Positions 1 through 64,000 of a stretch of 64,000 bases of DNA are shown here, one piece after another. The stretch comes from Plumapathes pennacea. Lineage: Eukaryota; Cnidaria; Anthozoa; Antipatharia; Myriopathidae. Numbering within the stretch: position 1 is the stretch's first letter; every line of letters begins with the position of its first letter. The stretch spans positions 12,310,001 to 12,374,000 of the forward strand of contig OZ038466.1 of assembly GCA_964036295.1 (NCBI GenBank), given 5' to 3'. Both the position numbers and the translations under genes were made by a program. A model generated the notes under the pieces. The model saw nothing but the letters and a program-made list of their open reading frames with translations, did no database searches and was not told the DNA's origin.

Positions 1-1732
1 GCCGCTTTAACACATCCTGACCGAACGTGCTGATCCAACGACCAGTGGAGCTGAACACTTGGATTCTGGAGTTTCCTTGATCAGCGACAACAATGTGACC
101 AGCCTTGTTGTAAGCGAGTCCTGCAGGGAAACTGAGTTGTGCATCAGCATTTCCTCTTGCCCCAAACTCCCTCAGGTATTGACCATCAGTACTGAAGATC
201 TGCACTCGGTGGTTGTTGCTGTCCGTCACTGCAACCTCCCCTGCTCTGTTCACCGCTATACCATGAGGGAACTTAAACTGTCCTTTGCCTGACCCATGTG
301 ATCCAAATGTAGCCTCTGCTCGATACCCAGTTGGACGCCCCTTGGTAACGTGAACATCCAGAGGACTGTTGGCGGTGGACTGGCCTCGTATTCTCACAGT
401 CACGTGATGCACTCCTTCAGTGTTGGGTGTAAAACAAACTGTGTAAGTCCCGTCCTTTCTGTCTTCAACTTCTGTTTCCACTTCACTTCCAGCAGGAGAT
501 AGAATTTGTACAGACACGTGTTCAAATGCCGAATAGCAGATGTTGTCATCAGTGTCTTTTGTCACAACAGTAAATTGTGACTGGTGGCCTTTGTAAATTC
601 TCTCCTTTGATTTGAGTCCTTGAATCTGGGTTTTTATTAGATTCGCTAACTCGACATGAACCCAACCCAACGGCGATTGTTCTATTCGTCGGCACACGTC
701 TTCGTCAGGCTGAAATTCAACATTCTTTAAATCGTTACATTTGGTTGAGGAAACAAAAATTTCTTTGGCCCGGCTGGACGCGGCTGGCTCAGCTCCAAGA
801 ATCTCTTCACAGATTCCTCGTTGTAATACACTGTGCAGATACTCTGTGATACTGTTTAACTGAGCCAGGTAAAGTCCCATGTTATCTGTGTGTTGTTGAA
901 ACTTCGTCTCTTGATTTTTCTCAATCTTGTCCACTTCTGTCAACAGCTCTTTAGTGTGCTGTTTCACAAGTTCAATTAATCTTCTTTCGTTTTCTTGAAT
1001 GGTTTGTCGAGTTTGTTTGATTTGTTGCTTTATCTTTGTGTGGGTTTCGTTGTCTTTATTCATTTGTTCTCTCCAGACGTCTGCTCGTTCTTGCACTTTG
1101 GTTTGTGTTTCTTCCAAGCGTGACTTGGCGTGCTCGGCGGCTTGTTTAAGATGCTGTAACTCGTGGTTCTTGTGAGTTACGGTTGTGCATTTCTGACAAA
1201 CGCACTTTTGGCAGGTTTGACAGAAATATTCGAGATCAGCGTTGTCGTGAAATTCCTCTTGACATAGTTGAGGTGTGCGGAGTATCTCTTGAACGTCTTG
1301 GATCTGTTCGACGGAAGTCACGCGATGACCTTTCCACGCTTTGAGTTTGAAATGTAAATCCCGACACTCGACACAAATGAAGCATTTGCAATTCAGGCAA
1401 AACGCGACGACTTTAGATTTGCTATCGCAGCTTCCACACTGCACTTGATTTTCTTGACGCTGAACCGATACAATGTCCTTAAGTCGGTTCAGAAAAAACG
1501 CGGTTGGGAATATATCAAACATTGTTCCCTGAGGCAAGTCGATTTGTGTTCTGCAGTCAGGACACGCGATCTGTTGTCGGTTTTCGCGTGATTTCTCGGC
1601 CAACTCGTCAAGGCAGTGACAACAGAACGTGTGAAGACACGGCAGGGTTTTAGGATTGGTGTACATGTTGAGACATATTGAACATTCCAGCTCCTTCTCG
1701 AGTGTGTCGACTAAACTTGTAGAAGAAGCCAT
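1..1732 (-). CDS. TRIM-NHL (TRIM2/3/71-type) E3 ubiquitin ligase, copy 1, 3' end cut by window edge
   Basis: Reads leftward from ATG at 1732-1730 and stays open to base 1, giving about 577 N-terminal residues. By alignment to the complete third copy it differs by one 3-nt gain (near 601) and one 6-nt loss (near 720), so the frame is intact. The RING C3HC4 cysteines, two B-boxes, a coiled coil, a filamin-type Ig repeat and the first NHL blades are recognisable by near-identity to the two complete copies. Family role: RING E3 ligase with a propeller that binds RNA or protein partners; cytoplasmic. It is intronless in the visible part, as are its paralogues. The segment at 600-720 (linker before the filamin repeat) is the most diverged part. 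The C-terminal NHL blades lie outside the window, so completeness cannot be judged. Confidence 0.9.
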   Translation of the reverse strand, partial: MASSTSLVDTLEKELECSICLNMYTNPKTLPCLHTFCCHCLDELAEKSRENRQQIACPDCRTQIDLPQGTMFDIFPTAFFLNRLKDIVSVQRQENQVQCGSCDSKSKVVAFCLNCKCFICVECRDLHFKLKAWKGHRVTSVEQIQDVQEILRTPQLCQEEFHDNADLEYFCQTCQKCVCQKCTTVTHKNHELQHLKQAAEHAKSRLEETQTKVQERADVWREQMNKDNETHTKIKQQIKQTRQTIQENERRLIELVKQHTKELLTEVDKIEKNQETKFQQHTDNMGLYLAQLNSITEYLHSVLQRGICEEILGAEPAASSRAKEIFVSSTKCNDLKNVEFQPDEDVCRRIEQSPLGWVHVELANLIKTQIQGLKSKERIYKGHQSQFTVVTKDTDDNICYSAFEHVSVQILSPAGSEVETEVEDRKDGTYTVCFTPNTEGVHHVTVRIRGQSTANSPLDVHVTKGRPTGYRAEATFGSHGSGKGQFKFPHGIAVNRAGEVAVTDSNNHRVQIFSTDGQYLREFGARGNADAQLSFPAGLAYNKAGHIVVADQGNSRIQVFSSTGRWISTFGQDVLKR

Positions 1733-1850
1733 GTTTTTCTTTGTTTGTGTAGCGTCTGACTGTCATGTGACCTGTAAACATCACTTCCGGCAAACCCAAA
1801 CAAAGCAAAGTGTAGGGAGGGGTAGGAGGAGTTCAAGGTAATAACTTGCT
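1733..1850 (-). promoter_or_regulatory. Conserved 5' flank of TRIM copy 1: palindromic M/E-box and ETS-type site
   Basis: Immediately upstream of the ATG the sequence is shared with the other two TRIM copies. It contains the palindrome GTCATGTGAC (1762-1771; core TCATGTGA, the type bound by MITF/TFE bHLH-Zip factors). CACTTCCGG follows at 1782-1790, which on the gene strand is CCGGAAGTG, a textbook ETS/GABP site. A purine-rich GGGAGGGGTAGGAGG block follows. Conservation across copies suggests a retained core promoter or 5' UTR; binding is inferred. Confidence 0.5.
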
Positions 1851-2253
1851 GTACTTGGACTGCTTCCTTTAGTGTATAAATTATTTGAGTTAAAACTCTG
1901 GATATTTACGTTAGTCCCTTGATGAAACAATTAGACGAATTGCAACTGTGCAACCACTGTCAGTGAGCAGCGAGGGGTGAGCACAAAACGAAGATCGAAG
2001 ACCCAAGAAACGAATTTTAAAAAAATGCTTTTTTCTGGCGCACTAACCTGAAAAGTTACAAAACCACGTAAAACACAACAGGCTTAAGGAGACCAATTAC
2101 GAAACCACTGTATTAGAGTGGTATTTGGTCACAGCACTAGAGAGTCATTAAAAGTGCATTGTTTTTGTACTTTTAAATTACATTTGATTTGTCCACAAGT
2201 TGCGCACAAAACAATAAGGCTCGCATGCGTTCTGTAAGTTTACTATGTGTTAG

Positions 2254-3267
2254 ATGAATCACTCACAAATGCAATTAGGAACTCCAAGAGCGGTTTTCAC
2301 ACAACGTAAAAGGAAACCTGCCAATTCGAAAAAGAAACTTTGTTTTGGTCTCGTGTTTTTAGTCTGCATTCTCTTGTTGCTCGGAATTGTATTGGTCGCC
2401 CAACTAATTCCAGCCAAAAGCTTTGGTGACGCAACTAACTACTCAGCCTACGGTGGACACCAGAAAAGTGTCACCAATAGCCTGAAGGTACATGTAACCA
2501 CTCGAGGCCATTATTAACTAATCAGCCGACGCGCTCGCATCTAAGTCTGTTTTCGTTCAGAATTTCCTCCTTGCATAGCCAATGGAACAACTATAAAAAG
2601 CTACATTTAATAGGTAAGACTAACCTGCGTTATTTTCCATGAGATACGAGCAAAAACGTTATTGTCGCTACATGACACTCTTCTTCTAAAATGTTCAGGA
2701 GAATCTGCATTGCAGACTCGGGAGTGAAAGAGCCAAATGTTTTAACGCTTTTTAACATTAGGTTGGTATAGCTTTTAATTAAAGTTTTTAAAGAAGACGC
2801 TTATTTTAGGCCATGCACCAGTTGATATTAACAGTTTATTTGTACGCTAAGAGGTTTAGCCTGAATAGATAAACTATCTAAATGTTGTTCTATTTTTATC
2901 TTACATCCAACAGAGCTTAAATCATCACTTTGTAACATCAGAAACCAGCTGGGATGTCTTTCAGAACACAACAGACAATGAAGTTACACTTTCGTGAGAC
3001 CCACAGGAATTTGAGAACTTAGACAAAGAACATCAGCGCATCATCCAAACTGTGCCAAAAAACGAGCTGCCACTGCCAAATAATTCTATACCTCTTTCCT
3101 GTAATATTCTGGAAAAGCGTGTCATCTGCTTTGCTGCATTTCGTGTGAAGGAGCAAGTTTCTAGACTTGTTGATCTGGTGCACCATAATGGGTGGCTCCG
3201 TACGGAAGGAGATGACTTGCGTGTTACTCATCTGGTTAAAAATGAAAACAAAGGAACTAAATATAAT
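2254..3267 (+). CDS. Unidentified single-pass membrane protein fragment, two probable exons
   Basis: Exon 1, 2254-2487: starts with ATG and encodes a basic N-terminus, then a strong hydrophobic segment at residues about 29-52 (type II signal-anchor pattern). It ends AAG|gtacat in phase 0. Exon 2, probably 3007-3267, is preceded by a CACAG acceptor and followed by a perfect donor AAT|gtaagt, also phase 0, and carries about 87 residues including KRVICFAAFRVKEQ. A better-looking acceptor at 2913 would start exon 2 earlier, but that frame meets TGA at 2995-2997. So either the acceptor at 3006 is used or the copy is broken. A possible last exon at 3575-3604 (acceptor CAG at 3572-3574) would add nine residues, with TAA overlapping an AATAAA. 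I do not recognise the family. It could be a remnant truncated by the TRIM duplication next to it. Confidence 0.35.
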
Positions 3268-3605
3268 GTAAGTTTGTAAAATTTTATAACAACTTTGGGT
3301 TCTGATGTCAATGGTTGCATCTAATTTGACATACTGCACTCACAGTAAATTCTTGAGTATATTGTATTTTTAAAAATGCAAAAAATCTTCTGAGATACAC
3401 ATCCCATTATGTGGGTAGGAAAAACTTATAGACTGCTTGGGTTTCCCTTAGACTGCTGTTGGCTAATGGATATTTAAATACTGGGAGAGAGGATATGACT
3501 TGTGAACTTTAGACTGCACACCCTATATACACCAGTACTGTAGTTCCCTAGTAATTTCCTCTGAATACGTGCAGTCCAGTTCAACTTTTGTGAGAGCTAA
3601 ATAAA

Positions 3606-3776
3606 ATGGTTTAATTTCTTCAAAAGTCACATAAAATCCTGCGTCCAATCCAGAATCCTGAGCGGTGAGGTGTAAGAAAGAAAGAAGAAAGAAAAAAAAC
3701 AAAAATAAAGAAATCCGATTACCGTATTGTACGGGGGTCCCGCTAGTATGGTTTAATTTCTTCGAAAGTCACATAA
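3606..3776. repeat. 28-bp direct repeats flanking about 115 bp insertion
   Basis: ATGGTTTAATTTCTTC followed by AAAGTCACATAA (one mismatch) occurs at about 3606-3633 and again at 3749-3776. The DNA between them has a purine-rich stretch (AAGAAAGAAAGAAG type) and ends GGGGGTCCCGCTAGT. This could be a retroelement insertion with long target-site duplication or a local tandem duplication with later divergence. Confidence 0.5.
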
Positions 3777-4181
3777 TAATCACATCTACTTTCAACACAT
3801 TTATTAGGCTGATTAGTGTTCTGATCAATTGATATCTTGTTGGGATTGTTAACTTTCCTCTGCTCTCATTTTCTCTTTTCTACATTTCTGTGCTTTGTTA
3901 ACCAAACTTCGCTCATAATAGGCATGTTACAAGTATATCTGGGCATACAATGTCCACATTAACAATTCAAAGTCCAACAACTATACATCTGAAGCAACAT
4001 TTCTATCCCTCACAAAATTAACAATCTGATTTTCACCATAGGAAATAACTACTATTGAAATACTACTGTGCCACTATCACAATTTCTAGTCATTATATTT
4101 CAACTACTAAGAATTTTTTCAGACAGGGGTAAAATTAGCATGTAATTCTACATGTAATCTTCTTTGAAAACAATAGAAGTA

Positions 4182-4847
4182 CAGTAGAACCCCGGTAACT
4201 CGAACTAAGTCCCATTTCCCTTGGATTTGACCCCACTTTTCAGTCATTTTTACTCGGTTAACTCAAACTCGGATAACTCGAATTCCCCGCTAACTCAAAC
4301 TAAATTTCGTTTCCCTTGATCAAAATTTACCTCGATAACTCAAATTCTGGTTCTTGCAACTCACCACGGATCCCCATTGAAATATCCTATAACTCTTCTT
4401 GTCGTGTAATCGGATTTAAACACTAAAACTAAAACTACAGCAATTTGATTTTAATTAGTGCGGCGAACAGATCACCTATTTGACAGTCATTTCCGAATTT
4501 TGTGAGTCATACCGGATGCGATAATCAGTTTTGGAAGCTTTGCCTTTATATATTGAAAGCTAGACAAAATATGTACGAACCCCGACGACATAAGCGAACA
4601 TAAATTGAGGGTAACTGTGTTACATTCACAGTACTGTATTATCATGAGAATGCATAATCGTGTTACAGTTTCTGACGAGATAAGTTTAATTTGCACTGTA
4701 TTGTATACTGAAGCGCTGAAAAATGAGTAAACTATCAATTATTAACATGGAAAATTGAACATTTAATCGACCCCGATAACTCGAACCCCTGCTAACTCGA
4801 ACTGTTTTTCGTTTCCTTTCAGAGTTCGAGTTACCGGGATTCTACTG
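4182..4847. mobile_element. Pogo/Tigger-like MITE, TA target duplication, empty site present in paralogue
   Basis: Terminal inverted repeats: left CAGTAGAACCCCGGTAACTC, right the complement of GAGTTACCGGGATTCTACTG, both flanked by TA (4180-4181, 4848-4849). Degenerate internal copies of the motif (GATAACTCGAATT, GCTAACTCAAAC) crowd both ends. No transposase frame of useful length is present, so it is non-autonomous. The paralogous unit at about 11390 reads GAAGTATAGATC with no insert, which is the pre-insertion site. The element therefore moved in after the TRIM segment was duplicated. Confidence 0.85.
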
Positions 4848-5336
4848 TATACAGCTCGTCGCTAGTTTCTAGATCAAATCTGAAAAGTAAATGAAATTAG
4901 TGAAAACCTGTCCCAAAACTTCGTGTACATGTGTCCTTAATAGGGATACTGAAAAACTAGCCTGTCCCAATACAATATTCACAGTGTATGCCCCAAAAAT
5001 CTCCTTGAGGATTTGTAAGACAAAATTCAAATGTATATCAGTAATCAACTCGCTTATTAGAACACACTGATATTCCGATAAGTAACAACTACTCATACAT
5101 TTTCCTCTCCTCTCTTCCACTTAAAAGTCTTGTCACGCTCACTCACCTTCCCTTCCCATTTGTCAAAATCAACTCGGGCCGACTCTACCGCGTAGAAAAA
5201 ACATATCACCCCATACTCCACACTGATCATCATCTCACGCACTGCACAAAGTAAAAAATTACAATGAGTTCAGTTGTTAATCGGACTTCTTCTGATTTTG
5301 AGGTTACATTGAATGACTTCAGTCACCAGGGAAACT

Positions 5337-7559
5337 TCAGTATTGAGGCTGAAACACCATAATACGATAGTTGCCTTCATCACAAACAAACAAGCGTCCA
5401 TCAGACGTCACTGTGATGTCTCGCGGAAAATTAAACTGATCTAACTCGGACCCATATGACCCAAACGATGTGACAAACTCTCCGTCCAGCGTGACAACCT
5501 GAACACGATTGTTCCTATCACAGACCAGTAGCAAGTCATCTGTGTCGACTGCTAGTCCATATGGAAACAGAAACTGCCCCTCCCTATTTCCGCGCTCACC
5601 AATGTCATAAAGATAAGAACCACGTGAATCAAACACTTTGATCACGTGACTACTAAGACTAACAAAATACTTCTTGTCAAATAAAATGGCGTATTGCGGT
5701 GTGGTCCCAGGGGAAGGGACAAACTTCAGGAGCAGCACTCCATCTTGAGTGAACACGTTCACGGTGTTCTTTTTCGAGTCACACACCACCATATAGTCAT
5801 CACTTGTGACAGAGACACCCCAGGGCTCCTTCAACACATCCTGACCGAACTTGCTGATCCAACGACCAGTGGACCTGAACACTTGGATTCTGGAGTTTGC
5901 TCGATCAGCGACAACAATGTGACCAGCCTTGTTGTAAGCGAGTCCTGTAGGGAAACTGAGTTGTCCATCAGCAGTTCCTTTTGCCCCAAACTCCCTCAGG
6001 TATTGACCATCAGCACTGAAGATCTGCACTCGGTGGTTGTTGCTGTCCGTCACTGCGACCTCCCCTGCTCTGTTCACTGCTATACCAGTAGGATACTGAA
6101 ACTGTCCTTTGCCTGACCCACGTGATCCAAATGTAGCCTCTGCTCGGTACCCAGTCGGACGTCTCTTGGTCACGTGAACTCCCAAGGAGCTGTTGGCGGC
6201 GGTCTGCCCTCCGACTCTCACAGTCACGTGATGCACTCCTTTAGTATTGGGTGTAAAACAAACTGTGTAAGTCCCGTCCTTTCTGTCTTCAACTTCTGTT
6301 TCCACTTCATCTCCAGCAGAAGACAGAATTTGGACAGACACGTGTTCAGATGCCGAGTAGCAGATGTTGTCTTCAGTGTCTTTTGTCACAACAGTAAATT
6401 GTGACTGGTGGTCTTTGTACATCTGTTTTGTTTCGAGTCCTTGCATCTGGGTTTTCTTTGGATCTGCTGACCTAACATGAACCCAACCCAACGGCGAGTG
6501 TTCTATTTGTCGGCAAACGTCTTCATCAGGCTGGAATTCAACAAAGACATTCTTTAAAGCCTTATATTTGTTCAAAACATCTAATATTTCTTTGGCCCGG
6601 CTCAACGCCGCTGGCTTGGCTCCCAGAATCTCTTCACAAATTCCTCGTTGTGATACACTGTGCAGATACTCGGTGATACTGTTTAACTGAGCCAGGTGAA
6701 GTTCCATGTTGTCTGTGTGTTGTTGAAACTTCGTCTCTTGATTTTTCTCAATCTCGTCCACTTCTGTCAACAGTTTTTTTGTGTGCTGTTTCACCAGTTC
6801 AATTAATCTTTGTTCGTTGTTTTCAATGGCTTCTCGAGTTTGTTGGATTCGCTGCTTTGTCTTTGTGTGAGTTTCGTTGTCTTTATTCATTTGTTCTCTC
6901 CAGACGTCTGCTCGTTCTTGTACTTTCGTTTGTGTTTCTTCCAAGCGTGACTTCGCGTGCTCGGCGGCTTGTTTGAGATGCTGTAACTCGTGGTTCTTGT
7001 GAGTTACGGTTGTGCATTTCTGACAAACGCACTTTTGGCAGGTTTGACAGAAATATTCGAGATCAGCGTTGTCGTGAAATTCCTCTTGACATAGTTGAGG
7101 TGTACGGAGTATCTCTTGAACGTCTTGGATTTGTTCGACGGACGTCACGCGATGACCTTTCCACACCTTGAGCTTGGAATGTAAATCTTGACACTCGATA
7201 CAAATGAAACATTTGCAGTTCAGGCAAAACGCGACAACTTTAGATTTGTTGTCGCAGCTTCCACACTGCACTTGATTTTCCTGACTTTGGACCGATACAA
7301 TGTCCTTAAGTCGGTTCAGAAAAAACGCGGTTGGGAAAACATCAAACGTTGTTCCCTGAGGCAAGTCGATTTGTGTTCTGCAGTCAGGACACGCGATCTG
7401 TTGTCGGTTTTCGCGTGATTTCTCGGCCAACTCGTCAAGGCAGTGACAACAGAACGTGTGAAGACACGGCAGGGTTTTAGGATTGGTGTAGGTGTTGAGA
7501 CATATGGAACATTCCAGCTCTTTCTCGAGTGTATCGACTAAACTTGTAGATGAAGCCAT
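5337..7559 (-). CDS. TRIM-NHL E3 ubiquitin ligase, copy 2, complete and intronless
   Basis: 740 residues, close to the 744 of vertebrate TRIM2/TRIM3. Domains in order: RING at 17-60 (C17, C20, C32, H34, C37, C40, C57, C60, all present); B-box 1 at 99-136; B-box 2 at 157-190 (CxxC pairs C171/C174 and C179/C182, histidines 187 and 190); coiled coil about 195-290; filamin/ABP280 Ig-like repeat about 385-465; six NHL blades 475-740, each with the F-G...G-QF...P-G-IAV/LAV pattern. Expected role: RING E3 ligase that recruits targets or RNA through the NHL propeller. The start is the first ATG, matched in all three copies. It shares its upstream block with the other copies. The long plus-strand frames over this region are antisense shadows. 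The exact orthologue (TRIM2, 3 or 71) cannot be assigned by eye; this looks like a lineage-specific expansion. Confidence 0.95.
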   Translation of the reverse strand: MASSTSLVDTLEKELECSICLNTYTNPKTLPCLHTFCCHCLDELAEKSRENRQQIACPDCRTQIDLPQGTTFDVFPTAFFLNRLKDIVSVQSQENQVQCGSCDNKSKVVAFCLNCKCFICIECQDLHSKLKVWKGHRVTSVEQIQDVQEILRTPQLCQEEFHDNADLEYFCQTCQKCVCQKCTTVTHKNHELQHLKQAAEHAKSRLEETQTKVQERADVWREQMNKDNETHTKTKQRIQQTREAIENNEQRLIELVKQHTKKLLTEVDEIEKNQETKFQQHTDNMELHLAQLNSITEYLHSVSQRGICEEILGAKPAALSRAKEILDVLNKYKALKNVFVEFQPDEDVCRQIEHSPLGWVHVRSADPKKTQMQGLETKQMYKDHQSQFTVVTKDTEDNICYSASEHVSVQILSSAGDEVETEVEDRKDGTYTVCFTPNTKGVHHVTVRVGGQTAANSSLGVHVTKRRPTGYRAEATFGSRGSGKGQFQYPTGIAVNRAGEVAVTDSNNHRVQIFSADGQYLREFGAKGTADGQLSFPTGLAYNKAGHIVVADRANSRIQVFRSTGRWISKFGQDVLKEPWGVSVTSDDYMVVCDSKKNTVNVFTQDGVLLLKFVPSPGTTPQYAILFDKKYFVSLSSHVIKVFDSRGSYLYDIGERGNREGQFLFPYGLAVDTDDLLLVCDRNNRVQVVTLDGEFVTSFGSYGSELDQFNFPRDITVTSDGRLFVCDEGNYRIMVFQPQY

Positions 7560-7665
7560 GTTTTGTTTGGTTTGTGAATCGTATGACTGTCATGTGACCT
7601 AAACGATCCACTTCCGGCAAACCCCCACAAACAAAACTACAGCCTGCATTTGTAGGGAGGGGTGG
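7560..7665 (-). promoter_or_regulatory. Conserved 5' flank of TRIM copy 2
   Basis: Same arrangement as at copy 1: GTCATGTGAC at 7589-7598, then CACTTCCGG at 7609-7617 (CCGGAAGTG on the gene strand), then a GGGAGGGGTGGGAGGG block. Spacing to the ATG is nearly unchanged. The motif identities are seen in the sequence; regulation is inferred. Confidence 0.5.
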
Positions 7666-7689
7666 GAGGGTCGAAAGTAGCAAATGGAC

Positions 7690-8862
7690 TATATTTACTC
7701 ATATTCTTTTCTTTCAAGTTATTTGAATTAAGACCCTTATTAGATTACGCGAACTGCAAAATATGTGTTATAAATTGTCAGTGAGCAGCGAGTGGCAGAG
7801 GAAAAAACTTGCTTTTGCTTCTTATGAGCAAAGAAATAAATGAAGACGTTATTAGGTTAATTACTCAAGTAGGATGCACTGTCATTTCCTCCGCAGTGAC
7901 CTAATAGCTGATTGTGTTAATTGACAAGAGATGTTTGGCTGTGATCACACTAATGCTTAGTCTACTCGCAGCCGTTTCTGTGGTCGCAACACCCTGTGCC
8001 CCTCCCCCCAAGTTTGGGAATTCTTTCAACATTTAAATAAAGAAACGTATTGTTTTACTGATATCCACCTTCATTACAACGCCAGTCCACATACCACTGT
8101 GCCTGTCAAGCTTCGTTTTAAATCCAAGATGTCGGCCACGTGATAGGGAGCCGTAGCAGAAGCCTGTCCTGTGCAGCTAAACAAATTGCAGATGATGTCA
8201 TTAGAAGTAGATAAAAAACTCTGCGATCATGCGAGCGCATTTTAGTGTGTTTTGTACAGGATCTACCATTGACTTTTTCTTTTTCTTGTACGCACTACAA
8301 CAAACTAAGTTGTAACGCAACTGGTACTAATGTGTGCATTTTCACTGTGTTACCTCTAGCATGTAAAAGATTAACTCATGTACACTCATTTTAGAATAAT
8401 CCTTCCCTTATACGCATACCATCATTAACTGTGTTTCTGTGTTTCCCTTTCTTCACCTATTCAAGTGCAGAGATGTCAGAAACTATGCGATTGTTTTATG
8501 CTGGAACGGTAAAACTATTTGACATCTGATGAAACTTTACTCATCTGACACTCTTTTCTCTGAACAGTCACCGCACTTGTCGCAGACACTCTGCTTCACC
8601 TAACCCTCACTGACCGCTGAATTATACGGCAAAAAGCGAGACGCGAGAATTGTCTGGAAGAGAAGACAGTTATGATCCTCGCTCACAGTAAAGCCTAGTT
8701 TTTACAGGCACAAGTGCAAGAATTCTTATATTTCACACAGTGAAAACAAGCTCAGCACAGGCGCAAGTACAAGATTCAAAAGTTCCTAAATCTCTTATTG
8801 TTGTGCTTGCGTCGCTTATTTTCACACATGTTTCCTGTGTTTCCGCTTATGCTCAAATAGGT
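7690..8862. other. Intergenic, no gene recognised
   Basis: AT-rich DNA between TRIM copy 2's promoter and the foldback repeat. Only short frames without recognisable similarity or splice context occur. GTCAGTGAGCAGCGAG at about 7787 also occurs, near-identically, upstream of the other TRIM copies (1960 and, more diverged, 14289), so the shared TRIM upstream block extends about 250 bp. Confidence 0.5.
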
Positions 8863-9114
8863 TTAATAGATAGAGGATATTACACGGCGGCGCGAAGAGA
8901 TGAATTTTATTTTCGAGTGGTAAAAACAATATTTTACGAACGAGCGCTTCGCGAGTGAGTAAAATATTGTTTTTACCACGAGAAAATAAAATCCATATCT
9001 TCAAGCCGCCGTGTAATTTTATGGAAAATACGCCACTCGGGTCCCGGATGTAGTTTCGTACGGATTTTACGCACGGTATATTTTCCAGTAAAACACTCGT
9101 GTCTATATAATAAA
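8863..9114. mobile_element. Foldback MITE-like repeat, copy 1
   Basis: Two 58-bp arms (8880-8937 and 8959-9016) are near-perfect inverted repeats, starting TTACACGGCGGC and ending with its complement, around a 21-bp loop. A 93-bp tail (9022-9114, from TGGAAAATACGCC to CTATATAATAAA) is matched with about one mismatch at 59951-60043. The tail has its own short inverted repeat (TGGAAAATA/TATTTTCCA). No coding capacity. The family occurs again inside a USP9X intron. Confidence 0.75.
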
Positions 9115-11267
9115 TTTCTTTGTTTGCTTCTCGACCACAAAATCCCGGATCCCCAAACAAAATTTTATTCGGTTTTGTCCTACCGGAAATTTTGATTGTT
9201 TATTTTGTTGTTTCTTTTCAGATATTCTGTAGCTTATCAGCTAAAACGGCTCCTTTTCTGCTGTACACACCTATTACATCCATCTACAGACTGGTGTACA
9301 TTTATAAACAAACTCACCACTTTTTACAGTAAGCGAGGCCAGAACAGTGTCCATCTCTTCATTCCGGAGGCGTCGCGTTGCATCGAGTCGAGTTCGTCGC
9401 CTGGGAACTGTTCGTAAAGAATGAAAAGAAACGAAAATCTATTTTATCAACATCAGTCTCTGCTGTGTTTATTAAAGTAGCTGCATAGAGAAGTAATAAC
9501 AATGTCAAGGAAATGTCCCTCAGACGTGTCCACAGGACAGAAACTGATAAATACCCGTTAAAGTGGGGAGTGTGATCAGTCCAGACGTCCTGCTTACAAC
9601 TTAAACTCAATGGTCAAGCAGTTACTATACATGCTGATTACATAAATGGTCTTGATTCTTTAGCTGCATCCAAATGATCTATGAATTACAACTGCTGTAA
9701 GTTACAGTATAATATAGTTAATGTACACAGCATGCGGTCACCTTTCACAATACATGTACATTTACAGTATCTATACATAGTTCCTTTTAATCAACATGTA
9801 CATGTAGCACGATGTTTGGATTTAAACACTATTACAATCTAGTAAAATGCTGTCATAACCTCTTCATGAAATTGTAAAAAAGAAAGTTAGACTAAACACT
9901 ACAACCTGCGAAAATTAAGCTAACCAACTAGCTGAAAAACTTTTACAACATTCATCCAGTTTCCGGGCGTACTAGTGCAGCCATAACTGCGACATAATAT
10001 CTAATGCAGTAAAAAACCAAGAACTAAGTATGCAAACACGGTCGAAGTCACACATAAGATAGAATAACGTGAAAGCTCTGATTCTGGGCCATGAGTGGTC
10101 AAAGAAAAAATTTTCATTTTGAAACACACCTATAGATTTTGTACAGTAGTTCAAGTTCAGTATGGAGAAAATGGTAGATGAATCTCTGACTAGGTTCAAG
10201 CTGATCAGGCTTGCAATTTTCAACAGCACACATACATTTCTCAACTAAGGCAGGTTGGCTGAATTGGTATACTGTAGATTTGGGTCAAAAATAAAGTCTA
10301 GTTGATTGAATAATTTCTTCAAGAAATATAGCCTAACATACACTTAACTAAGAGCAGTACTCTTCATTGTCAGTGTAGTGCTAGCAAGCCATGTGACAAA
10401 TATTTTTGGTTCGGTGTTGGTAATGTTGGCATTTAGCTAAATGTTGTTCAGTGTGGGGAAAATGCCTGTCGAGCAATTGATTTGGGTCATGCTATCGGAA
10501 TATTGATATTCTCCTTACACTCCTCATACGTTCTGTTCTTGGCAAGTTCAGAAAATATAAATTGGGTTTCAGGTCTTAGAACTAAAAGTTTCAATTGATC
10601 ATTTCGTTATTTGCCAACAGACGTTGGTTGCTTAACTCCCAGCAGAATCTGAACTTACAGTCAGAACTTACTCAGACGAACGCTGACTCAAACGTCATTT
10701 TTAAAAATTCAAATCTATTCACGATTTAGCCCTCTCCACAGAATAGGATTTAGCAACTCGCGTTACATATAACTTGCGTTACTCTTATGTAACTCACATG
10801 TAACTTACACGTAACTCGCGTTAACTCTTCTTTAATGTTGGTGTACAATTTTGAATTTGTTGAAGTAAGTTCAGAACACAAAATGCTCATCAGACTGACA
10901 CCACACACAAAATGGTTTCTCTTCTTTTCTGTTCTATTTCTATTCATTCCCACCATCCAGTAATTTGAGACTTACTGATCAAAGTTGGTTGGCCTTTGTG
11001 GAGATCGAGAACTTCTTACTAGCTTTCTTTCAATATTTATGTCTGATCTGTGTTACAATAGAACGCACGTTTTGTGTATAATACTGTTATCTAGTTTCAT
11101 GATGCATCTTCTCTGCTTCAGTGCAAAGGCCTCAGAGAAGGCTGTTGTCTTATTTGAAATACAAGAACAAGTAATTGCCTTCATCGTGCACTTTTATTTA
11201 AATTCCACTTTCCAAAGTTTTCCTTTTCGTGTTTGTTTCTTGTTTTATTATAATTATTTTACAGTAC
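9115..11267. other. Intergenic, no gene recognised
   Basis: Only short unsupported frames on both strands. A small local repeat of GTAACTC/GTTACAT-type motifs lies at about 10753-10825. The left edge of the TRIM segmental duplication is reached near 11268. Confidence 0.5.
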
Positions 11268-11929
11268 CGTACATCTACTTTTAATACACCTTATTTAGCT
11301 GATTAATATTCTGATCAATTAGTATCTTGTTGGGTTTGTTAACTTTCCTCTGCTCTCTATATGTAATCTTCTTTGAAAATAGTTTCTAGAAGTATAGATC
11401 TTGTCACTAGTTTCTAGAAACCTGAAAAGTTAAACGAAAACAGTAAAAACGAACCTGTCCCAAAATTCAGTGCACATGTATCCTAATACGGAAAAGCTAG
11501 CAATCTTCATAATAGATACTACCTAGCTTGCCCCAAAACTCTTCTTGAGGATTTGTGAGAACAATTTAAGTGTATCTCAGTGATCAACACACTGGTTAGA
11601 ATACACTGATGTTCCGATATGTAACAGCCTTCGATCTTTTAAACCAAACTACACATTATTTCATGACATGAAGTTACCTCACCTTCTCCACCGTCACATT
11701 TTAAGGTCACACTTTCTCGCTCACCTTCCTACCCCAGTTGTCAAAATCAACTCGGTCTGTAGCAACAGCGCACCAAATCTAGCCTGTGTTAAGAATAGAT
11801 CACCTATGTTCATCATTCATCGTCATCTCACATGCTGTACAAAATAGAAGTTTACAATGAATTCAGTTGTTAATATGACTTCTTCTGATTTTGAGGTTAC
11901 ATTGAATGACTTCAGCCACCCGGGGGACT

Positions 11930-14155
11930 TCAATATTGAGCCTGAAACACCTGAATACGATGGTTGTATTCATCAGAAATAAACACGCGTCCATCAGACG
12001 TCACTGTGATGTCTTGTGGAAAATTAAACTGACCTAACCCGGACCCACGTGACCCAAACGATGTGACAAACAATCCGTCCAGCGTGACAACCTGAACCTG
12101 GTGATTGTTCCTATCACAGACCAATAGCAAGTCATCTGTGTCGACTGCTAGTCCCTTTGGATACTGAAACTGCCCCGCCCCATTCCCCTGCTGACCAATG
12201 TCATAAAGATAAGAACCACGTGAATCAAACACTTTGATCACGTAACTATCAAGGCTTACAAAATACTTCTTGTCAAATAAAATGGCGTATTGCGGTGTAG
12301 TCCCAGGGGAAGGGACAAACTTCAGGAGTAGCACTCCATCTTGAGTAAACACGTTCACGGTCTCCTCTTGAATGTCACACACCACTATATTGTCATCACT
12401 TGTGACAGAGACACCCCAGGGCTGCTTCAACACATCCTGACCGAAATTCCTGATCCAATGACCAGTGGAAGTGAACACTTTGATTCTGGAATTGTTTCTA
12501 TCGGCGACAACAATGTCTCCAGCCTTGTTGTACGCGAGTCCTCCAGCGAAATTGAACTGTCCATCCGCAGTTCCTATTGTCCCAAACTCCCTCAGGTACT
12601 GACCATCAGCACTGAAAATCTGCACTCGGTTGTTGATGCTGTCCGACACTGCTACCTCCCTTGCTCTGTTCACTGCTATACCACAAGGCCACTTAAACTG
12701 TCCTTTGCCTAACCCACGTGATCCGAATGTAGCCTCTGCTCGATACCCAGTCGGACGTCTCTTGGTCACGTGAACATCCAGAGGACTGTTGGCGACGGAC
12801 TGGCCTCGGACTCTCACAGTCACGTGATGCACTCCTTCAGTATTGGGTGTAAAATAAACTGTGTAAGTCCCGTCCTTTCTGTCTTCAACTTCTGTTTCCA
12901 CTTCATCTCCAGCAGGACACAGAATCTGTACAGACACGTGTTCAGATGCCGAGTAGCAGATGTTGTCTTCAGTGTCTTTTGTTACAACAATAAACTGTGC
13001 CTGGAAGTCTTTGCAAATTCCCTTTGTTTCAATTCCTTGAATCTGGGTTTTCTTTGTATCTGCTAACCCGACATGAGCCCAACCCAACGGCGAGCGTTCT
13101 ATTCGTCGGTACACATCTTCATCGGGCTGGAATTTAACAAAGACATTCTTTAAAGCCTTATATTTGGTCAAGGCATCGAATATTTCTTTGGCTCGGCTCA
13201 ACGCCGCTGGCTCGGCTCCAAGAATCTCTTCACAAATTCCTCGCTGTGATACACTGCGCAGATACTCGGTGATACTGTTTAACTGAGCCAGGTAAAGTTC
13301 CATGTTGCCTGTTTGTTGTTGAAACTTCGTCTCTTGATTTTTCTCAATCTCGTCCACTTCCGTCAACAGCTTTTTTGTGTGCTGTTTCACCAGTTCAATT
13401 AATCTTTGCTCGTTGTTTTCAATGGCTTCTCGAGTTTGTTGGATTCTCTGCTTTGTCTTTGTGTGAGTTTCGTTTTCTTTATTCATTTGTTCTCTCCAGA
13501 CGTCTGCTCGTTCTTGTACTTTGGTTTGTGTTTCTTCCAAGCGTGACTTGGCGTGCTCGGCGGCTTGTTTGAGATGCTGTAACTCGTGGTTCCTGTGAGT
13601 TACGGTTGTGCATTTCTGACAAGCGCACTGTTGGCAGGTTTGACAGAAATACTCGAGATCAGCGTTGTCGTGAAATTCCTCTTCACATAGTTGAGGTGTA
13701 CGGAGTATCTCTTGAACGTCTTGGATCTGTTCGACGGAAGTCACGCGATGACCTTTCCACGCCTTGAGTTTGAAATGTAAATCTTGACACTCGACACAAA
13801 TGAAACTTTTGCAGTTGAGGCAAAACGCGACTACTTTAGATTTGTTGTCACAACTTCCACACTGCACTTGATTTTTTTGACGCTGGACCGATACAATGTC
13901 CTTAAGTCGGTTCAGAAAAAACGCGGTTGGGAAAACATCGAGCGTTGTTCCCTGAGGCAAGTCGATTTGTGTTCTGCAGTCAGGACACGCGATCTCTTGT
14001 CGGTTTTCGCGTGATTTCTCGGCCAACTCTTCAAGGCAGTGACAACAGAACGTGTGAAGACACGGCAGGGTTTTAGGATTGGTGTAGATGTTGAGACATA
14101 TGGAACATTCCAGCTCTTTCTCGAGTGTGTCGACTAAACTTGTAGATGAAGCCAT
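11930..14155 (-). CDS. TRIM-NHL E3 ubiquitin ligase, copy 3, complete and intronless
   Basis: 741 residues, same architecture as copy 2: RING 17-60 with all eight metal ligands, B-box 1 at 99-136, B-box 2 at 157-190, coiled coil about 195-290, filamin-type Ig about 385-465, NHL propeller 475-741. Differences from copy 2 concentrate in the linker before the filamin repeat (about 345-385) and in the NHL surface loops, while the RING/B-box half is almost identical. One extra residue lies in the penultimate blade region. Expected to be a cytoplasmic RING ligase with a target- or RNA-binding propeller. Variation concentrated in the NHL face fits diversification of what is bound, but this is an inference from two sequences. 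Confidence 0.95.
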   Translation of the reverse strand: MASSTSLVDTLEKELECSICLNIYTNPKTLPCLHTFCCHCLEELAEKSRENRQEIACPDCRTQIDLPQGTTLDVFPTAFFLNRLKDIVSVQRQKNQVQCGSCDNKSKVVAFCLNCKSFICVECQDLHFKLKAWKGHRVTSVEQIQDVQEILRTPQLCEEEFHDNADLEYFCQTCQQCACQKCTTVTHRNHELQHLKQAAEHAKSRLEETQTKVQERADVWREQMNKENETHTKTKQRIQQTREAIENNEQRLIELVKQHTKKLLTEVDEIEKNQETKFQQQTGNMELYLAQLNSITEYLRSVSQRGICEEILGAEPAALSRAKEIFDALTKYKALKNVFVKFQPDEDVYRRIERSPLGWAHVGLADTKKTQIQGIETKGICKDFQAQFIVVTKDTEDNICYSASEHVSVQILCPAGDEVETEVEDRKDGTYTVYFTPNTEGVHHVTVRVRGQSVANSPLDVHVTKRRPTGYRAEATFGSRGLGKGQFKWPCGIAVNRAREVAVSDSINNRVQIFSADGQYLREFGTIGTADGQFNFAGGLAYNKAGDIVVADRNNSRIKVFTSTGHWIRNFGQDVLKQPWGVSVTSDDNIVVCDIQEETVNVFTQDGVLLLKFVPSPGTTPQYAILFDKKYFVSLDSYVIKVFDSRGSYLYDIGQQGNGAGQFQYPKGLAVDTDDLLLVCDRNNHQVQVVTLDGLFVTSFGSRGSGLGQFNFPQDITVTSDGRVFISDEYNHRIQVFQAQY

Positions 14156-14240
14156 GTTTTGTTTGGTTTGTGAAGCGTATGACTGTCATGTGACCTGTAA
14201 ACGATCCTTTCGTAGGGAGGGGTAGGAGGAGTTCTGTACT
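14156..14240 (-). promoter_or_regulatory. 5' flank of TRIM copy 3, ETS-type site deleted
   Basis: Retains GTCATGTGAC (14185-14194) and the GGGAGGGGTAGGAGG block. The roughly 30 bp carrying CACTTCCGG in the other two copies is missing: the sequence goes from AAACGATCC to TTTCGTAGGGAGG. The shared remainder shows this is a deletion, not a different promoter. Confidence 0.5.
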
Positions 14241-15149
14241 TTCGTACTTTACTTTCTGTACTTTACAAATCCATTGAAGGGGTCTACTGTCAGTAAGCAG
14301 TGAGTGGTAGAAAAATAAATAAATAAAGATATGAATGATGACATTATTATAGGTTACAATTAGACAAGTAGCTCGAGATGACTGCCAATTTTTAGGTACT
14401 GAGCTCTTAGATACAGTAGCTGATTCTGTTACTGACAGGAGATGTTTGGCTTCTTTTTGATCACACTAATATTTGGGTGGCAAGACAAATCACGTAACGC
14501 AATCTGAATCATAAGATTTTTCTGGTCACAACAAGGCTGGAATCTGGCTAAGTTGTTGCAAGTTTGACGTAAACACCCGCTAGGTTTAATGGCTGTTCCC
14601 GACTTGCTTCTTTTCGTGCCTCGAATACAGATAAAAATCACATAAATCCTATTTTAAGGCGTGTACTAAAAATGAGGTTTTTTTCTAATAAGGATTTAAG
14701 GGGCTGCCAACATCTGCGTATTCACCACTTATCTGCTTATTAACATTACATGGATGTTTTGGGAGGTGGGGTTCAAAGAGTCTAAGATTTTGACAATATT
14801 GGTGCTGTAAATTTGGGGACTGGGACATGATAACTCCACTATGGGACATTAGTTGCAATGTCCATTGCAGTATTCAACAGTGCAATGTTGTGAAAATCAT
14901 GAATTATATGGCCAAAGGGTATATAGTAATGTGTGTAAAGAATATAAACCCGGCCTATCACCAGGTATGACTAAAACAAACTCCAATCAATGACATAAAT
15001 CACAACAAATGTATTCACGGTGCTCATTAACCAGGAAGATACAATAATATGAAAAGAAGATACAAAATTTCTCGCTATTTTGGAGCTGTTCTTATAGGCA
15101 TTTTTAGAACTTCCTAATATGTTAATTAACTTTACTTAGTGGTGTTGCC
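14241..15149. other. Intergenic, no gene recognised
   Basis: AT-rich DNA with only short frames and no splice-supported coding segment. Confidence 0.5.
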
Positions 15150-15386
15150 TTGTCCTTCTTTGTTTGGCCTTCAAGAACATGTAGGAGGGGAGCTCAATTC
15201 CTGACAAACTATTCACAGCTTTTGTGCATGGTTACAAACCTTGCCTCCTTCCTTTGCTTCTTTAAAAAGACTTAAGCAAAGGAGGGAGGCATAAGGCTTG
15301 TAACCATGCACAAAAGCTGTGAATAGTTTGCCAGGAATTGAGCTCCCCCTCCTACATGTTCTTGAAGGTCAAACAAAGAAGGACAA
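15150..15386. repeat. Long near-perfect hairpin (about 237 bp inverted repeat)
   Basis: Starts TTGTCCTTCTTTG and ends CAAAGAAGGACAA. The arms of about 110 bp match with few mismatches, including GAGCTCAATTCCTG, CAAACTATTCACAGC and TTGTGCATGGTTACAA with their complements. The loop is tiny, around CTTTAAAAAGACTT near 15265. No frame runs through it. It may be a foldback transposon or, if transcribed, a long double-stranded RNA/small-RNA precursor. Confidence 0.8.
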
Positions 15387-17144
15387 CTCCAACCTCTAAA
15401 ATTATCTCTGCCTGAGCCAAGATCCATATTGAGTAACACTGCAGACTAGATTCAATATTAATTATAGAAACAATGGGACAAAAAGTATGGAACAGCCTTG
15501 TAGAAAAAAACTAAGACCTGCTGAAAACATTAAAGTTTTTAACACTATATTTTTAAATGTAAACAAAATAATGACTACTTCTTTAAGGCAAACACAGTTA
15601 TGTATTATGTATTATGCTTCTGGAGTTAGAGGAGAAATTCAATGCCCTGTTCAATTAATAATCTGCTCTTTGCTGTCACCATTCAGAGGTTATGCTACCA
15701 ATGCCATGCTGGCATGAAATTCATGAAATGAAAAATTTTGGGGCCAAGTATACTGTAGGTTGGTTGATAAAGCCCTGTGTCATGGGCAGGTACTTTTAGT
15801 CAAATTCACAAATTTCTCATGGACAGGGTCAGGGTATGGGGACATGAATTGAACCTCCCTCCGCAAACTTGAATCAGTTGCACCCCATCCCATCCCACTC
15901 CTAGCAGCCACCTGTAGTACAGTAAATGCTCAAATAAGTACCCCAGTACCCCATGCACTTATATTTTTGGACCTCAAGCGGGGGGGGGGGCACTTATTTC
16001 ATTTCTCAGATTTAAACAACTGGTATCTATTTATTTGATTTAACGTCTTTATCTAACTGTAACAAACAAATGCTAAAATGTGCTTATTGGAAGAGAGGTG
16101 CTTGATCAATTTTTCAACCTTTGCTGGGGGCCCTTGCTTGAAGGGGCAGGCATTTGCTGAAAGCTGGGCGCTTAATCAGGCAATTGCTTTGTTTCACTTT
16201 TTTTTTTTTTAGGCTGACTCTTACTTTTGTGTGCTAACATAAACTACTGGGATCTGGTTAGATACAAAGCTTCTATCGGGAGTATTTCCTGACTATGTCA
16301 CACTTTTTATGCTGGTGGAACTCTAACAAAAGAATGCTTATTAGCTTCTATTTATCTTGACACCACCATGGCCGCCATGTTTTTCAATCTATCCCCTGAG
16401 GGATATTGATTTGCAATATTATTAACGATTATAGTTTTGAATGTTTTGTTTGTTTGTTTGTTTGTTTTTCTGGGATCCTTTTAAAACGTAAATCTAAGCA
16501 ACACGGAATCAAACTGAGGTCCAAATAAGCTTTAGTTTGTGGCCACCATATTGGTGTACTAAAAGTTTCCCTAGAGAAAGGTCTCTAAACTTAGGACGCA
16601 GTGTAACCCACCATGTCTAAAAATATGAAGAATGCAAACTGTGATAAAGAAAAAAATGTGGAATTTTGCTTAACAGTTAGCTATACTTACCGATCCTAAA
16701 GTCAGTGACCAGATTCCTCGTTAAGTGATGATTCAAGCCATCGCCACGAGAAGCAAAATGCATAAACGATAAAAGCCGCGCGTAGCCGCCATTTTGTTTT
16801 CTTCTTCAACCGGAGGCCGCTGACTCCTAAAATCGTTGTCTCGTCCTTTTGGCCTTGGCGCGAAATGACCCCACCATTAACATTTTGTCAATTAACAAAT
16901 AAATAAACCCACAAAGACGACTTTTCCAACGTTTTTCAAAACACACTTTAACAAAGTGCACTAATTTAATTCATGCAAAATTTCTAACAAGAAATACATT
17001 ATGAGATCACTTAGGCTTACAAGCAGATTCCTTGAAACTTTCTTTTAACTAATAACTTTAGTAACTCTAATAACCTTTCTCTTGTGCAATTTGATTGAGA
17101 GTCTATTATTTTCCAAACTCTCACGTGATTAAGCGCTTATGACG
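15387..17144. other. Intergenic, no convincing gene
   Basis: Contains a poly-G run near 15980, a T run near 16199-16210 and a TTTG tandem run at about 16446-16467. A 76-codon frame at 15487-15717 has no recognisable motif, splice context or codon pattern and is not called. Confidence 0.45.
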
Positions 17145-17360
17145 TCAGACACAACTCCTATTGGACACATTGTGGCCATGTGACTCTTCCAGTTCGTCCC
17201 CAATTCTCCTCAGCTGCTTGGCTACTTCACTAATCGTTGTTGATACAGAACAAGTATTCAGGCTGGAATTGGTTGTTTCTGGGCTTGTTGCCATGGTTAC
17301 TTGCGCACTTGATACTGGGTTTCCCCGATGAGCTTTCTGTGACGACGTCAGCTGTGACAT
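17145..17360 (-). CDS. BH3-only-like apoptosis regulator, copy 1
   Basis: 71 residues from ATG at 17360. Near the C-terminus the peptide EVAKQLRRIGDELEESHG fits the BH3 signature (hydrophobic-x3-L-x-x-I-G-D-E-hydrophobic) and shares the LRRIGDE core with vertebrate BIM. BH3 helices dock into the groove of BCL-2-type proteins and trigger or license mitochondrial apoptosis. No BH1/BH2 signatures or obvious tail anchor follow, hence BH3-only-like. The frame is open further upstream (to ATG at 17435), but a good acceptor (TTATCTCTCCCAG) places the exon start at 17371, and a perfect donor TGAG|gtaagt at 18672 could supply a non-coding first exon. The rest of the protein is Ser/Thr-rich and low in structure, as usual for this class. 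A paralogue lies at 21453-21674. Small frames can mimic motifs, but the paired copies make chance unlikely. Confidence 0.65.
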   Translation of the reverse strand: MSQLTSSQKAHRGNPVSSAQVTMATSPETTNSSLNTCSVSTTISEVAKQLRRIGDELEESHGHNVSNRSCV

Positions 17361-18672
17361 CACCGATAGCACTGGGAGAGATAACACTTGGTTGTTAGAG
17401 AAATACGTACGTGCTAGAATATCGTCTTTTCTCAATCATTACATATACATGTATAGCCGAATTCTATAATGATGATTAACTACGCGCGGCATCTCAACCA
17501 AAGGTATCTTAATGAAATTACGTTTGCTATTTTTTTAAGTGGATAATGATCTTCAGGTATGTAAAAGTTAAAAATATATAAACAGACTGAGATAACGGCC
17601 AATTTAGTGATCTCTCACTTAAACAGCCATCGAAACGAATGACAACCGGCTATCCCCGAAGTTTGACATGAAAAATTCACCATAGGTCCCACGAAGGTCG
17701 AGTTTGGGCACACGGCACAAGAAAAATGCAGTGGTTAGGGACAAAAATTTCGTATCAAAAATTGTTTAAACACCCGCTGTGGCTGACACACGGTGACCCA
17801 AACCTTGGTAAGTTCACCATTTTGTTACCAATAAAGAGAAAAGAAAGCCAGACTATTCTCTTCGTATTAAGTAAATCAAACTTTTCCGTTAAACTTTGGA
17901 TTCCAGTTTTCGTTTTCTTTTATGTTAAGTTTTTTTCGAATGAGTGAATGTAACTTGGCTTCAACTCATTAACTAGCGGTCAATCGGTCTCAGTAGGTTA
18001 ATCACAAAACTGAAATACAAATGTAATAATATACAGGCACAGGTCAACCTAATCTGTGCATTGGACCGGCTATTGTGGGGTGACTGTCTAAAGTATAAAT
18101 TCGTGCCATTGCCTTCGTAATGTGTTTTCTAAGATTTTTGATTGATCCAAATAATCTTGGCAGTATTCTAAGCAAGCATGTAGCGATGGCGTTTTCTTGC
18201 ACTGCGGATTGCTCTCTTCTTCAAATCAAAACAAATTGCACATTATTTTGTCTTCTGGTTGGTGAATGTGTTTTCCTACAGCCTTTGTGATTGGCTCTGT
18301 AATCAAGTTGGTTAATTTGGTTTTAACAGTCATGCGAAAACGGCTCTTTAACTAGAGTTCAACCGGACAGAGTTAGCAGGATAGAATGCAAAAGCTAAAG
18401 TATCATACCTTCGGCTGGAATGATATAAAAGAAAGAGAGACAGAGATCAATACAGAAAACTGAGAGTGAGTGTGTATGTGTGAGGTTGGGGCTAGAGACT
18501 AGAGTGCGCAATCTCTTTTGACTTTCTATATACATTACATATATCCATCAGTAACAAAATGATATAGAACTAATAAAAGCAACTTGTTATGTGGACCAGT
18601 TCTAAGATAAGCCCACAAAAACAATGGGGTCCCAAAAAAGTGGGGGAAAAAACAATTTTGTGATAACTTACC

Positions 18673-18760
18673 TCACATCTGAGCCTGTTCGCCACCAAAT
18701 AATTTAGCTCGCTAACGCCGAACCTTCTGTGTCGCTCGCTTGAGTGCTGCGCAAAACTGA
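18673..18760 (-). other. Possible 5' UTR exon of BH3-like copy 1
   Basis: On the minus strand a sequence ending GCTCAGATGTGAG is followed by gtaagttatc, a full consensus donor, 1.3 kb upstream of the acceptor before the BH3 exon. The transcription start is not visible, so the outer limit is arbitrary. Confidence 0.3.
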
Positions 18761-20936
18761 CTAGCGTGAGCTGAGCGTCGCTTCTTACAATACGAGAGTA
18801 ATCGAGAACACGGAAATTAACGCTGACTCACGAGAGTCTACCAACACGCAAAGATTCTCAGCTTAGTTATGATTGGTTGATGTTCTTCCAAACTATAACA
18901 GCTGATTCTCTCGCAAATCATCACTTAAGATTTGACCCTTTTCTGAGTACTCTGACGAGCGCTTGTCAAAATATAATGAGCCGATTTTCTTTTTGTCTCT
19001 CCTTCGCAACGAAGTTATCGAAAATCTATTAACACTAATTCCGTTTCTGGGGAGTTTCGTGGTGAGGCTCAACGGTCACGCTATTTGAAACGGATGGTTT
19101 TCAAGCTCTAACACCAAGAGAAAGGCACGAGCGCATTAAGGTATATATGCGTTTACTAAAGTGGGAACGAGTGAGATAGCGGAAGGTAAATAAAATGTTT
19201 AATCGGCCTTATACCCGTGCACTTGAGTTGAATCGGTTTTCACTGTAAAGCTTGTTTTCACTGTGAAATAAAATTCTTGTGCTTGTCACGCTTTCGTCGC
19301 TCGTGAAAACCAGGCTGATAAAAAATTTTCATATGGAGAAAGGGAAAAAACGACAAGTCTTTTACGTCGGTTTGAAATTCAAATCTTTAAAATATCAATA
19401 TTTAGGACTAAAGGCTGGAATAGATGAAAATATTTATTTACGCGCATATTTGTGCTGACTTCTGTACTTTACAAATGAGTAATAAAACACAGACGTTGAA
19501 AAGTAAGTATTTTAAGCCGGAACCATCGATCTCACCATCCCAAAGGAGTGATTGTTGAATGTCTTGGGTGTGTATGCAAATTCAGCCATCTGAATAAGCT
19601 CTTTTATTGCATGATTTTCGCTCAATCAAATCTCTTTCTACGCACAGAAAAAACGAACCAGAAAGATCGGGCGGGAAAGCCAAGCTGATGTCAAAACTAA
19701 CGCTTACTGCTTGAACTTCAAAGTGGAAATAACTTATTTAAAATCATAATCCCGTCTGATAGATAGACACTTTGATCTTATCCACCGATTTTGCATTAAC
19801 AACAATGTTAAAATGACTCCATGTCGGACAAAGTCTAATTTTAGGAAGGAAAAAATATATTGGCGAACGGACCGGGGAGGGTAAATAATTTGGCTGGCCT
19901 CAACTAGTTTCTTGTTCAAATGAAGTAAAGAAATAAAGGTTTGTTTTCTTAAGTGTGTTGGAGTATGGTAATCTTCCATTATCCTTGTGATAGTCTTAAT
20001 CATATTTTATTTGCATATGTATCAAAAGAATTGAACTCGGACTAATTTCGCCGCAAAAAGGCTCCATGGAATATACTCAGTACCTTCTAAATGTGTTCCA
20101 ACGTTCATAAATTATACTCCACTTGGTGGGTATAAAAGTTTGTGTTGGACTGTCTAGTTCTTCGGTTTTCTCCAAACTCAGTCTTTTCTCAGGTGGGGTA
20201 AAATTCAAGGATATTATATTATTTTCCAGACTGTACACTTAACAATTGATGCACTTGTGACGTATAGAAACACTGTATGTCTCATTAGTAGCAAGCAATA
20301 AATCATAGGGAAATCATGTTGAACATAATAAAAAAACATGTACGTGCTGCAGAAAATCAGCGATCAAAATTCATCGAACAAAAAAACAGCCGTTTTCCGA
20401 ACAAACAACTCTGAAATGGCAATAAGCGGCTCAAACCAACTTATACTGAAAAACATACTAAATCTCTGCGGAACTAAGAGATTTTAACGTCTACACACGC
20501 AACCAGTAAAATATCATATACAGGATATCTATCATATTTATTTGCATGCTTTCAATGCTGAAGAACTGTTGAAAAACATCAAAGTGAATAGATATTTATT
20601 TTAAATCACCCAACAAGCCGTCAGTTTAGATTTATGTTGCAAGTTTCATAAACAAAGGGGTCTCAATTAGCGAAAATGTTTTTTGAGGCAGATGTTTTCT
20701 CCGTGTTGATTCGATCGTCGCTTAAAATCGTAATTTGTTTTAGTATGCAAGTTTTTTTATAGATAGAGAAAAGGAAATAGCACTGAATTCAACGGAGATC
20801 AAGACAAATGTAAAGCGCTCACCAGGGTGTTTACATGACAAGAAAACCTCAAAAAAAGCGAGGCGACAAAGCCATCCCAGCTAAAACATAATTAAAATGA
20901 ACACCTGCCAAGGATACGAACACGAAAGTTCATACA
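18761..20936. other. Intergenic, no gene recognised
   Basis: AT-rich, short unsupported frames only (for example an 89-codon minus frame at 19734-20003 with no motif or codon signal). Confidence 0.45.
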
Positions 20937-21060
20937 ACAATATTTTATTCCCTTGCAATTCGTCGATGCGGAACAGACATCATAAATACGAAATTTTATG
21001 CAACTATATTTTATTCTCTTGCAATTCATCGATGCGAAAGAGACATAAGAAATTTATGAT
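20937..21060. repeat. Two-copy direct repeat of about 62 bp
   Basis: TATTTTATTCCCTTGCAATTCGTCGATGCG (about 20940-20969) recurs with a few changes about 62 bp later (TATTTTATTCTCTTGCAATTCATCGATGCG), and the downstream ACAT...AAAT parts also match. A local tandem duplication in non-coding DNA. Confidence 0.6.
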
Positions 21061-21452
21061 ATGGTTCATTATATAAACCCTTTTCCAGCCAGAGTCGAAT
21101 TTTAATCAGCCTAGAAACTGCCAATACCTGAACTGTCCATAAAACCTTAAAAAAAGCTCTTGATGAGTACATTCTAAGGCATTGTTAACGAAGCGTCTGT
21201 ACGCACTTCATCTTATTTACATGTTCGGATTTAAATTGGACAGGAAACAGTTACGACAGAGATAAACTTTGCCCCAGTATTAGGCAACTGATGGCATTAA
21301 ATGTTTTCAGTCGAAGTCTGTCATCGATGTATCCGATAACGGAAAGTAGCCAGACAACATTTCTTCAAACTGCCGGTTCGTTTTCTCCAGGTTGCGAGTG
21401 TTTTCGACCGTTCATCGAGCGGCACAAATTAGTTCCCAGGCTCCAAACGGTC

Positions 21453-21674
21453 TCACTTGAGCATGAGTACAAGGAGTTGAATGACGAGCACATGAGATGT
21501 CACACAACTTGTGCGCATGCTCCATCGCATTAGGTCATGTGATATTGTCAGTTCGTCACCTATCCTCCTCAGCTCAGTGGCTACTTCTCTGATTTCAGGC
21601 CAAGACACCAAGTTGGTTTCTGTGTTCGATTCCAAGGCATTCGTCCCCATGGATACTTCCCTCGCTTTATCCAT
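21453..21674 (-). CDS. BH3-only-like apoptosis regulator, copy 2
   Basis: 73 residues. EIREVATELRRIGDEL is an even closer BH3 match than copy 1, with the same spacing of the four hydrophobic positions and the invariant Leu, Gly and Asp. After the BH3 comes a basic patch and a hydrophobic C-terminal stretch (VLVIQLLVLMLK), which could be a weak membrane tail. The ATG has a purine at -3 and G at +4. The exon has a strong acceptor TTCTTTGTTTCTACAG ending at 21727. All three frames close upstream of this ATG within the exon, so translation must start here and the upstream exon is UTR. Nucleotide similarity to copy 1 runs from the ATGG-bearing segment through the BH3 and beyond, so the two arose by duplication. 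Function is assigned from the motif only. Confidence 0.68.
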   Translation of the reverse strand: MDKAREVSMGTNALESNTETNLVSWPEIREVATELRRIGDELTISHDLMRWSMRTSCVTSHVLVIQLLVLMLK

Positions 21675-22236
21675 TACTGAGCCAAACTGTTTGCTTGAGG
21701 CTCTCGATAATAGTAAAGTTTATGGACTGTAGAAACAAAGAAATGACATGTGAATATTTATGCGAGATAAATGTAAATAACACTGGCGGCCGGGAAAGTC
21801 TCGCCGCCTGAGTCAACTTCACCGTAAGGGTCAAATAAAACTCGAAAAACTATTGGAGAAACTGGACGACGAATCGTACGAGTCTATGCTATTTATTTAT
21901 TTGTTATATATATTTTTTACATTATTATTTTCGTATTTGCATATTATTTGAGTCGGCCAAAAAGCCTGGCTATATCTCTACTCACTTGCACTCTTCAACT
22001 GTTCTCAAAGTCACCATAATCAAACAAACGGATATTCATGTAACATGCCCCAGAACTTTTGGCAGACAGTCTATACTAATAGTCATCGTCAAACTATGTT
22101 AGAAAAAAAAGCCAGGCAAAAAATTTAGGAAATACATATTCTTAATGTCTGCTTTGAAATTGTTTGGCAGCAAAATTACTGACGAATTTACGAGCGACGC
22201 ACAAGCAAAAAAGCGGTGACATCGTTAACACGTACC

Positions 22237-22335
22237 TCAAGAAGCAGCAACTTCTTTTCCAGTTGTCAGAAATATCGTTGATATGCAGTCAAACAGAAAC
22301 TTGAGACGGCGGGTGCGAATTATTTTGTACTTTTA
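22237..22335 (-). other. Possible 5' UTR exon of BH3-like copy 2
   Basis: Minus-strand sequence GTTGCTGCTTCTTGAG is followed by gtacgtgtt (donor after 22237), 0.5 kb upstream of the acceptor at 21727. This mirrors the two-exon plan of copy 1. The outer limit is arbitrary. Confidence 0.3.
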
Positions 22336-22339
22336 GGTG

Positions 22340-24796
22340 AAGGTCTTGGACAGTGCTCCAAGCGACCCCAGGTCAAAATTAAACATCGTTAGTGGTGATT
22401 GCCTTTTATATGAATCTCGGCTACTTTCAGGCAATAACATGAATAAGACAAGGGTAGAAAGTCCTCACGATATCCCCGGACAACACGCAAAGCTTTCACA
22501 CAATCGGTCACGATTTCGTGTCGGCGCTTGGGTCATTTCTACTTTCCCACCCGCCTGACACAAGCCATGGTTTCCGCACTGCACGCAAATAGGTAGAAAC
22601 TCAAGAGCTTTGTGTACATGAAATGCTGATATCTTGCATGCACGCTAGGTTCTTCAGGTTTTGACGAAAGCTCTTTTATGAAGGCTACAACAAAAGAAAT
22701 ACACCTTATCTGCGAATAATCATGTTTGTATTGTAGGTAATTCATGACATAACTCTGTAGTGTTCGTTGTAACCTCAAACTTAAACGATCGAACTGTTGA
22801 AAGCCCTCTAGTTTGTTTTCTTCAAAAATCCTGCAATGGTAAATTGACAGAGCGGCTGCCTCTCGTCAGGCGAATGCGCTTGATATTGGAATACTAATGA
22901 TGGCCCAACAGTTGTGCCAAAAATTCTTACATTTAAACATTGATATGTACAGAGCGTGTGCTCGGCAGCCATACTGGAGGAAAGAGCCACAGAATTTTAT
23001 TCCTCTTGGAAAAAAAGGCTATTGTTGTGGAAAAATGTTTCACTGTTTCTCTCCTCCAACATGGCCGCCGTACACACACTGTATTCCAGAAATAGTCTGC
23101 ATGACACACCACTCAAAAATTTGCATTTCATGCACAAATTTTGAAACTGCTTGAGTCAAACTCTTCCCTGACAAAACAATGCTAACTATATGGCGTTGAC
23201 AACGAGACGAAAGTCCTCACACAAAACAAATTACTTAGTGGAGTGGAAATGGCTCTCTTGTTCACACGGAATTCCTCTCACCGCGTCTTTGTTATTAAAG
23301 TTCTCTGACGTGGGTAGGCTTTTGAAGAAACACTCTTATTTTTCTAGGTGTGAACTTTTAATTAACGCGACCCAATAGAAAATCGTTTTCGACACGAAAC
23401 GGTTTGGGAGATTACCAGTTTTACACGGATTTTGCGGTGAGAGTAAAGCATGTTTGTTTTCCATTCTAGCCTAAAGCAGTTTGTGCATGTTGCCGCATCA
23501 AGCTAAATTTTCTAGACCTAAGTTTTTAAAACGGCTTTTTACATATGACGAGACCAGCTTTGATTTTTTTTGTGTGTTGCGGATGAAATTGTATTATTGG
23601 ATATAGAATCTCTTATACCACGTTTAATTTTCTCCATCATAAAATCAAAGAATCAAACGGAAAGCAAAAATAGAAAAGAACTTTTTCCTTTTTTATTTTT
23701 TGATGATTGGGCGAAATAAAATGCAGAAACTTTGATCTGATGAGCGGTCGCCATAGAAACAACTCAGTCGCTTCGGAGCAATATAATGATATTGTTCTTC
23801 ATATCTAAAACACCTGCTTCTTAATCAAAAGGGAGTTATTCATTGATTGTGTTGAAGCTTTTAGCCTTAAACTGCAATCTATCGTTTGTGGGTAATGTTT
23901 CCGAGCTCTACTATTAACTGCATTTAAAAAACAAACAGAGATTCCTGCTTTTTCTTTGTTGCCGCCAAGCGTGGCCTCGTTCTCAGGATTTTTTCTAAAA
24001 GAAAGCGAGAGGGCCTGAGAACTAGAAAGAAAGTGATTCCTGTTTTGAATGTCTCATCGCTTGAGAAATCAAATCCCTTGCTTGAATTTCGTTGCAGTTA
24101 CAAACATGGTCACAGAAACTGAATTGCGAGTCTCTTTTCCTCAAATTAACGTTGCGTGTGCAAAAACCGTTTGCTTAGACTTCATTCTATAATATTCTTC
24201 ACCCGAACAATCTTAATGTTCTTGTCAATAGTTTTTACTTTAGTTCAAATCAACTCTGCGTCTACAAAACTGAGCGCCAGAAATGCCGGCCAAATTCCAA
24301 AGATCTGAAGCAATATTTCGTTTTCACATGTATGCAGGGATATACAGTTTGTAAGACGAATCATCTGATCGCTTCTCTGACTGAACCAACCAGACATTCT
24401 CTTCGTGTCATTCATCACTGACACTGCATAAGTGGTTGGGAGAATTTGTAAAACAAGAAAGCAAAGGCTCGTAAGTTATAGGAGGATTTCAGTTAGCGAT
24501 TTCGATCGGCCCTCTGAGCACGAAAAAGCCGCCCTCTCCTTGAGACCGATCGCTTCGAAATATGTCTATGATGTTCGAATTATTAAACGTAGAAAAATTT
24601 TATGATGAACTGCCGTTCAAGACATTCTTTTGATTGAAGAGCGTTTCACTGTCGCCCCCGCCTGCACAGCTAAACAACTTTTAGGCCTAGTTGTTTTAAC
24701 TAAAAAGACTGCAAAACAGTCCCTTCTTTGCGTTGGGATAATTCAATAAGCGCCATTCGAACGCGTGCGGTTTGGGAAAGGTGAGCGTCACTCAAC
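22340..24796. other. Intergenic, no gene recognised
   Basis: Several short frames on both strands (60-85 codons) without motifs or plausible splicing. A small inverted repeat (GCGATTTCGATCGG / CCGATCGCTTCGAAA) lies at 24496-24560. Confidence 0.45.
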
Positions 24797-25000
24797 CGTT
24801 ATCCCTTAAGAGTGATCAAGTTCAATTTTCTCCTTCAGTTTTGGCAGCCCAAATATATCATACAGTAAGCAGAACTTGGTCTTTGATACTTTGCTCAGAT
24901 GATAGCTGATTAAAAGTCGATTCTCACTACATTACTCATACAATGTCCTCTTAAAAGGTTGAGAGAATCTGCATTTTGAACTTGGGAGTGAAAGGATTAA
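24797..25000. mobile_element. TTAA-type MITE (ACTCCCAAG family), copy
   Basis: Runs from CGTTATCCCTTAAGAGTGATCAAG to CTTGGGAGTGAAAGGATTAA. Its inner blocks match the element at 40413-40622 in reverse orientation (TTCAATTTTCTCCTTCAG, GATAGCTGATTAAA). Partial copies lie near 2700-2740, 33666, 34127, 44480-44660 and 60310-60375. Confidence 0.6.
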
Positions 25001-25431
25001 CCAATGGGAGAATGAGTCCAAGGAACCATTCTCCTTGCGCACGCGACGCTCGCTTCGACTGTGCGCCTTCGATTTACGCTTGCTCAATTATCATAGCGCA
25101 ACAAAGGTGTTGAGGTCTAAAAAACACTACGTTTGGATAAAAGCGGGGTTGGCTGACAGGGTGAGCCCAAACATTTAGGCGGCTTGCGCACAGTTGTACT
25201 TTTAAAGAATTGTTTTGGCCCCATTATCATATTTATATAGGGTAAACACCGGAGAAGCACTCTGTCAGTCATTCAATTTCGACGCGACACGCGCTAATGT
25301 TTTTTTCTAGTGCCCATGGCAACATCCCTATTTTCCTTTCAGTGAGCCAGAAACCCAAGATTTAAATTTTATAGACAAATACCAGGAATTATCAATGTTT
25401 AATGGTTTTCACAGAACACTTGTATTTTTTA

Positions 25432-25807
25432 TCATTAGAACGAAGTGATAAACTTGCCACGTCTGAATGGGACAATTTTATAACTTAGTTGTCAGTAAAC
25501 GAGTGAGGAACACTGATTGGTTAGTCGATGAAACATTTATTCAAATATTTCAACGGGCTCTCGTAAAGGGTCAGACGCCTTGTGCAAATAAAATTTTATG
25601 AAAATTGCTTTATCCGCTATTAGTATTAAGTCTCACAGTAAAAGTCGGGTAATTAGTCCGTTTTATTCCATTCTCAAGCCAATTTGTGGCAAGAACATCG
25701 TCATGTGACCATCGGCAGCCAATCAGTGTACTTCACTCGTCTATTGACAACTAAGTTACGAAATCTCCTCATTCAGACGTGGCTAATTTATAACTTCGTT
25801 TTAATGA
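25432..25807. repeat. Inverted repeat with 91-bp arms at the sulfotransferase A promoter
   Basis: Arm 25432-25522 (TCATTAGAACGAAG ... CACTGATTGGTT) is complementary to 25717-25807 (AGCCAATCAGTG ... CTTCGTTTTAATGA) with few mismatches. The right arm ends 85 bp before the start codon and is matched in diverged form upstream of sulfotransferase B (about 28950-29050), so it is the ancestral promoter-proximal sequence. The left arm is an inverted extra copy. It carries a CCAAT motif. Confidence 0.7.
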
Positions 25808-25892
25808 AAAAAATTACGGTGTGCTGTGCAAACCTGTGCTGCCTAATAACGCCGCTAAAGGCCGCATATCAGTAAAACCTTGGGGGAGAACA

Positions 25893-28104
25893 ATGCGAGC
25901 GCCTAAAGTTTCGCGGGTTCTTTTTGTTGCCATTTCTTTCGTTTTCGTTTGGATGTCGTTGAAGATGGTATTCGAAACGCAGAGCGGTGAGTCTTATTTT
26001 AACGTTTTCCATCGCCAACACTGTAAAATAATTAGTAAACCAGCTCCATGACTCTTGACAACCAAGCCTTTTCCCCTGCGGTCAGTGCACCTCATTCTTT
26101 AACCCATAATTCCTTTTTTTGCTCCGACGAACGGCTAGTGCTCGAAACGTCAGCTTCCAATTCTCAGGTCTAGGTTTCAAACATCGATCCTTAGTCGATT
26201 AATCGATTTGTTATATACGTCTTTCTCCACGCCGATGCAAGCAAAATCTAGTTCCCCTTCAGTGCTAGTTTTCGATTATAAAATGATATGTTTGTCCAGT
26301 GGTCATCTGGGTGCGATTCAAAATACTACTGCTGTCGGTGACTGACCCATAAGCGGTATCATCTTCATAAATGATGGCATTTATGTCTCTGCTCGCTGCT
26401 ATCATAATTAGTCAGGTTTTGCGTTCAGGATCAGATCGTATGCACATGATTTTAGTGCGTTTTCTTGTGCTTCAGAGATACCAGAATATAGCCTGGTTCT
26501 CCATGGCGACTCGAGGGTTTCTCAAGAAAATGTTTGACTGAAACAAGTTATTGTGTGCGTGGCTTAAGCATTGCGACGGATCAAGTCGTGCTCTTCACCC
26601 AGATTTTACTACTGGCCTTTCACTAAGTAGGATCTGGAAGAAATCGCACATCAGAAAAATCTCCGAGAAAAACTTCAGTGGCAATGTGAAAGACATCTGA
26701 AAATTCACTACGTTCAAATGCTAAGTAATTTTTGTCCAAATTAAACCCAACAATAACGTTTTCTGGTGAGTTTTGACCTGACGGCTTGCCGTTGACAGTA
26801 AAAATAGTTCAATTTGAAAATGACTTTCCACTAGTCTATTCCCAAGTTCTATATTCAGCTCTCAATGATACTTTTTGGCATACGCTTTGTAAAGCAGCTA
26901 CCTGATGAATATAATTGCTACACTTTTCTTTGTGATCAGAAACAACGGACCAATTGAATGTTTTGTTGAATGTTGCTACCAGCAAAAGGAAACATTACGG
27001 AAAGGAATGTTTTATTGTGACGTCAGTTGACGTCAGCTCGGGTGACATCACTGTTATCGGTATTCCCACACTGGAGCCACTGCCACTAAGCCAAATGCGC
27101 CTGCAGTATAGAAGCGGTCATTCGAGCGTCCATACAGTTCAGACTGCGCTTGTAGTGTTATGTTTTTTTCCGGCATATATATTAATAAAACCCGGGTTCC
27201 TATTTTCTCCCTTCCAGGTGAATCTGATGTGAAGAATCAAATTTATCGCCGAGATCAAGTAAGTTTCAGTCAGAATAAGCTCGCGTTTACAGAATTGCAA
27301 CAACAAGACATGGAAGCAGTGCAAGAAAAAAGAAGGAGGCAACTTAAAGATTTCTGTATCAGCAAAAACCTCACCGAACCAGTTTTCGGAAAAAAGATCC
27401 CTGACTTGATGGTGGACGAAAAAGACAAGATATTGTTGTGTGTCACTTATAAAGTAGCATCAAGGCAACTCAAAAGAGTCATAGCAGCCCTGACGGACGT
27501 GAAAATAAGGAGATACGCACCGAGAGGTCTGTTCAAGTGGTTCAACCTTTACACAAACGGCGAACGAGAGCACATGGCCAAAACGTATTTCAAATTCCTC
27601 TTTGTCCGCGAGCCTTTGGAGCGACTCCTGTCAGGATTTCTCGATAAGTTCTACCGTGAGCCCAATCCATTCTATCGATTAGGCTATGGACGGAAAATCA
27701 TCGAGAGGTATCGCGAAAATCCTTCCCAGGAATCTCTCGAAAAAGGAAACGATGTGACATTTGACGAATTCACGCAGTTTATACTCGATGGGAACCGGAA
27801 CGAGCATTGGGATAGATACTATAAGCGTTGTCATCCTTGCGCGCTTGACTACGACTTCATTGGCTATTTTGAAAATCTTCAAGAAGAATTACCTTACGCG
27901 TTGCAAGCCGCTGGAGTGAAAGACGTCCCCATGCAGATTCCTTACGTGACGCATAACACGTCATCTAGAGTGCAAATGTATTATTCGCAGCTTTCCAAAG
28001 AGAAGATTTTAAAGTTAGCAGAACTGTATAGTTTTGATTATGAGTTGTTTGGCTATCCGTTCCCAGGACCTTTGTATTCAGACCTGGTCGAGGACGAAGC
28101 GTGA
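25893..28104 (+). CDS. Carbohydrate sulfotransferase A (Sulfotransfer_2/CHST8-14 type), two exons
   Basis: join(25893-25986, 27218-28104), phase 1 junction, 326 residues. Residues about 8-27 form a type II Golgi signal anchor. The domain has a 5'-phosphosulfate loop region about 106-118 (CVTYKVASRQLKRV) and the 3'-phosphate-binding block at 160-172 (FVREPLERLLSGF), then the family's CHPC...YDF-GYFE block. Expected role: Golgi transfer of sulfate from PAPS to a glycan. The 5' loop is unusual: the family's P-K-V-A-C/S-T/S has Tyr for Pro and Arg at a Ser/Thr position, though the Lys is kept. Residues about 46-55 come from what is a splice donor and intron in the paralogue: the donor-like GTAAGT is still there but only about 34 nt separate it from the next acceptor-like CAG, so it must be read through. 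The start ATG follows ACC-TTGGGGGAGAACA, matched in copy B. Confidence 0.85.
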
Positions 28105-29116
28105 CCCGCGAGGCCCCATAAAGGCAAATAGAAAACCTAGTATTTAGATTTTTAGTGTAAATGAACACATTTTTACAAGTACCCAATTTACAGTTCCTCG
28201 CTTCAGAGACCACAATGTTTGATGTCAGAACTGTGTCAAGTGCAGCAATGAAATGACTAAATATGGCAGATTATAGTTAAACGAGATAGCAAACTTTCAA
28301 TGTAAAAGTAGCGTTACAGGTTGTACCATAATTATGGAAGGCTTCTACCTATTTTCCGACGGAGCACTTTGCCGATTTAAGGTGTTGTTACCAAGCTCGA
28401 TTTTTTCATGGTGCAGTATTGTACGCTAAATATCGTTCAGCTGTAATACAGTTTAAAAACCTGCTTAAAAAACCCAGTGGATGAAGATGTAGACTGTTTT
28501 TCTTTTTCATTTAGACCCTTAACATGTACGCGGGTTTTACTGTATCCCAATTTGTATGATAAAATCACTTTGAAAGCGACAAGGCAACTCAAAACTATTG
28601 AGAACGTTTGTGTGCAGGCGCACTGCTCGATGGCATAGACGTCTAGGAATTATCGTGCTAAAATTGCACCAACACCGACGGGAGTGGGTTTACGCTGACC
28701 AAGCGCGCTACAAATCGACTAGCGTAACACCTTTAACCAAGCTTAAACGTCAGATGTAATGCGGTCTTATGATTAGTCCAGCAGTCAAGCGACTTGTACA
28801 AATAACATTTCATACATCTATTTTGACACTATTGGTATTGTGTCGTACAGTAAAATCCGCGAAACTATTCAACTTGGAATAGTTAGTTTAAAAGATTCTG
28901 AACTACTAATTTTTTGGCCTTAAGGGCTAAGAGTATCATCACGTGATCATCGGCTAACAAATCAGCGGGCGTCACTTGTCTAAATTTGACCAGTGACGAA
29001 ATTGCCTCAGTCGGACGTGGCAAACTTTATCGCTTAGTTCTAATGATAAACCTTACGAGGGCGCTGTGCAAACCGGTGCCTGATAACGCCACATATCAGT
29101 AAAACCTTGGAGAACA
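28105..29116. other. Intergenic between the two sulfotransferases
   Basis: 3' flank of copy A followed by the promoter-proximal region of copy B, whose last about 170 bp (28940-29116) parallel 25700-25892. No further gene. Confidence 0.5.
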
Positions 29117-32100
29117 ATGCCCTTTACTGCCGCAGCCTGTAGGAGGCGAGCGCCTAACGTTTTACGGGTTCTTTTTGTGGCCATTATTCTCGTTTTTGTT
29201 TGGATGTCGTTAAAGAAGCCGTTTAAAAAGGAAAGCGGTGAGTCTAAATTTAACGTTTTTCTATCACCAATGTACACTGTAAAATTATGTTTGTCCAGTG
29301 TTTTTGTCTAGGTGCGAGTGCTCTTCGAAATGTTGCTGTTGTTGACTGACGTTTCGACCTTATGAGCGGTATCATCCTCAGGGTCAAGTGAAGGCTGAAT
29401 CTTTTAGTGTCATATGATGGCATTTATCAATAGTCTCTGGTTGTTGCTGTGACTAGTCCGACTATATTAATAAAACGCACAAATCACAATTCAGGTTTTG
29501 CGTTCAGGGTCAGACCAGATGCGCATGATCTTAGTGCGTTTTCTTGTGCTTCAGAGATACATGTGCCACAGCCGGACGCAAGGGTTTCTCGAGGAAAATG
29601 TTTGTACTAAACAAGCTTTGTATGTTTACATTGCAACAGATCAATTCGTGTTCTTTACCCAGATTATAACTAGTAGTCTTTTAGTGTGTAGGGTCCGAAA
29701 GAAAACGAATGTACATCAGATGCATTAGAAAATTCATCCGAGAAAGACTTTAGCGGTAATTTGAAGGGCATCCGAAAATTTACTCCATTTTAACTGCCAT
29801 GTTAGTTTTGTCCAGAGTTTAAACTCAAACGTACAATAACCTTTTATAGTTAGTTTTTACCTTCATGTAACTTCGCCGTTGATAGTAAAAAAGAGTCCAA
29901 TTCGAAGATGAGATTCCACATAAATTTACGCTAAAATATTCCCAAGTTTTATTGCGCACATCGGCTTTTGGCATACGCTTTGTAAAGTAGCTACTTGGTG
30001 AATATTGCTGCACTTTTCTTTGTAATCAGAAACAATGGACCAATTGAATGTTCTTGTTGTGATGAATGTTGCTACCAGCAAAAGGAAACAGTACAGGAAA
30101 GAATTTTTTATCGTGAAGTATTCCTTCCAATGGTTTGCGTAAAATGTCGTGTCGCAAAATTGTTTTGATGGTTGAAATGTTACATGGGAAAATATTACTT
30201 CGAGAACAGAGGCACGGGTACACTAAAGGAAAAACAATTCACAATCCCTAAATTCGGAGCCCCAAAAAAGAAGTCGGCCTTTGCATTGTTGCGAGCGCTG
30301 AGAAGGCGAGGCTGTCGAGCTACCGGGAAAACATGGGTTCCGTTCCTGGATTGATGGAGGTGCTCAAGGATGCAGTAAACATTTTATAGAAGTTTGTCTA
30401 TCAATTTGCCATAATGTCTTTCTGCTAACAATTGACCCTGTAGCGTTCACAAAAATATCCCTCCCAGTTTCCATTATGCGCGTTTGTTATTATTATCATC
30501 TGCTTAATGCATCCATGCAGTACAAAAACTCTTACGACAAATAGGGCGGACGAACTTAAACTGTTCTCGTCTACTGAGTACGACTCAAAGCCTTGGACGA
30601 GAAGGGTTCAAAAGTCGGCCATTTTTAAAGTCGGTCGACACCACTCTCATAGGTAACCACATCCTACATAGAAAAACTGGAGCCATTGAAAGTAAGTTAT
30701 GCGTCTGATGTGTATATCAGTTGCACTTTATAACAGTTAGATGAATAATGCGCCTGCAGTATAAAAACGGTCATTAAAGGGCACATGATAGTTCAGACGG
30801 CGCTTGCAGTGTTGTGTATTTCCGCCATCTATAATCATATAATCATTAAACCTGTGATCCTATTTTCTCCTGCCAGAGGAATCTGATGTGAAGAATCAAA
30901 ATCACCTCCAAGATCAAGTACGTTATTTAAATTTGAATCTAATCATCTATATTTGCACACAAAAGTTAATGCGGTGCAATGTGATCAGGAGATATCTTCC
31001 AATACGGAAAAGAACGCTTGACAGATGTATCAAAACTATTCACAAGAAAGAGCTAATCCAAATGAGTGTGTATTCCAGGCTACAGCACGATTGGCCCGAC
31101 AGAAACTGAATGGCAAGCTTTTAAAAATCCAAAAGAGACTTTAGTATGAAAGTCGGTACAAGGGTCCGTTGTAACCATACTAAGTCTCTTTTTTTTCCCT
31201 GAAATTTAAAGGTCACCATTCATTTTGTGATTGGCCAATCGTGCTGAAACCTGGACTATTTCCTAAATTGGATGTGCTCTTTCTCGATTAAGTTTACACA
31301 ACTGCGAAATGGCTAATAATCATAACAAATGTTTGACAAGAGCCATTGTTTTTTTTTCAGCTTATAACTTCCCAACGTCTCGACGCTGCGTTACCACAAG
31401 TAAGTCTGTTCACTGTTGCTTAGTAGCGAATAATCAAGATAATTAACATGCATACAATAATTTCTGCATTCTGATTGGCTGAGCGCGCGTCAATTTATCC
31501 CAAACAGTGGAGAAATGTGAAATTAAGAGTGCAGAAATTTGAAATTAGAAATTGCCGACAGCCGGCGCGCGTATTTGCGAAGCCAAACAAGACAAAAGGG
31601 TGTGTTTTCATTCCTCAGGACGATTCCGACTCTGCGAGAAAACAAAGTTCTTGGGAGACATTTGCGAATTGTAACAAAATTGAATAAAATTGCGCGATGT
31701 AAATTATTGTATGCATGTTATTAACAAGTAATCACATGATTTCTCGTGCAATTTTGGAATAAATAAGCACTCGTAAATTTATTCCAAATTGCACTCGAAA
31801 TCATGCGATTACCTATACTAATTTCGTCTTGCTTACCGTACATGGTTTTTGCTTTGACTCCGCAATTCAAACTGTGAGTTAAAAGTCACCCACATCTTTA
31901 ATGAAAGTAAACACCCCCCCCCCCCCCCCCCCCCCCTCCACACTTTATGCTGCATAAAAGTATTAGTTTTAACGGGGGCAGGGAAAGGCCGGAGGCCTGC
32001 AAAAACTACCAGAAGGCTGAACGTACACAATTGATATTCAAGCCTCCAGTTCGTTGCGCCGATCAGGATATCGCGTATTTTTAGTCAAACAATGTTTGAT

Positions 32101-33481
32101 AAAAGACTTTGCATATTTCCAGGTGAAGCAAAAGTCTCTCACTTCCGTACCTTCAGACGTTGCGTCACCACAGGTAAGTCACATGATCTGCTAACGGTTG
32201 CTTAACGACTAAACTTTAGGAATAATTTTCCATAAAATAGAGCTGTTTGGTCTCGCGACACAGAGTGATCTTTCATTCTGCAACCAGAGATTCATCAGTC
32301 AATGTGTAGAATTTGGCAAATCACAGTTCTTTTTTAATGAGGATTGTCTAAAGGTTGAGGGCCGAGGGGATGTTGTTAATTAGTTATTTAGATGTTGGTA
32401 ATATTATTACATCCGATTTATAATGCTACATAAAGTGATCGATACCATAACTAATTTCTCAAAAAGAAGGGTCTTTAAGAAACAAACAAGACTACTAACG
32501 TTAGAAACTAGAAAATTCGTGCTACCCATACCTTTTTCCTGTTTACGTTTCTTGTCCCTTCGTATTATCATTTTACGTAAACCTCTCTCAGAATAAGATC
32601 GCATTTACTTTCAACAGTCAATTGAAACCGCTTTAAGTGAAGTTCCTTTGTTTCTCTTGCAGATACCAGAACTGCAACGTCAAGACATGGAAGCAGTGCA
32701 ACATAAAAGAAGGAAACAACTTAAAGATTTCTGTATCAGCAAAAACCTCACCGAACCAGTTTTCGGAAAAAAGATCCCCGACTTGATGGTGGACGAAAAA
32801 GACAAGATATTGTTGTGTGTCACTTATAAAGTAGCATCAAGGCAACTCAAAAGAGTCATAGCAGCCCTGACGGACGTGAAAATAAGGAGATACGCACCGA
32901 GAGGTCTGTTCAAGTGGTTCAACCTTTACACAAACGGCGAACGAGAGCACATGGCCAAAACGTATTTCAAATTCCTCTTTGTCCGCGAGCCTTTGGAGCG
33001 ACTCCTGTCAGGATTTCTCGATAAGTTCTACCGGGAACCCCATCCCCAATATCGATTAAGCTACGGACGGAAAATCATCGAGAGGTATCGCGAAAATCCT
33101 TCCCAGGAATCTCTCGAAAAAGGAAACGACGTGACATTTGACGAATTCACGCAGTTTATACTCGATGGAAACCGAGACGAGCATTGGGATAGATACTATA
33201 AGCGTTGTCATCCTTGCGCGCTTGACTACGACTTCATTGGCTATTTTGAAAATTTTCAAGAAGAATTACCTTACGCGTTGCAAGCCGCTGGAGTGAAAGA
33301 CGTCCCCATGCAGATTCCTTACGTGACGCACAACACGTCATCTAGAGTGCAAATGTATTATTCGCAGCTTTCCAAAGAGAAGATTTTCAAGTTAGCAGAA
33401 CTGTATAGTTATGACTATGGGTTGTTTGGCTATCCTTTCCCAGGCCCCTTGTATTCAGACCTAGTCGGGGACGAAGCGTGA
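29117..33481 (+). CDS. Carbohydrate sulfotransferase B, five exons
   Basis: join(29117-29237, 30877-30917, 31361-31399, 32123-32173, 32663-33481), all GT-AG, phases consistent, 356 residues. Signal anchor about 17-34. The catalytic domain is in the last exon, with the same FVREPLERLLSGF block and the same odd TYKVAS loop as copy A. The first exon has 27 extra bases after ATG (nine residues, starting PFTAAACRR) relative to copy A. Exons 3 and 4 encode a stem-region linker and are duplicates of each other (ACTTCC...GCGTTACCACAA|gtaagt versus ACTTCC...GCGTCACCACAG|gtaagt). The last exon differs from copy A at only about a dozen residues, with over 200 bases (from about 32805) apparently identical, while exon 1 and introns are clearly diverged. 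Likely a Golgi glycan sulfotransferase; substrate unknown. Confidence 0.85.
31444..31720. mobile_element. MITE with 20-bp perfect terminal repeats in sulfotransferase B intron 3
   Basis: Left end TAACATGCATACAATAATTT, right end its exact complement at 31701-31720. Left inner sequence CTGCATTCTGATTGGCTGA. A relative with an internal deletion lies at 55392-55507. No transposase frame. Confidence 0.75.
31728..31812. repeat. 85-bp hairpin adjoining the MITE
   Basis: GTAATCACATGATTTCTCGTG at the left pairs with the right end CACTCGAAATCATGCGATTAC, with GGAATAAAT/ATTTATTCC inside. The right arm plus CCTATACTAATT recurs at 55463-55507 attached to the same MITE family, so it is probably one composite element spanning 31444-31825. 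Confidence 0.65.
31914..31936. repeat. Poly-C run (about 23)
   Basis: An uninterrupted C run inside sulfotransferase B intron 3. Similar runs lie near 33831-33846 and 49477-49496. Run lengths in such tracts are unreliable in most sequencing. Confidence 0.8.
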
Positions 33482-34846
33482 CCGGCAAAACCCCATAAGG
33501 GCAAATAGAAAACCTATAAGGGACCATTCACAAAAACATATGGGAGAAAAAGAGCGATGAAGATTGTTTTCGTATCTTTTAAAAAAAAATCCAGTACTCC
33601 GAATGTAAACAGACAAATTACTTTCAAGTATTCCTTCCAATACAACTCCTCTCTTCAGACCACATTTAACCCTTTCACTCCCAAATTCTCCCAACTGGCT
33701 ATGAAGAAATGTATGATTGATCGGTAATGAGAATTGATAGATAACTCAATCAGCTTTCATCTAAGAAATGCATAGTTACTAAATCCTTACCCACAAAAAA
33801 GGAATGTATGGACAACTCACAGCCCGCTCCCCCCCCCCCCCCCCCTAAAAAAACAGTTAAGGTCAAGCCAGAAAAATATTCAACACCTGTGACAAATAAC
33901 ACAATAGACAATACTTCATGTATTTACGTCATTTAACTAAAATATAATACTTAGAAGTAGTGTCGCTCTAATCCAACATACAAACTAACCACTTAAATAG
34001 CGCGAGAGTTTCCTATTGTTTAAGTCGGGGGTCAAAAATGGGGCTTGAAACTCTTTGAGTTGAGATTTAAATTTCTTCTAGCCCCCGTCCAACCCTACTA
34101 CAATGAAATGATCAGCACTTAGTCCTTTCACTCCTTACAGCGATCAACTTCAATTTTCTCCCTCAGTAATGTATCACACAGTACGGAAAACAAGGTCTTG
34201 GATAGCTTAATTGCTGGGACGCGAAAGCTGATTAAACTATAAATTCTCGCCACGTCACTCGTACAGTTTGGAGAATTTGTACTGTGAGCTCAGGAGTGAT
34301 TACAAAAGGTCTGCAGACAGTGGTCACTTTCTTACAACAAAATTTGATAATCTCGGAAATCAAGGCCGGAAAATGCCCATGTCTTTATGGTGTCCTATAA
34401 TTTTTGGGTCGCTCCAGCCCCCAAATAGGGCAGTGGCAGCAGTGACAGATATTTTTGTGCGTTCGGACCTACTTAAGAGATCTTTTGTTTTTGCATAAAA
34501 TTTAAGACTCAAACAAGACGAACCAAATAATAATAATATTAATGATCCATAGCAATAGTAATACACTCCAGGGAAAGACGGCAAACAAATGAAAGCTGCG
34601 ATAAATTCTCAAAATTAGTGTTATGCTTTTCGACTATTTCGCTGTTTTCACCACGTTAATAAAAAATAAGTCATCTCACTTGATGGCAAACAGACGGAAT
34701 TCAACACGTGAAGTCGCTGAATGGGGTTGGCAGCTCCTCGATGTTTTTCCTTGCTCTCGTGAGCATACTGTACGTCACACACGCTATTCGCTGTTGTCAC
34801 GGCAACGCGAAACGCGAACGGTCTCTGTGGCAACAAAACCACGTGA
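33482..34846. other. Convergent intergenic region with decayed MITE pieces
   Basis: Lies between the 3' ends of sulfotransferase B and USP9X, which face each other. Contains TTAACCCTTTCACTCCCAA at about 33668 and CCTTTCACTCC with GATCAACTTCAATTTTCTCC at 34125-34165, both from the TTAA-type MITE family, and a C run near 33831. No gene. Confidence 0.55.
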
Positions 34847-37800
34847 TTAATCAAACTCTTCGGTCGGTGGCTTCGATTCATTCTTTGTGTCTGAAGTGTC
34901 CTCTTCAGTCTTGTTAACATCGGGATCCTGTGAGGTTCCCGCTTCGGAGGGATCCGCAGCTGCCTTCTCAGAGGGCATCTTCTCCAGTGGGCTCTTCTGT
35001 GAGGGATCCACATCCTGAGGGGCCTGGCTGTGTTGTCGTTGGGACACGGGGGACTCCGATTCATCGGCCGAGTTGCCGTTTTCTCCTTCGGCCTCCTCTT
35101 GCTCCTGTAAGAGGGAGATTTATTTTTATTATTCGCTTAATCTGAATTAACGATCGCGCTGTTGTTGTCGTTGTTGTTGTTGTTGTTTGTTTGTTTGTTT
35201 TTTTTTTTTTTAACAATTGGTCTTATCATACAAAATAGAAAACTGGCCACAGCAACAATCTTCGCCACACAAAATTATACAATATGTTTTCCATAGTTTC
35301 GCATTACATCGGTCAACTTATATCTATTAATTTATTGTTTAATGTTAATCCTCTAAAGATATATAGGGGAGGGGAGGGGGAGGGGGAAGGTTGATAGAGA
35401 TTATGTACCAGTCAGTTTAACAGGTCACAAGGCTGTGTTTCCTTTGTAATGATTGAATGTTTCACTCGAGTCGAGCGAGGAAAAGTGCGATCACAAAGCC
35501 ACAATATGAAACGGTATGAATCAGTACCTCTTCTGGAAACAACTCGCAGGCTTTGGCGAGCGTCACACGTGCGCTGTTGGATCTCTCCAGGAAGTATCTA
35601 CGAGAAAACGAAACAATGCTTCAGAGCCACTTGTGCAAAGGACGTGAGGTCCACGAGACAATTGCTAAACTGAAAGAAACCTTGCTTATCACACGTCGTG
35701 TAAGGTAACCTGGTCTGCAAGCTTACGAAAGCTGAGTATTTTAGCGTTCTAAACGGCACCAAAGGCCCTTTGATCGGAAAAATAATTTTGGTTTAGTTGG
35801 ATCAAACTGCACGGAAAAACAATTAATTTTTAACACCGCTGCACGGACCGAGCACATCCGTACCCCCTTAGGCCCGTTTCAACCGTCGCGCCAATGCCGT
35901 GCCGAACTCAGTGCAAATTAGTTCAAACAAAGGATTTTGCTCATTTGCATTGAGTTCGGCACAGCAGTGGCGCGACGTTTGAAACGGGCCTTAGATACTA
36001 ATCTTATCCATCAATCCCTGATCATAACTAGAATTCTCCCAACCATTCATAAATGAAATGTAATGCACAGTCAAGTACAATTTGCCAAGTCCCCCGTTTG
36101 CACTGTAGATGCTATGTAGTCGAGTTGTAATATCAACGCATTTCTCGTCACTTACCCGTTAGACGCCTCGTTTGAAGGGCTTGGGGGCGACCAGTTATTG
36201 TACGCGTACGACGAGCCAGTGTTGTACGGTCTCTGCAAAACAGCAAACGAACGACACGCGACGTATGTTTTGAAATGGCGTGAACAAGGGACGCAAGTCT
36301 GACAAGATGATTCAGTGGCCATATATGGGCAAGTCTCGGTCATTTCTCAAAACAGTTATTTGTTATTTGGTGACCAGAACGTCCTTGGTCGAAAAATAAC
36401 ATTAACCTCCCCAGAAGTGGTCTCATAACTGCTGTGTATTTAGAGTAATCGAGTATTGATTTTAACTTGGGCAACTAAAACATGAAAACCAGACGCCTTA
36501 CCCTATCCAGTTCTTCTCCCAGCCACTCCACCGCCCAGCCCCATTTTCTCTTCAGATCCGGGGCACTCAACATGACGTGGTATGCAAGTGGGCAGCTGTG
36601 GACAGAAACGAACAAATTTCCGATCACCTCGTCTTTCTCATCTATCTGACTTCTTTCAAGAACTCTGTTCTATTTTCTATGACTTCTTCTTTTCTACATC
36701 TTCCTTAAAAAATGTTCAAGCCTCGTGCCACACTGCACATCTGGACCGATAACAACTTGACTCACCCACTGAACAGAGCCACCATGAACTTGATACATTG
36801 ATAAGCCCTCTTCTGGTAGTGATTCTTTGAGCGCTGAATCGTCTCAAACAGACCTTCTTTGTCTTCAGGAATCCCTGGCAATAGCACGACACGCTGTTAC
36901 ATTGACATCTAATAACAATCCCAACTGCTAACAACATGCACGCACAGATTACAGGTCAGATAACGGGTCACTGGCAGCTACATCTTCACCTAGTCAATCC
37001 TCGTTTGCTTTGACGAGGGACTAACACTTGAAATGGCAGCTAATCGTTGATCTGATCAAGCGACATCGCAGACTTCTTACAAAGGCAAAGCTCAAAACGT
37101 CACCTTGTTCGTCCAACTTCCATAGTGTTGAAATAACAATTCCAAGCAAATTCCAAACTATCACATCTATTTCCAAAATATTTTCAGAAGGATTCCACAT
37201 ATTTCCATATGTCTAAGCAATAAAAACATTTCATGGCAGCGAATTGAACAAATCTGAAACCAGCTATTTTTTTCAAGACATTGCACAGCCTTTTGTTGTA
37301 TACCAAGGAAGAAGCCCAATTTCACCAGTGGTTTCACAGAGATAAGTTTGTCATTGCATCTGATTGGAAGCAGATTTAAAGAGTAACGGAAGAAGACCCA
37401 TCATCAAAGAGTCCAGTACAAGGACAACTCTGTAATGGACTGTTAAGGAAATTCAACACACGTGTGAATGTGCTTTGTCAGCATATGTGTGATCAGTTCA
37501 GGGTGTTTTTACCTCTGAGTGTGTTGTGAATTCTATGACTTTGCCAGGAGTCCTGAATCAACAACATTTGGTGTAACAACTCCAGATACGGCTTTAACTC
37601 GTACGTGTAGGAGTACGCCACCTGAGAAAAGCGCAAAAATAAGTTAACAGTGAACAAATAAATAAGGTGATAATAATAATAAAAATATTGATAATTATGC
37701 CTAAATTACACAAGAGACAGAGAATACAACACTGGAAGCTTTACCGTGAAATAATACCACTCGTTTTTAAATAACAGTATGTTTCACTTGGAAGTGTTAG

Positions 37801-40800
37801 AGTTAACTTCCAACAGTAAACATGCACGAGCTCATACGTGCAGTGATGAAAAGGTCAGTAGAACACTACGTAAGGGTACTAACAGATTGCAATTGTCTGA
37901 TATAGATGCATCTGAAAAGACCTAATGCTTCCTGTACTTGTTAATTATTAGTTAGCTAGGACGGAGGGTTAACACTCGACATATCCATAACAATGATATG
38001 TTGATAAAATCTGTTTCACACCAAAACCAGTTCTTGTTGGAATGCCAACTGGCCTTTTTTTTTTGTTAATTTCGAGCCCTGCTGGGACAAGCATCGTAAT
38101 GCTTATTATAATCTGCTGATGAATATCCACTCTGTCTGGATGAAACAATTCTAATTACCATAACAGTTGGCTCAAAAATAAAGCTTTCTGGCATAGATAT
38201 CGCCCCACCAAGACACTTGCCTGCCATAACAGCTCACTCAGCACTGAACGGGAGAAATGTGGGTTTTCGTAAGAGCAGAACTGCAAAGCAACGACAGAGA
38301 AGTAGATTTAACACCACCACCACCACAACATTTTCTGTTCTAGAAGGTATTCTTCTGATAGCCCTGAAAAGTCAATTCTATTTCAATTTCTTTCCGAGCT
38401 CTGAGAGGTCTCTTGTACAGAAAGAAGAACTTGTGTTTGAAAAAGTTTGAAAAGGGAACTTGATTCAGCTATAAATTCTCTTTGAGCTATCCATGCATTT
38501 TATCCAAAAAATAGTTAGAAGAATAGGTGTCTATTGGCTGAATAAACGTACCACGTCAGAAGTTCACATTTCTCTTCAAACGACTTGTACAATTCTTAAA
38601 GAAAATCTTATGAATTGCAAGGTCAGGGAAAGACGTTCCTCACCTTGAGAAGTTTTAACGTCTCCTCGGACGCAGTGCTGTCCTCCACGATTTTCTTTAG
38701 ATACCTACAGTAGAAGAATGAGAAGTGTTTCAATCCACATTAGCTCTTTACATTCAACCCCGCGACAACCCAAACAAGCTAGCCCAAATTATTTGCAGAT
38801 GTCATTGACACGAGTAAAAGATTATAGGCTGTGTCCTCTGAGCGCAGCATCAACCGTAACGCCACAGGTTATGCTGTCGTACATGCAAGCAGTACTGTCT
38901 GTGTTCACTGACAGACCTGCCGGCCAAATCAGTAAACATTTACACGTGTAGTTTTTTCAAGTTACTATTCAAACACCACCACACAGGTGAAGGTCTCAGA
39001 TGCATTATAGATACAGTTGTATGAGGTTATGGTACTGGATTAAAATGCGTTTTAACGTGTAGAGCAAATGGTTCAGTATACACTTGTAAATGTTTTATTG
39101 AGGTAAAACCCTTACGTACGTTGTCTTATTAAAGAGGAGATCTCCCACAACAGGGGGGAGTTCAGCAAGTGGTTGTCCTCCTTCGAGGAATGGATTTGGC
39201 TTCGGAGTGCCCTAAGAGGTAAGGGAACTAATTAGAAAGTATAACAAACTGCATGACCCAGCACAGCACATCGCACCACAAGTCTACACACCTTAACCCA
39301 AGACACAAAAGGCATTGTACAAATGTATCCTAATCCACCAACATCGCCACACTAGCTGACATCACAGGAAACCATGTATTACAAACAACCCCTCCATACA
39401 CAGACACAGACACACACAACACCAAAAGGTGATAGCGAAATATCTCTATCAGAGAACAAATTCTAACCTCATACGACACACACTGCTTGTCTAAACTACC
39501 TAATCTTTGCTCCAACTGTGCAATCTAAAAAGATGAACTTCAACTGTTATTAATTCTTCAACTTGGCCGCGCAACCAAGGCCGCATCAAAGCATTGAAAT
39601 GGCTTGCTACACTACAAACCAACAACGCAACACACACAAAACGTTAAAATATACGCTGTTATTTGCACTCGTAAAACGAGAAAGAGACTGACGTTTGCAC
39701 AACAGGGGATAGTAGCTCGCTACATCTGACCAAAGGAGCATAGAAACATGAACAGTCTGAAACAACAGAGAAAAGTTGACAAATTTGCTTTTCTTGTTTT
39801 GTTTGTTTGCTTACCTTTGATGTATGCATTCTAGAGGAGACATCACAACAGCGGACCAGTTGGGACACTACAGCGTAGAGCTTGCCCAGCTCGGCGTACT
39901 GATAGCGGATTGGAGGACCAGGCCCATCATCCATTGCTACTAGCATAAAAGTTGCAGGTACACCCAACTGAAGCAGTTGTTGTTTCTGTGCAGCAAGAAC
40001 GTTAACTGTTAGTATAGAGGTACCACAAAATGAATGTTTGTATCATGTTTGGTGCTTTAAAAGACCACATTTGTACCACCATCATTGCGATCTCTGTACA
40101 AGAAGTACATTAACTCGTAGTAAAGGTGCTATGGTTGTCCTACACAACATGACTTGAACAAACTAGATACTTGAAACACCAACATTCATCATCTCTGTAC
40201 AAGAAGTACATCACTGTTAGTGGAGGTCTTGGGATTGTGGTACGCAACATGAATTGTTTAATCAAACACTGCTGACAGACTGTATACTAACACCAACATG
40301 TGTCATCTCTGTAGCAAGTACATTGACGGATTGACGGTTAAAGGAGGCTGGGGTTGTGATACACACCATTCGTTTAGACAAACACGTCTAACAGAATACA
40401 GTCAACTCCCTCTTAATCCCTTCACTCCCAAGTTCAAAATACAGATTCCCCCAACCTTTCAAGAAGGAAATGTATGGGTGATGTAGTGAGAATTGATAGT
40501 TTAATCATCTTTCACCTGAACAAGGTATCAAAAACCAAACTCTCCTTACTGTATGACATATCTCTGGTTAGAAACTGAAGGAGAAAGTTGAAGTTGATCA
40601 CTCTTGGGAGTGAAAGGGTTAACGGATACTCCTCCAAGACTGACACTTCTCTAACGTACACCTGGACTCGGTTTTTCAAAGCACGATTAGGCTAATCCTG
40701 GATTAGGTGTAAACTTTATTGTCATTTATAAGCCTGAAAACGTGAAGGTTTTGTCCTGCAGCGATTTCCTTGATACGTTTTCAGCTAAAACAAGTTTTTT

Positions 40801-43800
40801 AATCCATATTTGAACAAAACCCTGCAGTTTATCGGCAGAGAGGTCGAGAGAAAGAATTTCGTTAATCCTGGATTAGCTTAATCGGCTTTCGAACAACCGG
40901 GCCGTGGTAGGAGCGGTCCCTGCCGTTTCTTCAGTCATTTACCCTAACCGAACTCTCTTTAAAACGGACGACTCTCTAAAATGGACAATTAGAGCTTATC
41001 CTGAGGGTGAACGTCTTAGAAGGAGTTGACTGTATAATACACCTGTGTAACACAACACTTGTTTTCTCTGTACCTACTGTTTATGGAGGACGTGTTGGGG
41101 GTTGCAGTACACACCATAAATGTTTCTGTTGTGTTGTGTATACCTAACAGACTATAAACTCGTGCTAACCTCTGGCGCACCAAGCCCTGCATACATGAGG
41201 AAGAAATGGAAGTACTGCTGCAGATGACGCCCGTGTTCTGGCACTTCTTTCTTGAGCAAGTTCAAAACTGCTTTGAGAATATGGTCACTCAGACTCGCAT
41301 TCTCGTCCAAGCCTGCAAAACAGAATAACTTAGTTTTACGCCACCACTTCTGAGGCCACGACCATTTGGCTTGTAATGTTTTGTTTGCATCTAGAAATGA
41401 GTAAATAAGTGCGAGACTGAATTTGGTTCCCGATACGAAAAATGTAATAACTCGATGGTAAGATAGGTACGTAGCACTTTCACTTAAAAAACTAATCTTC
41501 TTCTCGAACGAGTCAGGTGGAAATAGATTACTAATTCGTCTTTTGCATGGTTAAGAGGCCCCCTTACCTACAGGACTCAGTTGTTCAAGGCAGGATTATG
41601 CTAATCCTGGATTAAGGTTAAACTTTGCTTTAGTATAGAAACGGAAATATTTCGCTCACAACACAACCTCCCTGATATTCTGAGTCAAGGCAACCTTTTT
41701 AGTTGATCTTTGATCAATACCCTGTGGGGCTTGCTGCCAGGGGGCTAAGAGAATAATTTAGCTAATCTTTGATAAGCAACGAGCTTAACCCAGGACAGTA
41801 TAACTATGTACAATAAAATAATAAAACTCAGGATAACCTGACTCGTTCGGGTGAATACAAAACCAGCCGTCAACAAAGCAAGCGTACATTAAGTACCGAA
41901 TAACCACTGAACAATTCTGATCATAACAATAATACCGACAATCATTTTATCACACCTTTAACTATGGCTGGATCGGTTCCTTCTGGATACGGAAAACACG
42001 GGCCATCCTGGCGTGCAAAGTGTGCAAGGAACACCAAGATTTTGGCAAACGCATTTCGCACCTTGAGGAAACAAACAAGACAATGATCCATAAACCGTTT
42101 AGCGATCGATTAATTATTAATACAGACGATCATGCACTAATTGTATTCGATAGAATTGTAATGTCTGTAAACGTCTCCTTTCTTCTTGCCAAGTACAAGT
42201 AAAGCTGCTGTAGTCACTGTTGGAGTCGCCGGTCTTGTCGTTGTTGATTTAGTTATTGAAGTCGTTGTCATCGTCGTCGTCGTTGTTGTTGTTGTTGTTG
42301 TCGTCATCATAATCGTCATTGCTGTTATTGTTGTTGCACAAGACGCCAAAATACAAACAACGTACCTCTGCACTGGGACATTCCAGAAGGTATTCTGAGA
42401 AGCGGTCTATGTTATTAAACAAGCAGTTCTTGGAAAACCACAACCGTGCTTTCGTGCTGGGTCTCAGCAAACAGCACACTGCGTCATACCACTCATTAGC
42501 TGGACCCCTGTGTGAAAGGCGACAACGTCAAGAACTTAGTTGATCGACAGACACAAGATAGTTGATTCGTGGAAGAATAAGATTCGAATCACAGATATTG
42601 TCTTTTCTTAGAAAAAAGACTGGTGCTCATGTTATAAAACATGAGCAGAGTTTACATCTTGCCTCTACATACGAAGAACATTTATGAACATTTAGGCATA
42701 CAACACCAATGTTCTCCAAAAAAAATATCTTCATTTGCGCTCAGGGCGTGCGGGTTTGGGGGAAGGGCTATTCTGAATTAGGAAAAGCGGCGCCGGTTCG
42801 TTTAAACTTTTGGCTTGAAGCTGCCAGAGAGAAAATAATAAAAAAGAATCTGAAATAGAACTTTAGGAAATGCAAGCAACTGTTCCAGTTACTTCTATTC
42901 CGGAATATACCAAAAACATAAACAGCTATCCTAATATAACATAACGTGCAATCTGCTCAAACAATCTATTACAATGTACTCATTAAAAGCTTTTATTTGA
43001 GTGCTCACAGGTTTCAGTTGACAGTTTAAGAACTGCAGGTTTTCAACGTTAAGTCAAACTGAAGGGCTATAAAAATCGCCTTTTCTTTCCCAAAAAGTGG
43101 AATGGTGTTCATGTTTACAAAACCGTAAACAGTAGCAATAAATGCGTGCCCTCACCTGACAGCCTTCTTGGTGTGAAAACCCGTCGTGAAAAGGAACTTG
43201 GATAACAGCTGGATGCTTATCATCGTCAACGATTCGGTGTCGGGCTGAAAGACAATCGCAAGTTAAAAGCTATCCTTTCCACAAAATACATACATACTTT
43301 ATTTATTTATACACGGTAAAAAAACATCAGTCTTATAAAACAGATTACAATAAAATGTTTAACGATAAAAGAACTGGTTTACATGTTTGCCGTGTGCGAA
43401 TCCGATGATGAAAAGTATTGATCAACGCCCCTTTTGAAACTGGAGAGGGAATCAAGATTTATTATTGCGCTTGGAAAACTATTCCATAAAATGGCCCCCC
43501 TGTAACTGATGCTAGGGCTAATTTATTTTGCGCGTTTCGTAAGTGATATCCTGTGAATAATCTGCCATTCACGGATGGCATCCTTGGCATCCTTGAACGA
43601 CTTACATTCACTCTGTGGTTTTATCTGCTTTGTTATGAGTGGCTCGGTGAGCAAGCGAGAATCTGGGTGACTGTCTGCCCGGCTGACTGACTGATAAGTG
43701 TCTCAGCAAGCAAGGAATTCAGTAAGGGAATGAGTGAGTAGAAAGACCGACTGTGTGACTGAGCAAATGGCTGAGCGACTAAGGGAACGAGAAAGACTTA

Positions 43801-46800
43801 CCCCAATTTCAACGTTTGCATTCGCTGTTGCTAATTTTCTCATGAACTGAAAATATTCTGGACTAAACTGGGTGCGATTGTGCAGGAAGTTCACATTCTG
43901 CTTCCGCACAGCTCGATCGATGACTGGAGGCATCTTGTGATCTGAAGACGAATTAGTACGATCAAAATAAATCTGATTCAAAGAAAACAGCTAATGCAGT
44001 TCAGGATTAGTGCTATAACATTCTTGTCAAAAATGAGGGTAAAGAAATAACCGTACATTACAATTTGGCTCCCCCTCTCAAAATGTTATTAGCGAAACCT
44101 CTCATAACCACAGCATCCACCCTTGAGGCTTGCCGTTTGAGCACAACCAGTGATTTTCAAAGGAAGGAGTAACTCCTTTGCAGAAACACTGATCGGATAC
44201 AATACTAGCACACGTAATCAGACGTGCAACAAGACAAAGGGTTGATTTTTCACAACTCGAGTTGTTATTCAGTTAAGAAAGCTGCAGTATTTGATATTGG
44301 TTGTGATTCAAAGCTGGACCCCATGCAACCTCGTTTAGGCTTTCCTTATGGTGACACATTCCCATAAGCAACCACCGCACAAACAAGGAAAAATCTGCTT
44401 CTTGTGCAACAGTAAGGTCAATCGTATATCATAGATCCTCTACGAATAACAGGTCAGCTAATGTAGACCCCACAATTTTATGCCTTTAAGTCCGGAGTTC
44501 AAAATAAAAATTCTTATTACCACTCAAGAAGAAACATGTATGAGTGATGTAGTGAAAATTCAAAGCTGGATCAGTTTTAATCCGAGCATGCCAAGTTCTC
44601 ATCTCCGACGAGAGGCTGAAGGAGAATTCGACGTTGATCACTCGACGTAAAAGCGTTAACAACTTGTTCACACAAATCACCAGATGTTATCAAATGAAAA
44701 AAAGTAAATCAGCCTGTTAGAAGCCACAGGGTGCACGCTTCGTTCACTTACGTTTATCCAAGTCAATTTTTCGGTTGGAGTCCACAATGTCTAGTCGCTC
44801 GTAAAACAAGATGTATGCATTCCACCATCTCTTCTGCCGGCGATATGACATTCTGTACGATGAAGTGAAAACAAACTTGTAAAGCAATCCGGAGTAAACA
44901 TGTGTGGGCTCTACAAACATGTCTAAGAAACACTAATAAATGGGTCCAGCTGTTCGAAGCTCGATTAAGCTAATTCAGGAATATCCTAATTCTTTCTCTC
45001 CTTGGTGAATAAAATGTTAAGTTTCGGTAAAACAAAACAACAACTGCTGAAAACAGCTGAAAAGCTGATGTTAGCTGAATTTTCAATTAAACTTTGTTTG
45101 AGTTAATATGTCAGTATTCAGGCTTAGACTTGATTTACCTGATCTAGAACTTATGTAACGTTTTATGTACAGCATTGTATGCAATTTAGGTAATCATGCT
45201 TTGAACAACTGTTCCCTGGATAAAAAAACAACCTAACACAAATTCTGCAGTGATAGGGAAGATAAACAAGTAGGCAAAAAGAACACATTGAAAGCATACA
45301 TGTGTGAGTGAGTAAATACGTTTGTTAGTGGGTGGGTGGGTCATTGAGTGAGTGGGTCACTGAGTGGGTCGATGAATAAATGACTGATTGAATGAATGAA
45401 CGAGTAAGCCAGTGAGTAAGTAGGAACAGGTGGTCGAGTGAGTGATTAAGTAAGCAAAGAGTGGGTGAGTCGTTGAGTTAGTAAGTAAGTAAGTGGTTGG
45501 GCGTGTTAGTGAGTCAGTGAGTAAGTGAGTAAGTGAGTGTTGAGCGTTGTTTTACCTCTTTAGCATGTGATCAAACACTTCGCCCATGTACTCGCCACCA
45601 AAACACTGCGTTTTCATCTCCTGCAAGAAACCACACAATCATCATGTGGGTTAAAAGAGTTAATACACGCACCAGTGGAGCGTGAGAGAATCAAGGAGGC
45701 GGCCTACTGTACCTCGTCGTCATCCATCCGACACTCGGACACCTCTCCATCATCGAATTTGTACCACTGCGGGGATTCTCTTAAACACGACCTGAAATAA
45801 AACCACACCAGTTTCATCTGAGGACTCCGCATACAACCTTTGTTACACTTCACATTTCCCTCCCCCCCCTATCGTAACACCCACAGGTATTAAAAATAAA
45901 AATAAAAATAAAATAAAAATAAAAAATAAAAAAAAACACCTAATAGATAATTGTAATTTGATAATGGTCATTCTCTTCGCCAAATTGCCAAATAAAAAGC
46001 TGAAGGTTGCATGTGACCAAACAAATGAAAACTATCAATGAATACATTCTGATAGCAGTGGAGTTGGTGTTGTTGTTGTTGTTGTTGTTGTTGCTGTCTT
46101 TGGACAGACAAGCGTAAGAGTGAAAGAAGTCATATATAGACAGAGCCGGCGGCTGGCCTGGGCATACCTTTGTAAGATGTAGGCGTAGTAGTGACCTCCA
46201 CTGGCCTGTCCACTGTGCACCAGGATGCCCACTAGTCTGTACTTGGTGCTCTGTTCCTCTTTCATGGGCTCGCTATCGGTCTTCTCGGGATCCAGATCGT
46301 TTTCTAACGTCTCTCCTGTCGCAGGAAGCCCGTAAATTTGCATTATCGAGTAGGATTAAATCTTAAAGTTTCGTTGTTTAATTTCGAATGTTATGCAGAT
46401 GATTCAAGCGTAACCTGTCACAGGTTCTGAGATACTGAAAGTAAGACGCAGAAAAAAAATGATGCGCAGAAATTGCTTTTTTTCCCCTGCGACTTGCGGT
46501 CAGTAAACAGACTAAATCAAGCGCTACACACTGGTTTAACTGCATCCTAGTCATACCTTGACGTTTGGCTAAGCCTTCTTCAGTGAATGGCTCCATTTCG
46601 ATCTCTCGGGGAAACTCGAAGTAGTCATTGAACTTCACTGCACATTCCCTGTGAGGGAAACAGAAGTGTTCAGAAAGACGTTCAGAGTTTCGTAAAGAAA
46701 CTCCAGATGACGTGACAGAAAGTCAGCAACATAACCTAATGAAGGATGAAGAAACTATAGTGTGCTGCATCGAAATCTTAAATGTGCACAAGCTTCCTTT

Positions 46801-49800
46801 ATGACCATTAATTTGGGTCCAAAAGTGCGGCACGCGTGAAGTCGACATCTCGCGTCCTTTGGATCACCGAAAGAAACTGGGCTTTCAAGTCAAAAACCAA
46901 CAGTAAAGCTTTAAGTGAGGAAACCCTTCGACCGAGATACATCCCGGAGACAAGGACAAGCGGCACTGAAAACTCATGTGCCTGACATCAAACTCTATAA
47001 TAGATATACACACACAAAGTATCTCAGGCCTCTTCATAACCTAATGCAGCATTTTGTTTTCATTGTTCTAGATGTGTAAATAATAAATGCTTATTTCTTG
47101 GAAGTCAATCCCTGACTCACCTCTCCCAGTCATAGTCGAAGCGTTTGAGCTGAATTGCCATGATTCGAGGGAGACTCTTGATACACAAACGTTTCACGGT
47201 GTCGACCTAAGCAACAACAGGTCAACAAGTCTCAAATACGTGAACGTAGGGCAGGGGGGGAGGGAGGGGGGAGTCAAGTGAATCATTCGTCATCTGTGCT
47301 TATCGACTGATGCCTATGCAAGTTCAATATGTTATCAACACACCTTCTTGTCGCACTTTTCACAGTGGTACGCATTAGCTCCCTCCAGCAGATCCCCCTT
47401 GACAAACTGCTCCATAGCTTCCAACAGGTTGTGATGGTTTCTGATGTCCACGTTCAACGCAATGAAAGGCGCCTCGCGAGAAAACCTAAAAATAAGCGAA
47501 AAAACCTTACTATTGTAATAACCCTTATACTGAGCTGATTGCTTTAGTATTTGCAAAAAAACAATAGAAAAGCAAAAACAACAACAACAAACAACAAACT
47601 AGACAAATTATCACATGAGAATGTACTCATCCAACGCAACAGCTTTCATTTGAATTGTTACGCTGTTGTTTACACATGTTAAGTTATACATCTCAGTTTT
47701 GAAGGGGTGCATTTAATGTCGACTGCTTGACTGAAAGTAACTGTTATATATTCACATCACCTTGTAGTCGATTCAATCTACTGCACCAGCTGACTGACTG
47801 ACTGACTGACTGACTGAGAGTAACTGATTGTGAGTGAATAAATGAACGACTGTCTAACTGTAAGTATCAACATCACCTTAAGTTAATATAACTACTGGGG
47901 GGTACCAAATCAATGATAACTGATTCACTGATTGAATGACTAAGTGAATGTTAATATAATGAATGTCTGTCCAACTGACTTGGCATCCACATCAACTATT
48001 AACTGCTCCAATCTGATGAACTGACCAAATGACCAGCACTTACTGAATCATTCAAAAATGTATATAAAAGTGGAGGAATGAATAAATGAATACATGGCAA
48101 TACCTTACTCTACTTACCTATGTGGACAGTCTTTGCAGATTTTCTGATCAGAAAAGGTTCCACCCAGCACCTTGGTAAACATGGGTTCGAAGCCCAGAAA
48201 CTTCAAGCTCTCGTCCAGATTGTCGACCAGATTGTTGAAGAACTCCAAAGCATCGTGCTGCTCACGAAGGTTCACAGGCTCGCCCCACAACCTGGTAGGT
48301 AACACGAAAAGTAACATGAACATGCTTGCTATAGTTAACTTGCAGTCAAAAGTACCCTTAGAGCATAAGGGCGATGAGAAGCAAACTTCTCCTTGTGAAT
48401 AATGATATAGTATAACGTGGATAAATAGGCATGTGAACTCATAAACTCTCTAGCTATAAATTGTTCGGAATCAATCATTAGGCAGTTGAAAGGTTAGTCG
48501 GCTGCAGTCAACATTTTGAAACGTTTTCGACGCCAGGAAGAAATGTAAGTCAAATACCGCATTAACAAGCTGCTGTTATGTCAGAATTTGCCACTTTTAG
48601 TGTGTCGTGTGAGTCACGTCATGTGACTTTTCGCGAGAATACGGACTACCTAAACTGCATGTTGCCTGACGCAAAGGTCAAGCCAAACTTACTTGAACGT
48701 CTTCCAAAATCCTCGTGGCACGTGAAACTGCAGCCGACTCTGCGCCAGGTGTCCAAAGATGAACTGGATCTGTTTGAGAACGCTCAACTGGTAATCCTTC
48801 CTCTCCTGCTCCTTGTCTTTTTCCTTGGCTTCGGCGTCGTTGTCGTTGTCTCTGCTGTCTTCTGATTGGTAGCCTGTGTCTGTCGTGCTCTCGCTTTCCC
48901 CCTTCTCCTCGACCTCGCCGTTCAGCAGCTCCTCGTCCTCCTCCACCAGGGCTCCCTCAACGCCCAGGATGCCCTCACGAAGCTCCGGAATCATGAACAA
49001 CTGGACACCGAGCAAACAAGAGACAAACGTATGACACGTGCAGCGAGTGCGAGTAAGAGCAAGAAGAAACATTTAGAGACAGACAGATGGACAGACAAAT
49101 CGAGAGAGATGATTACGTGTGATAATAACGAGGTCTAGTGTGATTCCTTTCTTATAAAAACGAATTGTCATGTTCACGCAACTCAAACCCTTTGTTTGAA
49201 AGAGGCAACAGGCAACTCGGAAACGGCCTATTGTAAGTGAGTGAGAGAGAGAATACGTGTAACACATAAAGTTTTGAGAAGAGAGGGACCACCTAGAATG
49301 CATCAACCAAAGGTTTATATGAATATGCTGACCAGCGTAAAGAGTATGTTTGGCTGACATATAAAGCGTTAGGTTTACAAGGCTCTGGTCGGGAGGCTAA
49401 CGCTCGAAACGCCAGCCAACACATCGTGTACGGCGCTGCGTTCAGCAAATCTACATCACCCTTACGTTAATACATCCCCCCCCCCCCCCCCCCCCTGGGA
49501 AAACTAAACTTCATGGTGCAGATGGAGAGGGGCACAGATGTAAGGCGTACCTGCTGTATAACGGAGTTCATGTAGCAGGTGGCACCAGCATTCTTCAGAC
49601 CTACGTATCCCATGTAGGGACGGGGGCCAATTGGAGGCAAGTGCTCCCATTCCGTCAAAGGAGAGTCTTGTTCTGAAACGAAAACAAATGACGTGAGGTC
49701 TGATGCTCACATGAACGCGGTCGCTGCAGGGGGTCATGAAATGGATACTGCACTTTGCACTGTTCTGTTTTTGTTGTTGTTGGTTTTCTTTGCATCAAGT

Positions 49801-52800
49801 GATGAAGCAGTAATTCAGCATTCTAACACAGCATTCAGTGGAATGACTGGCCTGTCCTCCCGGTTTCACACTGGATCAGTGAACAGATCTTGAACATGCT
49901 GTACTCAGATCTTAATATCTTGGTTCCTGTTATGGGTACAGATTCATTGGCCCAAAGAGCACATTTGCATTACCTGAGCATATAGCCGTTTTCGCATGAC
50001 TGTCGAAAGTAACCGTGTGATTGCTTTGCTTTCCGATTGGTCCTAAGAAGTTTAGCAACATTCTTGGCCAATCAAGATAAACTAAACAGATACACCCTAC
50101 CTAATATCTTGGTACTCATGTTACAGTTACTAGAGCACACTCACCCAAACGGGCGCGCATGCGCATCTCATGACACTGCCTCTTTAATACCTGAAACACA
50201 TTTGTCCTTACCTGAGTAATACATACTACACAGCACATCGGACAGATACTGCATATTCTGTACACATCCTGTGCACAATGTGACAAGAAGATCAAAACCA
50301 GCAACGAGAGCTGACGGCGATGAACAGATGGGATTGACAGAGCTGCTCCACACCTCTTCTGCAACAGAAAGGGCGACTGATTCAATTACAGCAATCACAC
50401 ACTCAAGCATTACACAGCAAGTGTCCTGGGTCCGGTTGTAAAAAGCTTGATTATGTTATTCCTTCTCTAATAGGCTCTTTACACCTTAGATTTTTTTCAG
50501 TCACGTGGGAAATTTTTGGGTCATGTGACCTGTCTGGTGCAAAGGGCCTCTCCTCGGTCGTACATGCTTTTCTACAAGATATGACCATTTTAGTGGTTCT
50601 GGCAATAACGGGTATGCGGGGAGTCGAATAGCGTCAACCAAGAAGGGAACATTTGAACAGATCAACTTCGTAGAAAAGATGTGGTATAAAAAAATCTCGA
50701 AAGTCTTGTAAAGCTTTTGTTCACAAACCAAATAAACAGTTAAAATGTCAAGCTACTGCAAATGCAGTCCAACAATCCAACCAGGTCATTCTCCTGGTAT
50801 AATCAATGCTTCCGTGCCTCTTACCATTTCCATTTCTTGCATCGAGGATGATTTTTGAAGCAGGAAAAATGAAGTCCTCGACCAGTTCCTAAAACAAGGG
50901 TGACATAAGAAATTCTCAGAGATGGCCATACAGCATCCATAAAGAAATAGGAAGGTTCCCCATAGACTGTTCCGCTTACGGGCAGTTAAATCGTCTTTTA
51001 CTGTATTGTCGACAAGGTCAGGGTACATTCCTTCCTTCTTTCTTTCTGTCCGTCTTCCTGCCTAACTATCTACAATGTGTATCTGCACCTTGACTCACTC
51101 GACTCTCTTATTTGTTTGTGTCTAACAACGTTCACACCCCTCTCCCCACACTCGGCTATAAAGTTGTCACCAACACACCCGAGAAAACTAACAAATATAC
51201 TACAAATGTCCACACAACTCGCCAACATCAAAACCACGACCGATATAAACTACGAATGTCTACACAACTGGCCAACGTCAAAAGCAACGACCGATGTACC
51301 TTGATTAGGTTGGGACCCTCAGTTTTGCATCCAATAACGAACTTCTTCTGTGGCGACTGGAAGAACATAAGTTCTTTGGTAATTCCCAGGTGGCCCTCCA
51401 GCAGAGCTTCGTCCACGGGATAGCTCCCTTCCTCAGAAGCTAACACCAAATCCTACATACAAAACACAAGAACGAAAACCTCGTGTTGGTCGTGATCGTC
51501 CTGAGCGGAAGTCATCTTCAGGGTTAAGTCAACGAAAACTTAAGAAACAACCAAGCATAAACACAAACATGCGACGTTTTCGAATTGGTCCAAACAAGTG
51601 TAGTAGCATTATAGGCCAATCAGGGTCAAAAGCAAAACATGATTGCGATATTCTCACGCAAGAAAGCAATGGCAATGGCGTTTCCTCGCACTGCTACGTG
51701 GTCATGTCTATCTATTCCCCACATTGTCAGAGTGAGAATCATTGTATCTCGACCTTGTTGGACCAACACGAACTAGGAGCAACCAAACTTTTAAACTTCG
51801 ACCATTGTATCTCACCTTTGCTTTCTTGAGCCAGGCAATCTCGTTGTTGAGCAGAACATCAGCAGTAGGCAGAGGAGAGTGGTTGGTACAGGCTTGATTT
51901 AACAGTCTGCACAGCAGATTGAAAAATTCATGTGACGACTGTGGATGATCTTTAACTGTGTTCTGCAAGTGAAACAAAAAAATGAGTGAAATGAAGATAA
52001 AACAACACTACACTGCAAGGTGAATTAGCAGACCAATCGAAACACTACTGCACAGTTCATACCATAAGATGAATTTATACCATTTATAAAATAACCGATA
52101 ATACGCGCGTTCTGATTGGCTAAATAACCGTGTAAGATAAGAGTTTATTATATACATACTGAGACATACTCACGAAAAAGCCATATCGTAAAATTTCGTA
52201 CGCAAATGAGTTCTAGCCAATGAGAGGCCGCGAACGACGCTTTTCACACGTGAAAAAAATCGTTCGTCCAATCACAAGCTGCGAACGACGATTTTTCACT
52301 ACTTTTAAAGGGTTTCCCGGTCCCATCATAAATGTCTCAGTATGTATATAATAAACAGGAAACATCATGGAAAGTGCTTTGTACAGTTTTTATTCACTCG
52401 TTGTTTCGTATCATAAAACTCACTCGCTCGCAAAGCCTCGCTCGTTCGTTTTATGATACTTCACAACTCGTGAATAAAAACCGTACGCGCGCACTTTCCA
52501 TGAAGTAATCTCTATATATTACACGCTGACGTGATACGTGATGTATTTTATTGACTAATTATTTTATAAAAGAAATATATAACGCGTTCCGGTGTAATAT
52601 AGCCTCTTCTAAACACTTGGAGTAGTAATAATAGAGTAGTTAATAATTTTATGCTGACACGGCTCCTTGGAAGAGCACTTTATAGTTGTGATACAGTATC
52701 CCGTGGATAACTAAAGGCTTACTAACTTACTTACTGAAGAGAAGAGTAATGAAAAATATCAAACAACACACTACTTTACATACCGTAAGATGCGTGAAGA

Positions 52801-55800
52801 GAAGAGTAATGAAGAAGATCAAACAACACACTACTTTACATACCGTAAGATGAGTGAAGAGAAGAGTAATGAAGAAGATCAAACAACACACTACTTTACA
52901 TACCGTAAGATGAGTGAAGAGAAGAGTAATGAAGAAGATCAAACAACACACTACTTTACATACCGTAAGATGAGTGAAGAGAAGAGTAATGAAGAAGATC
53001 AAACAACACACTACTTTACATACCGTAAGATGCGTGAAGAGAAGAGTAATGAAGAAGATCAAACAACACACTACTTTACATACCGTAAGATGAGTGAAGA
53101 GAAGAGTAATGAAAAAGATCAAACAACACACTACTTTACATACCGTAAGATGCGTGAAGAGAAGAGTAATGAAAAAGATCAAACAACACACTACTTTACA
53201 TACCGTAAGATGCGTGAAGAGAAGAGTAATGAAGAAGATCATTGGTCTGTGGCCCTGTGAGCACCTGGTGGCCATGAGCATAAACTGCTCGTTTGCTGCA
53301 CACCGTATGGTCCTGAACAAAGAAAACACAATGAGGGCCTGATAATCTGATAATGGAGAAATGGAAAATGGGACGACGACATCAACAACAGGAAGAGATA
53401 AAAAATGCTTGAAGGTGCGGTCAACGCGCCCAATTTATGGTGCGGCACATAGAAGAAAGTGGACCACCGTTGCTCATTGTTCCATTTGAAATCATTTGAC
53501 GATATTTTTAAGGTTTCATACATCTTCGCAATCAGAAAATACCAGTATCATTAAATGGGACCACAAACAGCAAAGCTAAATTCAGATCGCGACTTGTAAA
53601 TGGAGATTTTTTTTTGCAACTTATGAGCAATTTAGGGCTGACTGAACACATCAGCGCCACTCACACTCCAAGAATTACCTGTTATGACACAAGATCAGCA
53701 CGTCAATGATGAAGCACTGCCATGACTTGTCCTTACTCAGGCTCTCTAGTGCACTGGGACAAAGGCTCAGGCAAACGCTGAGAACCTGTAAACAAAAACA
53801 AAAACAATAACAACAACAACAACGAGGTAGCTTGTTAACCCTTTCATCGTCAGATGTAAATAGTCCGTTTCCGAGTCGTCTTTTTCCTGCTTGTAAACGA
53901 GAATCAGCTTAAAATCTTTCAATTGAAGATTAGTTTTTTTACTTTACTCATCCGCTTCTTTTCATGCAAATACCACTTTCGTATGAAAAAGTTTTGCATT
54001 AAGCCTTGTTTTGAAACAGACGCAAAACGGCTTGTCGTGGTGACCCAGAGCGCTTATTTAATTTTGGTACCTCGAGGTGTGGGGGCTTATTGAAGACAGG
54101 GCGGTTGTTAGAATCATTACAGTATTTGAGTCAACGCAGAAAACTTCCACCTCCTGAACTTTCAAATGAAACCTGAAAAGGTGACACAATTCTAAAACCA
54201 AATTGCAGTAAGTGGAGTTTTTTTTTGTTGTTGTCGAGTTCTTTTTGTACAGTCATATTACGTCGCCGACATACAGAACAGCAAATACTCGTGAAATACT
54301 CTATATAAAGATTACACCATTGTTACCTCAAGAGCTTCTCTCGCGACACTAATGTCCTCTTTTTCGAGTCCCCTTGATGTGCCCTGAAACAGCAAATAAA
54401 GCTATCCGTTTGCTGTAAGGGTGGGAGGTGGGGAAAATAGCCAAATCTGACCGTAATTGCAGCAACTTATCACATATTTTCAACTTTCCTTCACCAAATT
54501 TATTTCCTTCTAAATGTCATTTTCTGACCTAAATGGCTCTTCCTGATCTTGAAAAAAACCGAGTCAAGGAAAAGTAATAGAAGCATTTTAAGGCTTGAAA
54601 TACTTCTGTGACTTTCCCCAGACCTCAAGTTTGACACTCAAAACATCGGCGCCATAACTCTTAGCATATCCACATGAACTTTCGGTTAAGTCCATTGTTT
54701 GACTGGTTACATGTCCTGTAAGCTCACAGGCCACCATGCTATGCGCGTCCAGCAATTTCAGTGGGCATTTTCATATCACGCGAAACGGGATTTCAAGTAC
54801 TTTCGTGTTTTGTCCGCTTACTCGTGAGAAAAAAGGGCACCCCAATCAGCAAAATCTGCTCATAAACAACACACAAGGACTAACAAGGATTAGAGAACGC
54901 ATTGAGCAAATAAGTCAAGTCACTTCCACTGAAACCCAAGTGATTGGGGTGCCTGTGTTTTGACTAATCCAAAAGCAATAAGAACAACAAGTTTCGACAG
55001 TTATCCAAAACTGTCCTAAATATAACGTAATTCAATTTACTTCAAGAGTTCTCGTGGGAAGTAGCATTACATGCGAATACATTACTTACCTTTTCATAGG
55101 TCCTGTGAATCTCAGTCTCTTCATTTGGACTACCCAAGAGATGAAAAACTCCTCCCGCAGAGGCCCAGGCAAGCTTCTGCACCGACTTGATGATTGTCAG
55201 GTCAGGAACTGGCTTAGTGAGCTGAAAGTTCAACACAGCTCGATTACTGCCGTACTTTAAACAACCGGTCACACTGAACGCAATGCGTCAGGAAGCAACT
55301 GCACAGAATATCACGATAAAAATCAGCTTTTAGTGAAAGAAATTACTGCTAAAAGCAACTGCACGAAACCTATCGATGACATTAGTTTGTTTATTATATA
55401 ATAACATGCGTACACTAATTTCTGCATTCTGATTGGCAAATGCAATTTTGTGGTCTTGCTCATTTATTCCAAATTGCACTCGAAATCGTGCGATTACCTA
55501 TACTAATTGGAGTCACACGCACCGAGCGTAACACGACAGCTCATATCGCAGTGAAGCTTCACTCAAAGTGGAAGGAATCTTCATCAAAGTGAAGTGAAGG
55601 TTCATTTCACGTGAAAGGAAGTTGGACTCGAAGCGAAGCTTGTGTGCGCGTGCAGGATGAAAACTGACAAGAAAAGTGCAGTTGTTGGTATGTCGCGTCG
55701 CACTCAGTGTGAATAAGTCCTAACACGCACCTCTTTACCCATGAACTGGGCCAGCCCGACAGCCACGTTCCTCAGCATGCACTCGGAACTTGGGCTGGGG

Positions 55801-58800
55801 ATGTACTGTAGAGCTTGCTGTAGGATAACTGCCGCATTGTGAACACAGGCAGGGACGGCCTGAGGAGGACTAGACGAGTCTGTGGGGTGGATGGCGTTCG
55901 CTACCACTTGCACCTGAGCGTACCCCATGGCCGTGAAAAACAGCTTGGCAAGTTTGAGAACCGTCAGAAAAGCAGCCCTGCAACGTAACATATGCGACAT
56001 TGAGCACCTGGGCAAATCTATTTGAGCACAACAAGGTGACACTTGCCCTTAATGTTATTTACAGAACTACATGATTCGGTTTTTGATTCACTGACATAAA
56101 ACCAAAACTATATAGTTGTAGTTACGACTGCCCCAGCAGCATAACAGAGTAAAAACAATTTAAACCACCTGGGCCCAGTTTTGCAAAGCACGATTAGGCT
56201 AATCCTGGATTAGGTATAAATTTTCTGGCCTTATGTAAGCCTGAAAATGTGAAAGTTTCGTCCACAACGACTTTCTTGGTAACGTTTTAAGCTGGAAGGA
56301 GCTTTTTAATCCATCTTTGAACAAAACCCTGCAGGTTATTGGCAGAGAGGTCGAGAGAAAGAATTTCGTTAATCCAGGATTAGCTTAATCGACTTTCGAA
56401 AAACCGGGCCCTGTAAGCCAAGTAATTTAGGATTGGTGTTTCTTTCAATTAACAGACCATCGCAACTTGCTTGCGGTCGAACAGTTGCTTTTGCTCCTGA
56501 TTGGCTAAGAATGATCGCAAGACCAAAGAAGCCACACTATTTACTTTCGAAAATCAATCGAAAGCCGCTCAATATATACACAGTATCGGGTGTTATTCCA
56601 TACGTAGGATGCTACATATCAAACAACAAAGATGACTATTCAGACAGCGTCAGTCTTGTTTCCTTGGCAAAATCTTGTTTTAGCATCAGCACGACACTGG
56701 CATTTTCTCGAGCTATACTTCGTTTTACGATTTGAACAGCTTCACCTATCTGTAAATATAGGTCATCTTTTGACTCATACCTTTTTGTTATCACGTCAGC
56801 GTTTTGCAAAAACTCGGGTTTGGTGAGCATGCTTATCACACAATGCAGGCCGTCACTTCTTAGGAAATTCACCTGCTAAAGAAAAACAAGAAGTCTCCGT
56901 GAGAACACACGCAGTTGAACACAAGGTAAGGCCAGCTATCAGACACTATGTTACACACAAAGGTTAATGGCAACTGTAACCACGTGACTCAGACGTCCTC
57001 GTGCGTTTACTATATTTTTCCCCGGCAAATTACGGCGGCTTTATTGAAATTTTGTCGTGCCTTTGGAATTCCCTGAATGTGCTGACACGCATGAAATTCA
57101 GTGTAGCGCTCTGTTTCGCCCCAGTAAGACTATCGTTCAGTATTCTGTCCATTGTGACGAGTAGCATTTGCAATGCGAACATGTGCTCACGAAAGTGATG
57201 CATCAAAAAGTTGCAAAGATCGATCCATGTCAGGTCTCTCGCGTTTGAATATTCGATACCGGTTTATACTTGTGTGGTGACATATAACAACACCCCTACC
57301 TCCTTACAACGACAAGTAAACTCTGGCACTAACCAGACACCGGGATGCTAATCAAGATTTTACGCTATTCCTGTTTATATTAAAGACCTTTAAAATGTAT
57401 AAAACAAAACTTTGAACAAAACCTTTCCGTTCGTTTGACAACGTTTGAGAGAATGATTCAACTGGTTATCTGTTAGATTGCCAGCGCCGCATTGCATTAC
57501 CTGAACTCTTGCTACGTTCTCTTGTCCAATTCCAGCCGGCATCAACATGGAATACAACACCTGTACACAGACAATACACCAAACAAATGCAGCACGGTTA
57601 GATCACACACAAGCCTTCTGTACTGCACGAGTTAGACACCGAATTTAAAACTAACTGTACAAAATACTGAAGGTGCAGTATTATTATACATTATTGCAGT
57701 AGTGTGAATGGATAGATGCTTAATAAAGTGGAGCTCACTCCATATTTTTACACTTCGTGACGTAGCAGCATATGTACAGTTAGCTTCAGTGAATTTTAGA
57801 ATATTTCTATATCAGTAGATAATTAAAATAGATTTTAGATTTTTAACTGTTTGTTTGATTATTCTTATAATTGTTACACATTAGATGTTAGCTAGTAGAT
57901 TCGTGGACACGTGCGCGTTTTAACGAGTCCCTGACTCCTAGTCGTTATGTGTATAAATAAATGATTGATTGATTGAACATGTTATCCACAGTTGCGGAGC
58001 ACCTTTAGCACACTAGAATGGTCCAAATTAAATATTAAGGTCGGCTTTGGAGCATTCTTGGCCAATCAGGAACAAAAGCAAAGCCGATTGCGATCCTATC
58101 ACACAAGCAAACAGGTGGCGGTGGCGTTTTCTCGCACTCTTTTTCAACATAAAACCAAACGCAAACTATTTTGATTGGCCTCTGTGCTGAAAGTTTTTAC
58201 AGCCTGTGATTGCGGTGTAATTAACCTGGCTTTGGTTTTCGACAGTCTAACATCAAGACTAGCTTGTTAAGCTTAGCAAAAGATTAATACCACAAGAAAT
58301 TAGTACAGCATTCTTACCTCGAGATTATAAAGCACTTGAGTAGGGGAAGGGGTGAAAAATAATGAACTCAGTGGTGGCCAGCCATTTTCACCCTTTTCCT
58401 TGCAGATGTTTATTATTCTTTCACTGACATGGGTATCTGAAAAATGAGAGAAAAGATTGTTCTTAAAACAGCATTAGACGCAGTAATATTCAACTACGTA
58501 CCATCATCATTTTCATCACCAAACTATCAGCATCATGCACCAACATTCAACTATTATTACCACCAGTGACCACTATCACAATCAACAACAACAACAACCG
58601 TGATTACCACCATCATCATCATCATCATCATCAATAGGGCTGCTATAGCTCCTGGGAGTGGCCAAGTCAAGCTTTTGTCGAGCCATACTCTTCGTTTTAC
58701 TGAGTTCAAGTCCAACACAAGGGCAAGTCTCTGGACAGAAATATCACACACCACTCCCAATTTGCTGCGGACTGGTTGGGAGGACAAGGATCATGAGTTT

Positions 58801-61800
58801 ACCTGAAGGAATGATGCTGATGAGCTGCTGCACTTTCTCCCGTAGAGCTGGGATGCCGTGAAGAATTCCTTGGTCCGCCAGATCCATTAAGTACTGAATG
58901 AACTTGTGCTGCTTTGACATGAGCTGGGACAAAAGACGATAAAAGGTTGGACAACGATACATGAATTTCCTTGATCACTGCTGATTCCAAGCTGCTCCTA
59001 TTTGGGCCTTCTAGCCGCAGCCGTTGAGAGCGGGAAAAGCGACTTCAAATCCTTTAAGCCACAAGAACGATCAGAAGCAAACTTCTCCTTTTGATACACA
59101 ATCAGTTATAAGCAAAAATGGCGGGCCACAATTTCTTGCGCTGCGTTACGTGGCGTGGCGTGGTATGGCATGATATGATATGGTATAGTCAAGCTAAAGG
59201 CCTTGAAAATGATCTAGTTGATGGTTTGAACAGTGGCTCTGGGTGAGAACAAGAGGATTTACTCACCACTCCAGGAAGACAGTTCTCCGCCTCCACGTTG
59301 GGTCCATCAAAAGCTGCCGGAGATGATTCAGTCGACGAGTCCGACGAAGAGTCCGGTGAAGAGGGCATGGAGTTGTTTACAGGACTAATCTTGGCCGTGA
59401 TAAGCTGAGGGGATAGATAAACATCAATCAGATTTAAAACACTGCTTTAAAACAGAGACAAGGGAACTTATGATATGTATGGATAATAACTGGGACTTTA
59501 CGGTATTACAAAGATTCAGTGAGCGGCATGCCCAAATTACACAGAACCATTGCAGAAATCTTCCACACGAACAAGCACTTACGGTTCTGTCCCTGAGTGG
59601 AACATCTGATACAAGCTTTTTGTCATCAGCTGGACTGAGAAGCTCTCCATTCACATACAGATCAACTCTGGCAGCTTGTGAAGATCCTTTAATAACTCTA
59701 CAAAAACAAAAACATGTACACAAAGTAATCAGGCAAGTCACATTTGACAAAGAGCCCTACTCTGCAAGATGCAAGTATCATCCAGATTTCTTTATAGACC
59801 CTCGACGTGTTACAGATGGTAGAGTATATAGAGGATACTACACGGCGGCACGAAGATATGAATTTTATTTTCGAGTGGTGAAAACAACATTTTATGAACG
59901 AACGCTGCGCGAGGGAAACGATGCCACTGATATCCTCACTAGTGAGGATATGGAAAATACGCCACTCGGGTCCCGGATGTAGTTTCGTATGGATTTTACG
60001 CACGGTATATTTTCCAGTAAAACACTCGTGTCTATATAATAAAAGACAGAATTTCTTCTCCTAAGAGTGGGAGCTAAAGTGATTGAGACGGCAACAGGCA
60101 ATACTCTTATTTCACTGCACTTTGAGAGTTTAATGAGTTACCTGTGTAAGATTTGTCTCCTGACTGCTGCGACAGAATCGTTGCTATGAGACCACACTTC
60201 GAACTCCTCCCCCTGACGACCATGGGCGGGAAACCGAATAATCAAGGACACGTGTCGGCCTCGGCAAGACCTGTCGAGCACAACACAACAAGCAAAAAAG
60301 TTCACATTACTCACATATTTTACTCTTAAAAGGTTGAGATAATCTGCATTTTGAGCTTGGGAGCGAAAGGGTTAATCTTGAGTTAGCTCAAGGCAAAGCA
60401 AAGCAAAGAAAACATATTTTATAAAGGGCAAACACTTTAAACATCCGCCAACACATTCTTTTCGACAATCAAGCGTAACGACATCAACTTTGCGTTAACG
60501 ATCAAAACGCAAATTCTGTCAGCCTTTTATTAAAAAAAAGAATATACGAGTGATGTAGTGAGAAACGAAAGATTAATCAACTTTCATCTGAACAACGTAT
60601 CAAATACCAACTTCTCCTTATTCTATGATGTATTTCTGGTGAGAAATAACCACCTAAACGAAAAATGTGGCGCGGTGCACCTTGTTTGGAAATGACGAGG
60701 GCACATACGGACACTGCGAAAATGCGTTTTTGATGTCACTTCCACTGGTCAGCGTTCGTCGCCATGGCTAATTAACTTCTCATCACTCGAGGTAAAATTT
60801 CACATCGCGTGCAAACTTCGTTTTTCTTGTGTGTACGAGGGTTACATTTAACTACAAAGTCTGCACTTGAATCCACGGTTTTGTGCAATAACCGCTGACT
60901 CAAAAGCAAGGTGACCGCACGACCAAGAAAACGTATTTCCGCGGTTTCGTCTGCATGAGGCCTGTACCTTTCGTGTGGCAAGATCGACCTCTCCTCCATG
61001 TGAGCATCATCACACTCTGCTACATATTCCTTGAGGACAGTCAGACATCGCACTATCTTGGTGGCGTTCTTGCGCAACTCTGCTTTCTCCATGTCGACAG
61101 AATTGTCTGCTTCTGTCAGCTTTTGTGACAACACATCTGCTGATTGACGCACGCGACTTGTGCAGTTGTCAATAAACTTTTCATGAATATCAACCTGGGA
61201 GAATGAGACAAGAAGGCATCAGGAGATGTGTTTGGGGTTCGGATAACCAGTGAAATGAATCTGATGTAGTGTACTTCTTGAGACATGATCCCGCCGCTGC
61301 GAACACTAGCACTATAAGTCGTAAAAATTGGTGTTGGCCCTAATTCTAGACTTCGCATTTGATTTATATCTTATATTTCCTGTTTCATTTTATGTTCCTC
61401 TTAGATAATAGTTTATGACAATTTATAACTCACAGTGCCATTTATATAACAATAATAAACGGTCCAGAACAGGCTTGTAGGACTAAAGTAATTCGTGCTG
61501 TACTAACTAAAAGCCGAAACGAAGTCTAAAAATAGTGTCAAGTGTCTATAAAGTACGAAGTCCTAATCTTGATAGTGCAGTTCAAATCATACTGAAATCG
61601 TAGTCTTTAAAACAGTCCAAAGGAACATCAAATAAAGTAGGCAACACTGTACCATGTTAAGTCTACAAGTTCTGAAGTTCTTATACTGAGGTACTGTTTT
61701 CCCGTAATTTTTGTCACACAAACCATAACACGCAGCCAGTATATAACAGCCAACCTCCACAAAGCGACATTCCTAAGATTCCCTCGCCTTTAGTTAAATT

Positions 61801-63483
61801 TATTTAGCTTCGCCATTTTACATGGGAGCCAATTACAGAGGGTGGTCACTGCCAGAGGTTTGGTTGCGTCCTCAGCGATTCTTTTACGTCCCATAGTTCT
61901 CATTATTTAGAGACGGGACCACCGCTTTACGTGGTCATCCAAGCCACGAGTAGAGAGCCAGGTTTTTACCTCAATTTTTTACTGCCTTGAGCGGGGTTTG
62001 AATCCACGCCCTCGGCGTGAAAGGCGACCGTGCTAACCGCTAGGCCACCGCGGCTTTCTGAGAATGTTGTATAAAGCTAATATCTCAAACCCGTAAGTTT
62101 AATCTGCGTCAGAATAGGAATAAAACGTACACTGTACTAACCGAAAAATTCCGAATGTTAGCCCTTAATAGAGTGGTAAAGTGTGACGTCATCATTTTGC
62201 AAACTTTTTCCATTTAAACCTCAAAACCACATCATGTGATATACACAGCTGCTGAAAGAACGTGTGCAAAATTTCAAATCGCTAGCCCTACTGAAAACGA
62301 AGATAGAGAAGTTTAAAGTTTGAGACAATCTTAACTAAACTCTCTTATTTAGCATTGGTTCCAAATCAAAGGAACCAACGCCAAATAAAAGGGTTTAGTA
62401 TGAAGCAATTTGAACTTCAAAAGCCTATACCTCAGCTGTTTAATGCACTAAAGAGCCATTTTTTTTCTGTGTGTACTTTTTTTAGATAGGCCATTCCGAA
62501 GAATTGCGCAAAGTCCATTATTTCCGAAAAAAAATTTTATGACGTCATTACTTTACCACTCTATCGGAGCACAGAGTGTATTATATGTTAGAGGAGGATT
62601 TACAAAGGCTGGAGGTACACTGACCTCGGAGGAAACATCACAACCTTGCTTGAAATTGTAACACTTACCTGGTTCGCCCTCAGGCTGGGCCCCAAGTTGG
62701 TGTATGTCTCTTTGAGCAGTTCAATGGCTCTAGCCGCTATATCATCGCTACTTTGAAGAACCACCTGTTGAAATCATGACGTTGTTAGGGCAAGTTACTC
62801 CGTTTTTTGGATGACTGTTGAAAACCAAAACCAAAGCAATTACACTGCCTCAGAAGCACAGAGGATGTAAGAAACACTTTTAATCAATCAGAAGCGTTTG
62901 GTTTTACTTTGAAGAAGAAACAAGCCAGAGTGCGAGGAAACGCCATCAGCAATCATCGTAATCAGGCTTTGCTTTTGCTCCTAATTGGCCGAGAATGCTG
63001 CTAAACTCCGGTTTTACTTTCGATAGTCACCCGAAAACGGCTCTACAGTGAACTGTCTCTATTGGGACACCTCTCTTAGGCGAATAGCATGCAGATTTCG
63101 TCCTTGCCGATTTTCACTTGTTTCTCTATATCTGAACCCTCTAAGGCGGACACCTCCCTAAGATAGACACTAAAACAGTGGCCTAAGCATCTCCATAAAG
63201 TAAACAACTGCGACATGGTCTAAATAACAGCCCAATATGTTTTAAATTGTATGAGGTTACTTACCTGCCAAAGATAGTCTACGCCGATCAATTCCAGGTC
63301 TTCGATAAGGTAGGCTCTCCTCTTTGCAACTAACTTGCCTTCTTTGCTATTTACACCTCTAAAAAATCTCTCAAAACATCTTATGCCGTTTTCAGTCAAA
63401 AGTGAGGCATCTAACTTGAGCACGTTGCCCTCAAAGAAAGTTCTGCTGATGTCTGGGTCCAGATCTTGTTCTTCTCCCATTAG
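34847..63483 (-). CDS. USP9X: USP9X/FAF-type ubiquitin C-terminal hydrolase, 44 exons, 5' part beyond window
   Basis: Exons, 5' to 3': 63265-63483, 62669-62764, 60968-61194, 60142-60270, 59583-59697, 59267-59404, 58803-58923, 58318-58436, 57501-57560, 56781-56872, 55731-55977, 55090-55221, 54327-54383, 53679-53785, 53204-53312, 51816-51962, 51300-51452, 50825-50888, 50212-50358, 49551-49672, 48693-49000, 48118-48291, 47344-47485, 47121-47206, 46557-46648, 46168-46315, 45713-45791, 45556-45620, 44752-44852, 43802-43941, 43156-43244, 42366-42507, 41956-42061, 41170-41312, 39815-39985, 39120-39211, 38644-38704, 38221-38280, 37513-37621, 36766-36874, 36502-36595, 36156-36232, 35528-35597, 34847-35104. 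They sum to 5,517 nt (1,838 codons plus stop) with every phase compatible. The series follows vertebrate USP9X block by block, including a UBL, the Cys box, the His box and the long helical C-terminal part; about 700 N-terminal residues are outside. It removes ubiquitin from substrates, stabilising them. All introns are GT-AG except one GC-AG. The acidic Ser/Pro-rich tail differs from vertebrates. Confidence 0.93.
35161..35212. repeat. GTT / GTTT / poly-T microsatellite in last USP9X intron
   Basis: GTTGTTGTCGTTGTTGTTGTTG followed by TTTG repeats and a T run, on the plus strand; simple sequence, no other role seen. Confidence 0.8.
35871..35990. mobile_element. Harbinger/PIF-like MITE with TTA target duplication
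   Basis: 120 bp, almost all inverted repeat (about 48-bp arms, GGCCCGTTTCAA ... TTTGAAACGGGCC), flanked by TTA at 35868-35870 and 35991-35993. Sits in the intron between exons 35528-35597 and 36156-36232. TTA duplication and length are typical of Harbinger-type MITEs. Confidence 0.8.
37622..38220 (-). other. USP9X intron with non-canonical GC donor
   Basis: The exon at 38221-38280 encodes [20 protein letters not shown], a block conserved in USP9X, and ends CAG|gcaagt. No GT donor keeps this block joined to the next conserved exon (starting VAYSYTYEL). CAG|GCAAGT is the classical strong context of GC-AG introns. The neighbouring introns are GT-AG. Confidence 0.8.
40413..40622. mobile_element. 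TTAA-type MITE nested in the pogo-like element
   Basis: TTAATCCCTTCACTCCCAAG at the left, CTTGGGAGTGAAAGGGTTAA at the right, with TTAA at both borders as target duplication (piggyBac-like preference). 210 bp, no coding capacity. Best-preserved member of a family with several copies in this window. Confidence 0.75.
40668..40904. mobile_element. GATTAGGCTAATCC-family MITE, nested copy
   Basis: Left CGGTTTTTCAAAGCACGATT, then AGGCTAATCCTGGATTA; right AATCCTGGATTAGCTTAATC then GGCTTTCGAACAACCGGGCC. Matches 56171-56411 closely along its length. Further diverged relatives begin near 41578 and 44945. Confidence 0.75.
42236..42330. repeat. GTC/GTT/ATC trinucleotide microsatellite in USP9X intron
   Basis: CGTCGTCGTCGTTGTTGTTG-type run with GTCATC variants. 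It produces long spurious frames on both strands and lies 36 bp from the exon ending at 42366. Confidence 0.85.
45300..45550. repeat. Degenerate GTGA/GTAA tetranucleotide repeat
   Basis: About 250 bp of GAGTGAGT/GTAAGTAA-like units ending near the exon boundary at 45556. It contains many GTAAGT/GTGAGT strings on the plus strand, but the gene is on the other strand, so these are not its donors. Confidence 0.8.
45893..45936. repeat. AATAAA-rich A/T microsatellite
   Basis: Run of AAAAATAAAAATAA type in the intron after exon 46168-46315; simple sequence. Confidence 0.8.
47791..47818. repeat. GACT tetranucleotide run
   Basis: About seven GACT/CTGA units in a USP9X intron, with looser GACTGA repeats around it to about 48000. 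Confidence 0.75.
52144..52355. mobile_element. MITE with 24-bp perfect terminal repeats
   Basis: Left end begins TTTATTATATACATACTGAG, right end is its exact complement (52332-52355). Interior inverted segments around CGTTCGTCC/GCGAACGACG. Located in the intron between exons 53204-53312 and 51816-51962, about 0.4 kb from the 60-bp array. Confidence 0.8.
52366..52502. repeat. 137-bp foldback adjoining the MITE
   Basis: CATGGAAAGTGC at the left pairs with GCACTTTCCATG at the right; inner arms TTTTTATTCACTCGTTGT and TTCACAACTCGTGAATAAAAA also pair, around AAAGCC. Possibly part of one composite element with 52144-52355. Confidence 0.75.
52736..53245 (-). repeat. 60-bp tandem array across a USP9X 5' splice site (8 full units + partial)
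   Basis: Period is exactly 60 bp. On the gene strand each unit reads exon end ATCTTCTTCATTACTCTTC... through CATCTTACG|gtatgtaaag, then GTAGTGTGTTGTTTG. There are thus eight identical donors with exon ends at 53204, 53144, 53084, 53024, 52964, 52904, 52844 and 52784. The gene's frame is open through all units (20 residues each: [12 protein letters not shown] then VCKVVCCL) and closes just after the array at 52727-52729. Use of the first donor (53204) gives a protein of the same length as vertebrate USP9X here. The units differ at only three sites (TTC/TTT, ATC/ATA, ACG/ACT), all third-codon positions. Confidence 0.92.
55392..55507. mobile_element. Deleted copy of the TAACATGC-family MITE
   Basis: TAACATGCGTACACTAATTT, then CTGCATTCTGATTGGC as at 31444, jumps to TTTATTCCAAATTGCACTCG and the CGTGCGATTACCTATACTAATT end seen at 31790-31822. 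The middle is missing. Located in the intron between exons 55731-55977 and 55090-55221. Confidence 0.65.
56171..56411. mobile_element. GATTAGGCTAATCC-family MITE
   Basis: 241 bp bounded by GGGCCCAGTTTTGCAAAGC and its imperfect complement ending AAAAACCGGGCCC, with TAATCCTGGATTA/TAATCCAGGATTA inside. Nearly colinear with 40668-40904. In the intron between exons 56781-56872 and 55731-55977. Confidence 0.8.
58596..58636. repeat. CAT/CAA trinucleotide microsatellite
   Basis: ATCATCATCATCATCATCATCA and flanking CAACAA units in a USP9X intron; source of spurious Met/Ile-rich frames. Confidence 0.85.
59583..60270 (-). other. USP9X: USP9X ubiquitin-like domain (two exons)
   Basis: Exons 60142-60270 and 59583-59697 encode a beta-grasp-like stretch beginning [10 protein letters not shown], with [18 protein letters not shown] and LRDRT, continuing into LITAKI of the next exon. 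This aligns with the UBL that precedes the catalytic domain in vertebrate USP9X. The intron between them holds the foldback repeat at 59820-60043. Confidence 0.8.
59820..60043. mobile_element. Foldback MITE-like repeat, copy 2
   Basis: Left part (TACACGGCGGCACGAAGATATG ...) and the 93-bp tail match 8880-9114. The second arm present in copy 1 is replaced by GATATCCTCACTAGTGAGGATAT, itself a palindrome. So copy 2 is a differently rearranged family member. Confidence 0.75.
61800..62054 (-). mobile_element. tRNA-derived SINE
   Basis: Minus strand begins GCCGCGGTGGCCTAGCGGTTAGCACGG (A-box like), has CTTTCAC in the anticodon-loop position and GGATTCAAACC (B-box) about 50 bp in. The 3' side does not pair with the 5' acceptor, so it is not a functional tRNA. 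A non-tRNA body follows toward about 61800; its far end is not sharply defined. Lies in the intron between exons 62669-62764 and 60968-61194. Confidence 0.65.
62168..62564. mobile_element. MITE with ATAGAGTGGTAAAGT terminal repeats
   Basis: Left ATAGAGTGGTAAAGTGTGACGTCA, right TGACGTCATTACTTTACCACTCTAT. About 397 bp. Inside is a second inverted pair (TTTAGCATTGGTTCC / GGAACCAACGCCAAATA). No transposase. Confidence 0.75.
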
Positions 63484-64000
63484 CTGCACAAAAAAGAGCA
63501 AACGTTACCACACATCCCTTGCCTCTAAATATCCAACACAAAAATATTACAGTGGACGTCAGCGTCTGACACGTTAGCAGTGCTTATACAGTACTTATGA
63601 ACGAGTTGCTAACCTACGATGTATAACTCCCAGATGTGATGAAACTGTCACATTTCAGTATTCAATACCTGGTATTTACTACATAAAGGAGAAGGGCAGG
63701 AAAAAGCATACTCTTGCTCGACCACAGCAAAAATAATCTCAACTACTTGAAAGGAGCCTTCTCAACCACAAAAGATGAAATAGCAATCCATTTCCATCCA
63801 ACTCAATAGAAAAAGATATTCATTTCTTTTTGCTACCTTTTTTTTTTTTTTTCATTTGATTTATTACGTTTTTTCGTTTTGGGAATCTAATTCAAATTCA
63901 AGTTCCAGATGGAAACAGAAGCAATGAATACTTGAAAACAATCCCTTTAGTGTTAAACAGCACGACGCCGTATTGTGGGGACAGCAGACAGTTATCAGGT
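63484..64000. other. USP9X intron running off the window
   Basis: Upstream of the acceptor at 63484-63486 (TTTTTTGTGCAG on the minus strand). Contains an A/T-rich stretch with a T run at 63838-63852. No further coding exon recognised before the edge. Confidence 0.55.

Follow-up and report, generated by a model that had tools for sequence, protein, structure and literature searches.

Eight copies of a weak 5′ splice site in a 60-bp tandem array at the end of a USP9X exon of the coral Plumapathes pennacea: a probably passive minisatellite

Introduction

The minisatellite of the human gene IFI6 (6-16, G1P3) has a unit of 12 nt in about 26 copies, the isoforms differ by 4 residues, and the products of the different donors stay in frame; that it provides multiple splice donors was reportedly described by Turri, Cuin and Porter in 1995. 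A second line of thought, reportedly put forward by Zhuo et al. in 2007, relates introns and alternative splicing to tandem duplication. In IFI6, two downstream repeat units act as donors, three mRNA species are formed, and the form of 130 residues predominates (PMC4526556), and PMC2891723 describes introns and alternative splicing arising from the tandem duplication of proto-splice sites.

How a spliceosome chooses among competing donors has been approached with human minigenes, and that work (PMC9225289) gives the following picture: (i) where the strong donors were identical and the introns 365 nt long, splicing took place from the upstream one only; (ii) when the donors were weakened, the upstream preference was kept in smaller exons, while larger exons were mostly skipped; (iii) according to Carranza and colleagues, intron definition gives way to exon definition at around 250 nt; (iv) and finally, over all human events the downstream site wins in about 60%, but at near-equal strength it is the upstream site that wins in 60%. 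The coral locus presented here belongs beside these systems, in that an array covers the end of an exon with a donor in each of its units (8 of 8), and the products of the different donors would all be in frame.

Results

The window, that is, the whole stretch of 64,000 nucleotides that was analyzed, contains on its minus strand the gene that carries the array, a single-copy USP9X orthologue of this hexacoral. The modelled part (34877..58386, minus strand) was built by tblastn and spliced alignment with a partly approximate human sequence as guide, and has 39 exons, four of which are doubtful (two small ones of 15 and 30 nt, another whose donor is unusual, and the final exon); additional N-terminal exons are located above 58386. 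The model includes a UCH domain (Pfam, 7.3e-55), a full-length USP9X match flanks the array on both sides, and together these place the gene in the USP9X/FAF-X family; the protein of the array region matches the human chain of PDB 7yxx (8.3e-59, as a sequence match only), as well as USP9X/FAF-X from corals, anemones and bilaterians. When this array-region protein was compared with the genome, all four matches fell within this gene, whereas the catalytic region gave eight, four of them within it. The other four (on C5 near 16.43 Mb, and on C1) have only 35–65% identity, they are probably other ubiquitin proteases, and a second USP9X copy acting as a buffer was rejected. As the array region is single in the genome, a working product has to come from this gene.

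The array itself occupies 52735..53241 and consists of eight full units and a partial ninth (TRF: period 60, 8.4 copies, 98% matches, 0% indels), and among the 17 TRF rows for the window it alone has a period of at least 20, at least 4 copies and at least 90% matches. Each unit joins 36 nt of the exon end (ATCTTC...CTTACG) to 24 nt of the intron start (gtatgt...tttg). When the units are cut in frame from 53239 downwards and translated, eight are complete, each encoding one block of 20 residues, and the partial one (25 nt, 52735..52759) runs into gtaagtaagtt. The donor segment, CATCTTACG/gtatgt (the slash marking the exon–intron border), is identical in 8 of 8 units, and a pattern search of the 290 Mb genome allowing up to two mismatches returned these eight places and none elsewhere; the idea that the unit is a dispersed repeat was likewise discarded, the genome search having given no further copy. 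Arrays of such a kind are nevertheless common in this genome, given that, by the same thresholds, four were present in 200 kb sampled as twenty 10-kb pieces from contigs C1–C4 only (in five TRF rows, as one of the arrays has two).

The units, the partial one included, vary at three sites (TTC or TTT, ACG or ACT, ATC or ATA), all of them silent, for which the chance under class-matched substitution is 0.36 × 0.16 × 0.17, or about 1%. This could be a sign that the downstream units are translated, or it could be that new units are copied from the first unit, in which it is mainly the silent changes that persist; three variable sites, spotted post hoc, are without the power to decide between translated and untranslated units.

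The exon that ends at the first donor (ACG/gtatgt) extends over 53204..53312 in the spliced alignment (109 nt), and the shared downstream partner of all the donors is the next exon, at 51816..51962, whose acceptor scores 12.07 bits. The seven further donors, within 52784..53203, have as their last exon bases 53144, 53084, 53024, 52964, 52904, 52844 and 52784, and all score 5.21 bits. From 53204 to 52784, each donor joined to 51962 leaves the frame open (8 of 8), so that the choice of donor would add 0–7 blocks of 20 residues to USP9X, the frame being open from the exon through every unit, with a stop soon after the array. That every donor fits the downstream exon follows from 60 being a multiple of three and from a piece of intron without a stop. 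The one-in-three chance of a multiple of three can be multiplied by 18/38, the share of model introns whose first 24 nt are open in phase (doubtful introns and the array intron counted), or by 0.65, the share of random intron 24-mers that are open, and therefore 16–22% of such arrays, about one in five or six, would be in frame and open accidentally. The openness of the array is thus less special than its appearance suggests. For the same kind of reason, the unit being divisible by three in length and free of stops on the plus strand, an open frame of 181 residues (52715–53260) is to be expected there, and is present.

These results agree with an earlier note on this DNA in its identification of the gene as USP9X, which the UCH domain, the PDB 7yxx match and the homologues support alike, in its placing of a real 60-bp array over the exon end and its donor, and in its position of the donors and arithmetic of the frame; the eight-fold identity that it described for the donor stands, and the units themselves differ at the three silent sites.

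With the donor table of the gene (33 donors, made without the doubtful exons, the array exon and one GC donor), the array donor is weak, only one of the 33 others being lower, which makes it the second lowest of 34. Three GT sites outside the array outscore it, at 53265 in the exon and at 52063 and 52250 in the intron, and the first of them (6.39 bits), which proximity and score by themselves would likewise favor and whose use would lose 61 nt and break the frame, looks unused; the table is accordingly a limited guide. The partial unit runs out into a ninth donor-like site at 52734 (TCA/gtaagt, in full TCTTCA/gtaagt), which is out of frame and, joined to 51962, would give K-H-S-stop; the table scores it at −0.60 bits, and its pairing with U1 is −5.3 kcal/mol vs −5.2 for the array donors. 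Overlapping it is an acceptor-like site at 52733 (5.94 bits) that outscores three of the 35 gene acceptors and leads straight into TAA. This is the one fair site among the AG sites scored between 52600 and 53312, whose ten best include none from a full unit, and therefore a new intron inside the array is not expected.

The 109-nt exon has the strongest acceptor of the gene (ttcttgttcag-type, 13.37 bits, first of 35 in a table without the two small exons, the first and the last), and the introns that flank it measure 366 and 1241 nt, the latter being the longest of 38. Were the last donor (52784) used, the exon would reach 529 nt, in a model with a maximum of 308 nt. On the side of the protein, the homologues listed (the best 120 of 423) all cover the junction, and in none of the 120 is there an indel within 10 residues of it, in such a way that the first donor yields the conserved length, which the earlier note had given as the vertebrate one. 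The predicted position of the insert is therefore a stretch that is indel-free from corals to mammals, and the block itself is hydrophobic, with a mean hydropathy of 2.18; over 19 residues the array reaches 2.49 vs a maximum of 1.64 elsewhere in the modelled protein. The insert matched 0 proteins at E ≤ 0.001 among 1496 candidates in a protein database that lacks the USP9X of this species (best identity 66%).

Concerning RNA structure, nothing in the window matched an Rfam family at the gathering thresholds, and a fold that hides the donors was set aside, as the minus-strand segment 53312–52700 folds no better than its shuffles (z = +1.70; the fold is equally good or better in 19 of 20 shuffles).

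The surroundings of the array hold other features. The same intron contains an element at 52143–52356 with perfect 25-nt inverted ends; its genome search gave 792 candidates, and the 40 that were scored (its own copy included) are all nearly full-length at a rounded identity of 100%, which suggests, on sequence likeness, that a MITE-like element spread in a very recent burst. A tandem duplication (51195–51295, 50 bp, 2.0 copies, TRF) begins about 5 nt into the intron after the USP9X donor at 51300. Farther away, the plus-strand frames 27112–28104 and 32597–33481 have nearly identical C-terminal halves and resemble, on inspection by eye, a pair of sulfotransferase-type genes that duplicated recently, and the minus-strand frames 5337–7589 and 11930–14185, of 750 and 751 residues and similar to each other, look by eye like intronless genes of TRIM/NHL type. 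In the rest of the assembly, contig C24 is the mitochondrial genome (17,711 bp), with its COX1 split into separate pieces, between which there is a frame of 250 residues that resembles, on visual inspection, an intron endonuclease. The ND6 of this contig is 99% identical, over 91% of the query, to an entry of Tylopathes sp., a genus of Antipathidae (Antipatharia) in the NCBI taxonomy, and 93% identical to Leiopathes, which makes a black coral very probable as the source.

Discussion

The reading that we prefer, and to which we would give a probability of about 70%, is that the first donor (53204) dominates, its neighbors being minor at most, and that the array is mostly passive and does not have a regulatory part. 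Its history and present working could have been as follows: (i) the ordinary turnover of minisatellites would have turned a stretch of 60 bp across the exon–intron border into a tandem series; (ii) one weak 5′ splice site thereby became eight, as can be read directly from the units; (iii) the strong acceptor of the 109-nt exon would lead the spliceosome to define this exon and to pair it mainly with 53204, giving the ancestral protein; (iv) and finally, the other seven copies would be mostly intronic passengers, among which the second or third donor may see low-frequency use, adding 20 or 40 residues with the frame kept. This tolerance of the frame, and not a regulatory role, would be the likely reason for which selection has left the array in place.

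In this respect the length-tunable splice module that the earlier note proposed is not supported, considering the absence of indels around the junction in all 120 homologues listed (the best of 423), the exon-definition setting with its strong acceptor and long introns, the weak donor and the hydrophobic block; what remains of that interpretation is the gene, the donor position, the arithmetic of the frame and the length given by the first donor. The dominance of the first donor has in turn its own points against it, namely that the rule comes from human cells, that before matching for strength the downstream site wins about 60% of events, that larger exons with weak donors are skipped, and that the differences between units are silent. 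To apply a donor rule from human minigenes to a coral is an extrapolation, and some downstream donors may be in use, as described for the IFI6 minisatellite.

If several donors were used at comparable rates, the result would be a ladder of USP9X forms with 0–7 extra blocks, in which the length of the allele sets the ladder. Eight identical donors in frame, the silent variation of the units and a donor so weak that saturation is not expected at any copy all speak in favor of this, but the indel-free position in the 120 homologues (the best of 423), the hydrophobic insert and the exon-definition setting make it unlikely; the insert without a protein match adds little to this, since the USP9X of the species is absent from the database. 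Doubtful also, and equally unlikely, is the more demanding proposal that the downstream donors are appreciably used and regulated, such that the eight-step ladder would be real, the array length would set the USP9X length spectra of individuals, and the silent differences would record selection on translated repeats.

Competing donors can raise the rate of splicing, and the repeated weak donors could jointly make splicing more efficient, or serve as spares upon mutation of the first one, the protein being little affected. A donor that is the second lowest of 34 is what such a role would call for, but the strong acceptor may be enough by itself, and we consider this explanation quite improbable. 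Still harder to sustain, and very unlikely in our estimation, is the main use of the donor nearest the acceptor (52784), with an array that is coding and supplies about 140 extra residues: the open frame throughout, the silent unit differences and an intron-centred rule of proximity (downstream choice in about 60% over all human events, PMC9225289) would be in its favor, but it requires a 529-nt exon that exceeds every exon of the model, and 140 very hydrophobic residues inside a stretch free of indels. An assembly artefact is scarcely credible, for although tandem repeats are commonly prone to assembly error, this array amounts to 507 bp only in a 290 Mb assembly of 24 contigs, and its unit variants follow a non-periodic order, unlike those of a looped read.

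Eight identical and evenly spaced in-frame donors, with one acceptor and in a conserved single-copy gene, constitute a natural experiment on the choice of 5′ splice site, which could separate exon-centred from intron-centred proximity outside mammals, with junction counts as the direct readout; the array would also illustrate how a gene can remain intact with a repeat lying over a splice site that it needs.

Comparison with known systems

No literature on this coral locus was found among open-licence papers. As in the minigenes of PMC9225289, the competition is among identical donors for a single acceptor downstream, with long introns on both sides; the difference is that the minigenes have two designed donors in human cells, whereas the coral has eight natural weak ones. 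With the duplication of proto-splice sites (PMC2891723) the array shares the tandem multiplication of splice signals and a length in multiples of three that tolerates alternative products, but here only the donor is multiplied.

The nearest likeness is with IFI6, where likewise a minisatellite at the end of an exon supplies several donors for one downstream exon. The two differ in that the coral unit has 60 bp, 36 nt of which are conserved coding sequence, and lies in the gene of a deubiquitinase, and in that the use of multiple donors, described for IFI6, is putative in the coral. By analogy with the donor use reported in PMC4526556, the coral array would represent the same arrangement as the IFI6 minisatellite, and one predominant form would be expected from it.
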